Assembly: GCF_019801965.1 (NCBI RefSeq)
Contig: NZ_JAHVIA010000005.1
Location: 186,001 to 250,000 of the forward strand
Source of the DNA: Salipiger bermudensis
GTDB lineage: Bacteria > Pseudomonadota > Alphaproteobacteria > Rhodobacterales > Rhodobacteraceae
DNA length: 64,000 nt
Reading direction: 5' to 3'
Below are positions 1 to 64,000 of the stretch, one piece after another. The position numbers were made by a program, and so were the translations under genes. Under the pieces are notes generated by a model that saw only the letters and a list, made by a program, of their open reading frames with translations, was not told the DNA's origin and did no database searches. Numbering within the stretch: the first letter of the stretch is position 1; every line of letters starts with the position of its first letter.

Positions 1-153
1 GATCATGCCCTGTGCGGCGAGCTCCTCGAGATCGCGGCGAATGGTTTCGGTGGTGACGTCGAGGGTCTCGGCCAGCCGCCCCACCCGCATCGTCGGCGAG
101 ATCGCCAACTGATCGAGGATCGCCCTCTGGCGCGTATCCTTCTTGCGAGACAT
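1..153 (-). CDS. DeoR-family transcriptional regulator, N-terminal part
   Basis: Fifty-one codons run from an ATG at 151-153 off the left edge of the window. The product begins MSRKKDTRQRAILDQL and continues with the helix-turn-helix of DeoR-type sugar regulators; TTETIRRDLEEL is the recognition-helix signature of that family. The effector-binding domain is outside the window, so the sugar or polyol sensed cannot be inferred. It points the same way as the sit operon but is separated from it by about 300 bp, so it is probably an independent unit. Confidence 0.85.
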   Translation of the reverse strand, partial: MSRKKDTRQRAILDQLAISPTMRVGRLAETLDVTTETIRRDLEELAAQGMI

Positions 154-462
154 GCGGTTCTGGCCTTGTGTGGCGCCGCACCGCGCGGCGCCGATTGGTG
201 CCGCAATCCAAGCAGAGCGGCGCGCGTCATTCAACCCTGACCGGCGCGGCACCCGGTCGCGCCGGGCCATGCATCTTTGGCAGCCCCCCCCTGTCTGTGG
301 GTCCCGGATCCCTGTCGTTGGTCGCGCGCCTCAGTGCCATACCCGCACCCGTGCGTCGCAGATCCCGGTCCCGGATCAGCGCCCCGGAGCCCGACCCTCC
401 CTCGCGCGTCCCGGATCGCCGAGCTTGGTCGTGCTCCTCAGCCCCTGCCCCGCTCTGCCCGC
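154..462. other. 309-bp intergenic stretch, no gene seen
   Basis: The stretch lies between the start of the DeoR-type gene and the stop of sitD. No frame in it looks like a protein. It contains three copies of GTCCCGGATC at 301-310, 368-377 and 408-417, unevenly spaced. They may be remnants of a repeat or chance in GC-rich DNA. The DeoR promoter should lie near 160-250, but no convincing -35/-10 pair is visible. Confidence 0.5.
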
Positions 463-1296
463 TCAGCCGCCGGCCCGCGAGGCCCGGCGGGTCAGCAGGC
501 TGCGGCGCAGGAAGGCCACCACGAAGAGCGTCGTGAGGATCAGGATGATGGTCGGCGCCGGAGCGCTGTCGAGGAAGAAGCTGGCATAGGTGCCCGCCAG
601 CATCGACAGCAGGCAGGCGAGGCTCGCCACCAGCATCATCGTCGGGAAGCGCCGACTGACGAGGAAGCCGATGGCCCCCGGCGCGATCAGCAACCCCACC
701 GCGAGGATCAGCCCGGTGGCGGTCAGCGTGGCCACGATGGTCAGCGACAGCGCGGTCAGCAGCCCGTAATGCAGCCAACCCACGCGCAGCCCCGAGGCCC
801 GCGCCTGCGCCGGATCGAAGGCGTGCAGAACGAGGTCCTTCCAGCTCAGCAGCAGCCCCAGCGTGACCAGCAGCGAGATGCTGCCGGCGGTCCAGAGATC
901 GGCCGGGCCCACGCCCAGCATGTTGCCGAAGAGGATGTGATCGAGATGCACGTCGGTCGAGACCTGCGTGTAGAGAACGATGCCCAGCCCGAACATGCCC
1001 GAGAACACCACGCCCATCACCGTGTCCTGCTTGACCCGGCTGTTCTGGGCCAGAAAGCCAGTCGCGGTGGCGGTCAGCATCCCCGCCCCAAAGGCCCCGA
1101 CGATGAGCGGCAACCCGGCGATATAGGCCAGCACCACCCCGGGCAGGATGGCGTGGCTGATGGCGTCGCCCATCAACGCCCAGCCCTTGAGCACGAGAAA
1201 GCACGACAGCAGCGCCGTGGGGATCGCGACGAGGACGCAGATCAGGAAGGCGTTCTGCATGAAGGGGAACTGGAAGGGCAGCAGCAGCTCGCTCAT
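463..1296 (-). CDS. sitD: Manganese/iron ABC transporter permease SitD
   Basis: A 277-residue membrane protein of the ABC-3 permease family with about eight hydrophobic segments, similar along its length to the preceding permease gene. The N-terminal segment containing LKGWALMGDAISHAILPGV is typical of Mn2+/Zn2+/Fe2+ ABC-3 permeases. Its ATG overlaps the stop codon of sitC (ATGA at 1293-1296), so the two permeases are translationally coupled and presumably form a heterodimer in the inner membrane. It is the last gene of sitABCD. The metal, manganese or iron, is inferred from operon type rather than from residues. Confidence 0.9.
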   Translation of the reverse strand: MSELLLPFQFPFMQNAFLICVLVAIPTALLSCFLVLKGWALMGDAISHAILPGVVLAYIAGLPLIVGAFGAGMLTATATGFLAQNSRVKQDTVMGVVFSGMFGLGIVLYTQVSTDVHLDHILFGNMLGVGPADLWTAGSISLLVTLGLLLSWKDLVLHAFDPAQARASGLRVGWLHYGLLTALSLTIVATLTATGLILAVGLLIAPGAIGFLVSRRFPTMMLVASLACLLSMLAGTYASFFLDSAPAPTIILILTTLFVVAFLRRSLLTRRASRAGG

Positions 1297-2168
1297 GCCG
1301 CGCCCTCCCCGACCCCGTCCTCGCGCAGGGCCAGCCGCGCCTTGCGGCGGGCGGCGAGCAGGCCGTGCTTGGGGGCGAAGACGAAGGCCGCGAGGAAGAT
1401 CAGCGTCTGCAGCACCACGATGACGCCGCCGGTCGCACCGTCGAGGAAATAGCTCAGGTAGGCTCCGATGAAGCTGGTGAGCGCGCCGATGCTGACCGAG
1501 AGCAGGATGAGCCGCGGGAAGCGGTCACAGAGCAGATAGGCGGTCGCCCCCGGCGTCACCACCATGGCGATGACGAGGAAGGCCCCCACGGTCTGCATCG
1601 CCGCCACCACCGAGGCCGAGAGCAGGGTGAAGAACACCGCCTTCAGGAGCCCCGGCCGCAGGCCGATGCTCTGGGCGTGGTTCTCGTCGAAGAACACGAC
1701 CATCAGGTCCTTCCACTTTGCCAGCAGCACAGCGAGCGAGATCGCCCCGATCAGCACCAGCTGCAGCGTATCGCCCGGCGTGATGGCGAGGATGTTGCCC
1801 ATGGTGATGGTCTGGATCGAGACAGCCACCGGGTTGACCGAGACCATGAATAGCCCGAGCCCGAAGAAGCTCGTGAAGATCAGCCCTATCACCACGTCGA
1901 TCTTCAGCCCCGAGCGCCCCGATAGGAACAACATCGCCCCGGCCGCGAGCCCGCCGGAGAGGAAGGCGCCCAGCGCGAAGGGCAGCCCCAGCATGTAGGC
2001 GCCCGCAACGCCGGGCACGACGGCATGCGAGAGCGCGTCGCCGATCAGCGACCAACCCTTGAGCATCAGGTAGGAGGAGAGGAAGGCGCAGACCCCGCCG
2101 ACCAGCGCCGAGACCCACATGGCGTTGGTCATGTAGCCATAGGCGAAGGGCTCGAGAAGCACGCTCAT
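1293..2168 (-). CDS. sitC: Manganese/iron ABC transporter permease SitC
   Basis: A 291-residue ABC-3 family permease. I take the ATG at 2166-2168 (product [17 protein letters not shown]) rather than an upstream in-frame codon, because homologous N-termini begin just before the first membrane segment. LKGWSLIGDALSHAVVPGVAG matches the family signature also seen in SitD. It overlaps sitD downstream by ATGA, and its own start overlaps the stop of the small frame at 2165-2386 in the same way, so translation may be coupled through the whole operon. Confidence 0.9.
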   Translation of the reverse strand: MSVLLEPFAYGYMTNAMWVSALVGGVCAFLSSYLMLKGWSLIGDALSHAVVPGVAGAYMLGLPFALGAFLSGGLAAGAMLFLSGRSGLKIDVVIGLIFTSFFGLGLFMVSVNPVAVSIQTITMGNILAITPGDTLQLVLIGAISLAVLLAKWKDLMVVFFDENHAQSIGLRPGLLKAVFFTLLSASVVAAMQTVGAFLVIAMVVTPGATAYLLCDRFPRLILLSVSIGALTSFIGAYLSYFLDGATGGVIVVLQTLIFLAAFVFAPKHGLLAARRKARLALREDGVGEGAA

Positions 2169-2386
2169 CGCAGCCCCTCCCTGCGCGTGCGCGTCAGCTC
2201 GGCCATGCAAGGGAAGGTCGGGCGCACCAGAGGCATTGCTGCCAGCCGTCGCCCCTTACCGACCTTGCGCGTCGGAGCGGCCATGCACGGGCACCTCGGG
2301 GGCGCGAGACGCATCCCTGCTAGCCGCCGCCCCTGCTCACGGGGCATCCGGCGGCTGCGCTGCGCGGTGTCCGGACGGCGGCTCAT
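2165..2386 (-). CDS. Candidate 73-residue ORF with an internal repeat, between sitB and sitC
   Basis: An Arg-rich frame fills the whole sitB-sitC gap. Its ATG (2384-2386) overlaps the sitB stop and its stop (2165-2167) overlaps the sitC start, both as ATGA. Residues 19-40 and 45-66 are a tandem duplication with 14 of 22 positions identical; both copies begin GRRLA and end with PCMA...TR. It has no membrane segment and no recognised domain. Exact coupling at both ends argues for translation. The low-complexity, Arg-rich composition argues for a decayed repeat that is merely open. I do not know a function. Confidence 0.35.
2189..2332 (-). repeat. Degenerate direct repeat, two units with 78-bp period
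   Basis: Two units, 2267-2332 and 2189-2254, are alike in DNA as well as in translation. On the plus strand both read CGGCCATGCA...GGG...GC then GCCGTCGCCCCT or GCCGCCGCCCCT. The period of 78 bp is a multiple of three, so the open frame through the sit operon is kept. Confidence 0.6.
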
Positions 2387-3297
2387 TTGCCCTCCTCCCG
2401 GGTCCGCAGCTCGTCGCCATATTGCACCAGCGGGCGCTCGTCGTCGGAGAAGATGGTGACGCGGCGGGCGTCGTCATCGTTGTGCAGCGCGTCGCCGCCC
2501 AGCGTGAAGTGGCGCAGCACGCCGCCGAAGGCCGCCTCGAGATTGGCGCGGGTGAAGGTCGTGGCGGTGGGGCCGTGGGCCAGCACCGTGCCCTTGACCA
2601 GCACCGTGCGGTCGCAGAACTCGGGCACCGAGCCGAGATTGTGCGTCGAGACCAGCATCACCCGTCCCTCCTCGCGCAGCTCGCGCAGCAGCGCGATGAT
2701 CTGCTCCTCGGTCTTGACGTCGACCCCGGTGAACGGCTCGTCGAGCAGGATCACCTGCCCCTCCTGCGCCAGCGCGCGGGCGAGGAACACCCGCTTGCGC
2801 TGCCCGCCCGAGAGCTCGCCGATCTGGCGATGGCGGAACTCCTGCATGTTGACGCGGGCCAGCGCCTCGGCGACGGCCGCGTGATCGGCGCGCCGGGGGC
2901 GGCGCAGAAAGCCCATATGGCCGTAGCGCCCCATCATCACCACGTCCTCGACCAGAACCGGGAACGACCAGTCGACCTCTTCCGATTGCGGCACATAGGC
3001 CACGAGGTTGCGCTTGAGCGCGTCGCGCACGCTAATGCCCAGAAGGGTGATCTCGCCCGCCGCCGCCGGCACGAAGCCCATGATGGCCTTGAACAGCGTG
3101 GATTTTCCGGCGCCGTTCACCCCCACCAGCGCGGTCACCGTGCCGCGCGGGATCTCGAAGCTGGCGCGGCGCAGGGCGGTGTGGCCGTTGCGATAGGTCA
3201 CCGTCACGTCACGGGCCCGGATGCCGCCGCCGGCCTCGTCAACGGATGAGTTGGCGGGATCGAGGCTCGGGGCGTTGGCGGTCTGGCGGTCGCGCAT
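2383..3297 (-). CDS. sitB: Manganese/iron ABC transporter ATPase SitB
   Basis: A 304-residue ABC ATPase. Walker A is GVNGAGKST, the signature is [17 protein letters not shown], and Walker B is [12 protein letters not shown], followed by the switch histidine in STHN. An N-terminal extension of about 28 residues precedes the first ABC strand, and a C-terminal tail of about 40 residues with acidic stretches follows the usual ATPase core. It would energise SitCD with the SitA binding protein. It starts 23 bp after the sitA stop, with AAGG upstream of the ATG at 3295-3297. Confidence 0.92.
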
Positions 3298-3320
3298 GGG
3301 GATGCCTTTCGGTCCTTCGG

Positions 3321-4220
3321 TCAGTTCGCGGCGCCGAGCCCGTCCGCGATGGTCTCGGAGGTGACGCGCAGCAGATCGAGATAGCTCGGCACCGGGCCAT
3401 CCGGATCGCTCAGACTATCGACATAGAGCACACCGCCATAGCTGGCACCGGTTTCGCGCGCGACCTGCTCGGCGGGGGCGGTGTTGACCGTGCTTTCGCA
3501 GAACACTGCCGGAATTTCATGCGTCCTGACCCCGTCGATCACCGCCCTAACCTGCTGCGGCGTGCCGGTCTGGTCGGCGTTCATCGGCCAGAGATAGAGC
3601 TCCTTCATGCCGAAATCGCGGGCGAGGTAGCTGAACGCGCCCTCGCAGGTCACCAGCCAGCGCTTGTCTTCCGGGATCTCGGCAATGCGGGCGCGCAACG
3701 GCTCGAGCGTGTCGCGCAGCTCTTGCTTGTAGCGCTCCGCGTTGGCGGCATAGGTCCCGGCGTTGTCAGGATCCTGCGCGCTCAGCGCGGCGGCGATGTT
3801 GTCGACATAGACCTGCGCATTGTCGAGCCCCATCCAGGCATGCGGGTTAGCCTTGCCCTCATAGGCGCCCTTGGAGATCGCGATCGGTTCGATGCCATCG
3901 CTGAGCGTCGCCGAGGGCAGATCGCCGAGATTGCGCAGGAACTGCTCGAACCAGAGCTCGAGGTTCAGCCCGTTCCACAGGATCAGATCGGCATCATGGG
4001 CGCCGACGATGTCGCGCGGGGTCGGCTCGTAGCCGTGGATCTCGGCGCCGGGCTTGGTGATCGAGACCACCTCCGCCGCGTCGCCCGCCACGTTCTGTGC
4101 CATGTCGGCCAGCACCGTGAAGGTGGTGACAACCTTGAGCTTGTCCTCGGCCTGCGCCGCCTGCGCCACGGTGAGCGCCAGGACGGAGGCGGCCGCCAGC
4201 CGGATCGAGCGGTTCAGCAT
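3321..4220 (-). CDS. sitA: Manganese/iron ABC transporter substrate-binding protein SitA
   Basis: A 299-residue cluster A-I binding protein (ZnuA/SitA/MntC family). The chosen ATG at 4218-4220 gives a signal peptide, [20 protein letters not shown] then AAQAE, and has GGGAAGGG upstream; an earlier in-frame start would bury the signal. Candidate metal ligands are His in EIHGYEP, His in NPHAWM, Glu in CESTVN and a late Asp in YVDSLS, the arrangement of Mn/Fe-type members. It lacks the His-rich loop of zinc-specific ZnuA. It heads the operon and is preceded by a putative metal-responsive operator. Confidence 0.92.
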
Positions 4221-4261
4221 GTCGGGCCCTTCCCTGAAATCGGTCCTTGAGGGGATGTAAA

Positions 4262-4310
4262 TGCGAGCCATTCGCAATTGTCAATGATGCAAATGAGAAT
4301 GGATCGCAAA
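4262..4310 (-). promoter_or_regulatory. Putative Mur/Fur-type operator of the sit operon
   Basis: The AT-rich stretch 42 bp before the sitA start has an inverted repeat TGCGAGCCATTCGCA (4262-4276) followed by TGATGCAAATGAGAATGG (4285-4302), which resembles Fur-family boxes. In alphaproteobacteria SitABCD is commonly controlled by Mur, a manganese-responsive Fur protein. That this is the Mur site is inferred from position and composition only. The region also lies upstream of divergent metH. Confidence 0.5.
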
Positions 4311-4439
4311 ACCGAGAGGGCGGCCCCTGCGCGCCCACAATGTGAACGCACCTCATGATCCCCTTGACCATTATGAATTGGCCTTAGCTTGGCCCAGCAT
4401 ATAGGTAGGCCGCCAAACAGCCCGGAAAGCCGCAATCCC

Positions 4440-8213
<3,774 letters not shown>

Positions 8214-8250
8214 GCGCAGCGACAGGCAAGACTGGACCCCGCCCGCGAAA

Positions 8251-8288
8251 TTTGCAAACTATCGCTCCAAAATGCGCTAAGCTGCAAA
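8251..8288 (+). promoter_or_regulatory. Candidate ScfR/PccR binding sites in the scfR promoter
   Basis: A perfect TTTGCAAA (8251-8258) is followed after 22 nt by GCTGCAAA (8281-8288), just ahead of the regulator at 8308. PccR of Rhodobacter sphaeroides is reported to bind paired TTTGCAAA motifs. Sites here would fit autoregulation. The spacing, 30 bp start to start, is identical to that in front of pyruvate carboxylase. Confidence 0.55.
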
Positions 8289-8307
8289 GATCGTGGGAGG
8301 GGGAGCA

Positions 8308-9699
8308 ATGGCCACACGCAAGCTCTATGCCGGGGCCAAGCTGCGCGATCTGCGCGGCCGGCTCGGGCTGACGCAGAAGGATTTCGCCGGCAAGCTCGGG
8401 ATCTCCCTGCCCTACCTGAACCAGATGGAGAACAACAACCGCCCGGTCTCGACCACGGTGGTGCTGGCGCTGGCGCAGGAATTCGGCTTCGACGTGACCG
8501 AGCTCGGCCAGGGCGACAGCGAGCGGCTGGTCTCCGACATGCGCGAGGCGCTGGCCGACCCGATCTTCGGCGAGGCCCCGCCGCTGGCCGACCTGCGCCT
8601 CACCGCCTCGAACGCGCCGGCACTGGCGCGCGCCTTCCTCGAGCTGCACCGCGCCTATCGCCAGACCCACGAGCGCCTCGCCTCGCTCGACGAGGCGCTG
8701 GGACGCGAGGATGCGCAGCTGCAGCCGAGCCCCTGGGAGGAGGTGCGCGATTTCTTCCACTACTGCGACAATTACATCGACGCGGTCGACCGAGCGGCGG
8801 AGCATTTCGCCAACATGCTCAAGGGCGATTTGCGCGGCGCGCTGGTGGCTCGCCTGCGCGAGCGCGGCGTGGCGGTGGAGACCGCGAAGACCAGCACGCT
8901 GCGCGCCTATGACGCCGAGCGCAAGCTTCTGACCCTGTCGAACCTGGTGCCGCCGGAGACGCAGAATTTCCAGTTGCTGGTGCAGGTGGCGCTGCTGCGC
9001 CAGAACGACCTGCTGGAAGCGACGCTCGATCTCGCCCGCTTCCAGTCCGAGGCGGCCCGCGCCATCGCCAAGCTCGGCCTCGCCAACTACTTCGCCGGAG
9101 CCGCGATGATGCCCTACGGCGCCTTTCTCGCCGCCGCACAGGAGACGCGCCACGATCTCGAGCTGCTGGCCTCGCGCTTCGGCGCCTCGATCGAGCAGGT
9201 GGCGCACCGTCTCTCGACCCTGCAGCGGCCCGGCGCCAAGGGCATCCCGTTCTTCTTTGCCCGCGTCGACCAGGCCGGCACCATCACCAAGCGCCACTCG
9301 GCGACGCGGCTGCAATTCGCCCGCTTCGGCGGCGCTTGCCCCCTGTGGAACGTCCACCGCGCCTTCGAGACGCCGGGCCGCTTCCTGCGCCAGTTGGCCG
9401 AGACCCCGGACGGGGTGCGCTACGTGCTGCTGGCGCGCGACGTCACCAAGCGCGGCGGCCATTTCGGCGCGCCGGTGCGGCGCTACGCCATGGCGCTCGG
9501 CTGCGAGGTCAAGCACGCGGGCGCGATGGTCTATGCCGACGGGCTCGACCTCGCCCGCGACGGCGCCTTCGAGCCGATCGGCATTTCCTGCCGGATCTGC
9601 GAGCGCACCGATTGCCACCAGCGCTCGGTGCCCCCGTTGGAAAAGCGCCTTTCCATTCGTCCCGAACGCCGCGACGTGCTGCCCTACTCCCTCGAGTAA
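8308..9699 (+). CDS. ScfR/PccR-family short-chain fatty acyl-CoA-responsive regulator
   Basis: A 463-residue protein with an XRE helix-turn-helix at about 10-65 (RGRLGLTQKDFAGKLGIS, then YLNQMENNNRPVS). A long middle region contains an IrrE-like segment and the ScfR (DUF2083) domain follows. The C-terminus carries CRICERTDCHQR. This is the architecture of PccR and RamB-type regulators of propionyl-CoA or acetate metabolism, which sense acyl-CoA esters. Start chosen at ATG 8308, preceded by GGGAGGGGGAG; an upstream GTG adds five residues inside that ribosome-binding site. The TTTGCAAA site in its own promoter and two in the pyc promoter suggest the targets. Confidence 0.85.
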   Translation: MATRKLYAGAKLRDLRGRLGLTQKDFAGKLGISLPYLNQMENNNRPVSTTVVLALAQEFGFDVTELGQGDSERLVSDMREALADPIFGEAPPLADLRLTASNAPALARAFLELHRAYRQTHERLASLDEALGREDAQLQPSPWEEVRDFFHYCDNYIDAVDRAAEHFANMLKGDLRGALVARLRERGVAVETAKTSTLRAYDAERKLLTLSNLVPPETQNFQLLVQVALLRQNDLLEATLDLARFQSEAARAIAKLGLANYFAGAAMMPYGAFLAAAQETRHDLELLASRFGASIEQVAHRLSTLQRPGAKGIPFFFARVDQAGTITKRHSATRLQFARFGGACPLWNVHRAFETPGRFLRQLAETPDGVRYVLLARDVTKRGGHFGAPVRRYAMALGCEVKHAGAMVYADGLDLARDGAFEPIGISCRICERTDCHQRSVPPLEKRLSIRPERRDVLPYSLE

Positions 9700-9763
9700 C
9701 GCCCCCCGTCACACCGCCTGCCCAGCGGGGCATGGGGGCGCTGCCCCCGCCCGCGTGCCGCGG

Positions 9764-9847
9764 CCTCCCCCGAGGTATTTGGAAACCAGAGAAGACAGGA
9801 GCGCCGCGCCCCTGGCTTCTCTTCGTCAAAAATACTCCCGCCGGAGG
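9764..9847. repeat. Roseobacter-type intergenic repeat, paired inverted copies (copy 1)
   Basis: Forward module CCGAGGTATTTGGAAACC then AGAGAAGACAGG, and a facing module whose reverse complement reads GGAGTATTTTTGACGAAG then AGAAG. They are separated by a short GC-rich spacer, so the transcript could fold into a long hairpin between scfR and gatC. A GGGGGCGCTGCCCCC palindrome lies just upstream (9734-9748). Confidence 0.75.
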
Positions 9848-10003
9848 CAGGCCGTCCGCCGCGGCCGGGTGCTGATCCGGACATTGCGCGCAAGATTTGC
9901 CCCCCAGACGCCCGGCATCCGGCGCGGGCGCTTGCGGCGGCGCGGCTGCGGCGGTAAAGCGGGCGAAAGTTTTGCGGACATTTGCAGACAGGGGAGCCTC
10001 CCG

Positions 10004-10291
10004 ATGTCGATCGACACCGACACCGCCGCCCGTGTGGCCAAGCTCGCCCGGATCCGGGTCGAGGACGACCAGCTTCCGGCGCTGGCACAGGAATTCTCGA
10101 ACATCCTCGAGTTCATCGAACAGCTCAACGAGGTCGACGTGGACGGCGTCGAGCCGATGGTCTCCGTCACCCCGATGCGCCTCAAGCGCCGGCAGGATGG
10201 CGTGACCGATGGCAACCAGCAGGACAAGATCCTGTCCAATGCCCCCGATGCCCGCGAGGGATTCTTTGCCGTGCCGAAGGTGGTGGAATGA
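10004..10291 (+). CDS. gatC: Asp-tRNA(Asn)/Glu-tRNA(Gln) amidotransferase subunit C
   Basis: A 95-residue GatC of normal length, starting [17 protein letters not shown] with the conserved helix, and the family motif [15 protein letters not shown] then VDGVEPM. GatC wraps around and stabilises GatA in GatCAB, which amidates misacylated Glu-tRNA(Gln) and/or Asp-tRNA(Asn). GGGGAG precedes the ATG. It overlaps gatA by ATGA (10288-10291). gatB is not next to it within this window. Confidence 0.95.
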
Positions 10292-11775
10292 GCGATCTGA
10301 CGAAGATGAAGGTGGCCGAGGCGCGCGACGCGCTGCGCGCCGGAGACGTGACCTCGGTCGAGCTGACCGAAGCCTGCCTCAGCGCCATCGAGGGCGCCGA
10401 CGCGCTCAATGCCTATGTCCACAAGACCCCCGAGATCGCCATCGAGCAGGCGAAAGCCGCCGATGCCCGCATCAAGGCCGGCGACGCGCCGTCGATGTGC
10501 GGCATCCCGATGGGGATCAAGGACCTGTTCTGCACGAAGGGCGTCGCCTCGCAGGCCGCCTCGCGCATCCTCGAGGGCTTCAAGCCCGAATACGAATCCA
10601 CCGTCACCAGCCAGCTCTTCGACGCCGGCGCGGTGATGCTCGGCAAGCTCAACATGGACGAGTTCGCCATGGGCTCGTCGAACGAGACCTCCTGCTACGG
10701 CAACGCGGTCAACCCGTGGCGCCGCGGCAATGACGACACTCAGCTGACCCCCGGCGGCTCGTCCGGCGGCTCGGCGGCAGCGGTCGCGGCGGATCTCTGC
10801 CTCGCCGCCACCGGCACCGACACCGGCGGCTCGATCCGCCAGCCCGCCGCCTTCACCGGCATCACCGGCATCAAGCCGACCTACGGGCGCTGCTCGCGCT
10901 GGGGCATCATCGCCTTTGCCAGCTCGCTCGACCAGGCCGGCCCGATGACCAAGGACGTGCGCGACGCCGCCATCCTGCTGCAGGCGATGTGCGGCCACGA
11001 CCCCAAGGACTCGACCTCCGCCGACCTGCCCGTGCCGGATTTCGAGGCCATGCTGACTGGCGACATCAAGGGCAAGACCATCGGCATTCCGCGCGAATAC
11101 CACATGGACGGCATGCCCGAGGAGATCGAGGCACTCTGGGCCAAAGGCCGCGACATGCTGGCCGATGCCGGCGCGAAGATCGTCGACATCTCGCTTCCGA
11201 ACACCAAGTACGCCCTGCCCGCCTATTACGTGATCGCGCCCGCCGAGGCCTCGTCGAACCTCGCCCGCTATGACGGCGTGCGGTACGGCCACCGCGCCAC
11301 GCTCGCCGCCGGCGAGGGCATCAACGACATGTACGAGAAGACCCGCGCCGAGGGCTTCGGCCCGGAGGTGCAGCGCCGCGTCATGGTCGGCACCTACGTG
11401 CTGTCGGCGGGCTTCTACGATGCCTATTACAACCGCGCCCGCAAGGTCCGCAGCCTGATCAAGAAGGATTTCGAGGATGTCTTCGCGCAGGGCGTCGACG
11501 CGATCCTGACCCCGGCCACGCCGTCCTCGGCCTTCGGCCTCGGCGAGATGAAAGACGCCGATCCGGTGCAGATGTATCTCAACGACGTCTTCACCGTGAC
11601 GGTGAACCTTGCCGGGCTTCCGGGCGTTAGCGTTCCGGCGGGCCTGGACAAGCAGGGTCTGCCGCTGGGGCTGCAACTGATCGGGCGGCCGTGGGAAGAA
11701 GGGGATCTGCTGAATACCGCCTATGCGCTCGAGCGCGCCGCCGGCTTCGTGGAGAAGCCCGCGAAATGGTGGTAA
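10288..11775 (+). CDS. gatA: Asp-tRNA(Asn)/Glu-tRNA(Gln) amidotransferase subunit A
   Basis: A 495-residue amidase-signature enzyme that releases ammonia from glutamine for the tRNA amidation carried out by GatB. The Ser-cisSer-Lys triad is visible as K78 (MGIKDLF), S158 (PGGSSGGS) and S182 ([11 protein letters not shown]). The length and the [15 protein letters not shown] core are standard for GatA. It is translationally coupled to gatC and probably cotranscribed with it. Confidence 0.97.
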
Positions 11776-11803
11776 CAGCACCGCAACAAAGGTGACGGGC
11801 AAG

Positions 11804-12502
11804 ATGATGAGATCGGCTTTCATTCTTGGCGTGGCAGCAATTGCGCTGTCCGCCTGCACCGGCAGCTCGGTGCCCGACAGTGGCGCCGGCGTCGGCTTCG
11901 ACGACTACCAGACCTACGCGCAGCGCCAGGTCCAGGCGCAGGCCGATGGCACCGTCTCGGTGCAGGCGCCCACCCCGGTGGAGAGCCGCTCGCTGGATGG
12001 CGGCGATCTCGAGTCCGAGGCCGCAGCCGCGGCCGCGGCGCAGAATTCCGGCGTCGCGCCGGTGCAGGCCTCGCCGCAGAACGCCGCACCGGAGGTGGTC
12101 ACCGGCGCCGACGGGATCTCCAACGAGAACAATTTCGATGCGGTCTCGGCCCAGCGCGACATCGAGGACGACGCCGCGCTGATCGCCCAGAACCGGGCGC
12201 AGTACCAGGTCATCGCGCCGACCGACCTGCCGCCGCGCCCGAACAGCAGCGCCCCCAATATCGTGGCCTACGCGCTGCAGACCACCAACCCCAAGGGGGT
12301 GCCGCTCTACGACCGCTCCGGTCGCTATGACGGCAACCCGGTGCCGCGCGCCTGCGGCGCCTACAGTTCCTCCGACCTCGCGCAGGAGGCCTTCCTGTCG
12401 ATGGGCGGCCCGCAGCGCGACCGCAAGGGGCTCGACCCCGATGGCGACGGCTTCGCCTGTGCCTGGGACCCCGCGCCGTTCCGCGCGGCGCGCGGCGGCT
12501 GA
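11804..12502 (+). CDS. Lipoprotein with a C-terminal excalibur calcium-binding motif
   Basis: A 232-residue protein with a signal ending in the lipobox LSAC (Cys at residue 17), so it is predicted to be membrane-anchored. An Ala/Gln-rich low-complexity middle follows. The last 60 residues match the excalibur type, with Cys in PRACGAYSS and a DPDGDGFACAW loop that looks like a calcium-binding hand plus its paired Cys. Exact role unknown; excalibur domains occur in surface and nuclease-associated proteins. Two adjacent ATGs (11804, 11807) are both possible. The gene abuts a peptidoglycan amidase, which would fit an envelope role. Confidence 0.75.
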   Translation: MMRSAFILGVAAIALSACTGSSVPDSGAGVGFDDYQTYAQRQVQAQADGTVSVQAPTPVESRSLDGGDLESEAAAAAAAQNSGVAPVQASPQNAAPEVVTGADGISNENNFDAVSAQRDIEDDAALIAQNRAQYQVIAPTDLPPRPNSSAPNIVAYALQTTNPKGVPLYDRSGRYDGNPVPRACGAYSSSDLAQEAFLSMGGPQRDRKGLDPDGDGFACAWDPAPFRAARGG

Positions 12503-12561
12503 CGCCGCTCTGGCACCCGAGTGACAATTTCGGCCCGCGCCGTGACGGCGCGGCGCCGGAT

Positions 12562-13158
12562 ATGGTCGTCCTGCACTACACCGCGATGGCAAGCGCCGAG
12601 GGCGCGCGCGACTGGCTCTGCAACCCGGAGGCCGGCGTCTCGGCGCATTACGTGATCGGCCGGTACGGCACCGTCTGGCAGCTGGTGCGCGAGGACATGC
12701 GCGCCTGGCACGCCGGGCTCGGCGCCTGGGGCAGCGTCGCGGAGGTGAACTCGCGCTCGATCGGCATCGAGATCGCCAATACCGGCTCCGAACCCTTCCC
12801 CGAGCCGCAGATGGCGGCGCTGGAAGACCTGCTCGCCGGAATCCTTCGGCGCTGGTCGATCGCCCCGGACCGGGTGATCGGCCATTCCGACATGACCCCG
12901 GGGCGCAAGATCGACCCGGGCCCGCGCTTCGACTGGGCCCGCCTTGCCAGGCGCGGCCTCGCCATCACTGCCCTCCCCGGCACGCCCGGCGACTTCCACG
13001 CCGACGCACACCGCTTCGGCTACCGCGTCGGTGCCGATGGCCACGACGCCCTGCTCGCCGCCTTCCGCGATCGTTTCCGCCCCGGCGCACGGGGCCCGCT
13101 CGACGACACCGACCGCAGCCTCATGGCCGGTCTTGCCGCCCGCTACCCCGCCGCCTGA
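12562..13158 (+). CDS. N-acetylmuramoyl-L-alanine amidase, AmpD-like (start uncertain)
   Basis: An amidase_2 domain with zinc ligands visible as His in VVLHYTAM, His in RAWHAG and the late pair in GHSDMTPGRKIDPGPRFDW. It cleaves the MurNAc-L-Ala bond in cell-wall fragments. No signal peptide is seen, so it is probably cytoplasmic recycling like AmpD. The first ATG at 12562 begins inside the domain. The frame upstream (12502-12561) reads LWHPSDNFGPRRDGAAPD, which looks like the conserved N-terminus. No ATG, GTG or TTG precedes it, only a CTG at 12499 that overlaps the previous stop as CTGA. The true start is therefore probably 12499. Confidence 0.85.
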   Translation: MVVLHYTAMASAEGARDWLCNPEAGVSAHYVIGRYGTVWQLVREDMRAWHAGLGAWGSVAEVNSRSIGIEIANTGSEPFPEPQMAALEDLLAGILRRWSIAPDRVIGHSDMTPGRKIDPGPRFDWARLARRGLAITALPGTPGDFHADAHRFGYRVGADGHDALLAAFRDRFRPGARGPLDDTDRSLMAGLAARYPAA

Positions 13159-13187
13159 TCCCGCGCCCTGTTCTGAAGCGCCGTGTC

Positions 13188-13299
13188 GGCGGGAGTATTT
13201 TTGACGAAGAGAAGACAGGGGCTGCGCTTCTTTGGTTCAAAAATACCTCGGGGGTGAATTGGCCGCAGGCCAAGAGGGGGCTGGCCCCCTTTACCCCCC
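13188..13299. repeat. Roseobacter-type intergenic repeat, paired inverted copies (copy 2)
   Basis: Forward module GGGAGTATTTTTGACGAAG then AGAAGACAGGGG, and facing module whose reverse complement reads CCGAGGTATTTTTGAACC then AAAGAAG. The second module carries the full GC-rich arm (AATTGGCCGCAGGCCAAG and GGGGGCTGGCCCCC). It sits between the amidase and the metallo-hydrolase and could act as a bidirectional terminator-like hairpin. Confidence 0.75.
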
Positions 13300-13349
13300 G
13301 ACATCCTGCGCTAGGCTCCGGTCGGACGCTTTCAAAAGAGGATGGATTG

Positions 13350-14042
13350 ATGAAACTCATTTGGCTTGGACATGGCAGTTTCCGCATCGAGATCGAGGAC
13401 CAGGTGCTGCTGATCGACCCCTGGGTCACCGGCAACCCGATGATGCCCGACGACCGCATCGCAGAGGCGCTCGACGGGGCCACCCAGATCCTGATGACGC
13501 ATGGCCATTTCGACCACACCAATGACGTGGTGGCGCTGTCGAAGGACAACGACCTGCCGGTTTCCGGGATCTTCGAACTGATCGGGCTTCTCGAGTCGCA
13601 GGGCGCGGTGGCGGGCCATGCCTTCAACAAGGGCGGCACCATCAGCTTCGGCGAGGTCTCCGTGAGCATGGTTCCGGCCTCGCACAGCTCGTCGATGGAG
13701 ATCGACGGCGTGTCGCGCTACACCGGCATGGAGACCGGCTTCGTCATCCGTGGCGAGGGCAAGACGATCTACTTCTCGGGCGACACCACGATCATGGCCG
13801 ACATGTCGTGGATCGGTGCCTATTACAAACCCGATATCGGAATCCTCAGCGCCGGCGGCTACTACACCATGGACATGGAAATGGCGGCCTGGGCGGCGAA
13901 GACCTATTTCGACTTCAAGACCGTGGTCCCGATGCATTACCGCACCTTCCCGGCGCTCGAGCAATCCGCAGAGACGCTCGCCGCCGGCCTGCCCGGCGTG
14001 CAGGTCATCGAGCCGCAGGTGCTCGAGGCGATCGAACTCTGA
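13350..14042 (+). CDS. UPF0173-type metal-dependent hydrolase (metallo-beta-lactamase fold)
   Basis: A 230-residue protein beginning MKLIWLGHGSFRIE. The zinc motif THGHFDHTND corresponds to HxHxDH; further ligands are likely His in PASHSS, Asp in FSGDTT and His in PMHYRTFP. This is the YtkL/UPF0173 group, single-domain cytoplasmic hydrolases of unsettled substrate. AGAGGA precedes the ATG. Downstream spacing to the next gene is about 70 bp, so cotranscription is possible but not shown. Confidence 0.9.
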   Translation: MKLIWLGHGSFRIEIEDQVLLIDPWVTGNPMMPDDRIAEALDGATQILMTHGHFDHTNDVVALSKDNDLPVSGIFELIGLLESQGAVAGHAFNKGGTISFGEVSVSMVPASHSSSMEIDGVSRYTGMETGFVIRGEGKTIYFSGDTTIMADMSWIGAYYKPDIGILSAGGYYTMDMEMAAWAAKTYFDFKTVVPMHYRTFPALEQSAETLAAGLPGVQVIEPQVLEAIEL

Positions 14043-14113
14043 TCGCGGCCGCTTCCCGGCGCGCCCCGCCCCGCCTATAGTGCAGGCAAAACAGGTGGGG
14101 TGCGCGCAGCGGC

Positions 14114-15124
14114 ATGACAGGCAAGGACGAAAGCGAGGGCACGGGCCCGGTCAACGTGATGATCGTGGGCCAGGCCGGACGGCTGCAATACGAGGCCCTT
14201 CTCTTCGCGCTTTCCTTCGCGCTCACCACGCCGGCGCGCCACGCGACGCTGCATGTCGCCGAGCCGCAGCCGGGCGATCTCTGGCCGCTCGACCCGCGCA
14301 TCGACGACCCCGAGCTGCGCGCCCTGCTCGAGGCCCATGGCGCCCGGATCCTGCCCTTCGAGAGCCGGCATTTCGGCGCCGCCTATCCCTATGGCAACAA
14401 GATCGAGGCGCTGCTGGCGCTGCCCGAGGGCGAACCCTTCGTGTTCTTCGACAGCGACACGCTGATGCTCGACGACCTGGCGCGGGTGCCGTTCGACTTC
14501 TCACGCCCCAGCGCCTCGCTTCGCCGCGAGGGCACCTGGCCGCAGATCGAGCTCTACGGGCCGGGCTACAGCGAGACCTGGAAGGCGCTCTACGATCGCT
14601 TCGGGCTCGATTTCGAGAGCTCGCTCGACCTCGGCTGGCCCGACGAGTACTGGCAGCGCCATCTCTACTTCAACGCCGGGTTCTTCTTCGGCCCCTGCCC
14701 GCGCCGCTTCGGCCAGCGCTTCCTCGATTACGCGCTCGAGATCCGCGATGATCCACCGCCCGAGCTGGTCTGCCAGAGCCTCGACCCCTGGCTCGACCAG
14801 GTGGCGCTGCCGCTGGTGATCCACGCGTTCGGCGGCGGCCGCGACACGCTGCCGGACGGGCTGATCGACGGCACGGTGAGCTGCCACTACCGCACCCTGC
14901 CGCTGCTCTATGCCCGCGAGAGCGACACGGTGGTGGACTGGCTCGAGGAGATCGCGGCCCCGAACCGGGTCAAGCGCATCCTCAAGCAATATGAGCCGAT
15001 GCGGCGCATGGTCTACCAGGGCCGCGGCCGCAAGGCCCGGGCGCTCTTTGATCGCGAGAACCTGCCCCGGCGCGAGCAAGGCTTTCGCAACCGGCTGAAA
15101 CGGGAAGGCTTCTGGATGCGCTGA
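14114..15124 (+). CDS. Putative glycosyltransferase-like protein
   Basis: A 336-residue soluble protein with no signal. The N-terminal strand NVMIVGQAGRLQYEALLFA and the later FVFFDSDTLMLDD resemble the nucleotide-sugar-binding fold and DxD metal motif of GT-A glycosyltransferases (GT8-like); DxD is residues 116-118 approximately. The C-terminal third is basic. No acceptor or pathway is suggested by the neighbours. The family assignment rests on the DxD context and fold-like order only. Confidence 0.55.
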   Translation: MTGKDESEGTGPVNVMIVGQAGRLQYEALLFALSFALTTPARHATLHVAEPQPGDLWPLDPRIDDPELRALLEAHGARILPFESRHFGAAYPYGNKIEALLALPEGEPFVFFDSDTLMLDDLARVPFDFSRPSASLRREGTWPQIELYGPGYSETWKALYDRFGLDFESSLDLGWPDEYWQRHLYFNAGFFFGPCPRRFGQRFLDYALEIRDDPPPELVCQSLDPWLDQVALPLVIHAFGGGRDTLPDGLIDGTVSCHYRTLPLLYARESDTVVDWLEEIAAPNRVKRILKQYEPMRRMVYQGRGRKARALFDRENLPRREQGFRNRLKREGFWMR

Positions 15125-15211
15125 GGCGGCGTGTCGGCTGGGCGGCGTCGGGCGGAGGCTCTCTGGTGGAGGCCGCGCCTCAGGGCTGGCGGAGGCGCGT
15201 TTGAGAGCGTC

Positions 15212-15290
15212 CGGGGGGGGGCCAGCCCCCTCTTGGCGCTCTGTGCGCCAATTCACCCCCGAGGTATTTGTCGAACCAGAGAAGACAGAG
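15212..15290 (+). repeat. Roseobacter-type intergenic repeat (copy 3)
   Basis: GC-rich hairpin arms (GGGGGGCCAGCCCCC, then TTGGCGCTCTGTGCGCCAA) are followed by CACCCCCGAGGTATTTG and TCGAACCAGAGAAGACAG. It is about 120 bp upstream of the metY start, forward relative to it. Confidence 0.75.
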
Positions 15291-15408
15291 GGCGGCGCGG
15301 GTGGAGGGGCGTCGCGCGGGTCGATTTCGAAGGAACGGCGCCGTGGATATTGTGGGGCGCCCTGCAATGGCCTACGCCTATGGGCGAGGGTTCATAAGGG
15401 AGGATTTC

Positions 15409-16686
15409 ATGACACACGGCTTCGACACGCTGCAGGTGCACGCGGGCGCCCGGCCCGACCCGGCCACCGGGGCGCGGCAGACACCGATCTACCAGACCAC
15501 CGCCTATGTCTTCCGCGACGCCGACCACGCCGCGGCGCTCTTCAACCTGCAGGAGGTGGGCTACATCTATTCGCGCCTCACCAACCCGACGGTTGCCGCC
15601 CTGCAGGAACGGGTCGCGACGCTCGAGGGCGGCGCCGGGGCGGTGTGCTGCTCCTCGGGCCACGCGGCGCAGATCATGGCGCTCTTCCCGCTGATGGGTC
15701 CGGGGCTGAATATCGTTGCTTCCACAAGGGCTTATGGCGGAACGATCACGCAGTTCAGCCAGACCATCAAGCGCTTCGGCTGGTCGTGCAAATTCGTCGA
15801 TTTCGATGATCTCGGCGCCGTCGAGGCAGCCATAGACGACAACACCCGCGCGGTGTTCTGCGAGAGCATCGCCAATCCCGGCGGCTACATCACCGATCTC
15901 GACGCCATCGCCGCCATCGCCGACAAGGCCGGGCTGCCGCTGATCGTCGACAACACCTCGGCGACGCCCTATCTCTGCCGTCCGATCGAGCACGGCGCCA
16001 CGCTGGTGGTGCATTCGCTGACCAAGTACCTGACCGGCAACGGCACGGTGACCGGCGGCGCGGTCGTCGACTCGGGGCGTTTCGACTGGTCTGCCTCGGG
16101 CAAGTTCCCCTCGCTCTCGGATCCCGAGCCGGCCTATCATGGGCTCAAGTTCCACGAGACCTTCGGTTCGCTCGCCTTCACCTTCCACTCCATCGCCGTC
16201 GGCCTGCGCGATCTTGGCATGACGATGAACCCGCAGGGCGCGCATTACACGCTGATGGGCATCGAGACCCTGAGCCTGCGGATGCAGAAGCACGTGGAAA
16301 ACGCCATGCGCGTGGCCTCCTGGCTCGAGAACCACCCGGCGGTGGAGCGCGTCACCTATGCCGGACTGCCCTCCTCGCCCTACAATGACCGGGTTGCCAA
16401 GATCTGCCCCAACGGCGCCGGCGGACTGTTCACCATCGCGCTGAAGGGCGGCTACGAGAGCTGCATCAAGTTCGTCGACGCGCTGCAGATCTTCAGCCAC
16501 GTGGCCAATCTTGGCGATGCCCGCAGCCTGGTGATCCACTCCGCCTCGACCACCCACCGCCAGCTCAGCGAGGAGCAGCAGATCGCCGCCGGGGCTGCGC
16601 CGAACGTGGTGCGGATCTCGATCGGCATCGAGGATCCCGAGGACCTGATCGCTGATCTCGAGCAGGCGCTGGCACAGGCCGGATGA
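15409..16686 (+). CDS. metY: O-acetylhomoserine aminocarboxypropyltransferase (sulfhydrylase) MetY-type
   Basis: A 425-residue Cys/Met-metabolism PLP enzyme. It shows the N-terminal FDTLQVHAGARPDPATGARQ of the O-acetylhomoserine sulfhydrylase group and the PLP lysine in VVHSLTKYLTGNGTVTGG, the usual SxTKY context. It makes homocysteine (or methionine/cysteine analogues) from O-acetylhomoserine and sulfide, upstream of MetH. ATG 15409 has an excellent AAGGGAGGA; the longer open frame upstream crosses a repeat and is rejected. A clear terminator follows. No SAM riboswitch recognised in the leader. Confidence 0.92.
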   Translation: MTHGFDTLQVHAGARPDPATGARQTPIYQTTAYVFRDADHAAALFNLQEVGYIYSRLTNPTVAALQERVATLEGGAGAVCCSSGHAAQIMALFPLMGPGLNIVASTRAYGGTITQFSQTIKRFGWSCKFVDFDDLGAVEAAIDDNTRAVFCESIANPGGYITDLDAIAAIADKAGLPLIVDNTSATPYLCRPIEHGATLVVHSLTKYLTGNGTVTGGAVVDSGRFDWSASGKFPSLSDPEPAYHGLKFHETFGSLAFTFHSIAVGLRDLGMTMNPQGAHYTLMGIETLSLRMQKHVENAMRVASWLENHPAVERVTYAGLPSSPYNDRVAKICPNGAGGLFTIALKGGYESCIKFVDALQIFSHVANLGDARSLVIHSASTTHRQLSEEQQIAAGAAPNVVRISIGIEDPEDLIADLEQALAQAG

Positions 16687-16717
16687 GCCGGCCCGGCCTG
16701 CAAGGAGCCGACTTTGT

Positions 16718-16743
16718 GGGGGGCGCCGCGGCGCCCCCTTAAT
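16718..16743 (+). terminator. Rho-independent terminator after metY
   Basis: Perfect 9-bp stem GGGGGCGCC / GGCGCCCCC with a two-base loop (16719-16738), followed by TTAAT. It sits between the convergent metY and SIMPL genes; the T-run is short. Confidence 0.7.
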
Positions 16744-16753
16744 CGTCTTGGAC

Positions 16754-17440
16754 CTACTCGGCGATCTCGAACACCATGGTGACGCGGGCGCCGACCGTGG
16801 TTTCGCCCGCGGCGACCGGCGCGGAGGCAACCCGCGCCTCCATCATCGGCATCGGCGGCGCGTAGCCACCGCCCGATTCCGAGATCGACAGCACCGGCCC
16901 CAGCGTGACGCCGGCCGCCTCGGCCAGCACCCGCGCCCGCTCCATCGCGTCGGCCACCGCGTCGCGCCGCGCGGCTTCGGTCACCGGGTCGGGATCCTGC
17001 AGGCCGAAGCTCAGCCCCGAGAGCCGGTTGGCGCCATCCTCGGTCACCGCGCCCAGCACCGCGCCGAGCTGGTCGAGATCGCGCACCCGTACGGTCAGCC
17101 GGTTCGATGCCTCGTAGCCGGTGATCTCGCGCGCGCGCTCGGAATCGTAGTTGCTCCAGATCGGCTGGAGCCCGACATCCGAGGTCTGCCGGTCGCGCGC
17201 GGCGATGCCCATCGCGTCGAGCCGGGCGAGAATCGCTGCCGCGACCTCGGAGGCCTCGTTCATCGCGGTGCCGGGATCGGCATTTTCGACGCTGACACCG
17301 AGGCTCACGGTGGCCATGTCGGGCACGGCGACGGCTTCCCCCTCGCCGGTGACGGTCAGTTTCAGCGCGCTGTCCTGCGCGAAGGCGGCGCCGGCCGACA
17401 GCAAGAGCGTGCAGGCGGTGACAAGGGCGAGACGACGCAT
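16754..17440 (-). CDS. Periplasmic SIMPL-domain (DUF541) protein
   Basis: A 228-residue protein with a clean signal peptide (MRRLALVTACTLLLSAGAAF then AQD), so exported. The mature part is a SIMPL/DUF541 domain: LTVTGEGEAVAVPDMATVS at its start, SNRLTVRVRDLDQLG in the middle and VGARVTMVFEI at the end. E. coli YggE is a well-known member linked to oxidative stress, though its biochemical role is unclear. Start ATG 17438-17440 with AGGAGG upstream; longer open frame upstream lacks a signal. Convergent with metY, divergent from the next gene. Confidence 0.88.
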   Translation of the reverse strand: MRRLALVTACTLLLSAGAAFAQDSALKLTVTGEGEAVAVPDMATVSLGVSVENADPGTAMNEASEVAAAILARLDAMGIAARDRQTSDVGLQPIWSNYDSERAREITGYEASNRLTVRVRDLDQLGAVLGAVTEDGANRLSGLSFGLQDPDPVTEAARRDAVADAMERARVLAEAAGVTLGPVLSISESGGGYAPPMPMMEARVASAPVAAGETTVGARVTMVFEIAE

Positions 17441-17522
17441 GGGATCCTCCTCGGGATTGGTAAAGATATCGTCAACATCGGGCTCCGGGCGGCGTGTCGC
17501 AAGGCTCTGCGTTGCAAGCTTT

Positions 17523-17550
17523 CTTCCGCTCGGCGGAAGGCTGCTATACT
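17523..17550 (+). promoter_or_regulatory. Palindrome and -10-like element upstream of the 917-residue gene
   Basis: CTTCCGC-TCG-GCGGAAG (17523-17539) is a perfect 7-bp inverted repeat followed six bases later by TATACT (17545-17550), a good -10 hexamer. The palindrome occupies the spacer/-35 region, as an operator would. The regulator is unknown. Confidence 0.4.
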
Positions 17551-17607
17551 CTGTCATCGCGGGGCAGCAGACTCCCATCAACAGCCGAGCAGTGGTAGAC
17601 ACCGGAC

Positions 17608-20361
17608 ATGGTACCGAATTTCGCGCTTTCCCTGTCCTTCGACGGCATCGCTCTTCTCAGGCGGTCGGTCTCGGGCTGGATGCAGATCGAGCAGCTGGCC
17701 TTCGAGGACGCGGCGCTCGAGACAAAGCTCACCGCCCTGCGCGAGCGCGCCGAGGCGCTTGCCGCCGATGGCGCGCAGGTGCTGCTGGTGTTGCCGAACG
17801 AGCAGATCCGCTATCTCGACCTTGCCGACCCCGGCGGTGACGATGACGCCGGCGCAAACGCCGTGCGCGCCGCGCTCGACGGTGCCACGCCCTACGCGGT
17901 CGACGAGCTGAGCTATGACTGGTCGCGGCGCGATGACCGGCTGCTGGCAGCCGCCGTCGCGCAGGAGACGCTCGACGAGGCCGAGAGCTTCGTGCGGGCG
18001 CATGGCTTCGTGCCGGTGGCCTTCACCGCCATCCCCGGCGACGAGGCGTTCGAGGGGGCCGTCTCCTTCGGCGCGGCATCGGGCTGGACCGGCGCGGCGC
18101 CGGAGCGGCTCAAGACCCCGATCAAGGTCGTCCCGGCAACGGCAGAAGCGCCTTGGGCTGGCGCCGCGCGGCGGCCGCAGCCTGCGCCCGAGTCAGAGGC
18201 CGATGGAGCTGCCGACGTGGCCGAGCTTGTCGCGACGCCGCCGGTGGCGACGGATATCGATGCGGAGGAGACTCCGGCAGAGGCAGAGCCTCAGCAGGCG
18301 CAGCCCGAAGCGGCAATTTCGGCGGAGGCGGAGCCTGAGCCCATGCCTGCGAGCGCTTCCTCCGAGGCGAATGAGGTGCCTGCCGATCGAGCCGAGACCG
18401 AGGCCGACGCGCCGCAGGAGGAGACCGCCAGCTTCGGCGGCGGCACGTTCGGCCCCGGTGGCGGGGCAAGAACGCCCGTCGAGGCGCCGCCCCTGCCCGA
18501 GCCGCGCAGCACGGTGCCGGTCGCGCCGGCGGCGCCCGGACCGGCACAAAGACCCGGCGCGCCGAGCTTCTCGAGCATACGGGCCAGCCGCGAAGCCCCG
18601 TCCCCTGCGGCGGCCCCGTCGCTGACCGCCGCTGCCGACGGCGGCCCCGGCCGCACCCCGCAACTGCGCGCTGAGGCCGCGCCCGACAGCGCGGCAAAAG
18701 CCCCCGGAAAGAAGGCGCCCACCGCGGGAGGAACGGCCTCCAAGCCCCTGCGGAAGAATAAGAAAGCGGCGGCTGCACCGGCACCGGAGCCGGCCGATCC
18801 CGGCCCGGCCGCCCCCCGCAAGGATGCGCTGCAGGTCGCCGCCATGCGCCGCAACGCCGGCACCGATCCGGGGCCTGCGACGGCACAGCTCGCCGCCGCA
18901 GCTGCGGTCGATCCGGAAGAGGAACGCCGGCGGATGACCGTCTTCGGCGCACGCGGCCAGGAGATCGGCGGCAAGCCGCGCTTCCTCGGCCTCATGCTGA
19001 CGGCGGCGCTTCTGCTGTTCCTCGCCGCGGTCGCCGCCTGGGCGTCGGTCTTCCTCGACGAGGGCATCTCGGGCCTGTTCCGCCGCGACGCCGCGCCGAC
19101 CACCATCGCGGAGACCCTGCCCGAGGGCGAGGCGGCAGAGGAGCTTGCCGATGCGGAGCCGGAGATCGGGCCCGAGGCGGTTCTCGACACCGCTGCGCTC
19201 ACGCCCGCCCCCGCGCCGGAAGCCCCCGAGGCGGAGACTGCGCCGGAGATAGAGGCCGCGCCTGCGCCCGTGACGATCGACGAGACCGCCGCGCCGGAGC
19301 CGGCCCTGCCCTCGGCGGAGCCGCTCTCGCCCGACGAGGCCGCCACCCGCTACGCCGCGACCGGCATCTGGCAGGCCGCGCCGACGGCGCCACGCATGCC
19401 CGGTGGCAGCGATGTCGACGATCTCTACATCTCCTCTGTCGACCCGGCGGTGGGACAGTTCGACGCCATCGCCCTGCCCGCGGCGCCGGGCCTCAACGAC
19501 GATATCGCGCTCGAACCGATGCGCTTGCCGCCCGGCCCCGACGAGCGCTTCGACCTCGATCCGCGCGGGCTGGTCCGGGCCACTCCCGAGGGCGCGATCT
19601 CGCCCGACGGGCATCGCGTCTTCACCGGCCCGCCGCCGCAGCGCCCGCCGCTGCGCGAGGCCGCCGAGGACGCCCCGGAGGCCGGAGAGGCCGAGACGCC
19701 GCAGGACAGCGCAGCCCTTGCCGCCGCCGACGCGCTGCGCGCGGTGCGTCCGCAGGATCGGCCGGAAGACCTGATCGAACAGACCGAGCGCGCGAGCCTT
19801 GGCGGTATCTCGCGCTCCGAGCTCGCCGACATGCGCCCGGTGCTGCGCCCCGAGAGCGTCAGCGTCCAGGCCGAGGCGGCCCGCGAGACGCTGGTCGCGC
19901 CGGTGTCCGAGGACATCGCGACAGCGGTGGAGGAGGCGCTCGAGGCGCCCGAAGTGCCGAGCGGCACCGCGCAGGCAGTGGCCAGCTCGCTCGAGCCGCA
20001 GACCCGCCCCGGCAACATGTCGAGCCTGGTGCAGCAGGCGGCGCGCCGCGCGCCGCAGCAGACCCAGACCGCCACAGCAGCGCCGGTGCGCGTGCAGCCC
20101 GGCCCGCGCGTGCCACAGAATGCCAACGTGGCCCGCGAGGCGACCACCGCGAACCAGATCAATCTGCGTGACATGAACCTGATCGGCGTCTTCGGCAGCG
20201 CCTCGAACCGGCGTGCGCTGGTGCGGCTGTCGAACGGGCGGCTGCAGAACGTCAAGGTCGGTGACCGTCTCGATGGCGGCCGCGTGGCCGCGATCGGCGA
20301 GGACGAGCTGCGGCTCACCAAGAGCGGGCGCAACATCGTCTTGCGGATGCCGCGCGGCTGA
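17608..20361 (+). CDS. Large single-pass membrane protein with a C-terminal PilP/GspC-like domain
   Basis: A 917-residue protein. Residues 1-165 are globular, beginning MVPNFALSLSFDGIALLRRS, loosely resembling GspL/PilM-type N-terminal domains. Residues 170-450 are Ala/Pro/Glu-rich and disordered, a basic stretch precedes a single membrane segment at about 457-482, and another acidic, Pro-rich linker reaches residue 840. The last 67 residues (LRDMNLIGVFGSASNRRALV, then VKVGDRLDGGRVAAIG) have the pattern of the PilP/GspC homology region. This suggests a trans-envelope connector, but no pilus or type II secretion gene is nearby. Such proteins are often misnamed IF-2 because of composition. Function unknown. 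Confidence 0.8.
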   Translation: MVPNFALSLSFDGIALLRRSVSGWMQIEQLAFEDAALETKLTALRERAEALAADGAQVLLVLPNEQIRYLDLADPGGDDDAGANAVRAALDGATPYAVDELSYDWSRRDDRLLAAAVAQETLDEAESFVRAHGFVPVAFTAIPGDEAFEGAVSFGAASGWTGAAPERLKTPIKVVPATAEAPWAGAARRPQPAPESEADGAADVAELVATPPVATDIDAEETPAEAEPQQAQPEAAISAEAEPEPMPASASSEANEVPADRAETEADAPQEETASFGGGTFGPGGGARTPVEAPPLPEPRSTVPVAPAAPGPAQRPGAPSFSSIRASREAPSPAAAPSLTAAADGGPGRTPQLRAEAAPDSAAKAPGKKAPTAGGTASKPLRKNKKAAAAPAPEPADPGPAAPRKDALQVAAMRRNAGTDPGPATAQLAAAAAVDPEEERRRMTVFGARGQEIGGKPRFLGLMLTAALLLFLAAVAAWASVFLDEGISGLFRRDAAPTTIAETLPEGEAAEELADAEPEIGPEAVLDTAALTPAPAPEAPEAETAPEIEAAPAPVTIDETAAPEPALPSAEPLSPDEAATRYAATGIWQAAPTAPRMPGGSDVDDLYISSVDPAVGQFDAIALPAAPGLNDDIALEPMRLPPGPDERFDLDPRGLVRATPEGAISPDGHRVFTGPPPQRPPLREAAEDAPEAGEAETPQDSAALAAADALRAVRPQDRPEDLIEQTERASLGGISRSELADMRPVLRPESVSVQAEAARETLVAPVSEDIATAVEEALEAPEVPSGTAQAVASSLEPQTRPGNMSSLVQQAARRAPQQTQTATAAPVRVQPGPRVPQNANVAREATTANQINLRDMNLIGVFGSASNRRALVRLSNGRLQNVKVGDRLDGGRVAAIGEDELRLTKSGRNIVLRMPRG

Positions 20362-20364
20362 GGC

Positions 20365-20385
20365 CCGGGCGGTCATTCCGCCCGC
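20365..20385. terminator. Possible bidirectional hairpin between convergent genes
   Basis: CGGGCGG-TCATT-CCGCCCG (20366-20384) lies in the 78-bp gap between the convergent 917-residue gene and the helicase gene. No strong T-run follows on either strand, so termination is only likely, not clear. Confidence 0.45.
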
Positions 20386-20439
20386 GGCAAACCCTGTTTC
20401 ATTTCCGGGAGATGCGCCGCGATCTTCGCAGCGCAGGCC

Positions 20440-22890
20440 CTAGAAGGGCACGTCGTTTTCGGCGTGCACGAAGCGCGCCACGACCTTCTTCACACCGGCC
20501 TTCTCGAAATCGATCTCGAGCTTGTCGCCCTCGATGCCGATCACCGCGCCGTAGCCGAACTTCTGGTGGAACACCCGCTGCCCGGTCTCGAAGGCCGAGA
20601 CCGCCTGCAGGTCGATCACCGTGTTGCGGCTCTCGCGTGGCTGGCTCACCGGGCGCTGGCCCGAGCGCTCCTGCAGCCGCTTCCAGCCCGGAGAATTGTA
20701 GACGTTGGCCTCGGCCGCACGGCTCTCGAGCCCCGAGCCGGCGCCATAGGGTGCCGCGGCGCCGAAGCCGCCGCCGTAGAGCCCCGGCGGGGTCAGCACC
20801 TCGACATGCTGCTCGGGCAGCTCGTCGATGAAGCGCGAGGGCAGCGCGCTCTGCCACTGGCCGAAGACCCGGCGGTTGCCCGCGAACGAGATCGTGCAGA
20901 GCTCCTCGGCGCGGGTGATGCCCACGTAAGCCAGCCGGCGCTCTTCCTCGAGCCCCTTCTGGCCGCTCTCGTCCATCGAGCGCTGCGACGGAAACAGCCC
21001 GTCTTCCCAGCCCGGGAGGAATACCACCGGGAACTCGAGCCCCTTGGCAGCGTGCAGGGTCATGATCGAGACCTTGGCGCCGCTCTCCTCGGTCTCGTTG
21101 TCCATGATCAGCGCCACGTGCTCGAGGAAGCCCTGCAGGTTCTCGAACTGCTCCAGCGCCTTGACGAGTTCCTTGAGGTTCTCGAGCCGGCCCGGCGCCT
21201 CGGGCGTCTTGTCGTTCTGCCACATGGCGGTGTAGCCGCTCTCGTCGAGGATCATCTCGGCGAGCTCCATGTGGGTCATCCGCGGCGCGCCGCGCCGGGT
21301 CTCGCCCACGGTCAGCGGCTCCTCGTTGTCGATCACCGCGTCCTCGATGCCGTCATCGGCCAGCTCTCCGGGGCGCAGCACCGGGCCGAGCATGGTCTCG
21401 CGCCAGCGGGCGAGGTTCTCGCAGAGCTGGCGCAGGTGGCCGCCGCCCTTGCCCTTGATCCGCCCCTCGTCGACCGCGATGCGGGCGCCGTCGAGCAGCG
21501 AAACGCCGAACTCGCGCGCGGTGTGCTGGATCAGCTGCTGCGCCTTGTCGCCAAGGCCGCGCTTGGGAGTGTTGACGATGCGCTCGAAGGCGAGATCGTC
21601 ATCGGGCGAGACCACGAGGCGGAAATAGGCCATGGCATCGCGGATTTCCATGCGCTCGTAGAAGCGCGGGCCGCCGATCACGCGATACGGCAGACCGATG
21701 GTCAGGAAGCGGTCCTCGAAGGCGCGCATCTGGTGCGAGGCGCGCACGAGGATGGCCATGTCGTCGAGCGATTTCGGATCGAGCCCGCGGGTGCCCTTCT
21801 GCAGCGACTCGATCTCCTCGCCGATCCAGCGCGCCTCTTCCTCGCCGTCCCAATGGCCGATCAGGCGGACCTTCTCGCCACCCTCGGCGGCGGTCCAGAG
21901 CTCCTTGCCGAGCCGGCCCTCATTGCCCCGGATGACGCCGGAGGCGGCGGCGAGGATATGCGCCGTCGAGCGGTAGTTCTGCTCCAGCCGGACCACGTGG
22001 GCGCCGGGAAAATCCTTCTCGAAGCGCAGGATGTTGCCGACTTCGGCACCGCGCCAGCCATAGATCGACTGGTCGTCATCGCCGACGCAACAGATGTTCT
22101 TGTGCCCGCCCGCCAGCAGCCGCAGCCAGAGATACTGCGCCACGTTGGTGTCCTGGTACTCGTCGACGAGGATGTAGCGGAACCAGCGCTGGTATTGCTC
22201 GAGAATGTCGGGATGGGCCTGGAAGATCGTCACCACGTGCAGCAGCAGGTCGCCGAAATCGCAGGCGTTGAGCTCGCGCAGGCGGGTCTGGTACTGCTCG
22301 TAGAGCTCGGTGCCGCGGTGGTTGAAAGCCGAGGCCTCGGAGGCGGGCACCTTGGCAGGCGTCCAGGCGCGGTTTTTCCAGTGGTCGATCAGCCCCGAGA
22401 GCTGCCGCGCTGGCCAGCGCTTTTCATCGATATTGTTGGCCGAGAGCAGCTGCTTGAGCAGGCGGATCTGGTCGTCGGTGTCGAGGATGGTGAAGTTCGA
22501 CTTGAGCCCCGCGAGCTCGGCGTGACGGCGCAGGAGCTTGACGCAGATGGCATGGAAGGTGCCGAGCCACGGCATGCCCTCGATCTGCTGGCCGAGCATC
22601 CGCCCCACCCGGTTCTTCATCTCGCGCGCGGCCTTGTTGGTGAAGGTCACCGCGAGGATCTCGTTGGGTCGCGCCTTGCCGCTGACCAGCAGGTGCACGA
22701 TGCGCGAGGTCAGCGCCTTGGTCTTGCCGGTGCCGGCGCCGGCGAGCATCAGCACCGGCCCGTCGAGCCGTTCCACCGCCTCGCGCTGTGCCGGGTTCAG
22801 GTCGTCGAGATAGGGCGCCGGGCGCGCGGCCATGGCGCGCGCGGACAGCGAAGCGCCTTCGAAGGCGTCCATGTCATCGAAACTGCTCAT
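20440..22890 (-). CDS. uvrD: ATP-dependent 3'-5' DNA helicase, UvrD/PcrA type
   Basis: An 816-residue SF1A helicase. Motifs in order: the Q motif LNPAQREAV, Walker A AGAGTGKT, TFTNKAAREM (Ia), LVDEYQDTN (II), VGDDDQSIYGWRGA (III), EQNYRS (IV), IMTLHAAKGLEF (V) and VGITRAEE (VI). The C-terminus ends in a Tudor-like KOW segment (QRVFHQKFGYGAVIGIEGDK) that in PcrA/UvrD contacts RNA polymerase. It acts in nucleotide-excision and mismatch repair. I place the start at ATG 22888-22890 rather than the TTG three codons upstream. Confidence 0.95.
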   Translation of the reverse strand: MSSFDDMDAFEGASLSARAMAARPAPYLDDLNPAQREAVERLDGPVLMLAGAGTGKTKALTSRIVHLLVSGKARPNEILAVTFTNKAAREMKNRVGRMLGQQIEGMPWLGTFHAICVKLLRRHAELAGLKSNFTILDTDDQIRLLKQLLSANNIDEKRWPARQLSGLIDHWKNRAWTPAKVPASEASAFNHRGTELYEQYQTRLRELNACDFGDLLLHVVTIFQAHPDILEQYQRWFRYILVDEYQDTNVAQYLWLRLLAGGHKNICCVGDDDQSIYGWRGAEVGNILRFEKDFPGAHVVRLEQNYRSTAHILAAASGVIRGNEGRLGKELWTAAEGGEKVRLIGHWDGEEEARWIGEEIESLQKGTRGLDPKSLDDMAILVRASHQMRAFEDRFLTIGLPYRVIGGPRFYERMEIRDAMAYFRLVVSPDDDLAFERIVNTPKRGLGDKAQQLIQHTAREFGVSLLDGARIAVDEGRIKGKGGGHLRQLCENLARWRETMLGPVLRPGELADDGIEDAVIDNEEPLTVGETRRGAPRMTHMELAEMILDESGYTAMWQNDKTPEAPGRLENLKELVKALEQFENLQGFLEHVALIMDNETEESGAKVSIMTLHAAKGLEFPVVFLPGWEDGLFPSQRSMDESGQKGLEEERRLAYVGITRAEELCTISFAGNRRVFGQWQSALPSRFIDELPEQHVEVLTPPGLYGGGFGAAAPYGAGSGLESRAAEANVYNSPGWKRLQERSGQRPVSQPRESRNTVIDLQAVSAFETGQRVFHQKFGYGAVIGIEGDKLEIDFEKAGVKKVVARFVHAENDVPF

Positions 22891-23138
22891 GGCCGCCAAT
22901 CTAGCGGTTGCCGCACGGGATGGAAAGACGGCGTTCGCGCAATGTTCTCACCAATCTTTTGCACCCACCGACATCCGTGCGCGTCGTGGAAGCGCCCCGC
23001 CCCCGGCCTGCCCCGCGACAGATGCGCCCCCCCGGACGCACCCGAGGCCGCAATCGCCTCGGTCAGCGCAAGTTTTTTCGCCAGCGCAAAGACGCTGCCT
23101 GCCGGAAATCGCGAATATTCGGTCTCTGCCAGCCGATC

Positions 23139-23176
23139 TTTGCAAAGATATCTGAGCTACATGTTTAATTTGCAAA
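23139..23176 (+). promoter_or_regulatory. Two TTTGCAAA sites in the pyruvate carboxylase promoter
   Basis: Perfect TTTGCAAA palindromes at 23139-23146 and 23169-23176, 22 nt apart, both inside the 365-bp region between the divergent helicase and pyc genes. The motif is that reported for the ScfR regulator PccR, and the spacing equals that at scfR itself. The rest of this intergenic region shows no small gene; a CAGCGCAAG/CAGCGCAAAG pair at about 23062-23092 is unexplained. Confidence 0.55.
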
Positions 23177-23255
23177 GCCACCTTGCGCTGCAACGCGGCA
23201 TCGCGTTCTATCTCGCCGATGGTCTGGAGAGAGACCCTAAGGAGGAAGTTAAAGT

Positions 23256-26200
23256 ATGTCCGAATTCCAAAAGATCCTGATCGCGAATCGCGGCGAGATC
23301 GCCATCCGCATCATGCGGGCGGCCAACGAGATGGGTAAGAAGACCGTCGCCGTCTATGCCGAAGAGGACAAACTCGGACTTCACCGCTTCAAGGCCGACG
23401 AGGCCTATCGCATCGGCGAGGGCCTGGGCCCGGTCGCGGCCTACCTGAGCATCCCCGAGATCATCCGCGTCGCCAAGGAATCCGGCGCCGATGCGATTCA
23501 CCCGGGCTACGGCCTGCTCTCCGAGAACCCGGATTTCGTCGATGCCTGCGCAGAGGCGGGCATCACCTTCATCGGCCCCAAGGCCGAGACCATGCGCGCG
23601 CTTGGCGACAAGGCCAGCGCCCGCAAGGTGGCGATCCAGGCCGGCGTGCCGGTGATCCCCGCCACCGAGGTGCTGGGCGACGATTTCGACGCCATTGCCA
23701 AGGAGGCCGAGGAGATCGGCTACCCGCTCATGCTCAAGGCGAGCTGGGGCGGCGGCGGGCGCGGCATGCGCCCGATCGAGAGCGCCAAGGAGCTGAAGGA
23801 AAAGGTGCTCGAAGGGCGCCGCGAGGCCGAGGCCGCCTTCGGCAATGGCGAGGGCTATCTCGAGAAGATGATCACCCGCGCCCGCCACGTCGAGGTGCAG
23901 ATCCTCGGCGACAAGCAGGGCAATATCTACCATCTCTACGAGCGCGACTGTTCGGTGCAGCGCCGCAACCAGAAGGTCGTCGAGCGCGCCCCCGCCCCCT
24001 ATCTCTCCGAGGCGCAGCGCGAGGAGCTCTGCGAGCTCGGCCGCAAGATCTGTGCCCATGTGAACTACGAATGCGCCGGCACCGTCGAGTTCCTGATGGA
24101 TATGGAGACCGGCAAGTTCTACTTCATCGAGGTGAACCCGCGGGTGCAGGTCGAGCACACGGTGACCGAGGAGGTCACCGGCATCGACATCGTGCAGGCG
24201 CAGATCATGATCGCCGAGGGCAAGAGCCTCGCCGAGGCCACCGGCAAGGCCTCGCAATATGATGTGAAGCTCACCGGCCACGCGCTGCAGACCCGGATCA
24301 CCACCGAGGATCCGACCAACAATTTCATCCCCGATTACGGCCGCATCTCGGCCTATCGCTCGGCCACCGGCATGGGCATCCGCCTCGACGGCGGCACCGC
24401 CTACGCGGGCGGCGTCATCACCCGCTACTACGACTCGCTCTTGGTGAAGGTGACGGCCAAGGCTCCGACGCCCGAGAAGGCGATCAAGCGCATGGACCGC
24501 GCCCTGCGCGAGTTCCGCATCCGCGGGGTGAGCACGAATATCGACTTCGTCATCAACCTGCTGAAGCACCCGACCTTCCTCAACAACCAGTACACCACCA
24601 AGTTCATCGACACGACGCCAGAGCTCTTCGACTTCAAGAAGCGCCGCGACCGCGGCACCAAGGTGCTGACCTACATCGCCGACATCACGGTGAACGGTCA
24701 CCCCGAGGTGCAGGGCCGCGCCCGCCCCGCCGCCGAGCTCAAGCCCGCGCGCCCGCCGGAGCGCCGCGTCGAGGTGACGCCCCCGGGCACCCGCACCCTG
24801 CTCGAGGAGAAGGGCGCGCAGGCGGTGGCCGATTGGATGGCGGCGCAGAAGCAGCTGCTGATCACCGACACCACCATGCGCGACGGTCACCAGTCGCTGC
24901 TGGCGACCCGGATGCGCTCGCTCGACATGATCAAGGTGGCGCCGGCCTATGCCGCCAACATGTCGGGGCTGTTCTCGGTGGAGTGCTGGGGCGGCGCGAC
25001 CTTCGACGTGGCCTACCGCTTCCTGCAGGAATGCCCGTGGCAGCGCCTGCGAGACATCCGCGCCAAGATGCCCAACGTCATGACGCAGATGCTGCTGCGC
25101 GCCTCCAACGGCGTGGGCTACACCAATTACCCCGACAACGTGGTGCAGAGCTTCGTGGCGCAGGCCGCCGAAAGCGGCGTCGACGTGTTCCGGGTGTTCG
25201 ACAGCCTGAACTGGGTCGAGAACATGCGCGTGGCGATGGACGCGGTGATCGACAGCGGCAAGATCTGCGAGGGCACGATCTGCTACACCGGCGACATCCT
25301 CGATCCCGACCGCGCCAAGTATGACCTCAAGTACTATGTCGAGATGGGCAAATCCCTGAAGGACGCCGGCGCGCATGTGCTGGGGCTGAAGGACATGGCA
25401 GGGCTGCTCAAGCCCTCCGCCGCCGGCCCGCTGGTCAAGGCGCTGAAGGAGGAGGTCGGCCTGCCGATCCACTTCCACACCCACGACACCTCGGGCGCCG
25501 GCATCGCCACCATCCTCGAGGCGGCGCGGGCCGGGGTCGACGCGGTCGACGCGGCGATGGACGCGCTCTCGGGCAACACCTCGCAACCGACGCTCGGCTC
25601 GGTGGTCGAGGCGCTGCGCCACACCGAGCGCGACACCGGGCTCGATGTCGACGTGATCCGCGAGATCTCGAACTACTGGGAAGCGGTGCGCGGGCAGTAT
25701 GCCGCCTTTGAAAGCGGCCTGCAGGCCCCGGCCTCGGAGGTCTACCTCCACGAGATGCCGGGCGGCCAGTTCACCAACCTCAAGGCGCAGGCCCGCTCGC
25801 TCGGGCTCGAGGAGCGCTGGCACGAGGTCGCCAAGACCTATGCCGACGTCAACATGATGTTCGGCGACATCGTCAAGGTGACGCCGTCCTCGAAGGTGGT
25901 CGGCGACATGGCGCTGATGATGGTGAGCCAGGGGCTGACCCGCGCGCAGGTCGAGGATCCGAAGAGCGACGTGAGCTTCCCCGACTCGGTGATCGACATG
26001 ATGCGCGGCAATCTCGGCCAACCGCCGGGCGGCTTTCCCGAGGGCATCGTCAAGAAGGTGCTGAAGGGCGAGGCGCCGAACACCGAGCGCCCGGGCAAGC
26101 ACCTCCCGCCGGCGGATTTCGCGGCGCTGCGCAAGGAGCTGCAGGACAAGTTCCCCGATGTCGAGTTCGACGACGAGGATTTCAACGGCTACCTGATGTA

Positions 26201-26699
26201 TCCCAAGGTCTTCACCGACTACGTGGCGCGTCACGAGGAATACGGCCCCGTCCGGGTGCTGCCGACGATGACCTATTTCTACGGCATGGCGCCGGAGGAG
26301 CAGATCACCGCCGAGATCGATCCGGGCAAGACCCTCGAGATCCGGCTGATCACCGTGGGCGAGACCCAGGACGACGGCGAGGTGCGGGTGTTCTTCGAGC
26401 TGAACGGCCAGCCGCGCACGGTGCGGGTGCCCGACCGCAAGGCGAAGGCGAGCTCGACCGCGCGCCCCAAGGCGGAGACCGGGAACCCCAACCACATCGG
26501 CGCGCCGATGCCCGGCGTGGTGGCCTCGGTCGCGGTGCAGGCGGGGGCGCAGGTCAAGGAAGGCGACCTGCTGCTGACCATCGAGGCGATGAAGATGGAG
26601 ACCGGCCTGCATGCCGAGCGCGACGCCACGGTGAAGGCCGTGCACGTGCAGCCCGGCGGCCAGATCGACGCCAAGGACCTGCTGATCGAGCTGGAGTGA
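23256..26699 (+). CDS. pyc: Pyruvate carboxylase
   Basis: A 1147-residue single-chain enzyme of the usual length. The biotin carboxylase domain (1-455) starts ILIANRGEIAIRIMRAANE and contains the ATP-grasp loop GGGGRGM. The carboxyltransferase domain starts at about 535 with DTTMRDGHQSLLATRMR. The PYC/OADA region follows, and the biotinyl domain holds EAMKMET with K1113 as the biotinylation site. It carboxylates pyruvate to oxaloacetate (anaplerosis, gluconeogenesis). AAGGAGG precedes the ATG. Two TTTGCAAA sites upstream suggest control by the ScfR-type regulator encoded 14 kb away. Confidence 0.97.
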   Translation: MSEFQKILIANRGEIAIRIMRAANEMGKKTVAVYAEEDKLGLHRFKADEAYRIGEGLGPVAAYLSIPEIIRVAKESGADAIHPGYGLLSENPDFVDACAEAGITFIGPKAETMRALGDKASARKVAIQAGVPVIPATEVLGDDFDAIAKEAEEIGYPLMLKASWGGGGRGMRPIESAKELKEKVLEGRREAEAAFGNGEGYLEKMITRARHVEVQILGDKQGNIYHLYERDCSVQRRNQKVVERAPAPYLSEAQREELCELGRKICAHVNYECAGTVEFLMDMETGKFYFIEVNPRVQVEHTVTEEVTGIDIVQAQIMIAEGKSLAEATGKASQYDVKLTGHALQTRITTEDPTNNFIPDYGRISAYRSATGMGIRLDGGTAYAGGVITRYYDSLLVKVTAKAPTPEKAIKRMDRALREFRIRGVSTNIDFVINLLKHPTFLNNQYTTKFIDTTPELFDFKKRRDRGTKVLTYIADITVNGHPEVQGRARPAAELKPARPPERRVEVTPPGTRTLLEEKGAQAVADWMAAQKQLLITDTTMRDGHQSLLATRMRSLDMIKVAPAYAANMSGLFSVECWGGATFDVAYRFLQECPWQRLRDIRAKMPNVMTQMLLRASNGVGYTNYPDNVVQSFVAQAAESGVDVFRVFDSLNWVENMRVAMDAVIDSGKICEGTICYTGDILDPDRAKYDLKYYVEMGKSLKDAGAHVLGLKDMAGLLKPSAAGPLVKALKEEVGLPIHFHTHDTSGAGIATILEAARAGVDAVDAAMDALSGNTSQPTLGSVVEALRHTERDTGLDVDVIREISNYWEAVRGQYAAFESGLQAPASEVYLHEMPGGQFTNLKAQARSLGLEERWHEVAKTYADVNMMFGDIVKVTPSSKVVGDMALMMVSQGLTRAQVEDPKSDVSFPDSVIDMMRGNLGQPPGGFPEGIVKKVLKGEAPNTERPGKHLPPADFAALRKELQDKFPDVEFDDEDFNGYLMYPKVFTDYVARHEEYGPVRVLPTMTYFYGMAPEEQITAEIDPGKTLEIRLITVGETQDDGEVRVFFELNGQPRTVRVPDRKAKASSTARPKAETGNPNHIGAPMPGVVASVAVQAGAQVKEGDLLLTIEAMKMETGLHAERDATVKAVHVQPGGQIDAKDLLIELE

Positions 26700-26754
26700 T
26701 CGCGGGTCCGGGTGGGGGCCCTGGCGCCCCTGCCCGGGCTTCGCTCTTGTGGCG

Positions 26755-26831
26755 CGGGCGGGAGGGGACGCTGCCCCCTCTTGGCGCTGCGCGCCAATTC
26801 ACCCCCGAGGTATTTTCGAACCAGAGAAGAT
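26755..26831 (+). repeat. Roseobacter-type intergenic repeat (copy 4)
   Basis: GGGGACGCTGCCCC, then TTGGCGCTGCGCGCCAA, then CACCCCCGAGGTATTTTC and GAACCAGAGAAGA. It ends 28 bp before the rhodanese start codon, in the same orientation. Confidence 0.75.
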
Positions 26832-26858
26832 CCGGGGGAGCGCCTGGGAGGAGAGGCC

Positions 26859-27260
26859 ATGGCTTTGAAGGTGAGTGCGGCGGCGCTGGTGGCGGAGGCG
26901 CGGTCGCGGATTCCGGAGGTCGAGACCGCGGCGGCGATCGCGCAGCTTGGCGATGCGGACCTGGTGATCGTCGACATCCGCGATGTGCGCGAGCGCCAGC
27001 GCAGCGGCTATATTCCGGGCTCGGTGCATGCGCCGCGCGGCATGCTGGAATTCTGGGTCGATCCCGAGAGCCCCTATCACCGCGAGGTGTTTGCCCAAGA
27101 GGGCAAGCGCTACCTGTTCCATTGCGCCAGCGGGTGGCGCTCGGCGCTGGCGGTGGCGATGCTGCAGGACATGGGCTTCGACGCAGCCCACCTGCGCGAC
27201 GGGTTCACCGACTGGGTGGCGCAGGGCGGGCCGGTGGAGCGCCCTGCCCCGCAGGACTGA
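26859..27260 (+). CDS. Single-domain rhodanese-like protein
   Basis: A 133-residue cytoplasmic rhodanese domain: VIVDIRDVRERQRSGYIPGS at the front and active-site loop HCASGWRSALA with the catalytic Cys at about residue 90. It is likely a sulfurtransferase or persulfide carrier; the substrate is unknown. GGGAGGAGAGG precedes the ATG at 26859. The longer open frame upstream reads through the intergenic repeat and is rejected. Confidence 0.9.
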   Translation: MALKVSAAALVAEARSRIPEVETAAAIAQLGDADLVIVDIRDVRERQRSGYIPGSVHAPRGMLEFWVDPESPYHREVFAQEGKRYLFHCASGWRSALAVAMLQDMGFDAAHLRDGFTDWVAQGGPVERPAPQD

Positions 27261-27264
27261 GAGC

Positions 27265-27771
27265 TCAGCTGCCCTGGGCGGCGAGCAGCGCCAGCATCGC
27301 CTCGGCGGACTGGCCGGAGGCGGTGGCGATGTCCGACAGGCTCTGCGCCGGATCGCTGACGGTGAAGCCTGCCGCGCCCAGTGCCGCGCCGAGCTCTTCG
27401 GGGGTTTCGCCGAGCACCGGCGCCACGGTGCTCAGCGAGCCGTCCAGCATCTGCTGGGCGACGGCGAATTGCGGCGGGCGGCCGCCTCCGGCGGTGCTAG
27501 ACGCGTCGGGGATCACGAAGGCCAGCGCCGCCGCCAGCGAGGCGAGCATCGCCACCGGGAAGGCCGGCTTGCGCAGGTAGGCGCTCATCGGGCGCCAGTT
27601 CTTCCACAGATGCAGCGCGAAGGGCAGGATCAGCACCATGCTGAGCCATTCGTGCATGCCGTGGAAGGTGGCGGGCGCCCAGTGGAAGAACAGGGCGATT
27701 CCCGAGACCAGCGAGACGAGGAACAGGCCGGTGACGAGCGGGGTGGCGGTGCGGTTGAGAAGCTGTGACAT
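27265..27771 (-). CDS. DUF4405-like membrane protein
   Basis: A 168-residue protein with three hydrophobic segments (about 12-30, 40-57, 72-90). Histidines in and near the membrane (ALFFHWAPATFHGMHEWLS, then FALHLWKNW) resemble heme-b-coordinating four-helix membrane proteins of the DUF4405/cytochrome b561 type. A soluble C-terminal tail of about 75 residues follows, rich in Ala and without known motif. It is convergent with the rhodanese gene with 4 bp between stops. Function unknown; a redox role is an inference from the histidines. Confidence 0.75.
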   Translation of the reverse strand: MSQLLNRTATPLVTGLFLVSLVSGIALFFHWAPATFHGMHEWLSMVLILPFALHLWKNWRPMSAYLRKPAFPVAMLASLAAALAFVIPDASSTAGGGRPPQFAVAQQMLDGSLSTVAPVLGETPEELGAALGAAGFTVSDPAQSLSDIATASGQSAEAMLALLAAQGS

Positions 27772-27946
27772 GGCGTATGGCTCTGGAACATGCTGAAATT
27801 GAACAGGCGCCGCACCGCCTTCACGGCGCGACTTTCTGTCAAACGCCGAGCGGCGCGGCGCCCGTCGCCGGTTTCGATGAGAAAGATGAGTTTTTTCTCT
27901 TGCAGACCGGCGCGGGAGACTCTAAATCGCCTCCACCACCAAGGGG

Positions 27947-28021
27947 GCGGGCGTAGCTCAGGGGTAGAGCATTACCTTGCCAAGGTAAGGGTCGGGCGTT
28001 CGAATCGCCTCGCCCGCTCCA
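27947..28021 (+). tRNA. tRNA-Gly (GCC), copy 1
   Basis: A 75-nt cloverleaf with acceptor arms GCGGGCG and CGCCCGC, D arm GTAGCTCAGGGGTAGAGC, anticodon loop TTGCCAA (anticodon GCC), T arm with GTTCGAATC, and an encoded CCA. First of three identical genes. Confidence 0.97.
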
Positions 28022-28067
28022 GATGGTGGCTTACCCGGCCGGGGTCACCCGGCGAACGGTCTGATAA

Positions 28068-28142
28068 GCGGGCGTAGCTCAGGGGTAGAGCATTACCTTG
28101 CCAAGGTAAGGGTCGGGCGTTCGAATCGCCTCGCCCGCTCCA
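28068..28142 (+). tRNA. tRNA-Gly (GCC), copy 2
   Basis: Identical over 75 nt to the copy starting at 27947. The spacer between them is 46 nt and unrelated in sequence to the next spacer, so only the tRNA unit is conserved. Confidence 0.97.
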
Positions 28143-28176
28143 GACCGACCCAAGGCGGAGAGATCCGCCGCGCCGA

Positions 28177-28251
28177 GCGGGCGTAGCTCAGGGGTAGAGC
28201 ATTACCTTGCCAAGGTAAGGGTCGGGCGTTCGAATCGCCTCGCCCGCTCCA
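28177..28251 (+). tRNA. tRNA-Gly (GCC), copy 3
   Basis: Third identical 75-nt gene, 34 nt after copy 2. The three are probably processed from one transcript. Confidence 0.97.
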
Positions 28252-28572
28252 ATTTCCTTCTCTTCCTTCGATGATCGACAGCTGTCAGCCGACGCCAGCT
28301 CTTCGCCGTCTGGCAGTGGCCGTCACGCCCCGGCCCTGCTTGCGAGGTCGGCCGTCTGCGCCGCGCATCTGGCCCCTGCAGTCAGGCCGCAGCGGGCCGG
28401 AAGACCTGCGCCCGTCCCCGCCTGATAGGCCGCGAGAGCGGCCCCAAGAATAGTTGATAAAGTTTATAAGGTATTGTCATCCATTCGGCTTTGTGGTGAC
28501 TCTCGCGACCAACAGGTGGCAAGCTCGCGCCCGCAATGGCGCTGTCAGCCGTTCCTTGCTTTCAGATGTATC
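28252..28572. other. Intergenic region between tRNA-Gly cluster and the exb-hmu operon
   Basis: No gene is visible in these 321 bp. The right part (about 28445-28480) is conspicuously AT-rich and probably holds the promoter of the heme-uptake operon. The left part is GC-rich without recognisable structure. Confidence 0.5.
28454..28470 (+). promoter_or_regulatory. Putative iron-responsive operator/promoter of the exb-tonB-hmu block
   Basis: The AT-rich stretch TTGATAAAGTTTATAAG contains the odd-centred palindrome ATAAA-G-TTTAT (28457-28467), about 105 bp before the first gene. Its position and AT character fit an Irr/RirA-type or iron-Rhodo-box site, but it does not match a consensus I can quote. 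Confidence 0.35.
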
Positions 28573-29016
28573 ATGGAGTCGCTGGTGTTAACTGCTCGAA
28601 CCCCCACCTCTCTCGCCGTGGCGCTGGCGCTCGGCCTCGCCGGCCCGCTCGCCGCCCAGGACAGCGCGCCCGCCCTGACCCTCGAGCTCAACGCGCAGGA
28701 GCAGGTGGAGACCGGCTGCAAGCTCAGCTTTCTCGCACGGAACGGCCATCCCACCGCGATCGACAAGGTGGTCTACGAGACCGTTCTGTTCGACACCACC
28801 GGCCAGGTCGAGCGCCTGACCCTGTTCGATTTCGGCACCCTGCCGGCCGGCAAGCCGCGGCTGCGCCAGTTCGTGGTGCCGGGGCTGCAATGCGACGGGC
28901 TGGGCCAGATCCTGATCAACGGCGCCAGCACCTGCGAGGCCGGTGAGCTCGGCGCCTCGGCCTGTATCGAGGGGCTCGGCCTCACCAGTCGCACCGATGT
29001 GGAGATGATGGGATGA
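28573..29016 (+). CDS. Secreted protein of unknown function heading the exb-tonB operon
   Basis: A 147-residue protein with a signal peptide (SLAVALALGLAGPLAA then QDS), so predicted periplasmic. The mature part has four cysteines (TGCKLSF, LQCDGLG, STCEAGE, SACIEG), enough for two disulfides, and looks all-beta. No family recognised. The stop overlaps the exbB start as ATGA, so it is coupled to the energy-transduction genes and may serve the same TonB system. An alternative GTG start at 28585 is possible. Confidence 0.7.
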   Translation: MESLVLTARTPTSLAVALALGLAGPLAAQDSAPALTLELNAQEQVETGCKLSFLARNGHPTAIDKVVYETVLFDTTGQVERLTLFDFGTLPAGKPRLRQFVVPGLQCDGLGQILINGASTCEAGELGASACIEGLGLTSRTDVEMMG

Positions 29017-29681
29017 TGGACCAGCTGCTGACCAACCTGCGCGGAGCGCTGCTCGAGATCTACGAGCTCGGCGGTCCGGTGGTGCTGCTTCTGATCGCGG
29101 TGTCGATCGTCACCCTTGCGGTGATCCTCTACAAGCTCTGGCAATTCCGCGCCGCCGGCGTCGGGCGCCACAAGGCGCTGCGCCACGCGGTCGAGGCCTG
29201 GGATTCCGGTGACGAGGCCGTGGCCCGGCGCGAGCTTGCGCGCTCCAAGAGCTATCTCAAGCCGGTGGTAGAACTGGCGATGACCGGGCGCTGCGACACC
29301 GCCCGGCTCGACGCCGAGGCCGAGACCCGCTTCGCCAAGCTCGAAAGCGGCTTCCGCTTCCTCGACTCTGTGGCGCAGCTGTCGCCGCTGATGGGGCTGT
29401 TCGGCACCGTTCTGGGCATGATCTCGGCCTTCCAGGCGCTGCAGGATGCGGGCTCGCAGGTCGATCCCTCGATCCTCGCAGGCGGCATCTGGGTGGCGCT
29501 TCTGACCACCGCCGTCGGCCTCGCCGTGGCGATGCCAACCTCGGTGGTGCTGAGCTGGCTCGAGACCCGCATGGAGGCGGAGCGCGTGCTGGCGGAGAAA
29601 TCCCTGCGCAGCATCCAGTCGCCCTCGGGCACCCATGTCGGGGCCGAGACCGCAGCACAGGGCAGCTACGCCCATGCGTAA
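29013..29681 (+). CDS. exbB: ExbB/TolQ/MotA-family proton channel protein
   Basis: A 222-residue protein with membrane segments at about 20-38, 125-150 and 160-185. It carries the family signature in the second half: LDSVAQLSPLMGLFGTVLGM, then GGIWVALLTTAVGLAVAMP. With the ExbD proteins it would use the proton-motive force to energise TonB. It overlaps the previous stop (ATGA) and the following exbD start by 8 bp. Confidence 0.9.
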   Translation: MMDQLLTNLRGALLEIYELGGPVVLLLIAVSIVTLAVILYKLWQFRAAGVGRHKALRHAVEAWDSGDEAVARRELARSKSYLKPVVELAMTGRCDTARLDAEAETRFAKLESGFRFLDSVAQLSPLMGLFGTVLGMISAFQALQDAGSQVDPSILAGGIWVALLTTAVGLAVAMPTSVVLSWLETRMEAERVLAEKSLRSIQSPSGTHVGAETAAQGSYAHA

Positions 29682-30069
29682 GGCCCGCCGCAGACGCAGG
29701 CTTTCGATGACGTCGCTCATAGACGTTATCTTCCTGCTGCTGCTGTTCTTCATGCTGACCTCGACCTTCACCCGGTTTTCCGAGGTCGAGCTGACCGCCG
29801 CCGGATCGGGCGCGGCTTCGGACACGCCGCGTCAGCCGCCGCTGTTCCTGCGCCTCGGCGCCGAGACCGCCGAGCTCAACGCCACCGAGATCGCCCTCGA
29901 AGAGCTTGCCGCGGCGCTGGCCGAGGCCCGCGCCGGCAGCGACGACGACGGGGTTCGGCAATTGCTCGTGGCAATGCAGCCCGACGTGAGCGCCCAGCGC
30001 CTGACCGACCTGCTGGTCGTGCTGCGCGGCGTCCCGGGCTTCGCGCCAACCATTCTGGGAGCCTCCTGA
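29674..30069 (+). CDS. exbD: ExbD/TolR-family protein, first of two
   Basis: A 131-residue protein with a basic N-terminus (MRKARRRRRLS), one membrane helix at about 17-36 and a periplasmic domain. The helix carries the proton-path aspartate in SLIDVIFLLLLFFM, the ExbD hallmark. The ATG at 29674 overlaps the exbB end. The stop and the next start share TGATG. Confidence 0.88.
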   Translation: MRKARRRRRLSMTSLIDVIFLLLLFFMLTSTFTRFSEVELTAAGSGAASDTPRQPPLFLRLGAETAELNATEIALEELAAALAEARAGSDDDGVRQLLVAMQPDVSAQRLTDLLVVLRGVPGFAPTILGAS

Positions 30070-30458
30070 TGCGCGCCCGCCGCCCCAAATCCGAGCGCGA
30101 GCCGACCATCGCGCTGATCAACATCGTCTTCCTGATGCTGATCTTCTTCCTCGTCGCCGGCACTCTGTCGCAGCCCCTCGATCCGGGCCTGAAGCTCGTG
30201 AGCACCGACGATCTCGAGGGCAACACGCCGCCGCCCGATGCGCTGGTGGTGCATCCCGATGGCCGGCTCAGTCACCGCGGCAGCGACATCGCAAGCGCCG
30301 AGAGCTTTCTGGCGACCCTCGACGAGGCCGCGCTCGAGACCGTCCGGCTGGTGCCGGACCGCGACCTCCCCGCGGCCGAACTGGTCGATCTGGCCCGCAG
30401 CCTGCGCAACGGCGGCGCCGGGCGCGTGATGATCGTCAGCGAACGGGGGCTGGAATGA
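30069..30458 (+). CDS. ExbD/TolR-family protein, second of two, Asn replacing the key Asp
   Basis: A 129-residue ExbD-like protein with basic start (MRARRPKSERE), one membrane helix at about 15-33 and a periplasmic domain. Where ExbD has an aspartate in the helix (ID-VIFLL), this one reads LINIVFLMLIFFLVAG, so the protonatable residue is replaced by asparagine. It is probably a structural partner of the first ExbD in a heteromeric complex. Coupled to its neighbours by TGATG and ATGA. Confidence 0.85.
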   Translation: MRARRPKSEREPTIALINIVFLMLIFFLVAGTLSQPLDPGLKLVSTDDLEGNTPPPDALVVHPDGRLSHRGSDIASAESFLATLDEAALETVRLVPDRDLPAAELVDLARSLRNGGAGRVMIVSERGLE

Positions 30459-31570
30459 TCGCCCGCTCGAGATCCGCCAAGTTCCTCGCCGTGTTGCTCG
30501 CCGGCAGCGCGCACGGCGCGCTGGCGCTGGCGCTGATGGCGCAGGACCCGGCTGTCGAGATCGAGGGCAGCGGTCCGGCCGGGGAGGCCGCTCTGGGATC
30601 GAGCTTTGCCGATATGGCGGCGGGCTCCCTGAGCGCCGTACCGCCGGAGGATCTGACCGAGGTCGAACCGCTGGAGGCGCCGGTGCAGCCGCCCGAGACG
30701 CCGACCGAGACCACTGAACCGCTGCAGGCCGAGCCGGTCGAGCCGCTGCAGGCGGCGCGTACCGAGCCTGCGCCCGTCGCCCCCGCCGAGGCCCCGAGCA
30801 CGCCGGTCGCCCCCGCTCCGCCGCTCACCGCCGCAGAATCGCGGGACGTGGTCGCGGCGCTGGCGCCGCCGGAGCCGAACCAACCAGAACCGCCAGAGCT
30901 CATCGAGCCCGAGCCCGAGGCCGAGGCCGAGGCCGCAGAGCCGGTCGTCCCGGACGAGCCTGTCCAGGCTGAGCCCAGCGAGGCCGAGGCGCCCGAGGTC
31001 GAAACCGTCGAGGCCGAGGCGCCCGAGCCGACCGAGCCCGAAGAGGCAACCGAGGAAGAAGAGGTGCCCGAGACCGCGCTGGCCAGCTCGCTGCGGCCGG
31101 TCGAGCGCCCCGACAGCCTGCGCAAGCCGAAGCCGGCACCGCAGCCGCAGCGCCGCGCCGAACCGGAGCCCGAGCGCCGGCAGGCACAGCCGCGCCCGAC
31201 GCAACAGGGCAATGCCGAACGCAACGCCCGCGCCGGTCAGGAACAGGGCAACGAGGCCGCGACGGCCAGCCGCAGCGGCGCCGGTGGACGCGCGGACAGC
31301 TCCGGCAACGCCGCCGCGAGCAACTATCCCGGGCAGGTGATGCGCAAGCTCAGCCGCGTCTCGCGGCCGCGGATGAACGCGCGCGGGGCCGCCGTCGTCG
31401 CGTTCAGCATCGCCGGCAGCGGCGGTCTCTCGGGCGTGTCGCTGGCGCGGAGCTCCGGCTCGGCGGCGCTCGACCGCGCGGCGCTTCAGGTGGTGCAGCG
31501 CGCCGCCCCCTTCCCGGCCCCGCCGCCCGGCGCCCGGCGCAACTACTCGATCGAGATCAAGGCGCGCTGA
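30455..31570 (+). CDS. tonB: TonB-family energy transducer
   Basis: A 371-residue protein with an N-terminal membrane anchor (about 8-28). A long Pro/Glu/Ala-rich spacer (about 60-230) spans the periplasm. The C-terminal TonB domain (about 290-371) begins YPGQVMRKLSRV and ends with RAALQVVQRAAPFPAPPPGA. It would carry force to an outer-membrane heme receptor; no receptor gene lies in this window. Starts by ATGA overlap with the second ExbD-like gene. Confidence 0.88.
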   Translation: MIARSRSAKFLAVLLAGSAHGALALALMAQDPAVEIEGSGPAGEAALGSSFADMAAGSLSAVPPEDLTEVEPLEAPVQPPETPTETTEPLQAEPVEPLQAARTEPAPVAPAEAPSTPVAPAPPLTAAESRDVVAALAPPEPNQPEPPELIEPEPEAEAEAAEPVVPDEPVQAEPSEAEAPEVETVEAEAPEPTEPEEATEEEEVPETALASSLRPVERPDSLRKPKPAPQPQRRAEPEPERRQAQPRPTQQGNAERNARAGQEQGNEAATASRSGAGGRADSSGNAAASNYPGQVMRKLSRVSRPRMNARGAAVVAFSIAGSGGLSGVSLARSSGSAALDRAALQVVQRAAPFPAPPPGARRNYSIEIKAR

Positions 31571-31651
31571 GCGCCGCCGCGACCGTCCCGCACCACGGCG
31601 ATGGTCGCGGCGCCCCCATCCGCCCGCGCGCCCCTTCGATCATTGCCGCTT

Positions 31652-31692
31652 GCAGGCGGCCACCTGTCTGAGTATTTTACTCAAGAAAGACC
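31652..31692 (+). repeat. Degenerate intergenic repeat (copy 5, worn)
   Basis: CTGAGTATTTTACTCAAG then AAAGA matches the core GAGTATTTTTGACGAAGAG with substitutions and has lost the long GC-rich arms. It lies between tonB and hmuS. Confidence 0.45.
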
Positions 31693-31750
31693 GCCAGCTC
31701 CCGCGCCAGCCGTCACTTGTCAGAACACGACCAAGAGACTGGACTGCCCC

Positions 31751-32797
31751 ATGAGCGACACCACCACCCCGTCCGAGATCCGCGCCGCGCTGGCCGAGAA
31801 CCGCAAGACCCGCAGCCGCGACCTCGCCGAGCGCCTGACCATCTCCGAGGCGCAGCTCCTCGCCGCGCAGACCGGCCACGGCGTCACCCGGATCAGCGCC
31901 GATCCCGACCTGCTGATGCCCGCCGCCGAGACGCTCGGCGAGGTCATGGCGCTGACCCGCGTCGAGGCCGCGGTGCATGAGAAAGTCGGGCGATACGGCA
32001 ATTACCATTCCGGCCCGCATGCCTCAATGGTGCTGAACGAGGCCATCGACCTGCGCATCTTCCCCAGGCATTGGGTGCATGGCTTCCTCGTCGAGCAGGA
32101 GGCCGAACACGGGCTGCGGCGCAGCCTGCAGGTCTTCGACGCCGCGGGCGACGCGGTGCACAAGATCCACCTGCGCGAGGGCTCCGACCTCGCCGGCTGG
32201 ACCGCCCTGAAGGAGACGCTGGCCACCGGCGACAACTCCGACCGGCTCGAGGTTCGCCCGCGCGAACCGGTCGAGGCGGCGAAGTCCGACCCGTCGAAGC
32301 TCGAGATCCTGCGCAAGGAATGGGCCCGGCTCACCGACACGCACCAGTTCCTTCGCCTGTGCTCGAAGCTCAGGATGAACCGGCTCGGCGCCTACCGCAT
32401 CGCCGGCGCGCCCTTCGTGCGGGCGCTCAACCCGATGGCGGTCGACACCATGCTCGAGGCGGCGCGCGACCGCGAGACCGGGATCATGCTCTTCGTCGGC
32501 AATCGCGGCTGCATCCAGATCCATTCCGGCCCGATCCACAACCTCAAGCCGATGGGTCCGTGGCAGAACATCATGGACCCGGGCTTCAATCTCCACCTGC
32601 GCCGCGACAAGGTCGCCGAGCTCTGGGCCGTCGAGAAGCCGACCCAGCGCGGACCGGCGCTCTCTGTCGAGGGGTTCGATGCCGAGGGCGGGCTGATCTT
32701 CCAGTGCTTCGCCATCGGCAAGGAGGGCAACGACCACCGCCCCGCCTGGCGCGAGATCGTCGAGGCGCTGCCGGCCCGCGAGGGTGTGCCCGCATGA
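31751..32797 (+). CDS. hmuS: Heme utilisation protein HmuS (cytoplasmic hemin-degrading/trafficking factor)
   Basis: A 348-residue protein of the HemS/HmuS/ChuS family, of standard length, with two related halves. The second half has IAGAPFVRALNPMAVDTML and RGCIQIHSGPIHNLKPMGPW, and the first half the equivalent VGRYGNYHSGPHASMVL. Family members bind heme and some cleave it oxidatively. It heads the hmuSTUV set; its stop overlaps hmuT by ATGA. Confidence 0.93.
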   Translation: MSDTTTPSEIRAALAENRKTRSRDLAERLTISEAQLLAAQTGHGVTRISADPDLLMPAAETLGEVMALTRVEAAVHEKVGRYGNYHSGPHASMVLNEAIDLRIFPRHWVHGFLVEQEAEHGLRRSLQVFDAAGDAVHKIHLREGSDLAGWTALKETLATGDNSDRLEVRPREPVEAAKSDPSKLEILRKEWARLTDTHQFLRLCSKLRMNRLGAYRIAGAPFVRALNPMAVDTMLEAARDRETGIMLFVGNRGCIQIHSGPIHNLKPMGPWQNIMDPGFNLHLRRDKVAELWAVEKPTQRGPALSVEGFDAEGGLIFQCFAIGKEGNDHRPAWREIVEALPAREGVPA

Positions 32798-33672
32798 GAC
32801 GCCGTTCCTTCTCTGCCATCGCCGCCAGCTCGCTGGTCTATCTCGCCCTCGGGGCCCTTGGCGCCGTGCTGAGCCCGGCCGAGGCCGCCCGTGGCGAGGC
32901 CGACACGCTGGCCATCGGCGGCTCGGTGACCGAGATCGTCTACGCGCTCGGGCAGGAACACCGCCTGGTCGCCCGCGACACCACCTCGACCTACCCGCCC
33001 GAGGCCACCGCGCTTCCCGATGTCGGCTACATGCGGTCGCTCTCGCCCGAAGGTGTGCTCTCCGTCGGGCCCGACCTGATCGTCTCCGAGGAAGGCGCCG
33101 GCCCGCCCGAGACGCTCGCCGTGCTCGAGGAAGCCGCGATTCCCTTCATCACCGTGCCCGGCGGGTTCTCCGCCGAGGGTGTCGCCGCCAAGATCCGCGC
33201 CGTGGGCGAAGCGCTCGACGCCACGGAGGCAGCCGAGGCGCTGGCCAAGACGGTCGCGGACGAGATCGAGGCCGCCTCCGCCCGCGCCGCAAAACACGCC
33301 GGAGCGCCCAAGCGCGTGCTCTTCGTGCTCTCGGCGCAGGGCGGCCGTCTGATGGGCGCGGGCGACGACACCGGCGCCGCCGCGATTATCGAGCTGGCCG
33401 GCGGGGTCAACGCGCTCGAAGGCGTCTCGGGTTACAAGCCGCTCTCGGACGAGGCCGCCACTGCGAGCGCGCCCGACGTCATCCTGATGATGGACCGCTC
33501 CGGCGATCACGGCGCCAGCGCCGAGGAACTCTTCGCGCTGCCCGCACTGGCCGTCACCCCCGCCGCCGAGACCGGCGCGCTGATCAAGATCGACGGGCTC
33601 AAGCTGCTGGGCTTCGGCCCCCGCACCGGCGCGGCGGTGGCCGAGCTCTCCGCCGCGCTCTACGGCGAGTAG
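32794..33672 (+). CDS. hmuT: Heme ABC transporter substrate-binding protein HmuT
   Basis: A 292-residue periplasmic protein of cluster A-II. The signal peptide is residues 1-31 (SSLVYLALGALGAVLSPAEA). The mature protein begins with IGGSVTEIVYALGQEHRLVA then RDTTSTYP, and LPDVGYMRSLSPEGVLSVGP holds the Tyr-containing segment that ligates heme in this family. It delivers heme to HmuUV. Overlaps hmuS by ATGA. Confidence 0.93.
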   Translation: MRRRSFSAIAASSLVYLALGALGAVLSPAEAARGEADTLAIGGSVTEIVYALGQEHRLVARDTTSTYPPEATALPDVGYMRSLSPEGVLSVGPDLIVSEEGAGPPETLAVLEEAAIPFITVPGGFSAEGVAAKIRAVGEALDATEAAEALAKTVADEIEAASARAAKHAGAPKRVLFVLSAQGGRLMGAGDDTGAAAIIELAGGVNALEGVSGYKPLSDEAATASAPDVILMMDRSGDHGASAEELFALPALAVTPAAETGALIKIDGLKLLGFGPRTGAAVAELSAALYGE

Positions 33673-33676
33673 GCCG

Positions 33677-34756
33677 ATGGTCGCGCTCACCGATCCCGCA
33701 GCGCTCGACGCCCCCGCGCCGCCCGACCGCCTCGCCCGCGCCCGCCGCCTGACCCTGTGGCTGGCGCTGCTGCTGGTCGCTGTCGCGCTGACCAGCCTCA
33801 CCGTCGGCGCCACCGGCGTGCAGCTCATCGACGTGGCGAGGAGCCTCGTTAGCGGCGAGGAGCTCACGCGCATGGAAAGGGTCGTGCTGCTCGACATCCG
33901 CCTGCCCCGGCTGGTCATGGGTCTGGCGGTGGGCGCGGCGCTGGCGGTCTCGGGGGCGGTGATGCAGGGGCTGTTCCGCAACCCGCTGGCCGATCCCGGC
34001 ATCGTCGGCGTCAGCGCCGGCGCCGGGCTCGGCGCCATTCTCGCCATCGTGCTCGGAAGCCTGTTGCCACCGGCTCTGCTGGGGATAGCGGGGGCGCATC
34101 TCGTCCCGCTCGCCGCCTTCCTCGGCGGCTGGATCAGCACGCTGCTGCTCTACCGCGTCGCCACCCGCCGCGGCCAGACCTCGGTGGCCACCATGCTGCT
34201 CGCCGGTATCGCGCTGGCGGCGCTCTCCGGCGCGGTCTCGGGCGTGCTGGTCTACCTGGCCGACGACACCCAGCTGCGCGACCTGACCTTCTGGGGCCTG
34301 GGCTCGCTGGCGGGCGCTAGCTGGACCAAGCTCGCCGCGGCGCTGCCGATCCTGCTGATCGCGATGGCAGGCGCCATGCTGCTCGGCCGCGCCCTCAACG
34401 CGCTGGCGCTCGGCGAGGCCACCGCCGCTCATATCGGCATCCCGGTGCAGCGCATGAAGCGCCTCGCCATCCTCTGCGTCGCCGCCGCCACCGGCGCCGC
34501 GGTCGCGGTCTCCGGCGGCATCGGCTTCATCGGCATCGTGGTGCCACACCTGCTGCGCCTCGCCTCCGGCCCCGACCACCGCGCGCTCTTGCCCAACGCG
34601 GCGCTGCTGGGCGCGTCGCTGCTGGTCGGCGCCGACATGATCTCGCGCAGCGTGGTGGCCCCTGCCGAGCTGCCCATCGGCATCGTGACGGCTGTTCTCG
34701 GCGCGCCGGTCTTCCTGTGGATCCTGCTGCGGCAGCGCGGCGCGGTGGACCTGTGA
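33677..34756 (+). CDS. hmuU: Heme ABC transporter permease HmuU
   Basis: A 359-residue FecCD-family permease with about ten membrane segments. Family motifs are RLPRLVMGLAVGAALAVSGA then VMQGLFRNPLADPGIVGVSA near the front and VVPHLLRLASGPDHRALLP late, the coupling segment for the ATPase. It imports heme across the inner membrane with HmuV. Starts 5 bp after hmuT and overlaps hmuV by TGATG. Confidence 0.94.
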   Translation: MVALTDPAALDAPAPPDRLARARRLTLWLALLLVAVALTSLTVGATGVQLIDVARSLVSGEELTRMERVVLLDIRLPRLVMGLAVGAALAVSGAVMQGLFRNPLADPGIVGVSAGAGLGAILAIVLGSLLPPALLGIAGAHLVPLAAFLGGWISTLLLYRVATRRGQTSVATMLLAGIALAALSGAVSGVLVYLADDTQLRDLTFWGLGSLAGASWTKLAAALPILLIAMAGAMLLGRALNALALGEATAAHIGIPVQRMKRLAILCVAAATGAAVAVSGGIGFIGIVVPHLLRLASGPDHRALLPNAALLGASLLVGADMISRSVVAPAELPIGIVTAVLGAPVFLWILLRQRGAVDL

Positions 34757-35544
34757 TGCTGGAAGCCCATGACATCACCGTCCGTTTGGCGCGCAGCGAG
34801 ATCCTGCAGGGCGTCAGCGTCACCGCCGAACCCGGCCAGCTCACCGCGATCTGCGGCCCCAATGGCTCCGGCAAGACCACGCTGCTGCGCGCCATGACCG
34901 GCGACCTGCCCTACACGGGCCGCGTCACGCTCAACGGTCACGACATCGCCCTCCTGCAACCGTGGGAGCTCGCGGCGATGCGCGGCGTGCTGCCCCAGGC
35001 CTCCGCGCTGGCCTTCCCCTTCACGGTGCTCGAGGTGGTCGAGATCGGCCTCTCCCGCGGCCGCGCCGCCGGGCAATCGCGCGCCGCGCTGCAGGCGCTG
35101 GCCCGGGTCGACCTCGCCCATCACGCCGCGCGCCCCTACCAGTCGCTCTCGGGCGGCGAGCAGCAGCGCGCCCAGCTCGCCCGCGTGCTGGCGCAGGTCG
35201 GCGCGCCCAGCGAGGCCGGCGCCCCGCGCTGGCTGTTTCTCGACGAGCCGGTCTCGGCGCTCGACATCGCGCATCAGCTCGAGGTCATGCAGATCGCCCG
35301 CGATTTCGCCGATGCCGGTGGCGGCGTGGTGGCTGTGATGCATGATCTCAACCTCACCGCGATGTTCGCCGACCACATCGCCCTGCTGTCGCGCGGCCAG
35401 GTGCTGGCGGCGGGGCGCGTGACCGAGGTGATGACCTCTGATACGCTCTCCCGCGCCTATGGCTGCCAGCTTCGCGTCGGCGCTGCGCCGCCGCCCGGCA
35501 CCCCGTTCCTGCTCCCTCACGCCGCGCGGCTCGCGGCGGAATGA
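34756..35544 (+). CDS. hmuV: Heme ABC transporter ATPase HmuV
   Basis: A 262-residue ABC ATPase: Walker A GPNGSGKTT, signature LSGGEQQRAQLARVLAQ, Walker B WLFLDEPVSALD, switch His in VMHDLN. Start chosen at ATG 34756, where it shares TGATG with hmuU; an upstream in-frame start lies inside hmuU. Confidence 0.94.
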   Translation: MLEAHDITVRLARSEILQGVSVTAEPGQLTAICGPNGSGKTTLLRAMTGDLPYTGRVTLNGHDIALLQPWELAAMRGVLPQASALAFPFTVLEVVEIGLSRGRAAGQSRAALQALARVDLAHHAARPYQSLSGGEQQRAQLARVLAQVGAPSEAGAPRWLFLDEPVSALDIAHQLEVMQIARDFADAGGGVVAVMHDLNLTAMFADHIALLSRGQVLAAGRVTEVMTSDTLSRAYGCQLRVGAAPPPGTPFLLPHAARLAAE

Positions 35545-35578
35545 CGCCCCAAGACATGACCCCAAGAGAGGACCAACA

Positions 35579-35899
35579 ATGTATCTCGCGATGAACCGCT
35601 TCACCGTGCCGCTGGAAAACGCCGCCGATTTCGAGGCGCTCTGGCTCGGCCGCGACAGCAAGCTGCACGAGAACCCCGGCTTCAAGGAGTTCCACATGCT
35701 CAAGGGCCCCGAGGAAGACGGCGCGATCCTCTACGCCTCGCACACGGTCTGGGAGACCGAAGGGCATTTCCGCGCCTGGACCCGCAGCGACAGCTTCCGC
35801 GCCGCCCATGCCCGCGCCGGCGAGACCCGCAAGCTGCATAGCGGCGCCCCGCGCTTCGAGGGGTTCACCGCAATCCAGAAGATCGCCATGCCCGCCTGA
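35579..35899 (+). CDS. ABM-fold monooxygenase at the end of the heme operon
   Basis: A 106-residue protein beginning MYLAMNRFTVPLENAADFEA, of the antibiotic-biosynthesis-monooxygenase (dimeric alpha-beta barrel) superfamily that includes the IsdG/IsdI heme-degrading enzymes. NPGFKEFHMLKGPEEDG and WETEGHFRAWTRSDSFRAAH carry the Asn, Trp and His residues expected of IsdG-like proteins. Its position 34 bp after hmuV supports a role in releasing iron from heme, but the activity is inferred. Confidence 0.82.
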   Translation: MYLAMNRFTVPLENAADFEALWLGRDSKLHENPGFKEFHMLKGPEEDGAILYASHTVWETEGHFRAWTRSDSFRAAHARAGETRKLHSGAPRFEGFTAIQKIAMPA

Positions 35900-36028
35900 T
35901 CCCGCACCCCCGCCTGACACGCGGCGTCCGCCTTCCGACAAGACCGCGGCAGCGCCAAACCACACCGGCCCCGCCGGACAGCAAAATGCGCGGCGGCCCC
36001 TGGAAGACTGCCGCGCCATCCGCGCCCC

Positions 36029-36082
36029 TGTCTTCTCTTCGTCAAAAATACTCCGGGGAGTGTGAGGGGCTGGCCCCTCACG
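36029..36082 (-). repeat. Roseobacter-type intergenic repeat (copy 6)
   Basis: Read on the minus strand: GAGGGGCCAGCCCCTCA, then CCCGGAGTATTTTTGACG and AAGAGAAGACAGGGG. It lies in the gap between the convergent heme operon and GST gene, where a bidirectional hairpin would terminate both. Confidence 0.75.
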
Positions 36083-36139
36083 GCCCGGCATCAGCCAGAA
36101 GCGGCACGCCCCTCAAGCGCCCCGCCCCGGCCAAGCCGA

Positions 36140-37099
36140 TTACCCGCGCAGCAATGCCTCGACATGCCCCGGCCCCACGGGCCGGATCCCGGTCGGGTTC
36201 AGCGCCTTGATCGAGTAGTAGCCACGGGTGATGTGGTCCATGTTCACCGTGCCCCGCACCCCCGGCAGACCGAGGATCCGCTCCATGTAGGCCGAGAGCC
36301 GGGGATAGTCGGCGATCTGCCGGCGGTTGGTCTTGAACAGCCCGTGATAGGCGGCATCGAAGCGGATCAGCGTCACGAAGGTGCGCAGGTCGGTCTCGGT
36401 GAGACGGTCACCGAAGAGATAGTCGCCTTCCAGCCGCCCCTCGAGCTCGTCGAGCATCGCGAAGACGCCCTCGACCGCCTCGTCATAGGCCGCCTGCGAG
36501 GAGGCGAAGCCGGCCTTGTAGACGCCGTTGTTGAGCAGGTCGTAGATCCGCGGATTGAGCGCGTCGATCTGCTCGGCGAGATCGTCCGGGTAGAGCCGCA
36601 GATCCGAGGGCACCAGCTCCTCGAAGGCGGTGTCGAACATGCGCACGATATCGGCGCTCTCGTTGTTGACCATGACATTGCGCTTCATGTCCCAGAGCAC
36701 CGGCACCGTGGCGCGTCCGGTGAACTCGGGATCGGCGCGGGCGTAGAGCTGGTGCATGTAGTCGGAGCCGAAGAGCGGGTCCTCGTCGGAACCGTCATAG
36801 CCGCCGAAGCGCCAGCCCTGATCGGTCATCGTCGGGTTCACCACGGTGACCGGGATGATCTCTTCCAGGCCCTTCAGCGCCCGCGCCATCAGGGTACGCG
36901 AGGCCCAGGGGCAGATATAGGCCACGTAGAGCCGATAGCGCCCGGCCTCGGCGGGAAAGCCGCCCTCGCCGGTGGGGCCGGCGCTGCCATCCGTGGTGAT
37001 CCAGTTGCGGAAGGACGAGACCTGGCGCACAAAGCGGCCCTTCTCGTCGGCCTTCTGCACCGGCTGCCAATCCTTGGTCCATGTTCCGTTCACAAGCAT
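36140..37099 (-). CDS. Glutathionyl-hydroquinone reductase (Xi-class GST, YqjG/ECM4 type)
   Basis: A 319-residue thioredoxin-fold plus helical GST protein. The catalytic motif is CPWA in VAYICPWASRTLM (C63), typical of glutathionyl-hydroquinone reductases, not the Tyr/Ser of common GSTs. VNNESADIVRMF is the usual glutathione-binding turn. These enzymes reduce glutathionyl-hydroquinones back to hydroquinone and glutathione. Third gene of a doxX-dioxygenase-GST operon, 23 bp after the dioxygenase stop. Confidence 0.9.
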   Translation of the reverse strand: MLVNGTWTKDWQPVQKADEKGRFVRQVSSFRNWITTDGSAGPTGEGGFPAEAGRYRLYVAYICPWASRTLMARALKGLEEIIPVTVVNPTMTDQGWRFGGYDGSDEDPLFGSDYMHQLYARADPEFTGRATVPVLWDMKRNVMVNNESADIVRMFDTAFEELVPSDLRLYPDDLAEQIDALNPRIYDLLNNGVYKAGFASSQAAYDEAVEGVFAMLDELEGRLEGDYLFGDRLTETDLRTFVTLIRFDAAYHGLFKTNRRQIADYPRLSAYMERILGLPGVRGTVNMDHITRGYYSIKALNPTGIRPVGPGHVEALLRG

Positions 37100-37122
37100 G
37101 TCGGGTCTCCTTTCGGGAGCGG

Positions 37123-37944
37123 TCAGTAGTAGATGAAGCTGCGCATCGAGACCGAACCGAGGTCGATGGCATCGTTCATGAAAAGAAGCGTGTCGCGCGC
37201 GTCGGCGGCGCCGGCCACGGTGAGCGAGGGCAGGTAGTGATCGACGCTGGGATGCGCCATGCGGAAGAGCTGGCCCATGCCGGCGCGATCGGTGAGCGCG
37301 CGCAGGTCGCCCTGCTCCAGCCGCTCGGCGAAGAAGCTGTCGAATTCCTCGGCCCAGTCATGCGCCGCGCCGCCACCCCAGCGCAGGGCGCGTAGGTTGT
37401 GCACCACGTTGCCCGATCCCAGGATCAGCACGCCGCGGTCGCGCAGCCCGCGCAGGGCCTGGCCGATGGCGACGTGCTCGGCGAGATCGGCCTTCATGTC
37501 GATGGAAAGCTGGAACACCGGCACGTCGGCGTCGGGATAGAGGAATTTCAGCACCGACCACGCGCCGTGATCGAGCCCCCAGGTGTCGTCGCCCTCGGCA
37601 TGGTGGCTGGCGAGGATCGAAACCACCTCGGCGGCCAGTTCCGGCGCGCCGGGCGCCGGGTATTGCTCCCGGAAGAGCTCCTGCGGGAAGCCGTAGAAAT
37701 CGTGGATCGTCTCGGGCCGCGCGGTGACGTTGACCAGAGTCGAGCCCTTGGTCATCCAGTGCGCCGAGACCACGAGGATGGCCTGCGGGCGCGGCAGGTT
37801 GCGGCCGAGCTGGGCCCAGCTGCGGGAATAGGCGTTGTCCTCGATGGCGTTCATCGGGCTGCCGTGGCCGAGAAAGACCACCGGCATGCGGTCGGAGGCG
37901 CGCAGGCCGTCCTTCAGCTTTTGCAGTTGTTGCGAGATGCTCAT
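37123..37944 (-). CDS. DODA-type extradiol aromatic-ring-opening dioxygenase (YgiD-like)
   Basis: A 273-residue class III extradiol (LigB-type) dioxygenase. Likely zinc/iron ligands and acid-base histidines are H27 (FLGHGSPM), H62 (SAHWMTKG), H182 (NVVHNLRAL) and H236 (SVDHYLPS), with LDHGAWS at 125. It is related to 4,5-DOPA dioxygenases such as E. coli YgiD and would cleave a catechol or similar diol. Start at ATG 37942-37944 with AAGGAGA upstream; a much longer frame running upstream through doxX is rejected. Confidence 0.9.
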   Translation of the reverse strand: MSISQQLQKLKDGLRASDRMPVVFLGHGSPMNAIEDNAYSRSWAQLGRNLPRPQAILVVSAHWMTKGSTLVNVTARPETIHDFYGFPQELFREQYPAPGAPELAAEVVSILASHHAEGDDTWGLDHGAWSVLKFLYPDADVPVFQLSIDMKADLAEHVAIGQALRGLRDRGVLILGSGNVVHNLRALRWGGGAAHDWAEEFDSFFAERLEQGDLRALTDRAGMGQLFRMAHPSVDHYLPSLTVAGAADARDTLLFMNDAIDLGSVSMRSFIYY

Positions 37945-38024
37945 GGCATGTCTCCTTGGCAGGCAGTGTCGGGGCGGCCGCCGCGCCCGCGTTTGCGCGC
38001 GGCGACCGGATGAAACCGGATGGA

Positions 38025-38435
38025 TCAGGCGTTGCGGCGGCCGAGCGGCCAGAGCGCGTGGGCGCCGTCGCCGATCAGGGCAAGCGCCGCCATCATCGCG
38101 GCCCACATCACCGGGTATTCCCAGCCGCCGCCTGCGTTGGACCAGCCGAAGCCGTTGGCCCAGTGGGCGGCGATCGCGGCGCCCAGCAGCACCGGCACCG
38201 AGACCAGCGCCACGAGGCGCGTCGCGATACCGAGGATCAGCGCGAGCCCGCCCCCGATCTCGAACAGCATGGTGGCGATGCCGAGCCAGCCCGGCAGGCC
38301 GAGGCTCTCGAAGAAGCCTGCGGTGCCGGCCGGGGTGAAGACGAGGAGCTTGGTGAGCCCGTGGGCAACGAAGAGGGCCCCGGTGGTGGCCCGCATGAGG
38401 AGCGCGCCGTAAGCGACTGTCTTTGCATTGGTCAT
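38025..38435 (-). CDS. DoxX-family membrane protein
   Basis: A 136-residue four-helix membrane protein (RATTGALFVAHGLTKLLVFT, then GLPGWLGIATMLFEIGGGLA, then LVALVSVPVLLGAAIAAHW). DoxX-like proteins accompany thiol and quinone detoxification genes in several bacteria, for example CatD and MhqP in Bacillus. It is the first gene of the operon, with AAGGACC before the ATG at 38433-38435, and is divergent from the LysR gene. Confidence 0.9.
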   Translation of the reverse strand: MTNAKTVAYGALLMRATTGALFVAHGLTKLLVFTPAGTAGFFESLGLPGWLGIATMLFEIGGGLALILGIATRLVALVSVPVLLGAAIAAHWANGFGWSNAGGGWEYPVMWAAMMAALALIGDGAHALWPLGRRNA

Positions 38436-38558
38436 AGGATCTGGTCCTTGTTGTCCTGCCGCGGGCGCCGGGGTCTTTGCGGGCCGCGCCGGCCGTGGTC
38501 TGGTGTGTTTCGATAGCCGCAAGATGCGCCTTGCGCCTCCGGAATGAAATGGCGATGA

Positions 38559-38577
38559 TGTGGAATGACCTTCCACA
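38559..38577. promoter_or_regulatory. Perfect inverted repeat between doxX and lysR: candidate LysR operator
   Basis: TGTGGAA-TGACC-TTCCACA is a perfect 7-bp inverted repeat with a 5-bp spacer, 20 bp before the lysR start and 123 bp before doxX. It fits the T-N11-A dyad form of LysR-type recognition sites, and GGAAT recurs nearby at 38541-38545 and 38586-38590. Confidence 0.7.
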
Positions 38578-38596
38578 CAATGTTCGGAATGTTCGC

Positions 38597-39493
38597 ATGG
38601 ACCTGATCGACGGGCTGCGCGCCTTCGTCTTCACCGCCGAGACCGGCTCCTTCACCGCCGCCGCCGAGCGCATGGGGATCTCCAACCGGCTGACCTCGAA
38701 ATACGTGGCCGAGCTCGAGGCCCGTCTCGGTGTGCGCCTGCTGAGCCGCACCACCCGGCGGGTCGGCGTCACCGCCTCGGGCGAGGCGCTGCTGGCGCGC
38801 GCCCCCGCCCTGCTCGACGATCTCGACGAGATGCTGGCCGAGGTGACCGAGGACGGGCGCGGCTTCACCGGCACGCTGCGGATCTCGGCGCCGGTGACCT
38901 TCGGCGAGAAATACGTGCAGGGCATGCTGGCCCGCTTCGCCGCGCCGCATGAGGCGCTGGTCGTCGACCTGCGCCTGACCGACGCCTATGTCGATCTGGC
39001 CAGCGAGGGCATCGACCTTGCCTTCCGCGTCGGTGAGGGCGCGGTCACCTCGCTGAAGCGGCGCCGGCTCGGGGCGTTGCGCAGCCTCGTGGTGGCGAGC
39101 CCCGACTACCTCGCCCGCAACGGCACACCCGAGAGCCCGGCGGATCTCGCCGCCCATGCCTGCATCGCCGACACCAACCGCGCCGAGCCCGGGCAATGGG
39201 CGTTCAGCCTTGATGGCGCCGAGATCGCCGTGGACGTGCCCTCGCGCTTCCGGGTCAACAGCGCACAGGTGGCGCGCGACCTCGCCGTCGCCGGTCAGGG
39301 CATAGCCTTCTGCCCGACCTTCGTGCTCGGGGACGATGTCGAAACCGGGCGGCTGGTGCCGGTGCTCGAAAACTATGACAGCCCGACCCGGGCGATCAGC
39401 GCGGTCTGGCTCGAAGGCCGCACCCTGCCTCGCAAGGTCCGGGCACTGATCGACTTCGCGGTCGAGGATGCGCGTCGCAACGGCCTCGGCTGA
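38597..39493 (+). CDS. LysR-family regulator, probably of the divergent quinone/catechol operon
   Basis: A 298-residue LTTR: winged helix-turn-helix at about 1-60 (AFVFTAETGSFTAAAERMG, then LTSKYVAELEARLG) and an effector domain with PVTFGEKYVQGMLARF. It belongs to the AaeR/DmlR-like group common in proteobacteria. The ATG at 38597 is chosen because upstream codons encode the intergenic dyad. Divergent placement and the dyad at 38559-38577 make the doxX operon its likely target; the inducer is unknown. Confidence 0.9.
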   Translation: MDLIDGLRAFVFTAETGSFTAAAERMGISNRLTSKYVAELEARLGVRLLSRTTRRVGVTASGEALLARAPALLDDLDEMLAEVTEDGRGFTGTLRISAPVTFGEKYVQGMLARFAAPHEALVVDLRLTDAYVDLASEGIDLAFRVGEGAVTSLKRRRLGALRSLVVASPDYLARNGTPESPADLAAHACIADTNRAEPGQWAFSLDGAEIAVDVPSRFRVNSAQVARDLAVAGQGIAFCPTFVLGDDVETGRLVPVLENYDSPTRAISAVWLEGRTLPRKVRALIDFAVEDARRNGLG

Positions 39494-39574
39494 GCCGCGC
39501 GCGTCGCGGCGCTCGGGGGCGATGGCGTCGGCGGCGGCGATGCTCTAGACAGGCGGCAACGAGGGACCGACCAG

Positions 39575-40651
39575 ATGACCAAACCGCAACTCCTGATCCA
39601 TATCGGCCACGGCAAGACCGGCTCGACCGCGATCCAGCGCATGCTCGATGTCAGCCGCGCGCCGCTCGAGCAGGCCGGGGTGGTGGTGGCCGAGGCCGAC
39701 GGCCACGCCAATCACCAGCAGATCTTCGCCTTCCTCACCGATCTGCCGAAGCAGAACCTGCCCGCCTACCAGGATGCCGACCGCGAGATGGAGAAGGCCC
39801 GCAACGATGGCGCCCGGCTTTGGGCTCGGCTGCAGGAGCGCATCGAGGCCGTGCAGCCGACGCTGGTCATCCTGAGCTGCGAGAACCAGTTCCGCCCCTA
39901 CCCGCCCGAGGCCTTCGCGCGGATGAACGCCGCGCTCGCGCCGCATTTCGACGACGTCCGCGTCATGGCCTACCTGCGCGCGCCGGCCTCCTATTTCCTT
40001 TCCGCCGCGCAGCAGGATCTCAAGAAGCGCCCGGAGTTCGAGTTGCCCTCCGCCAGCCGCTTCCGCGACACGCTCGAACCCTGGGGGCAGCACGGCCCCG
40101 GCCCGATCGAGGTCCGACGCTTCGCGCGCGACGCACTAGAGGGCGGCGACGTGGTGACCGATTTCATCGCCCGTGACCTGCCGATGATCGACCCCGCCGC
40201 CCTGCGCCGCGGCCCCGATGACGAGAACGAGACCGTGAGCCCGGAGGCGATGGAGGTCCTGCAACAGTATTTCCGCGGCCAGATCCGTGCGCCGCACCGC
40301 CATTACGACCGCCGCCCGCAGCGCTACAAGTGGCTGGTGCGGCATGCGGATGCCGTGGTGCCGGGGCAGCGCAAGCCGCGGCTGCTGCCCGGACTGCGCG
40401 AGGTGATCGAGGCGCGCTGCACCGATCTCGACTGGCTGGCCGAGACCCACGGTCTGCGCTTCCCTGAAATCGGCGCGCCCGCAATGCCGCGCGAGGAGGC
40501 CGAGGCGCGCCATGCGGCGCTGCGCGACGTGGCGCAGATCTGCACCGTCGATGCCGCGCGCAAGCAGGCCCTGCTTGACGAAATCGCTCGCCGGGCCAGG
40601 GCCGAGACCGGCCCGCTGGCCCGCATCCGTTCCCTGTTCGGAGGCCGCTGA
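39575..40651 (+). CDS. Sulfotransferase-like protein of unknown substrate
   Basis: A 358-residue soluble protein. The N-terminal LLIHIGHGKTGSTAIQRML is a P-loop-like PAPS-binding segment of the sulfotransferase superfamily (KTGSTAIQ), and VRVMAYLRAPASYFLSAAQQ fits the 3'-phosphate-binding RxP...S motif. Similar proteins are scattered in roseobacters and often unannotated. Acceptor unknown. It shares TGATG with rlmJ downstream, so the two are cotranscribed, perhaps only by compaction. Confidence 0.65.
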   Translation: MTKPQLLIHIGHGKTGSTAIQRMLDVSRAPLEQAGVVVAEADGHANHQQIFAFLTDLPKQNLPAYQDADREMEKARNDGARLWARLQERIEAVQPTLVILSCENQFRPYPPEAFARMNAALAPHFDDVRVMAYLRAPASYFLSAAQQDLKKRPEFELPSASRFRDTLEPWGQHGPGPIEVRRFARDALEGGDVVTDFIARDLPMIDPAALRRGPDDENETVSPEAMEVLQQYFRGQIRAPHRHYDRRPQRYKWLVRHADAVVPGQRKPRLLPGLREVIEARCTDLDWLAETHGLRFPEIGAPAMPREEAEARHAALRDVAQICTVDAARKQALLDEIARRARAETGPLARIRSLFGGR

Positions 40652-41436
40652 TGCTGTCCTACCAGCACCTGTATCACGCCGGAAACCTCGCCGACGTGCA
40701 GAAGCATGCGCTTCTGGCGTGGATGCTCGACTACCTCACCCAGAAGGACAAGCCGCTCAGCTATATCGAGACCCACGCCGGGCGCGGGCTCTACGATCTT
40801 TCCGCCGCCGAGGCGATCAAGACCGGCGAGGCGCAACAGGGCATCGGCGCACTGGCCGCGGCGCTGCCGAAGGCGCATCCCTATGCCCGCGCGCTGGCGA
40901 AGATCCGCGCGGAACACGGCCCGAGCGCCTATCCCGGTTCACCGCTCATCGCCCGCACCCTGCTGCGCGAGCAAGATCGCCTTCACCTCGCCGAGCTGCA
41001 CCCGCAGGAGCACGCCGCCCTGCGCAGCGCGCTGCGCGCCCCCAACGTGGCGATCCACCAGCAGGACGGGTTCGAGCTCGCCCAGAGCCTCTGCCCGCCC
41101 GAGCCGCGCCGCGGCGTGCTGCTGGTCGATCCCTCCTACGAGGTGAAGCAGGATTACGAGCGCATCCCGAAGTTCTTCGCCAAGGTCGCGAAGAAATGGA
41201 ATGTCGGGATCCTCGCACTCTGGTACCCGATCCTGACCTCGAACCTGCACGCGCCCATGGTCGCGGCGCTCGAGCGCGATCATCCGGGCGCGCTGCGCCA
41301 CGAGCTGCGCTTCCCGCCGATCCGCGAGGGCCATCGCATGGTCGGCTCGGGCATGTTCGTGATCAACCCGCCCTGGGGGATGCAGGAGGAGGCAAAACGG
41401 CTCGACCGGCTCTTCCGAGGGGCGAAAAAGCGCTGA
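40651..41436 (+). CDS. rlmJ: 23S rRNA (adenine-2030-N6)-methyltransferase RlmJ
   Basis: A 261-residue protein beginning MLSYQHLYHAGNLADVQKHA, almost the E. coli RlmJ start. The SAM site is seen in THAGRGLYDL and the catalytic motif is LLVDPSYEVK, where the family usually has DPPYE. PGSPLIARTLLREQDRL and MVGSGMFVINPPWG are also conserved. It methylates A2030 of 23S rRNA. About 20 residues shorter at the C-terminus than E. coli RlmJ. Confidence 0.93.
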   Translation: MLSYQHLYHAGNLADVQKHALLAWMLDYLTQKDKPLSYIETHAGRGLYDLSAAEAIKTGEAQQGIGALAAALPKAHPYARALAKIRAEHGPSAYPGSPLIARTLLREQDRLHLAELHPQEHAALRSALRAPNVAIHQQDGFELAQSLCPPEPRRGVLLVDPSYEVKQDYERIPKFFAKVAKKWNVGILALWYPILTSNLHAPMVAALERDHPGALRHELRFPPIREGHRMVGSGMFVINPPWGMQEEAKRLDRLFRGAKKR

Positions 41437-41469
41437 GCGAAACACCGAAAGGGGTGTAGCCTGCGCGTC

Positions 41470-42156
41470 ATGCGCTGGCTTGTCCGCCTTCTCTGCCTTG
41501 TCTGCGCCGCCCCGGCGCTGGCCTGCGAGGACCCGATCTGCGAGGTCCCGCCGGACAGCCTCGATTTCACCCGGATCATCGATTTCCAGAGCTTCCCCTC
41601 GGGCTACGGCGTCGGGCGGGCGCTGTCGGGGGTGATCGACGGCAAGGGCGCGCGCTTCGGCGAGCGCTTCCTCGGCCAACTGCTCGAGATCGACACCGGG
41701 CACGACCATCTCGTCGGCCGTCCGCTGCCGCCGCTGACGCTGCTGCCCGGCGAGGAGGGCAGCAATCTCGGCACCATCAGCCTCTGGGGCGACAACGTGC
41801 TCAAGGGCCACGGGCCGCGCGGCTTTCCCGATGCCGGCGCGGTGGGCGAAGGCGCCATCGCGGTGCTCTTCGACCGCGACCAGCCGGCGCTGGCGCTCGA
41901 CATCCGCGGCGGCGAGGGCGGCACGGTGACGCTGGTGTTCTTCGACCGCAGCGGCGCGCCGATCCACAGCCTGCGCAAGCAGGTCGACCGCGATACCGGC
42001 ACGCTGACCCTGCTGCGCCGGGGCGCCCTGCCCGACATCGCTGGCTTCACCGTCGAGAATGCGGATCCCGAGGGGCTGGGAATCGACAATCTCCGCTTCG
42101 AGTTCCACGAATTGATGGGCGCGCGGCCGCTGCCGGCCCCGGAGCGGCGGGGATGA
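41470..42156 (+). CDS. Secreted protein of unknown function
   Basis: A 228-residue protein with signal peptide MRWLVRLLCLVCAAPALA then CEDPICEV; the Cys directly after the cut could be lipidated or form a disulfide with the nearby CEV. The mature domain looks all-beta with a late GLGIDNLRFEF strand of the kind found in carbohydrate-binding-like beta-sandwiches. No family named. Starts 34 bp after rlmJ without a strong ribosome-binding site. Confidence 0.65.
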   Translation: MRWLVRLLCLVCAAPALACEDPICEVPPDSLDFTRIIDFQSFPSGYGVGRALSGVIDGKGARFGERFLGQLLEIDTGHDHLVGRPLPPLTLLPGEEGSNLGTISLWGDNVLKGHGPRGFPDAGAVGEGAIAVLFDRDQPALALDIRGGEGGTVTLVFFDRSGAPIHSLRKQVDRDTGTLTLLRRGALPDIAGFTVENADPEGLGIDNLRFEFHELMGARPLPAPERRG

Positions 42157-42292
42157 CGGCCCCGATCCGGTTCGGCGGAGCGTCGCTGCCCTCCCGGAAG
42201 GCAGTCGCACAACCCAAGAGGTCGCGCTGCCGCCTGTCGCATCACAGGCATTGCCGATTGGCCCCTCCTGCCCCAGTTTGTTGCGGCGCGCC

Positions 42293-42784
42293 ATGAGAAA
42301 GGATCGCGATGCAACACCTGCCGTCTGCACCGACCGACACCAAGCCCCGGGAGCGGCCAGCTTGGGACGCAACTTGAGATTCTGGCTGGCCTCGCCCTTC
42401 GCGGCGCCCTTCGATCCCGGCGACGCCCCGCTGGCGCTGGGGGCGCTGCTGCTGCGCGCCGCGCGCACCGAGCATGCCGGGCTCTTCGCCGACCCCGCCA
42501 CGTTCGAAGCGGTGCTTGCACAGTGCTACGATCTGACCGCGCGCGAGGCCTCGGAGATGCGCGAGGCCTGCGAGCGGGTCGAGGCGGTGGCGCCGGACTG
42601 TGCCAGCTTCGCCGAGATCCTGCAGAACGCGGTGGGCCTTAGCGACCGGCAGCGCTTCGCCCTGAGCCTGCACCACGTGCTGCTGGCGCTCGGGCCACCG
42701 CAGGACCCGCAGCTCGAGGCCCTCTCGCAGCTGTTTCTTGGCGCTCATTCCGCAACAAACCCGGCCTCTGTGCGGGCGGGCTGA
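42293..42784 (+). CDS. TerB-like protein, degenerate member of a tandem set (start uncertain)
   Basis: About 163 residues. The part from PLALGALLLRAARTEHAGLF to HHVLLALGPPQDPQ aligns with the two TerB-like proteins that follow, in the same helix order. However, the acidic residues those carry in both helical hairpins (ADxxY...E and ADGxxDxxE) are missing here (RTEHAGL, ALGPPQDPQLE). Metal binding is therefore probably lost. The start could be ATG 42293 or a downstream TTG closer to RFWLASPF; the N-terminal 30 residues look non-conserved. Confidence 0.6.
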   Translation: MRKDRDATPAVCTDRHQAPGAASLGRNLRFWLASPFAAPFDPGDAPLALGALLLRAARTEHAGLFADPATFEAVLAQCYDLTAREASEMREACERVEAVAPDCASFAEILQNAVGLSDRQRFALSLHHVLLALGPPQDPQLEALSQLFLGAHSATNPASVRAG

Positions 42785-42846
42785 CGAATCCCCTGTTGCC
42801 GGTCGTGTCGCGCTGGCACACTGGGCGGACGACGCAGGAGGGCCCC

Positions 42847-43290
42847 ATGTTCGAGCGACTGAAATCGTTCTTTCACCACCGCGCAGCGCCGGCCAAGCCG
42901 CTGCACGAGCTCGACGCCGCCCATGCCATGGGCGCGCTCTTGGTGAAGGTGGCGATCGCCGATCACACCTATCTCTTCGAGGAGGTCGAGCAGATCGACC
43001 GCATCCTCGCCGAGGCCTACAACCTCAAGCCGCTGCAGGCCGCCAAGATGCGGGCGGAGTGCGAGCGGCTGGCCTTCGAGATGCCCGGCATCGAGGAGAT
43101 GGCCGCCCGCATCCGCGACGGCGTCGATTACGAACACCGCCGCGCCGCGGTCGAGGCGATGTGGAAGCTGGCCGAGGTCGACGGCATCAGCGATGCCGAC
43201 GAGACCGCGCTGGTCGAGCTGATCGAGGATCATCTCGGGCTCGAGCGCGCCGATTCAGAGGAGGCCCGCGCCTCCGCCGTCATCCCCTGA
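42847..43290 (+). CDS. TerB-family tellurite-resistance-like protein
   Basis: A 147-residue protein starting MFERLKSFFHHRA. The TerB domain (about 20-135) has MGALLVKVAIADHTYLFEEV and LAEVDGISDADETALVELIE, with the acidic residues expected for divalent metal binding. Start at ATG 42847, 62 bp after the preceding paralogue, with AGGAGGG upstream. TerB-like proteins are widespread and mostly of unknown function; tellurite resistance should not be assumed. Confidence 0.85.
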   Translation: MFERLKSFFHHRAAPAKPLHELDAAHAMGALLVKVAIADHTYLFEEVEQIDRILAEAYNLKPLQAAKMRAECERLAFEMPGIEEMAARIRDGVDYEHRRAAVEAMWKLAEVDGISDADETALVELIEDHLGLERADSEEARASAVIP

Positions 43291-43351
43291 CGGCCCCCGC
43301 TCACGCGGGCGAGAGCCTCTCTTTCCCGATCCGGCAACCGGCGCTATATCG

Positions 43352-43798
43352 ATGTCCATGTTCGCAGATTTCCTCAAGCGGCTCGTCGAGCCCGGCCCGC
43401 AACCCCTCCCTGACGCAGACGCACGGCTGGCGCTGACCGCCCTGCTCGTGCGTGTCGCCCGCGCCGACGAGACCTATGACGAGAGCGAGCGCGAGCGCAT
43501 CGACCGCATCAACGTCGCCCGCTACGGGCTGTCGCCCTTCGAGGCCGCCAAGCTGCGCAGCGAGGGCGAGGCGCTCGAGGCAGAGGCCCCCGACACCGTG
43601 CGCTTCACCCGCGCCATCAAGGACGCGGTCGATTACGATCACCGCATCGGCGTCATCGAGGCGCTCTGGCAGGTGGTGCTCGCCGACGGGGTGCGCGACG
43701 CCGAGGAAGACGCGCTGCTGCGGCTGGTCTCGAACCTGCTCGGCATCAATGATCGCGATTCCGCCCTTGCCCGGCAGCGGGTTGAACGCGGAAGCTGA
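43352..43798 (+). CDS. TerB-family protein, third tandem paralogue
   Basis: A 148-residue TerB domain protein: LTALLVRVARADETYDESER and VVLADGVRDAEEDALLRLVS carry the acidic metal-binding pairs. It is closer to the second paralogue than the first is. A second ATG (43358) gives a two-residue shorter form with better N-terminal similarity (MFADFLKRL). Ends the tandem array. Confidence 0.85.
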   Translation: MSMFADFLKRLVEPGPQPLPDADARLALTALLVRVARADETYDESERERIDRINVARYGLSPFEAAKLRSEGEALEAEAPDTVRFTRAIKDAVDYDHRIGVIEALWQVVLADGVRDAEEDALLRLVSNLLGINDRDSALARQRVERGS

Positions 43799-43917
43799 TC
43801 CAGCGCCGAAGCTTTCAACCCTGAGAGCCTGCCGCCCGCCCAGCCCCTGCGCAAGGCGGCGCCTCGAAACAAGGCATTTGCCGATTGACGCGGCGATAAC
43901 CCCGCCTTTGGTCGCGT

Positions 43918-43932
43918 TTTGCGCATTGCAAA
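43918..43932 (+). promoter_or_regulatory. Inverted repeat upstream of the amino-acid ABC operon
   Basis: TTTGC-GCATT-GCAAA, a perfect 5-bp inverted repeat 57 bp before the ATPase start, in the otherwise gene-free 190 bp after the TerB genes. It resembles but does not equal the TTTGCAAA sites at scfR and pyc. Regulator unknown. Confidence 0.35.
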
Positions 43933-43989
43933 GGGCGGCTGTTTGCGCCCATCCTCCCCCCTGATCGAAACCGCCGCCAGAGGTCAGGC

Positions 43990-44766
43990 TTGCCAAATCC
44001 AACGCCCGTCATCGAGATCCGCAACCTGCACAAGGCCTATGGCAGCCTCGAGGTGCTCAAGGGCGTCGATGTCACCGCCCATCGCGGCGACGTGGTTTCG
44101 CTGATCGGCTCGTCGGGCTCCGGCAAATCCACGCTGCTGCGCTGCTGCAACCTCCTCGAGGACAGCCAGAAGGGCGAGATCCTGTTCAAGGGCGAGCCGG
44201 TGGTCTGGAAGGGCGAGGGCCATCACCGCCGCCCCGCCGATCCCAAGCAGGTGCTGCGCATCCGCACAAACCTGTCGATGGTGTTCCAGCAATTCAATCT
44301 CTGGGCCCACATGACGATCCTGCAAAACGTCATGGAGGCCCCCGTCACCGTGCTGGCGCGCGACCGCGCCTCGGTCGAGAAAGCCGCCCGGGGCTATCTC
44401 GAGAAGGTCGGCATCGGCGACAAGTGGGATGCCTACCCGGCGCAGCTTTCCGGCGGCCAGCAGCAGCGCGCCGCCATCGCCCGCGCGCTCTGCATGGAGC
44501 CCGAGGCGTTGCTCTTCGACGAGCCGACCTCGGCGCTCGACCCGGAGCTCGAACAGGAGGTGGTCAAGGTCATCAAGGACCTCGCCGCCGAGGGGCGCAC
44601 GATGATCATCGTGACCCATGACATGAAGATGGCCCATGACGTGAGCGATCACGTGGTGTTCCTGCACCAGGGCCTGATCGAGGAACAGGGCCCGCCCGAG
44701 ACGCTGTTCGGCGCGCCGAAATCCGAGCGCCTGCGCGGGTTCCTCAAATCCACGACCCACGCCTGA
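43990..44766 (+). CDS. Polar amino-acid ABC transporter ATPase (HisP/OccP type)
   Basis: A 258-residue ABC ATPase: Walker A GSSGSGKST, LSGGQQQRAAIARAL, LLFDEPTSALD, THDMKMAHD. The insert VVWKGEGHHRRPADPKQ and the overall match are those of the basic amino-acid (His/Arg/octopine/nopaline) branch. The start is a TTG at 43990 with AGAGG upstream; no ATG is better placed. First gene of an ATPase-binding-protein-permease-permease operon. Confidence 0.92.
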   Translation: MPNPTPVIEIRNLHKAYGSLEVLKGVDVTAHRGDVVSLIGSSGSGKSTLLRCCNLLEDSQKGEILFKGEPVVWKGEGHHRRPADPKQVLRIRTNLSMVFQQFNLWAHMTILQNVMEAPVTVLARDRASVEKAARGYLEKVGIGDKWDAYPAQLSGGQQQRAAIARALCMEPEALLFDEPTSALDPELEQEVVKVIKDLAAEGRTMIIVTHDMKMAHDVSDHVVFLHQGLIEEQGPPETLFGAPKSERLRGFLKSTTHA

Positions 44767-44804
44767 CCGGCCGGGTCCAGAAGACCAACCAAGGGAGCAA
44801 TGAA

Positions 44805-45527
44805 ATGAAGAAAATCCTTCTCGGCACCGCCGCGCTGGCCCTGACCGCCTCGATGGCGCTGGCCCAGGACGTCGTGCGCATGGGCACCGAGGGCGCCTAC
44901 CCTCCGTACAACTTCATCAACGATGACGGTGAGGTCGACGGCTTCGAGCGCGATCTCGGCGACGAGCTCTGCGCCCGTGCCGAGCTGACCTGCGAGTGGG
45001 TCACCAACGAGTGGGATTCGATCATCCCCAACCTCGTGTCGGGCAACTACGACACCATCATCGCCGGCATGTCGATCAACGACGAGCGCGAAGAGGTGAT
45101 CGACTTCACCCAGGATTACATCCCGCCGGCGACCTCGTCCTACGTGGCGCTGACCGAAGATGCGCCGCTCGACGGCGTGGTTGCGGCGCAGACCTCGACG
45201 CTGCAGTCGGGCTACATCTCGGAAAGCGGCGCCACGCTGCTCGAATTCGCCACCGCCGACGAGATCATCTCGGCGCTGCGCAACGGCGAGGCCGACGCGG
45301 TGTTCTTCGACACCGACTACCTGACGCCGATCGTCGAGGAATCCGGCGGCGAGCTGATGTTCGTCGGCGAGACCGTGACCCTCGGCCGCGGCACCGGCAT
45401 GGGCATCCGCGAGAGCGACGGCGAGCTGAAGGATACCTTCGACGCGGCGATCACCTCGATGAAGGAAGACGGCTCGCTCAACGAGCTGCTGATCAAGTGG
45501 TTCGGCGAAGGCACCGACACCTACTGA
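44805..45527 (+). CDS. Polar amino-acid ABC transporter substrate-binding protein
   Basis: A 240-residue family-3 solute-binding protein with signal peptide MKKILLGTAALALTASMALA. MGTEGAYPPYNFINDDGEVD and GFERDLGDELCARAEL are the classic front of lysine/arginine/ornithine/histidine-binding proteins, with a likely disulfide between the Cys of ELCARAELTCEW. AAGGGAG precedes the ATG. The partner ligand is not determined; the downstream polyamine-type enzymes suggest a nitrogen-rich amine or amino acid. Confidence 0.93.
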   Translation: MKKILLGTAALALTASMALAQDVVRMGTEGAYPPYNFINDDGEVDGFERDLGDELCARAELTCEWVTNEWDSIIPNLVSGNYDTIIAGMSINDEREEVIDFTQDYIPPATSSYVALTEDAPLDGVVAAQTSTLQSGYISESGATLLEFATADEIISALRNGEADAVFFDTDYLTPIVEESGGELMFVGETVTLGRGTGMGIRESDGELKDTFDAAITSMKEDGSLNELLIKWFGEGTDTY

Positions 45528-45543
45528 TCGCCCTGATCTGACA

Positions 45544-45573
45544 TCGGAGGCGCGGGTCGACCCGCGTCTCCGA
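45544..45573 (+). terminator. Stem-loop between binding-protein and permease genes
   Basis: TCGGAG at 45544 pairs with CTCCGA at 45568, and inside it CGCGGGT pairs with ACCCGCG around a tiny loop. There is no T-run, so it is more likely a partial terminator or 3'-end stabiliser. Such hairpins give the binding protein excess over its permeases. Confidence 0.6.
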
Positions 45574-45629
45574 CCCCACCCAGCCCCGCCCCGCGACGCG
45601 CCGTTCCGGCGCCCCTGACCCGGACCCGC

Positions 45630-46511
45630 ATGTTTTCCTTCTGCACCGACCCCTCGGTCCTGTCGACCCCGGCGTGGTTTGCCTGCTACTTCACCACCGG
45701 CAAACTGATGCTGTTCTACGCCTCCTTCGGGACGGTGCTGCTGCTGCTCGCGATCACCGCGCCGGTGGCGCTCGGCTTCGGCTTCGCCGGCGCCGCCGCG
45801 GCCCGCGCGCGCTTCGCGCCGCTGAGCTGGCTCGGCAAGCTCTACATCGCGATGGTGCGCGGCGTGCCGGACATCGTGTTCTTCCTGTTCTTCGTGATCG
45901 CGCTCGACCAGGGCTTCGAGTACCTGCGACACAAGGTGAAATGCCCCGACTGGACCGATCCGATCCGGCAGGGCTCGGATTTCATCGTCTGCGACGCCGC
46001 CAAGCTGCCGCTCTCGACCGCGCCGCAGGTCTGGCACGAGGTCTACGGCTTCTCGCTGGCGGTGCTGACCTTCTCGATCGTGTTCGGCGCCTTCGCCGCC
46101 AACGTGCTCTACGGCGCCATGCGCGCGGTGCCACATGCCCAGCTTGAGACCGCCGAGGCCTATGGCATGACCCATCGCCAGACCTTCTGGCGCATCCTCA
46201 TCCCGCAGATGTGGGTCTATGCGTTGCCGGGGCTATCGAACCTGTGGATGGTGCTGATCAAGGCCACGCCGCTGCTGTTCCTGCTCGGCGTCGAGGACAT
46301 CGTCTACTGGGCCCGCGAGCTCGGCGGCGCCAAGACGGCGCGGTTCTCGGACTATCCGCATGCCGACTGGCGGGTGTGGTACTTCCTCGGGCTGCTGGTG
46401 TTCTACCTGCTGTTCACCAGGATCTCGGAGATCGCGCTGGCGAAACTGATGGCGCGGCTCACCCACGGCCAGGCGACGGTGGGTGGCGAAGCGCAGAGGA
46501 AGGCGGCGTGA
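45630..46511 (+). CDS. Polar amino-acid ABC transporter permease 1
   Basis: A 293-residue HisM/HisQ-type permease with five or six membrane helices. The EAA loop is QLETAEAYGMTHRQTFWRIL, and MVRGVPDIVFFLFFVIALDQ is the usual first-loop motif of this family. An insertion with two cysteines (HKVKCPDW...FIVCDAA) between helices 2 and 3 probably lies in the periplasm. There is a weak ribosome-binding site, 100 bp after the binding-protein gene. Confidence 0.9.
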   Translation: MFSFCTDPSVLSTPAWFACYFTTGKLMLFYASFGTVLLLLAITAPVALGFGFAGAAAARARFAPLSWLGKLYIAMVRGVPDIVFFLFFVIALDQGFEYLRHKVKCPDWTDPIRQGSDFIVCDAAKLPLSTAPQVWHEVYGFSLAVLTFSIVFGAFAANVLYGAMRAVPHAQLETAEAYGMTHRQTFWRILIPQMWVYALPGLSNLWMVLIKATPLLFLLGVEDIVYWARELGGAKTARFSDYPHADWRVWYFLGLLVFYLLFTRISEIALAKLMARLTHGQATVGGEAQRKAA

Positions 46512-46531
46512 TGCGTGGGACGAGCGCTGTT

Positions 46532-46595
46532 TGGGGGCGCCGCCCCCGTCCGTGCAAGCACGGACTCCCCCGAGGTATTTTCGAACCAGAGAAGC
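46532..46595 (+). repeat. Roseobacter-type intergenic repeat (copy 7), inside the ABC operon
   Basis: GGGGGCGCCGCCCCC, then CCGTGCAAGCACGG, then CTCCCCCGAGGTATTTTC and GAACCAGAGAAG. The second hairpin differs from the TTGGCGC type of other copies. It begins about 20 bp after the permease 1 stop. Confidence 0.75.
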
Positions 46596-46666
46596 GGTGG
46601 GCGCTCGGGAGTGAGCGCGGTGGCCGGGCGCTGACGGTGGCGTCGGGTGGCGCCGGGCGGGATCTT

Positions 46667-46733
46667 CGGGGGCGCTGCCCCCGTCCGCGCGGGCGCGGAC
46701 TCCCCCGGGATATTTTCGGCCAGAAGAAGATGC
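46667..46733 (+). repeat. Roseobacter-type intergenic repeat (copy 8), inside the ABC operon
   Basis: GGGGGCGCTGCCCCC, then CCGCGCGGGCGCGG, then CTCCCCCGGGATATTTTC and GGCCAGAAGAAGA. Same orientation as copy 7 and ending 26 bp before the permease 2 start. Confidence 0.75.
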
Positions 46734-46758
46734 GGGCGATTGCGACGGGAGGCCGGGC

Positions 46759-47565
46759 ATGAGCTGCTGGGACGTGGTGGCGGATTACGGGCTGCGCTCG
46801 CTGGGGATCGGCGAGCGGCTGTTGCCGCGGGACGATTTCACCCTTTGCAAGCAGGCGGTGCTGATCGGCTCGGGGATGATCTGGAACGTCTATTTCGGCG
46901 TCGTGGCGCTGGTCTCGGGGTTCTTCCTCGCCACCGCGCTGGCGGTGGGCAAGGCCTCGCGCCACTGGCTGCCCCGCAAGCTCTCGGAATGGTTCATCTT
47001 CCTGTTCCGCGGCTCGCCGCTCTTCATCCAATTCTTCTTTGCCTATTTCCTGTTCCTGAGCCTCAAGTCGGTGGCGCCGGTCTTCGCGCCCTTCTCCTCG
47101 GCCTGGCTCGGGGCGCTGGTGGTGCTGTTCTTCAACACCGCCGCCTATAGCGGCGAGATCTTCTACGGCGCGCTGCTCTCGGTGCCGAAGGGCGATGTCG
47201 AGGCTGCCGACGCCTACGGCTTCTCGGGCTGGCCGCGCTTTCGGCGCATCGTCTGGCCAACCATGCTGCGGCTGGCATGGCCCGCCTATACCAACGAGGC
47301 GATCTTCCTGTTCCACGCCACCACGCTGGTGTTCTTCTCGGGTTTCCCGGCCTTTCAGCAGCGCGGCGACGCGCTCTATTACGCCAATTACTTCGCCGAC
47401 AAGACCTTCAACCCCTTCGTGGCCTACCCGATCCTCGCCGGCTATTTCATCGTGCTGACGCTGCTGATCATCTGGCTCTTCGGGGCGATCAATCGCCGCC
47501 TCAACCGGCATTTGCCGCAGGCGCGGCGCTCGAAGGTGAGATACCGCCCCAACCTGCTGCGCTGA
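46759..47565 (+). CDS. Polar amino-acid ABC transporter permease 2
   Basis: A 268-residue HisQ/HisM-type permease: FLFRGSPLFIQFFFAYFLFL, EAA loop DVEAADAYGFSGWPRFRRIV, and a C-terminal membrane segment ILAGYFIVLTLLIIWLFGAI. It would pair with permease 1. It is separated from permease 1 by 247 bp filled by two repeat copies. GGGAGG precedes the ATG. Confidence 0.92.
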   Translation: MSCWDVVADYGLRSLGIGERLLPRDDFTLCKQAVLIGSGMIWNVYFGVVALVSGFFLATALAVGKASRHWLPRKLSEWFIFLFRGSPLFIQFFFAYFLFLSLKSVAPVFAPFSSAWLGALVVLFFNTAAYSGEIFYGALLSVPKGDVEAADAYGFSGWPRFRRIVWPTMLRLAWPAYTNEAIFLFHATTLVFFSGFPAFQQRGDALYYANYFADKTFNPFVAYPILAGYFIVLTLLIIWLFGAINRRLNRHLPQARRSKVRYRPNLLR

Positions 47566-47688
47566 GCCTCAGTCGAAAAAGCATTGAGCGAAAAGGCTTG
47601 GCCGCTCGCCGCTCCCGGTGCAGGATGGGCGCGCGGGCGGCGCCCGCAACGGCAGGTCGCCCCGCATCCGGTATCGGAGGAGGGACCC

Positions 47689-48105
47689 ATGCCGACACGC
47701 ATCACCACCGTCATCGCACTCGCGCTCGCCGCGGAGTTCAGCGCCGCACCGACGGCCGCGCAGGAGCAATCGCGGGTGCAGTTCGAGGCGGGACGCTCCG
47801 GCGCCACGATCAGCGGCACTGTCACCGGGCATGACTATGTCGACTACCTGCTCGGCGCCTCGGAGGGCCAGACCCTCGAGGCCAGCATCACGGTCGACGG
47901 CACCAATGGCGATGGTACGATCTATTTCAATGTCATGCCGCCCGGCGCCACCTACGAGGCCATCTTCCTCGGCCAGAACGAGGGGCGCGAGGCGACGATC
48001 GTGCTGCCCGAGAGTGGCGATTACACCCTCCGGGTCTACCTGATGGGCAACGACCGCGACGCCGGCGAGACCGTGGGGTTCCTGCTGCCGGTGACGATCC
48101 GCTGA
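47689..48105 (+). CDS. Secreted PliG-like (g-type lysozyme inhibitor) protein candidate
   Basis: A 138-residue exported protein (signal MPTRITTVIALALAAEFSAA then PTAAQ). The mature part shows, in order, VQFEAGRSGATISGTVTGHD, DYLLGASEGQTLEASI, LPESGDYTLRVYLMGNDR and a final VTI strand. This matches my memory of E. coli PliG (VEFRKGHSSAQYSGEIKGYD, LPASGKYELRV, ND). PliG inhibits goose-type lysozymes in the periplasm. Similarity is by eye; inhibitor function in a marine-type alphaproteobacterium is an inference. GGAGGAGGG precedes the ATG. Confidence 0.6.
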   Translation: MPTRITTVIALALAAEFSAAPTAAQEQSRVQFEAGRSGATISGTVTGHDYVDYLLGASEGQTLEASITVDGTNGDGTIYFNVMPPGATYEAIFLGQNEGREATIVLPESGDYTLRVYLMGNDRDAGETVGFLLPVTIR

Positions 48106-48185
48106 GCAGCTTTCCGGCGCCTGCCCACAAGCGACGCGAAGTCGCCGGGATTTTCCTTGCCAGCCCCCCGCGCGGCACGTTATCC

Positions 48186-48203
48186 AGAATTTGATCAAAT
48201 TCT
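48186..48203 (+). promoter_or_regulatory. Perfect 18-bp palindrome immediately upstream of the first GS-like gene
   Basis: AGAATTTGATCAAATTCT is a perfect palindrome ending 10 bp before the ATG at 48214, in an AT-rich island. At this position it is either an operator in the leader or overlaps the transcription start. The regulator is unknown. It is not the FnrL type, which needs four bases between TTGAT and ATCAA. Confidence 0.7.
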
Positions 48204-48213
48204 ACGGTGACCC

Positions 48214-49557
48214 ATGAACGACCCCAAAAGCTGGCTGCGCAAGAACCCGCAGGTCCGCACCATCCGTGTGGCTGCAAGCGACCTCAACGGACAACCACGC
48301 GGCAAGCGTGTGCCCGCGCGCTTCGCCGACAAGGTGGTCGAGGACGGCACCCGCTTCCCGCTCTCGGTGCTCAATCTCGACATCTGGGGCGAGGATATCG
48401 ACGAAAGCCCGCTGGTCTTCGAGACCGGCGACCGCGACGGCGTGCTCTATCCGACCGAGCGCGGCTTCGTGCCGATGCCCTGGCTCGAGGCACCCACCGC
48501 GCTCCTGCCGATCTGGATGTATCGCGAGGATGGCCGCCCCTTCGACGGCGACCCGCGCCACGCGCTCGCGGCGGTGCTCAGGCGCTACCGCAAGCTCGGC
48601 CTCACCCCGGTGGTGGCGATCGAGCTCGAGTTCTTCCTGATTGATGACAGCGGCAAGTCGCTGCAGGTGCCGCTCTCGCCGCGCTCGCAGAAGCGCCGCA
48701 AGGCGGCGGAGGTGATGTCGATCCGGGCGCTCGACGCCTTCGACATCTTCTTCACCGATCTCTACGACGCCTGCGAGGACATGGACATCCCCGCCGACAC
48801 GGCGATCTCGGAGGCCGGTCTCGGGCAGTTCGAGCTCAACCTCATGCACCAGCCCGACGCGCTGCGCGCCGCCGACGATGCGTGGTTCTTCAAGATGCTG
48901 GTCCGCGGTCTGGCCCGGCGCCACGGCTTTGCCGCCTCCTTCATGGCGAAACCCTACGAGGATTACCCGGGCTCCGGCATGCATGTGCACTTCTCGGTGC
49001 TCGACGAGGACGGCAACAACATCTTCGACGATGGCGGCCCCAAGGGCACCGACAAGATGCGCCACGCGGTGGGCGGGCTGATGGAGGCGATGCATGACAG
49101 CACGCTGATCTTCGCCCCGCACGGCAACAGCTACGACCGGCTGGTGCCGGAGAACCACGCGCCCTGCGGCATCTCCTGGGCCTATGAGAACCGCACCTCG
49201 GCGATCCGCATCCCCGGCGGCAGCCCCAAGGGCCGGCGCATCGAGCATCGCGTGGCGGGCGGCGACGTGAACCCCTACCTGCTCCTTGCCACCCTGCTAG
49301 GCGCGGCGCTGAACGGCATCGAGGACGGCACCGAGCCGCCCGCGCCGATCACCGGCAACGCCTATGCGCAGGACCTGCCGCTGATCCCGGGCAGCTGGGA
49401 GAAGGCGATGGACGCCTTTGAGGCGAGCACGGTGATGCCGCGCATCCTGCCCGAGGGGCTGATCCGCAACCTGCTGCTGACCAAGCGCCAGGAGCTGCAT
49501 TTCATGTCCGAGCTCTCGCCGGCCGAGCAGGTCGAAATCTATCTCGACACCGTCTGA
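48214..49557 (+). CDS. Glutamine synthetase-family ligase, probably gamma-glutamyl-polyamine synthetase (1)
   Basis: A 447-residue GS-fold enzyme. Metal and substrate residues are in IELEFFLIDD, SEAGLGQFELNL, GSGMHVHFSV and ENRTSAIRIPGG, the standard GS loops. Such proteins beside an amidotransferase and an FAD oxidase are usually PuuA-like, joining glutamate to putrescine or another amine. The adenylylation Tyr of GlnA is not evident. It starts the cluster, preceded by the palindrome at 48186-48203. Confidence 0.85.
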   Translation: MNDPKSWLRKNPQVRTIRVAASDLNGQPRGKRVPARFADKVVEDGTRFPLSVLNLDIWGEDIDESPLVFETGDRDGVLYPTERGFVPMPWLEAPTALLPIWMYREDGRPFDGDPRHALAAVLRRYRKLGLTPVVAIELEFFLIDDSGKSLQVPLSPRSQKRRKAAEVMSIRALDAFDIFFTDLYDACEDMDIPADTAISEAGLGQFELNLMHQPDALRAADDAWFFKMLVRGLARRHGFAASFMAKPYEDYPGSGMHVHFSVLDEDGNNIFDDGGPKGTDKMRHAVGGLMEAMHDSTLIFAPHGNSYDRLVPENHAPCGISWAYENRTSAIRIPGGSPKGRRIEHRVAGGDVNPYLLLATLLGAALNGIEDGTEPPAPITGNAYAQDLPLIPGSWEKAMDAFEASTVMPRILPEGLIRNLLLTKRQELHFMSELSPAEQVEIYLDTV

Positions 49558-49620
49558 GCACCTCTTGCCGCCCCCGGGCGGCAGGACTACCCTCCGGCCC
49601 ACAAACGACATCGGTGCTTC

Positions 49621-50301
49621 ATGAAAATCGGCATTCTGCAACCCGGGCTCGTCCCGGACGTGATCCTCGAGGAAGTCGGGGACTACGACACGCAATTTCA
49701 CGCCCTGCTCGACGGGCACGGCTTCGCCTTCGAGACCTGGAAGGTGGTCAATGGCGACTTCCCCGAGGGCCCTGAGGAGGCCGATGGCTGGCTGATCACC
49801 GGCTCGCGCCACGGCGCCTACGAGGATCACCCCTGGATGGCCCCGCTCGAAGAGCTGATCCGGGCGATCCACGCCGCCGGCAAGCCCCTGATCGGGGTCT
49901 GCTTCGGGCACCAGATCATCGCGCAGGCGCTTGGCGGCAAGGTCGAGAAATCCGACAAGGGCTGGGTCATCGGGCCGACGCTCTACAAGTATCCCGACAG
50001 CACGCGGCTGGTGAACGCCTGGCACCAGGACCAGGTCACCGAGCTGCCGCCCGGGGCCGAGGTGGTGGCCTCATCGGAGAAGTGCCGCAACGCCGCGATC
50101 CTCTATCCCGGCCACGCCTACACGGTGCAGCCGCACCCCGAGTTCCGCCGCAACTACGTCGACAGCCTGATCCAGCACCGCGCCCCGGGCGTGGTCCCGG
50201 CCGAGCTGATCGACGACGCCAAGACCAAGCTCGAGATGCCGCTCGACAGCGGCGAAATCGGCGCGCAATTCGCGCGGTTCTTCAAGGAGAAGCGGCTATG
50301 A
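49621..50301 (+). CDS. Class-I glutamine amidotransferase-like protein
   Basis: A 226-residue GATase-1 domain: nucleophile elbow GVCFGHQIIAQALGG (C100 approximately), and His-Glu in VQPHPEF completing the triad. It lies between two GS-like ligases. In the Puu pathway PuuD hydrolyses gamma-glutamyl-GABA, so hydrolysis of a gamma-glutamyl amide is a reasonable role, although PuuD proper belongs to a different GATase subgroup. The stop overlaps the next start by ATGA. Confidence 0.88.
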   Translation: MKIGILQPGLVPDVILEEVGDYDTQFHALLDGHGFAFETWKVVNGDFPEGPEEADGWLITGSRHGAYEDHPWMAPLEELIRAIHAAGKPLIGVCFGHQIIAQALGGKVEKSDKGWVIGPTLYKYPDSTRLVNAWHQDQVTELPPGAEVVASSEKCRNAAILYPGHAYTVQPHPEFRRNYVDSLIQHRAPGVVPAELIDDAKTKLEMPLDSGEIGAQFARFFKEKRL

Positions 50302-51659
50302 GTTCTGAGTGGACCGCCAACCTGCCCGAAGCCGCCGCCGCCTATCTCGAGGGCCGCAGGCTCGACGAGGTCGAGTGCATCATCTCCGACCTGCCGGGCA
50401 TCGCCCGCGGCAAGGCGGTGCCGGCGTCGAAATTCGCCCGGCAGGCCTATTTCCACCTGCCCGACTCGATCTTTTTCCAGACCATCACCGGGGAATGGGG
50501 CGAGGCCGCCGGCGAGGAAGGCTTCATCGAGCGCGACATGATCCTGAAGCCCGACATGAGCACGGCCAGCGCCGCGCCCTGGACCGGGGACTGGACGCTG
50601 CAGATTATCCACGATGCCTATGACCGGCACGGTGATCCGATCGAGTATGCACCGCGCAACGTGTTGAAGCGGGTGGTGAAGCTCTACGAGGAGCAGGGCT
50701 GGGAGCCGATCGTGGCGCCGGAGATGGAGTTCTTCATCGTCGCCCGCAACCTCGACCCGGCCAAGGACATCGAGCCGATGATGGGCCGCTCGGGCCGCCC
50801 CGCCGCGGCGCGCCAGGCCTATTCGATGACCGCGGTCGACGAGTTCGGCCCGGTGATCGACGACATCTACGATTTCGCCGAGGCGCAGGGTTTCGAGATC
50901 GACGGCATCACCCAGGAAGGCGGTGCCGGCCAGCTCGAGATCAACCTCCGCCATGGCGATCCGGTCAAGCTCGCCGACGAGGTGTTCTACTTCAAGCGGC
51001 TGATCCGCGAGGCGGCGCTGCGGCACGATTGCTTCGCCACTTTCATGGCCAAGCCGATCGCCGACGAGCCGGGCTCGGCCATGCACATCCACCACTCGGT
51101 GATGGACAAGGAGACCGGGCGCAACATCTTCTCGGGGCCCCAGGGCGGCGAGACCGATGCCTTCTACCACTTCATCGGCGGGCTGCAGACCCACCTGCCG
51201 GCGGCGGTGGCGGTGATGGCGCCCTACGTCAATTCCTACCGCCGTTACGTGCGCGACCACGCCGCCCCGATCAACCTCGAATGGGGCCGCGACAACCGCA
51301 CCACCGGCATCCGCATCCCGCTCTCGGGGCCGGAGAGCCGCCGCGTCGAGAACCGGCTCGCGGGGATGGACTGCAACCCCTATCTCGGCATCGCCGCCTC
51401 GCTGGCCTGCGGCTATCTCGGTCTGATGGAAGAGCGCCGCCCGTCGAAGCAGTTCCGCGGCGACGCCTACGAGGGCGAGGGTGATATCCCGCGCGTGCTC
51501 GGCTCGGCGCTCGAGCTCTGGGACGAGGCCGAGGCGCTGCACCAGGTCATGGGGCCGGATTTCGCCCGGGTCTACTCGATCGTGAAGCGGGCGGAATACG
51601 AGGAGTTCCTCTCGGTGATCAGCCCGTGGGAGCGGGAGCACCTGCTGCTCAACGTCTGA
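50298..51659 (+). CDS. Glutamine synthetase-family ligase, probably gamma-glutamyl-polyamine synthetase (2)
   Basis: A 453-residue GS-fold enzyme distinct from the first: APEMEFFIVARN, TQEGGAGQLEINL, GSAMHIHHSV and DNRTTGIRIPLSGPE. The N-terminal VECIISDLPGIARGKAVPAS is typical of the PuuA-like branch. Its presence beside another GS-like ligase suggests two amine substrates or a heteromer. Starts at ATG 50298, coupled to the amidotransferase. Confidence 0.87.
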   Translation: MSSEWTANLPEAAAAYLEGRRLDEVECIISDLPGIARGKAVPASKFARQAYFHLPDSIFFQTITGEWGEAAGEEGFIERDMILKPDMSTASAAPWTGDWTLQIIHDAYDRHGDPIEYAPRNVLKRVVKLYEEQGWEPIVAPEMEFFIVARNLDPAKDIEPMMGRSGRPAAARQAYSMTAVDEFGPVIDDIYDFAEAQGFEIDGITQEGGAGQLEINLRHGDPVKLADEVFYFKRLIREAALRHDCFATFMAKPIADEPGSAMHIHHSVMDKETGRNIFSGPQGGETDAFYHFIGGLQTHLPAAVAVMAPYVNSYRRYVRDHAAPINLEWGRDNRTTGIRIPLSGPESRRVENRLAGMDCNPYLGIAASLACGYLGLMEERRPSKQFRGDAYEGEGDIPRVLGSALELWDEAEALHQVMGPDFARVYSIVKRAEYEEFLSVISPWEREHLLLNV

Positions 51660-51669
51660 GCCTCTTGGC

Positions 51670-51745
51670 CGGGGGCGGGAGGGGCGCTGCCCCTCTTGGC
51701 GCTGCGCGCCAATTCACCCCGGGGTATTTTTGACGAAGAGAAGGG
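51670..51745 (+). repeat. Roseobacter-type intergenic repeat (copy 9), abutting a start codon
   Basis: GGGGCGCTGCCCC, then TTGGCGCTGCGCGCCAA, then CACCCCGGGGTATTTTTG and ACGAAGAGAAGGG. It fills nearly the whole gap between the GS-like gene and the oxidase. Its AGAAGGG end lies about 8 nt before the GTG start at 51753 and probably serves as the ribosome-binding site. Confidence 0.75.
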
Positions 51746-51752
51746 CTGGCTT

Positions 51753-53054
51753 GTGGACCTGCTGTTTTCCAATGACCGCCGGGGGCACTACCCGGAGAGC
51801 TGGTATGCCGCCACCGCGATGGATCTCGGGGCCTTCCCGGCGCTCGAGGGCGAGACGCGGGCGGATGTCTGCATCATCGGGGCGGGGTTCACCGGGCTCT
51901 CGGCGGCGCTGCACATGGCAGAGGCCGGGCTCGACGTGGTGCTGCTCGAGGCGCACCGCGTGGGCTTTGGCGCCTCGGGGCGCAATGGCGGGCAGCTGGG
52001 CTCGGGCCAGCGGCAGGACCAGCTGACGCTCGAGGAGATGCTCGGGCGCGAGGACGCGCGCAAGTACTGGGATCTGGGCGAGGAGGCCAAGGACCTGGTG
52101 CGCGAGCTGATCGCGAAGCATGGCATCGACTGCCACCTGCGCGACGGCGTGGCGTGGTGCGGCTCGCGGCCCGGCGAGGTGCAGCATCTGCACGAGTACG
52201 CGGAGCACATGGGCGTGCATTATGGGTATGGAATCGAGCGCCACGATGCCGAGAGCTTCCGCGCCATCTGCCCCTCGTCCGACTATTGCGGCGGCGTGGT
52301 CGACATGGGGGCCGCGCATCTGCATCCGCTGCGCTTCTCGCAGGGGCTGGCAAAGGCCGCCGCCGGGGCCGGCGCGCGGATCTTCGAGCAGAGCTTCGTG
52401 ACGGGCGTGCAGGAGGGTGCGGACTGCGTGGTGCGCTGCGAGCGCGGCTCGGTGCGCGCTGACCACGTGATCTATGCCGGCAACGGCTATCTCGGCAAGC
52501 TGCAGCCGCGGGTGGCGCGGCGGGTCATGCCGATCAACAATTTCATCGCCGCCACCGAGCCGCTGGGCGCGCGCACCGCGGAGGTGCTGACCCGCGACAT
52601 CGCGGTGGCGGACTCGCGCCACGTGGTCAACTACTTCCGGCTCAGCCATGACGGGCGGCTGCTGTTCGGCGGCGGCGAGAGCTATGGCTATAAATTCCCC
52701 GCCGACATCAAGGCCAAGGTGCGCAAGCCGATGCTGGAGATCTTCCCGCAGCTCGAGGACGTGCGGCTCGACTATGCTTGGGGCGGCACGCTCGGCATCA
52801 CCATGAAGCGCCTGCCCTTCCTGGCGCGGCTGGCGCCCAACGTGCTCAGCGCCTCGGGCTATTCCGGCCACGGTGTCGGCACCGCCGTGCATGCCGGACG
52901 GCTGCTGGCCGAGGCGGTGCGCGGCCAGTCGCAGGGCTTTGACGCCATGGCCGCCCTGCCCGTCCCGCCCTTCCCCGGCGGGCCCGCCTTCCGCACCCCG
53001 CTGCTGACGCTCGCGATGACCTGGTTCGCGCTGCGCGACCGCATCGGGCTCTGA
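51753..53054 (+). CDS. FAD-dependent oxidoreductase, PuuB-like (gamma-glutamylputrescine oxidase type)
   Basis: A 433-residue DAO-family flavoprotein. The dinucleotide fold is CIIGAGFTGLSAALHMAEAG near residue 36, followed by FGASGRNGGQLGSGQR, and the C-terminal FAD contact is LSASGYSGHGVGTAVHAGRL. The length and RNGGQ motif fit PuuB/OrdL-type oxidases that act on gamma-glutamyl amines. The start is GTG 51753; an upstream in-frame start would translate the intergenic repeat. It is followed by a terminator. Confidence 0.88.
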   Translation: MDLLFSNDRRGHYPESWYAATAMDLGAFPALEGETRADVCIIGAGFTGLSAALHMAEAGLDVVLLEAHRVGFGASGRNGGQLGSGQRQDQLTLEEMLGREDARKYWDLGEEAKDLVRELIAKHGIDCHLRDGVAWCGSRPGEVQHLHEYAEHMGVHYGYGIERHDAESFRAICPSSDYCGGVVDMGAAHLHPLRFSQGLAKAAAGAGARIFEQSFVTGVQEGADCVVRCERGSVRADHVIYAGNGYLGKLQPRVARRVMPINNFIAATEPLGARTAEVLTRDIAVADSRHVVNYFRLSHDGRLLFGGGESYGYKFPADIKAKVRKPMLEIFPQLEDVRLDYAWGGTLGITMKRLPFLARLAPNVLSASGYSGHGVGTAVHAGRLLAEAVRGQSQGFDAMAALPVPPFPGGPAFRTPLLTLAMTWFALRDRIGL

Positions 53055-53086
53055 ACCGCGACCTTTCCGCAACGACCAGCACGCAG

Positions 53087-53111
53087 ACCGCTCCCCCCGG
53101 GGGGCGGTTTT
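53087..53111 (+). terminator. Rho-independent terminator after the oxidase
   Basis: ACCGCTCCCCCC pairs with GGGGGGCGGT around a minimal loop, followed by TTTTC. It ends the GS/oxidase operon and separates it from the aminotransferase gene. Confidence 0.8.
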
Positions 53112-53174
53112 CACTTGGCTGTCACAGAACTGGTGTTTAAGATTTCCAGAATACGACATTCAGGATTTTGAAAT

Positions 53175-54386
53175 ATGAGCAGCTTGCCCAACATGCACGA
53201 TGCAGAGCCGATCCCCGCGGAAGCCCGCGCCGAGATCGACCGGCTCCTGCACTCCGGAGACCTGTTCCGCTACACCGCCCCCGAGGATGCGCCGGTGGCG
53301 CTGCTCGAGCGCGAGTTTGCCGCGATGCTGGGCGCGAAATACGCGCTGGCGGTGTCGAGCTGCTCGGCGGCGCTGTTCCTGTCGCTGAAGGCGCTCGGCC
53401 TGCCCCGCGACTCGCGGGTGATGATCCCCGGCTTCACCTTCGCCGCCGTGCCCTCGGCCATCGTCCATGCCGACTGCGTGCCGGTGCTCTGCGAGGTTGG
53501 CGACAACTACCGCATCGACATGGCCGATTTCGAGGCCAAGCTCGGCGGCGTACAGGCTGTCATCATCAGCCACATGCGCGGCCACACCTCCGACATGGAC
53601 GCGATCATGGCGCTTTGCGATGCGCGCGGCATCCCGGTCGTGGAAGACGCGGCGCACAGCCTCGGCACGGTCTGGGGCGGGCGCAACATCGGCACCATCG
53701 GCAAGATCGGCTGCTTCTCGTTCCAGAGCTACAAGCTGGTCAATGCCGGCGAGGGCGGCATCCTGATCACCGACGATGCCGACGTGGTAGCGCAGGCGGT
53801 GATCCTGTCGGGCGCCTACGAGCACAACTGGCAAAAGCACATGGCCCGCGGCGACAACCGCGCCGATCTCGAACAGGCCTTTGCACGCTGGCAGAACCGG
53901 CTGCCGCTCTACAATCTGCGCATGTCGAACCTCTCCGCCGCGGTGATCCGCCCGCAGCTGCCTCACGTGGCGCGCCGGGTCGAAGATGGCCGTCGCAACC
54001 ATGATTTCGTCGCCGCCCGCATTGGGATGAGCCCTTGGATCGAGGTGCCGGCCAAGCTCGCCCGCGAGGAGCGCGCGCCGGATTCGCTGCAGTTCAACCT
54101 TGTCAACATGGACCGCGAGGAGATGCGCGCCTTCGCCGAGACCGCCGCCGAGATGGGCGTCAAGGTGCAAGTCTTCGGCCTGTCCTCCGACAATGCCCGA
54201 GCCTTCTGGAACTGGCAGTTCCTGCGCGAGATCCCCGAGCTGCCGCAGACCCGCGCCATGCTCGAGCGCGCCTGCGACACCCGCCTGCCGGCGCGGCTGA
54301 CGCTCGAGGACTGCGCCCAGGTGGCCGATATCCTCGTCAATGCCGCCGAGGCGGTGATGGGCGAGACCCGCGCCTACGGCACCTGA
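53175..54386 (+). CDS. DegT/DnrJ/EryC1-family PLP aminotransferase
   Basis: A 403-residue fold-type I aminotransferase. MIPGFTFAAVPSAIVHADCV, VVEDAAHSLGTVWGG and the PLP lysine K187 in FSFQSYKLVNAGEGG are diagnostic of the family. Most members aminate sugars, but its place after the polyamine-type genes makes an amine or polyamine-derived aldehyde conceivable. It has its own AT-rich promoter region (53125-53174) with CCAGAATACGACATTCAGG. It ends at a strong terminator. Confidence 0.85.
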   Translation: MSSLPNMHDAEPIPAEARAEIDRLLHSGDLFRYTAPEDAPVALLEREFAAMLGAKYALAVSSCSAALFLSLKALGLPRDSRVMIPGFTFAAVPSAIVHADCVPVLCEVGDNYRIDMADFEAKLGGVQAVIISHMRGHTSDMDAIMALCDARGIPVVEDAAHSLGTVWGGRNIGTIGKIGCFSFQSYKLVNAGEGGILITDDADVVAQAVILSGAYEHNWQKHMARGDNRADLEQAFARWQNRLPLYNLRMSNLSAAVIRPQLPHVARRVEDGRRNHDFVAARIGMSPWIEVPAKLAREERAPDSLQFNLVNMDREEMRAFAETAAEMGVKVQVFGLSSDNARAFWNWQFLREIPELPQTRAMLERACDTRLPARLTLEDCAQVADILVNAAEAVMGETRAYGT

Positions 54387-54421
54387 GACCACTCACGACC
54401 AAGACCACTCACGAACGCGAA

Positions 54422-54450
54422 ACGGGCGGGGAATTCCCCGCCCGTCTTTC
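54422..54450. terminator. Strong bidirectional terminator
   Basis: CGGGCGGGG-AATT-CCCCGCCCG is a perfect stem followed on the plus strand by TCTTTCGTT and preceded by GCGAAAC, so it can stop both the DegT-type gene and convergent phaR. Confidence 0.85.
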
Positions 54451-54486
54451 GTTATCGCCGGAGCCCGGCGCCCCGAGGGGCACGGC

Positions 54487-55047
54487 TCACTTGTTCATCT
54501 TGGAGAGCTTGCTCTGCAGCTCGGCCAGCTGCTTCTTGATGGCGTCGAGGTCTTCCTCTTCGCCCTTGGCCGGCTGCTCGCCCTCGGCTTCGGGGCCGGA
54601 CCATTGCTTGCTCATGTTGCCGGTCATCGCCTTCAGGAACGCTTCCTGCTGGGCCTGCATCGCCTCGAGGCCGGGGATCTTCGGCATCATCGGGTTGGAG
54701 CTCATGCTCTCGGCCCATTTCGACTGGCTGTCGCGGAACATCTCGAAGGAGGCGGCAAGAAACTGCGGCACCGCCGAGGTCGCCTGCGTGGTGTAGCTGC
54801 GCACCAGATCGGTGAGCACGTTGATCGGCAGCACGCTCTCGCCGCGGCTCTCGTGCTCGGCGACGATCTGCAGCAGGTATTGCCGGGTCAGGTCATCACC
54901 GGACTTCAGGTCGACGATCTGCACGTCGCGCCCATCGCGGATGAAGCCCGCGATGTCCTCCAGCGTGACGTAATCGCTGGTCTCGGTGTTGTAGAGACGC
55001 CGGCTGGCATAGCGCTTGATCAGCAGCGGTTTTTCCGTGTCGGCCAC
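54487..55047 (-). CDS. phaR: Polyhydroxyalkanoate synthesis repressor PhaR
   Basis: A 186-residue protein with the PHB/PHA accumulation regulator DNA-binding domain up front (LIKRYASRRLYNTETSDYVT then LEDIAGFI, about 8-65). The PHB_acc domain follows (QYLLQIVAEHESRGESVLPI then NVLTDLVRSY). A C-terminal coiled coil (KKQLAELQSKLSK) completes it. It represses phasin genes and senses PHA granules. The start is GTG 55045-55047 with GGGAGGG upstream. Confidence 0.93.
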   Translation of the reverse strand: MADTEKPLLIKRYASRRLYNTETSDYVTLEDIAGFIRDGRDVQIVDLKSGDDLTRQYLLQIVAEHESRGESVLPINVLTDLVRSYTTQATSAVPQFLAASFEMFRDSQSKWAESMSSNPMMPKIPGLEAMQAQQEAFLKAMTGNMSKQWSGPEAEGEQPAKGEEEDLDAIKKQLAELQSKLSKMNK

Positions 55048-55140
55048 TCGGTGCCCTCCCTGGCATGCAGCGTTGCAGCGAAAGCCTATGCGAGCGCAGA
55101 AAAAAAGAAAAGCCTTTGCGTGCAAGCACGAAGCCGGAGG

Positions 55141-56112
55141 TCAGCTCCGTGCCGCCGCGAGGATTTGGTCGATCCAGGCCTGCGTGCCGCGCGAGAATTC
55201 CAGCGGCAACGGCCAATCGGCCTGTTCCATCACCGCCTGGTTGAACGCCTCGACCTGCAGAACGTAGTGGTTCTCGGCCGGCCAGCGCCAGGTCTCGACA
55301 TGGCCGCCCGGACGGTGCAGCTCGAGCGAGGCCTGCCCGAAGACCTGAACGTTGAACGGCACCGGCAGGCGCATCACCGCGCGCTCGCCATGCACCACGA
55401 TCTCCTGCCAGGGGGCCGCCCGCATCGAAACCCGCCCGGTGTAGAGAAACTCCGGGAAGCGGACCATGATGTGGGTGGTGGCATCGATGCCGTTGGTCCA
55501 GTCGGTCTCGACCGCGAGCAGTTGCTCGGGCTCCTGCCCGGTGATCAGCCGGATCGAGCCGAAGGCGTAGATGCCGATATCGCCAAGCGCGCCGCCGCCG
55601 GTCTCGGGGCGGTTGCGGATGTTGTCGAGATCGTCGTTGAAGAAGCTGTGGGTCGAGTCGATGCGCACCAACTTGCCCAGCGCGCCATCTTGGATCAGCG
55701 CGCGCGCCTTGGCGAATTGCGGGTGATGCGCGATCATCCAGGCCTCGGCAATCAGCTTGCCGGTGCGGTCGCGGGCCGCGATCAGCCGGTCGATGCCGAC
55801 GGCCTCCATCGCGATGGGCTTCTCGCAGAGCACGTGCTTGCCGGCCTCGGCGGCCTTCTCGCTCCACGCGACATGCAGTGCGTTGGGCAACGGAATGTAG
55901 ACCGCGTCGATCTCGGGATCGGCCAGCAGCGCGTCGTAGTCCGAGAAGATCCGCAGGCCCGGAGCGAAGGTGGCAAAGGGCGCGGCCTTCTCGGGCGAGG
56001 AGGTGGCGATGGCCGAGAGCGCCCCGCCGCGCGCCGCGTGGATCGCGGGCGCCATGTGCTGACGCGCAAAGTTCGCGGCACCCAGGATGCCCCAGCGCAG
56101 GTGATCGGCCAT
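55141..56112 (-). CDS. Gfo/Idh/MocA-family oxidoreductase
   Basis: A 323-residue NAD(P)-dependent dehydrogenase. The Rossmann start is LRWGILGAANFARQHMAPAI, the catalytic EKP motif sits in HVLCEKPIAME (about 95), and GGGALGDIGIYAFGSIRLIT is the C-terminal-domain signature with the active-site Asp/His region. These enzymes oxidise sugars, polyols or related compounds; the substrate cannot be told. Single gene between phaR and rpoH. Confidence 0.9.
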   Translation of the reverse strand: MADHLRWGILGAANFARQHMAPAIHAARGGALSAIATSSPEKAAPFATFAPGLRIFSDYDALLADPEIDAVYIPLPNALHVAWSEKAAEAGKHVLCEKPIAMEAVGIDRLIAARDRTGKLIAEAWMIAHHPQFAKARALIQDGALGKLVRIDSTHSFFNDDLDNIRNRPETGGGALGDIGIYAFGSIRLITGQEPEQLLAVETDWTNGIDATTHIMVRFPEFLYTGRVSMRAAPWQEIVVHGERAVMRLPVPFNVQVFGQASLELHRPGGHVETWRWPAENHYVLQVEAFNQAVMEQADWPLPLEFSRGTQAWIDQILAAARS

Positions 56113-56216
56113 CGTGATGCTCCTTCTTCGTCCACTCCGACGGTAGCGCTACGCGGCGCGCGCGCAACCCGGAGCTCAGGGCGCCGCTTGAAAATCCTGG
56201 CGGAAAATCCTGCCAA

Positions 56217-56249
56217 TAGAAAACGCCCGCCTTCCGGAGAAGACGGGCG
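56217..56249 (-). terminator. Rho-independent terminator after rpoH
   Basis: On the minus strand CGCCCG (56249-56244) pairs with CGGGCG (56229-56224), the inner TTCTCCGGAA adding pairs, followed by TTTTCTATT. Confidence 0.75.
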
Positions 56250-56278
56250 CGGCACCATTTAAAGAACAGAGTGTCGGA

Positions 56279-57184
56279 TCAGGCGCTGGCCAGCATGCCC
56301 TGCTCCTGCGCGAGGTCACGCATGCGCTTCTGCAGCTTCTCGAAGGCGCGGACCTCGATCTGGCGGATGCGCTCGCGGCTGACATCGTAGACGCCCGAGA
56401 GTTCCTCCAGCGTCACCGGCTGTTCGGCCAGGCGGCGCTGGGTGAGAATGTCGCGCTCGCGCTCGTTGAGCACATCCATCGCCTCGGCCAGCAGGGTGCG
56501 GCGTGCCTCGAGCTCGTTGCGCTCGGCGTAATCGCCAGCCTGGTCGGCGCTCTCGTCCTCGAGCCAATCCTGCCACTGCATCGAGCTCTCGTCATCGCTG
56601 CCGACGGTGGCATTGAGCGAGGCGTCGCCGCCCGACAGGCGCCGGTTCATCGAGATGACCTCGTCTTCCGAGACGCCGAGATCGGTGGCGATCTTTTCCA
56701 CGTGCTCGGGGCGCAGATCGCCATCCTCGAGTGCGCCGATGCGGCTCTTGGCCTTGCGCAGGTTGAAGAACAGCTTCTTCTGCGCGCTGGTCGTGCCGAG
56801 TTTCACCAGCGACCACGAGCGCAGGATATATTCCTGGATTGAGGCGCGGATCCACCACATCGCGTAGGTCGCCAGACGGAAGCCCTTCTCGGGGTCGAAG
56901 CGCTTGACCGCCTGCATCAGGCCGACATTGGCCTCCGAGATGACTTCGGCCTGCGGCAGGCCGTAACCCCGGTAGCCCATGGCAATCTTGGCCGCGAGGC
57001 GCAGGTGGCTGGTGACCAGCTTGTGTGCCGACTCGGCGTCCTGATCCTCGACCCAGCGCTTGGCCAGCATGTATTCTTCTTCAGGCTCCAGAAGCGGGAA
57101 CTTCCGGATTTCGGACAGATAGCGGCTCAGGCCCGCCTCTGGGGACGGTGCCGGCAGATTGGCATATTTGCTCACGTTGCTCAC
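56279..57184 (-). CDS. rpoH: RNA polymerase heat-shock sigma factor RpoH (sigma-32)
   Basis: A 301-residue group 3 sigma factor. Region 2 is seen in LRLAAKIAMGYRGYGLPQAE and LATYAMWWIRASIQEYILRS, the RpoH box is AQKKLFFNLRKAKSR, and region 4.2 is LEELSGVYDVSRERIRQIEV. The start is GTG 57182-57184, with GGAGG ten bases upstream; the next GTG three codons on is possible. Roseobacters often have two RpoH proteins; which one this is cannot be told. Confidence 0.93.
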   Translation of the reverse strand: MSNVSKYANLPAPSPEAGLSRYLSEIRKFPLLEPEEEYMLAKRWVEDQDAESAHKLVTSHLRLAAKIAMGYRGYGLPQAEVISEANVGLMQAVKRFDPEKGFRLATYAMWWIRASIQEYILRSWSLVKLGTTSAQKKLFFNLRKAKSRIGALEDGDLRPEHVEKIATDLGVSEDEVISMNRRLSGGDASLNATVGSDDESSMQWQDWLEDESADQAGDYAERNELEARRTLLAEAMDVLNERERDILTQRRLAEQPVTLEELSGVYDVSRERIRQIEVRAFEKLQKRMRDLAQEQGMLASA

Positions 57185-57220
57185 GTGCCCGGTTCCTCCA
57201 ATGTTACGGGGCTTAACATC

Positions 57221-57263
57221 CCATATGGGAGCGCCACCACTGGTTTGCAAGGTGTGTCACCTT
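57221..57263 (-). promoter_or_regulatory. Putative rpoH promoter with overlapping palindrome
   Basis: On the minus strand CTTGCAA (57251 leftward) and, after CTTG plus 18 nt, CCCATATGG give a heat-shock-type CTTG-N18-CCCATAT promoter; a housekeeping reading TTGCAA-N17-CATATG is equally possible. The perfect dyad AAGGTG-TGT-CACCTT (57249-57263) overlaps the -35 element. Confidence 0.45.
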
Positions 57264-57385
57264 GAGACGTTGATACGACGTTAACGCAGCTTTCCGTCGG
57301 ACGGGTCCGCCAAAATGCCGCGCTCACGCGGTTGGGAATTTGATGACATATGTGCAGGGCGCACGTAAACGGCCCAGATGGCGAG

Positions 57386-57413
57386 GATTGTGTGCGCATA
57401 GGCACACACAATC
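57386..57413. terminator. Hairpin between rpoH and rluD
   Basis: GATTGTGTG (57386-57394) pairs perfectly with CACACAATC (57405-57413), just after the rluD stop. It lacks a T-run, so it may be a 3'-end stem rather than a factor-independent terminator. Confidence 0.45.
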
Positions 57414-57416
57414 GCG

Positions 57417-58448
57417 TCACTCGACGGTACGCAGCACCTCGAGCAGGGCTTGCATGTCGGCGGGGAGCGGCGCCTCGAAGCGCAGGCGCTCGCCGCTGGC
57501 GGGATGCTCGAAGCCGAGCTCGGCCGCGTGCAGCGCCTGCCGGTCGAACCGCGCGACCGCCGCGGCAGCCGCCTCTCCGATCGCCTTCACCGGCGGTTTG
57601 CGGCGCCCGCCATAGACCGGATCGCCGACCAGACCGTGCCCGGCATGGGCCATGTGGACGCGAATCTGGTGCGTCCGCCCGGTTTCGAGCCGGCATTCGA
57701 GCAGCGCCATGGCGGGCGGCATGCCGAAGCTCTCGAGCACCCGCGCACGGGTCACCGCGTGCCGCCCCTGCCCGTCGAAATACACCGCCTGCCGCTGCCG
57801 GTCGGTCTTGTGCCGGGCCAGCCCCGACTGGATGCACAGCACCCCGCCCGGCTCCACCGAGACGCCACGCGTGCCCAGCAGCCGCGGATCGCCCTGGTTG
57901 GGCACGCCGTAGCAGATCGCCCGGTAGGCGCGGTCGGCGCTGTGCGCCTCGAACTGCGCCGCGAGCCCGTGATGCGCCCGGTCCGACTTGGCCACCACCA
58001 GAAGCCCGCTGGTGTCCTTGTCAATGCGGTGCACGATGCCGGGCCGCGCCACGCCGCCGACGCCCGAGAGCCTGCCGCCGAAATGGTGCAGCAACGCATT
58101 GACCAGGGTGCCCGTCGGCGTGCCCGGCGCCGGGTGCACCACCATTCCGGCGGGCTTGTTGACCACGACAAGGTCCTCGTCCTCCCAGACGATGTCGAGC
58201 GGGATGTCCTCGGGGCCGATGTGGCTGTCCTCGGCCTGCGGCATGGTGATGGTGATCTCGTCGCCCTCGGCGACCTTGGCTTTGGGGTCGCTCAGCACCT
58301 CGCCGCCGCGCGTGACCGCGCCCTCGGCGATGAGCTTGGCAAGCCGGGTCCGCGACAGCGCCGCTGCCTCTGGCACATCGCGCGCCAGCGCCTTATCAAG
58401 GCGCGCAGGCGGGGCTTCCCCGATGATGACGCGCAAGGCCTTGTCCAT
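57417..58448 (-). CDS. rluD: RluD-family 23S rRNA pseudouridine synthase
   Basis: A 343-residue RluA-family synthase. An S4 RNA-binding domain at about 16-75 (RLDKALARDVPEAAALSRTR) precedes the catalytic domain with HRIDKDTSGLLVVAKSD, D143 being the nucleophile, and LETGRTHQIRVHMAHAGHGL. It modifies helix 69 of 23S rRNA if it is true RluD. The ATG (58446-58448) shares a CATG with the divergent neighbour's ATG, so its ribosome-binding site and promoter must lie within that gene. Confidence 0.92.
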   Translation of the reverse strand: MDKALRVIIGEAPPARLDKALARDVPEAAALSRTRLAKLIAEGAVTRGGEVLSDPKAKVAEGDEITITMPQAEDSHIGPEDIPLDIVWEDEDLVVVNKPAGMVVHPAPGTPTGTLVNALLHHFGGRLSGVGGVARPGIVHRIDKDTSGLLVVAKSDRAHHGLAAQFEAHSADRAYRAICYGVPNQGDPRLLGTRGVSVEPGGVLCIQSGLARHKTDRQRQAVYFDGQGRHAVTRARVLESFGMPPAMALLECRLETGRTHQIRVHMAHAGHGLVGDPVYGGRRKPPVKAIGEAAAAAVARFDRQALHAAELGFEHPASGERLRFEAPLPADMQALLEVLRTVE

Positions 58449-58761
58449 GTCCCAGACTCCCGATCCCGACGAGCAGCTGCCCGAGCCGGCCAACCTGCGC
58501 TTCCTGCGCCTGCTGGTCACCGTGCTGACGGGCGTGATGATCGCCGGGCTTCTAGCGATCCTCGCGATGATTGTCATCCAGTACCGCACCACCCGCGCGC
58601 CATTGCCCGAGATCATCACGCTGCCCGATGGCGCCAGCGCCACTGCGTACACGCAAGGCAGCGACTGGTATGCCGTCGTGACGGCCGACGACGAGATCCT
58701 GATCTTCGACCGCGCGACCGGCGAGATCCGCCAGCGCATCGCCATCGCGCCGCGGCGCTAG
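58447..58761 (+). CDS. DUF6476-like single-pass membrane protein
   Basis: A 104-residue protein with one membrane helix at about 22-44 (LLVTVLTGVMIAGLLAILAM) and a small beta-rich domain of about 55 residues (YAVVTADDEILIFDRATGEI) outside. It is a conserved neighbour of rluD in Rhodobacterales as far as I recall. Function unknown. Its ATG is 58447-58449, overlapping rluD's start codon on the other strand. The stop lies 4 bp from the stop of the convergent GMC gene. Confidence 0.8.
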   Translation: MSQTPDPDEQLPEPANLRFLRLLVTVLTGVMIAGLLAILAMIVIQYRTTRAPLPEIITLPDGASATAYTQGSDWYAVVTADDEILIFDRATGEIRQRIAIAPRR

Positions 58762-58765
58762 AGGC

Positions 58766-60361
58766 TCATCGCGCCGCCGCGCTGCGGGCCGCGCCGGTCT
58801 TGCGCCCGTGGGGCTGGGCCTGCGCATGTTGTTCGACGCAGCGCAGCGCCAGCAGGAAGGCCATCAGCGTCGGATTGGCGCCGCCGCCGGTGGGCAGCAC
58901 CGAGGTCGCGAGCAGCTGCACCTGCGGTCTGGCAAACAGCCGCAGATCGCGGTCCACCACCCCGCAGGACGCATCCCGCCCCATCCGGGTGCTGCCGGTG
59001 GGATGGTAATTGTCCGCAGGTCGCGCTGTGGCGCGGCCGACCGGTCGGCGCCGGAAGCGCCCGAGCCGCGCCAGCCCGCTGCCGGTCCAGGTCTCTTCGA
59101 GCAGCGCCGCCGCGCGCTCCAGCCCATCGTAATCGGCATCGGCGAGCCTCCAGTCGAGCACCGGCAGAGGCACGCCGTACTGGTCGCGGCGGGTCTCGCT
59201 CAGGCTGATTCGATTGCCCCGGTCCGCGCGCTGTTCGGCGACGATATAGGCCTGCAGCGGCACCTCGGAGGGATAGAGCAGCCGCTTGTAGGCCAGCCGC
59301 CACCAGGCCGCACGGATCAGCCAGGGCAGGTGCCGCAGCCCCTCCCCCACGACACGCGCAGGGGGCAATTGCCCTATCTGGACACTCTTGAACAGCCCGT
59401 GCAGCGCCTCGAACCCGCCGGTTCGCGGCGGCTCGAAACCGACATAGGCGAAGTTCGGAGGCGCCTCGCGCCGCGCTGCGCTCTGCGGCGCCAGCTCGAA
59501 GCGCAGGTTGCGCATGCTGCCAGACGCGCCGAAGCGATAGCCGACGATGCGGTTCAGCGCCGCCCGGTTCAGCGGCTCGATATCGGCGACGGGCAGCGAG
59601 ATGTGATCGGTGAAAAAGCGCCCCAGATCCGGGCTCGTCCGGCGGATCTCGCCGTCGCAGCCGCGATCCAGCAGCAGCGCCAGCCGCGTCGTCTCGATCG
59701 CGCCCGCGGCGATGATCAGCCGGGGCGCGCTGACCGTCAGCGTCTGCCCCTCCGGTGCCCGCGCCCGGACCTGCACGCCGGCGCCGCCGGCATCCGCGTC
59801 GAGCCCGATCACCGTGGCGTTGAGCCAGACCTCGGCCCGGCGCGACTGCCGCAGCTCGTCGCCGACGAGATGCGCGACGTTGCGGTGACGGAAGGACGGC
59901 ATCTTCGCCAGCCTAGCGACATGGGTCGGCCCCAGCGCGACCGGCAGATCGGACGCGTCATAGGCGCTGTGATCGAGCCCGAAGAATCGCTCCGCCGCCG
60001 GAAGATGCGGCGTGAGCTCGTTCAGGCGCAACGGCCAGCCCGCCCCCTCGAGATCGGCCTGCTGGAACGGGATCAGCGTCGCGCCCCAGCGGCTCGACGT
60101 ACCGCCAAGGCAGCGGAACCGGCCATGCGCGGCCCCGCGATAGCCCCGGCTCGCCCCGTCGATGGCATTGAGCGGATGGGTCTCTGATTGTTGCTGTTCG
60201 CCGCCGGATTCGAGACAGATCACCCGCTTCCCGGCCTCGCGCGCCAGCAACGCCGTCGTGGGCAGGCCGAGCGTGCCGGCCCCGATCACCACCACGTCGC
60301 AGTGCCGCGTGATGTCGCGCGTGTCGCCGGGCTGTCCCCTGTCAGCGAGGTCTTCGATCAC
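58766..60361 (-). CDS. GMC-family FAD-dependent oxidoreductase
   Basis: A 531-residue flavoprotein with N-terminal VVVIGAGTLGLPTTALLARE and an FAD-binding glycine-rich segment at FRCLGGTSSRWGATLIPFQ. The C-terminal GMC motif is YHPTGSTRMGRDASCGVVDR followed by TSVLPTGGGANPTLMAFLLA, which holds the catalytic His region. It resembles the GMC oxidoreductases linked to surface polysaccharide loci, but no such genes are nearby. The start is GTG 60359-60361; no better ATG is in frame. Confidence 0.85.
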   Translation of the reverse strand: MIEDLADRGQPGDTRDITRHCDVVVIGAGTLGLPTTALLAREAGKRVICLESGGEQQQSETHPLNAIDGASRGYRGAAHGRFRCLGGTSSRWGATLIPFQQADLEGAGWPLRLNELTPHLPAAERFFGLDHSAYDASDLPVALGPTHVARLAKMPSFRHRNVAHLVGDELRQSRRAEVWLNATVIGLDADAGGAGVQVRARAPEGQTLTVSAPRLIIAAGAIETTRLALLLDRGCDGEIRRTSPDLGRFFTDHISLPVADIEPLNRAALNRIVGYRFGASGSMRNLRFELAPQSAARREAPPNFAYVGFEPPRTGGFEALHGLFKSVQIGQLPPARVVGEGLRHLPWLIRAAWWRLAYKRLLYPSEVPLQAYIVAEQRADRGNRISLSETRRDQYGVPLPVLDWRLADADYDGLERAAALLEETWTGSGLARLGRFRRRPVGRATARPADNYHPTGSTRMGRDASCGVVDRDLRLFARPQVQLLATSVLPTGGGANPTLMAFLLALRCVEQHAQAQPHGRKTGAARSAAAR

Positions 60362-60797
60362 CCGGGCATCCTTCCGGCCGTCTCGCCCGCGGCAAGGCAG
60401 CGCGGGCGCGTTTCAGTCTGTCGGCCCGGCCCACCCCGGTCGCGGCAGCGGCCTGGCGTGCACTCGGCAAGCGCGGACCCGTGGCACACCTTCCCGCCGC
60501 GCAGCCCCTACGCGAGGGCGCGAAATCGCAGGCCTCTCGACCAGCAATACTGTCGCTATGCGTGTAACGTCACAACACTTATCTCGCAAAAAGATACAAG
60601 CCGCCCGCATGCGAGCGCCGTCTGCCGGTTTTCCCGGCGCCGAGTCGCCGCGAGCCGAGGCTTGCGGTCAGGCCATCGCAGGCTGCGCGCCCGAAGCGTC
60701 TCGGCCAAGCGCGCAGAACGCGACCGCACCAGCCGGCCAAAAGCGCGCCGATCGCTGAAAAAATAGTAAGTCTCGGGAGGTTTTCTGGAGGAGAAAG
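60362..60797. other. 436-bp region between the GMC gene and tRNA-Tyr, no gene seen
   Basis: No frame here looks like a protein. A less GC-rich patch at 60560-60602 (GTAACGTCACAACACTTATC, then CGCAAAAAGATACAAG) may hold the promoter for the GMC gene. Another at 60755-60797, with GAAAAAATAGTAAG, lies downstream of the tRNA on its strand and may be part of its terminator. Confidence 0.45.
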
Positions 60798-60883
60798 TGG
60801 TGGGCGACCTAGGAATCGAACCTAGCGTGCGTCTCCGCGAGGGAGTTACAGTCCCCTGCCACACCTTGCGGCCTGTCGCCCAC
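60798..60883 (-). tRNA. tRNA-Tyr (GTA)
   Basis: An 86-nt gene read on the minus strand, acceptor arms GTGGGCG and CGCCCAC, anticodon loop CTGTAAC giving GTA, a long variable arm, T arm GGTTCGATTCC and encoded CCA. The flanks GAGAAA before and TTTCTC after extend the acceptor helix in the precursor. Confidence 0.95.
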
Positions 60884-61011
60884 TTTCTCACCGGCGCCGC
60901 CGGCGTGTGGCGCTGACTACAAAAGGCGCAAACCGGCGTCAACAGGAAAATCCCTTGCGGCGGAGACAAGGGAAAGGCAAGGGAACGGGACCGCAGGAAG
61001 AGAGGCGCGAG

Positions 61012-61800
61012 ATGGTCAAGAAACCGAAATGGGTGGTCGAGAAGGAACAGGCGAAAAAGGCCCGCGCCGCCGAGACGGTGTGGCTCTTCGGCCTGCACGC
61101 GGTGCGCGATGCGCTGCTCAATCCCCGGCGCGAAAAGCTGCGGCTGATCCTCACTCCCAATGCCGAGGCCAAGCTCGCCGACGCGGTGGCCGAGGCCGGC
61201 GTCACGCCCGAGATCCACGACCCGCGCAAGTTCGGCGCGCCGCTCGATCCGCAATCGGTGCACCAGGGCGCTGCGCTTGAGGTCAAGCCGCTCGACTGGG
61301 GCCGACTGGCCGATGTCGCCCTGCGCGACGATGACCGCCCGCCGCGTCTGGTGCTGCTCGACCGAGTGAGCGATCCGCATAACGTGGGCGCCATCCTGCG
61401 CTCGGCGGAAGTGTTCGGCGCGCAGGCGGTGATCGGCGTGCAGCACCATTCCGCCCCCGAAACCGGCGCGCTGGCCAAGACCGCCTCGGGCGCGCTCGAG
61501 CGCCAGCCCTACCTGCGCGAGCGCAACCTTGCCGACAGCATCCGCGCCCTGCAGGAGATGGGCTACCTGGTGCTGGGGCTCGACGGCGAGGCCGAAGTCA
61601 GCATCGAGCAGGCGCTCGAAGGCATGCGCGACCGCCCGGTGGCGCTGGTGCTCGGCGCCGAGGGGCCGGGGCTGCGGGAGAAGACCAAGACCACGGTCGA
61701 CAGGCTGGTGCGCATCGATTTCGCCGGCGGCTTCGGCTCGCTCAACGTCTCCAACGCCGCCGCCGTGGCGCTCTACGCCGCCCGCCCCGGCCTGACATGA
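61012..61800 (+). CDS. rlmB: TrmH/SpoU-family rRNA 2'-O-methyltransferase (RlmB-like)
   Basis: A 262-residue SPOUT methyltransferase. An N-terminal substrate-binding domain (WLFGLHAVRDALLNPRREKL) leads to the knotted catalytic domain with motifs DRVSDPHNVGAILRSAEVFG, ALVLGAEGPGL and GSLNVSNAAAVALY. RlmB methylates G2251 of 23S rRNA; the TrmH3 subgroup is similar, so the exact target is not certain. ATG 61012 chosen because residues upstream are low-complexity and overlap the tRNA flank. Confidence 0.9.
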   Translation: MVKKPKWVVEKEQAKKARAAETVWLFGLHAVRDALLNPRREKLRLILTPNAEAKLADAVAEAGVTPEIHDPRKFGAPLDPQSVHQGAALEVKPLDWGRLADVALRDDDRPPRLVLLDRVSDPHNVGAILRSAEVFGAQAVIGVQHHSAPETGALAKTASGALERQPYLRERNLADSIRALQEMGYLVLGLDGEAEVSIEQALEGMRDRPVALVLGAEGPGLREKTKTTVDRLVRIDFAGGFGSLNVSNAAAVALYAARPGLT

Positions 61801-61842
61801 CCTGACCTTGCCGGGCGCGCCTGCCGCGCCCATATCGAGCCG

Positions 61843-62142
61843 ATGCCCAGCACCAAGATCGCCACCTGCAGCTATTGCGGCACCCGCGCCGCGCTCGTCC
61901 TCGCGCCCGGCCGGCACGAGCTCGCCTGCGGCTCCTGCGGCGCGCCGTTGCACGAGCTCAAGCAGCTGCGCCCCGAGGCCGTCGACCGCGACGCGCCGCG
62001 CCACCGCCCGACCTCCTCCGAGACCGAGGCGAAGAAACGCGCCAAGGCCCTGCGCAAGGCCCCGAAGAAACGCCGGAAGAAGAGCCTCGGAAAGAAGGCG
62101 GCCAAGGGCCTCTTCGACCTGCTCGACGACATCTTCGACTGA
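61843..62142 (+). CDS. Small zinc-ribbon protein with a Lys/Arg-rich linker
   Basis: A 99-residue protein. CSYCG...CGSCG (about residues 9-35) forms a zinc ribbon. A strongly basic stretch follows (KKRAKALRKAPKKRRKKSLG, about 65-84), and the C-terminus ends LFDLLDDIFD, an acidic amphipathic helix. The mix suggests nucleic-acid or ribosome contact, but no family is recognised. It follows an rRNA methyltransferase gene by 42 bp. Confidence 0.75.
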   Translation: MPSTKIATCSYCGTRAALVLAPGRHELACGSCGAPLHELKQLRPEAVDRDAPRHRPTSSETEAKKRAKALRKAPKKRRKKSLGKKAAKGLFDLLDDIFD

Positions 62143-62167
62143 CCTGCACCGCCCCCCGCGCCTCCCC

Positions 62168-62244
62168 GGCATCTTCTCTGGTTGAAAAATACCTCGGGGT
62201 GAATGCCGCCCCGGGCGGCAGAGGGGCAGCGCCCCTCTGCCGCC
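62168..62244 (-). repeat. Roseobacter-type intergenic repeat (copy 10)
   Basis: Read on the minus strand: GAGGGGCGCTGCCCCTC, GCCGCCCGGGGCGGC, then CACCCCGAGGTATTTTTC and AACCAGAGAAGATG. One of a pair of same-orientation copies about 110 bp apart. Confidence 0.75.
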
Positions 62245-62277
62245 TCAACTCGCGCCGCCCCCAAAGCGCCTCCCACG

Positions 62278-62349
62278 CATCTTCTCTGGTTCCACAAATA
62301 CCTCGGGGTGAATGCCGCCCCGCGGGCGGCAGAGGGGCAGCGCCCCTTC
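62278..62349 (-). repeat. Roseobacter-type intergenic repeat (copy 11)
   Basis: Read on the minus strand: GGGGCGCTGCCCC, GCCGCCCGCGGGGCGGC, then CACCCCGAGGTATTTGTG and GAACCAGAGAAGATG. With copy 10 it forms a direct repeat between the zinc-ribbon gene and ribB. Confidence 0.75.
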
Positions 62350-62426
62350 CTATCTCTCCGCAAAACTGCCCTAGCCATTTTGCCCCGCATCTCTTATCTG
62401 GCAGGGACCAGACAGAAGGTGACGAG

Positions 62427-63551
62427 ATGGCGGATTTCGAAAGCCCCGGCCCGGTCGAATCGGACTGGAAGGATGCAATCTCCCCGATCGAGGAGATCAT
62501 CGAAGATGCGCGCAACGGGCGCATGTTCATCCTGGTCGACCACGAGGATCGCGAGAACGAGGGCGATCTGGTGATCCCGGCGCAATGGGCCACCCCCGAC
62601 GCGATCAACTTCATGGCCACCCACGGGCGCGGCCTGATCTGCCTGTCGATGTCCGCCGAGCGCTGTGACCAGCTCGGGCTCGAACTGATGTCGACCAACA
62701 ATTCCTCGCGCCACGAGACCGCCTTTACGATCTCGATCGAGGCGCGCGAGGGCGTCACCACGGGCATCTCCGCCGCCGACCGCGCCCGCACCATCGCCGT
62801 GGCGATCGACGCCTCCAAGGGCGCCGCCGACATTGCGACCCCGGGCCATGTCTTCCCGCTGCGCGCCAGGTCGGGCGGCGTGCTGGTGCGCGCCGGCCAT
62901 ACCGAGGCGGCGGTCGACGTGTCGCGCCTTGCCGGGCTCAATTCCGCCGGGGTGATCTGCGAGATCATGAACGAGGACGGCTCGATGTCGCGCCTGCCCG
63001 AGTTGGTCTCCTTCGCGCAGAAGCACGGGCTCAAGATCGGCACGATCTCCGACCTGATCGCCTATCGCCGCCGCCACGACAATCTGGTGCGCGTCGAGCG
63101 CTCGCAGACCGTCACCTCCGAGTTCGGCGGCGAGTGGGACATGCGGATCTACTCCGACACCACCCATGGCGATGAGCACATCGTGCTCTCCAAAGGCGAC
63201 CTCACCACCGACGAGCCGGTGCTCGTGCGGATGCACGCGCTCGACCCGATGCTCGACATCGCCGGCACCGGCCATGCCGGCCGCGCCAACGAGTTCCGCG
63301 ACGCCATGACCACCGTGGCCGAGGAAGGCCGCGGCGTGGTCGTGCTGCTGCGCGACACCGCGATGAAGCTCGATCCCGAGGAAGGCAGCTCGCCCAAGAC
63401 GCTGCGCCAGTACGGGCTCGGCGCGCAGATCCTGTCGTCGCTCGGCCTGTCGAAGCTGGTGCTGTTGACCAATTCGCCGACCCCCAAGGTAGTGGGGCTC
63501 GATGCCTACGGGCTCGAGATCGTCGGCACCCGCAAGATCGGAGACGCCTGA
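62427..63551 (+). CDS. ribB: 3,4-dihydroxy-2-butanone 4-phosphate synthase with degenerate GTP cyclohydrolase II domain
   Basis: A 374-residue two-domain protein. The N-terminal RibB (about 18-215) has VDHEDRENEGDLVIPAQ, SSRHETAFTISIEAREGVTT and TPGHVFPLRARSGG, all catalytic segments intact. The C-terminal half has the RibA fold and a partial signature (RQYGLGAQILSSLGLSK, LTNSPTPKVVGLDAYGL). However, it lacks the three zinc cysteines of GTP cyclohydrolase II (the region reads RMHALDPMLDIAGTGHAGR), so only the RibB reaction of riboflavin synthesis is expected. It is coupled to ribH by TGATG. No FMN riboswitch seen upstream. Confidence 0.93.
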   Translation: MADFESPGPVESDWKDAISPIEEIIEDARNGRMFILVDHEDRENEGDLVIPAQWATPDAINFMATHGRGLICLSMSAERCDQLGLELMSTNNSSRHETAFTISIEAREGVTTGISAADRARTIAVAIDASKGAADIATPGHVFPLRARSGGVLVRAGHTEAAVDVSRLAGLNSAGVICEIMNEDGSMSRLPELVSFAQKHGLKIGTISDLIAYRRRHDNLVRVERSQTVTSEFGGEWDMRIYSDTTHGDEHIVLSKGDLTTDEPVLVRMHALDPMLDIAGTGHAGRANEFRDAMTTVAEEGRGVVVLLRDTAMKLDPEEGSSPKTLRQYGLGAQILSSLGLSKLVLLTNSPTPKVVGLDAYGLEIVGTRKIGDA

Positions 63552-64000
63552 TGGCCTCGAACGAAGAGCATTACACCCTGCCGCGTCCGGAATTCGACAA
63601 GCCGGTCAAGATCCTCATCGTGGTGGCGCCCTATTACAAGCAGATCGCCGAGCAGCTGGTCGCCGGCGCCACCGCCGAGATCGAGGCGGCGGGCGGCTTT
63701 CACGAGGTGATCGAGGTGCCGGGCGCACTCGAGGTGCCCTCGGCCATCGGCATCGCCGAGCGCATGTCGAACTTCGACGGCTACGTGGCGCTCGGCTGCG
63801 TGATCCGCGGCGAGACCACCCATTACGACACCGTCTGCAACGACAGCTCGCGCGGGCTGACGCTGCTGGGGCTTCAGGGCCTGTGCATCGGCAACGGAAT
63901 CCTCACGGTCGAGAACTACGATCAGGCCTGGGCCCGGGCCGAGGCGGCGGGCCAGAACAAGGGCGGCGGCGCCGCCGCTGCGGCCTTGCATCTGATCGCG
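63551..64000 (+). CDS. ribH: 6,7-dimethyl-8-ribityllumazine synthase, truncated by the window end
   Basis: The first 150 codons of lumazine synthase: VIEVPGALEVPSAIGIAERM and GCVIRGETTHYDTVCNDSSR, with the catalytic His in THYD, and GNGILTVENYDQAWARA. It condenses the RibB product with the ribityl-aminouracil. The ATG shares TGATG with the ribB stop, so the two consecutive pathway enzymes are coupled. The C-terminal end is outside the window. Confidence 0.95.
   Translation, partial: MASNEEHYTLPRPEFDKPVKILIVVAPYYKQIAEQLVAGATAEIEAAGGFHEVIEVPGALEVPSAIGIAERMSNFDGYVALGCVIRGETTHYDTVCNDSSRGLTLLGLQGLCIGNGILTVENYDQAWARAEAAGQNKGGGAAAAALHLIA

Follow-up and report, generated by a model that had tools for sequence, protein, structure and literature searches.

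The closest described counterpart of the regulator considered here is PccR of Rhodobacter (Cereibacter) sphaeroides, said to have been reported by Carter and Alber in 2015, which reportedly binds TTTGCAAA-X4-TTTGCAAA and controls propionyl-CoA assimilation. PrpR of Mycobacterium tuberculosis is a further point of reference; according to the accessible sections of PMC6765138, its residue Phe155 sets the choice of ligand, and a tryptophan occupies this position in R. sphaeroides PccR. A different regulator is associated with pyruvate carboxylase: the available part of PMC12542648 places pyc among the PhaR/AniA targets in Sinorhizobium meliloti and gives CTGCNNNGCAG as the PhaR site of R. sphaeroides, and the portion of PMC12632250 at hand describes pyruvate carboxylase as the C. 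sphaeroides enzyme that links the C3 with the C4 pool. Here we describe a stretch of 64,000 nucleotides from Salipiger bermudensis (the window, by which we mean the whole stretch that was analysed) in which pairs of one octamer precede both a regulator gene and pyc (Table 1). The sites, their geometry, conservation and position, and the orthology of the regulator are observed, and from these we infer binding, ligand and sign of control: quite probably, a PccR orthologue reads the octamer pairs upstream of pyc and of its own gene, activating pyc and repressing pccR.

Table 1. Coordinates of genes and predicted promoter elements in the window
Feature	Position	Strand	Basis
Distal PccR box at pccR (TTTGCAAA, predicted)	8251..8258	+	perfect in all 31 N22 pairs (up to two mismatches) among 60 pccR promoters
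GCTAA half-site, adjoining the proximal box at pccR	8276..8280	+	sequence
Proximal PccR box at pccR (GCTGCAAA, two mismatches; predicted)	8281..8288	+	sequence, frame scan
pccR, ScfR-family regulator (HTH, IrrE-like, PF09856), 463 aa	8308..9699	+	domain profiles, alignment to MtPrpR
Distal PccR box at pyc (predicted)	23139..23146	+	octamer and spacing scans
Proximal PccR box at pyc (predicted), 30 bp from the distal box	23169..23176	+	octamer and spacing scans
CTTGCG, putative -35-like element, 5 nt past the proximal box	23182..23187	+	sequence
PhaR-like operator CTGCAACGCGGCA (predicted; one mismatch to CTGCNNNGCAG)	23188..23200	+	comparison with the quoted R. sphaeroides site
TTCTAT, candidate -10, 17 bp after TTGCGC	23206..23211	+	by eye, weak
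pyc, pyruvate carboxylase	23256..26699	+	NF009554 and TIGR01235 over cut-off
phaR open frame (PHB_acc_N + PHB_acc), likely GTG start 55047; candidate second pyc regulator	54487..55125	-	
Match to the pyc block CTTGCGCTGCANCGCGGCAT, two mismatches, shortly upstream of the likely start of phaR	55065..55084	-	

The regulator was assigned to the ScfR family by an earlier note on this DNA, and this assignment stands, its HTH_3, Peptidase_M78 (IrrE-like) and ScfRs (PF09856) domains each scoring above their cut-offs. The label 'scfR-type regulator' is thus correct as to family; the protein is better named PccR itself, on the strength of synteny, Trp143 and identity. It aligns to the structures of M. 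tuberculosis PrpR with Trp143 at the position of Phe155, a tryptophan that is found in 42 of 42 orthologues, amongst which the recognition helix is nearly invariant. Five cysteines (Cys344, 399, 428, 431 and 436), candidate ligands of an iron-sulfur cluster, are likewise kept in all 42 and match the cysteine region at the C-terminus of MtPrpR. In 17 of the 20 genus genomes some 7 kb separate the regulator from a pccA-like gene, with pccB in between; the arrangement is broken up in G007, in G019 (pcc cluster and pccR on one contig, approximately 1.6 Mb apart) and in the window genome itself (G000; pcc cluster on contig C4, pccR on C5). Family membership, gene order and the surrounding genes gave the names pccB and pccA; the models that score best in NCBIfam are those of related carboxylase subunits. 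Judged by the synteny in its relatives, the key tryptophan and sequence identity, the regulator is a PccR orthologue; it is so called by orthology and not by its site, since the pccB gene of the window genome lacks the X4 pair and carries TTTGCAAATTTGC and upstream TTTGC words instead. Membership of RamB was rejected, the score for the NF038139 equivalog being 426.7 bits against a curated cut-off of 700. A search of the window genome with PccR returned one other ScfR-like protein, about 30% identical, whose gene (L152 5811-7121, on contig G000:C15) sits between ABC transporter genes and the gene of a transporter-like histidine kinase.

Three perfect copies of TTTGCAAA occur in the window, all of them in the pccR and pyc promoters and none elsewhere in the 64 kb, which agrees with the earlier count. 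Chance had been expected to supply well under one such octamer in 64 kb, and dinucleotide shuffles of the window indeed gave a mean of 0.20 and in none of 100 rounds reached three. The partner box at the regulator is GCTGCAAA, with two mismatches, as had been noted before, and the frame TTTGCAAA-N24-TGCAAA fits exactly two places in the window, 8251-8288 and 23139-23176 (38 bp); the proposal that one type of site serves both the regulator and pyc is supported. When up to two mismatches were allowed, the only additional matches to this frame were the same two places on the opposite strand (shuffle mean 0.03). In the whole window genome TTTGCAAA is found at 23 places vs 7 for the reversed word, and the exact pair TTTGCAAA-N22-TTTGCAAA at a single place, at pyc; the octamer alone is enriched only about threefold genome-wide, and it is the N22 pair that carries the signal. 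Between pccR and gatC, at window positions 9970-9988, there is also TTTTGCGGACATTTGCAGA, in which two TTTGC words stand 10 bp apart.

A scan of relatives had been put forward as a test of the paired sites, and both the boxes and their distance prove to be kept upstream of pyc and pccR. The exact pair TTTGCAAA-N22-TTTGCAAA is present in 27 of 394 family genomes, at one place in each, and the reversed pattern in none. Sixteen of these pairs directly precede pccR (that of G028 among them), eight precede pyc (including those of G000 and G007, and amounting to only eight of the 394 genomes), one precedes prpE (G124, locus L193) and two are unassigned (G157, G413). Within Salipiger a tolerance of one mismatch retrieves the pair in 18 of 20 genomes at 22 places (control 0), namely 18 at pyc, one at pccR (G004), two at prpE (G006, G013) and one unassigned (G001). 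With up to two mismatches 19 of the 20 genus pyc promoters contain the pair, the sole exception being S. marinus (G017), whose pyc boxes are absent; in the 19, boxes and distance are kept and the bases of the spacer vary. The pccR promoters of the genus are more diverse, with N22 in 13 of 20 at up to two mismatches and in three at three mismatches, N21 in three, and neither in G018. The genus members are closely related and these counts are consequently not independent, which makes the scan of 394 genomes the stronger control.

Spacings from N0 to N40 were compared at up to two mismatches in the 200 nt upstream of 63 pyc and 60 pccR genes. N22 was found in 27 of the pyc promoters, the next best spacings (N1 and N13) in five, and in 31 of the pccR promoters, the next best (N14) in 13; no shuffle of single bases produced it in 20 rounds. 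Six of the pyc and 15 of the pccR promoters had been selected by the motif, and without them N22 stands at 21/57 and 16/45, respectively. A PccR orthologue is encoded in each of the 27 genomes whose pyc is boxed. The pair is absent from 36 of the 63 pyc promoters examined, and is missing at pyc in genomes that do carry PccR, for example G088, G165, G291, G336, G407 and the C. sphaeroides-like G094. Amongst the matches listed there are 80 named pyc loci, 78 of them with enough upstream DNA, and at least six have the pair with up to two mismatches: those of Mameliella sediminis, S. aestuarii, a record labelled Enemella TN21-6, Sagittula salina, Pseudooceanicola nanhaiensis and Oceanicola 22II-s10i. 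The pyc pair is limited to Salipiger and a few other genera. The label of the Enemella evansiae TN21-6 record (L328) looks wrong, its contig corresponding to G021 of the window's own family; E. evansiae is an actinobacterium.

The earlier note had credited the regulator with a wider, 30-bp spacing. This is true of the pyc and pccR promoters of many genomes; as a fixed property of PccR it is contradicted by the pccB array and by other genera, which show N4, N12 or N17. Even at pccR spacings other than N22 are frequent (N21, N14, N12). The C. sphaeroides-like genome G094 has TTTGCAAA-X4-TTTGCAAA, the motif reported for PccR, at pccB and an N12 pair at pccR, while its pyc promoter is devoid of octamers, and the recognition helix of its PccR is near-identical to that of the window regulator. 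In keeping with its label, G094 is among the top two by PufX score. The spacing of the octamers is accordingly specific to promoter and clade, with the recognition helix hardly changing. The co-occurrence of N4, N12, N17 and N22 with such a helix provides a natural test of how an ScfR protein spans a paired operator. An additional half-site, GC[AT]AA, adjoins the proximal box in 20 of the 31 N22 pccR sites (15 of 16 without the motif-selected genomes) and lies one base further from it in 11 of 27 pyc sites; GCWAA is absent from the other 16 pyc sites, the window's own among them. In the sites that do have it, this common half-site speaks for a single protein reading both promoters.

The position of the pairs relative to the core promoter is suggestive of the sign of control. 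In 26 of the 27 boxed pyc promoters the proximal box ends 4-6 nt before a CTTGC element; at pccB the distance from the end of the last perfect octamer to CTTGAG, which is likewise -35-like, is 14 nt. The distances from box to -35-like element at the two genes differ by about one helical turn, so that a bound factor would face the polymerase alike. With the pyc pair upstream of the -35-like element and a turn nearer to it than at pccB, the most likely outcome is that PccR, once loaded with a ligand that is probably propionyl-CoA, activates pyc. In 28 of 31 pccR promoters the end of the pair and the start codon are 1-19 nt apart; this proximity fits autorepression, and PccR positioned there should repress its own gene. 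In some genomes (G005, G008, G009, G010, G011, G014, G015 and G016) box 2 leads almost straight into the pccR ATG and no Shine-Dalgarno sequence is visible, so that the message is possibly leaderless or the start misplaced.

Mechanistically, PccR would act as an acyl-CoA sensor of the ScfR family with pairs of TTTGCAAA as its recognition sites, and it most likely binds those of both pyc and pccR. The octamer centres, 30 bp or about three turns apart, would lie on the same face of the DNA upstream of pyc in Salipiger and some other genera; the same pair would be read before pccR in a large part of the genus and in genera beyond it, and different arrays of TTTGCAAA or TTTGC words at pccB and prpE. 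The ligand-bound form would then stimulate pyc transcription, and PccR seated near the pccR start would hold down its own synthesis.

The most substantial alternative accepts that PccR binds the pyc pair but has it repress the gene. Propionyl-CoA assimilation already yields C4 units, and induction of pyc by propionyl-CoA is therefore not required; with propionyl-CoA feeding the C4 pool, carboxylation of pyruvate would be unneeded and repression equally sensible physiologically. The same pair moreover lies over the pccR start region, where repression is expected. Set against this is the location of the pyc boxes, which precede the -35-like element and differ by about a helical turn from the arrangement at pccB, and we regard repression of pyc as rather unlikely. 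A different reader of the pyc pair, be it another ScfR protein of the RamB or MccR type or some other XRE factor, would find precedent in the TTTGC(A/G)AA words shared by M. tuberculosis PrpR and RamB (in the accessible sections of PMC6765138) and in the two boxes with an 18-bp spacer used by the class 2 RamB of Paracoccus denitrificans (in the part of PMC10370305 at hand). The one paralogue found is, however, about 30% identical and has an ABC transporter and a histidine kinase as gene neighbours, none of the 23 octamers of the genome falls on its contig C15, and 16 family genomes have this N22 geometry immediately ahead of pccR, all of which leaves such a reader with a low probability.

Two further readings dispense with an operator altogether. 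TTGCAA resembles a -35 hexamer, and where the start codon directly follows box 2 the first box at pccR stands at about the -35 position, such that the octamers could be taken for core-promoter elements; yet each is a palindrome, the distance within the pair is fixed, and the pyc octamers precede a CTTGC element of which a similar version is present in several family genomes without boxes. We consider this reading very unlikely. Least credible of all, and in our estimate close to negligible, is that the pyc octamers are chance occurrences or neutral leftovers without function. Neutral retention could draw on the restriction of the site to a few genera and on the close relationship of the genus members, owing to which 19 of 20 is not a tally of independent cases; but the spacer varies while boxes and distance stay. 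A chance origin of the pairs was rejected, as they recur in other genera and the controls gave no match.

PccR, as the preferred reader of the pyc pair, may not act on this promoter by itself. The pair is followed directly by CTTGCGCTGCAACGCGGCAT (block 23182-23201), and the window's own pyc has CTGCAACGCGG, one mismatch from CTGCNNNGCAG; the strict PhaR consensus does not occur in the window. Of the 63 pyc promoters, 35 contain the word in its relaxed form, YGCN3GCRGCA (mean of 0.91 and maximum of 4 in dinucleotide shuffles), and six in its strict form (mean 0.46, maximum 2). Promoters with PccR boxes, which come mostly from one genus, have the relaxed form in 25 of 27 cases and those without in 10 of 36, and it is found at no fewer than 32 of the 78 named pyc loci among the matches listed. 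This distribution suggests a wider PhaR input at pyc, to which PccR input would have been added in fewer genera. When the genome was scanned with the pyc block at up to three mismatches, 26 places were obtained vs two for the reversed pattern; the only perfect one is pyc, the source of the query, and the place upstream of phaR shares the second rank (two mismatches) with one other. Given 26 places, single matches mean little. Of 30 relatives, 19 have a looser PhaR word close to the start of phaR, but it is missing there in 10 of 20 genus members, which counts against simple PhaR autoregulation. Somewhat tentatively, the pyc promoter of Salipiger and related genera could be a two-sensor anaplerotic switch, with PccR responding to propionyl-CoA just upstream of the -35 element and PhaR bound between -35 and -10, from where PHB granules would titrate it away. 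If true, C3-to-C4 carboxylation would answer to both acyl-CoA flux and carbon storage. In some genera the upstream regions of pyc genes without PccR boxes (L234, L235, L237, L242 and L245) have a word in common that approximates TACCCANNACTACGTGTTTACG, partial in two of the five and perhaps the site of another regulator.

Candidate PccR targets also lie beyond the window. The pccB gene of the window genome has one octamer about 70 nt upstream, and its array in the genus genomes consists of TTTGC words, a gap of some 20 bp and then TTTGCAAATTTGC. Three octamers lie 100-181 nt upstream of prpE, none of them in an N22 pair; the best model for this gene is propionate-CoA ligase, with a score below cut-off for what is a partial sequence. 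Amongst the 23 octamer places of the genome there is no convincing target other than pccR, pyc, pccB and prpE, and most have no evident link to propionate. A single TTTGCAAA (L159 1563-1570; G000:C7:159362) is located shortly upstream of mmsA, encoding a CoA-acylating methylmalonate-semialdehyde dehydrogenase (TIGR01722 over cut-off) that makes propionyl-CoA, and mmsA is a possible further target.

The literature on PccR and ScfR proteins, the octamer, RamB and regulators of propionyl-CoA carboxylase, as far as it was accessible, contained no report of PccR acting at pyc, and a prior mention is possible. The earlier note had tied acyl-CoA status to anaplerosis, and we would retain this as an inference: a propionyl-CoA sensor on pyc would, if real, link odd-chain and acetyl-CoA assimilation to anaplerosis. 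The PccR sensor may, in other words, also set the refilling of the central metabolic cycle; the paired signal is kept in related marine bacteria.

Among the known systems, PhaR/AniA control in S. meliloti has pyc as a named PhaR target; the PhaR-like site of the window is a predicted one, a single mismatch off the quoted sequence and beside a PccR-type operator. PrpR, a tetramer, and RamB of M. tuberculosis belong to the same family and, in the sections of PMC6765138 available, share TTTGCAAA-type palindromes and a cysteine region that aligns with that of the window regulator, but their palindromes are 1 bp apart, Phe or His replaces the Trp, and the targets are prp and icl1. The class 2 RamB of P. 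denitrificans, in the available part of PMC10370305, is likewise an ScfR activator with two near-identical boxes, both needed and separated by an 18-bp spacer; it differs in its subclass, in its target, the glyoxylate-cycle operon, and in its proposed ligand, beta-methylmalyl-CoA. Nearest are the C. sphaeroides-like G094, in which the recognition helix is near-identical and both pccB and pccR have octamers, and R. sphaeroides PccR, with which the window regulator shares the ScfR domain order, the Trp at the ligand-selectivity position and the TTTGCAAA octamers. In contrast to R. sphaeroides PccR, the pairs at pyc and pccR are here spaced by N22, pccR is separate from the pcc cluster in the window genome, and pyc, without boxes in G094, is boxed.
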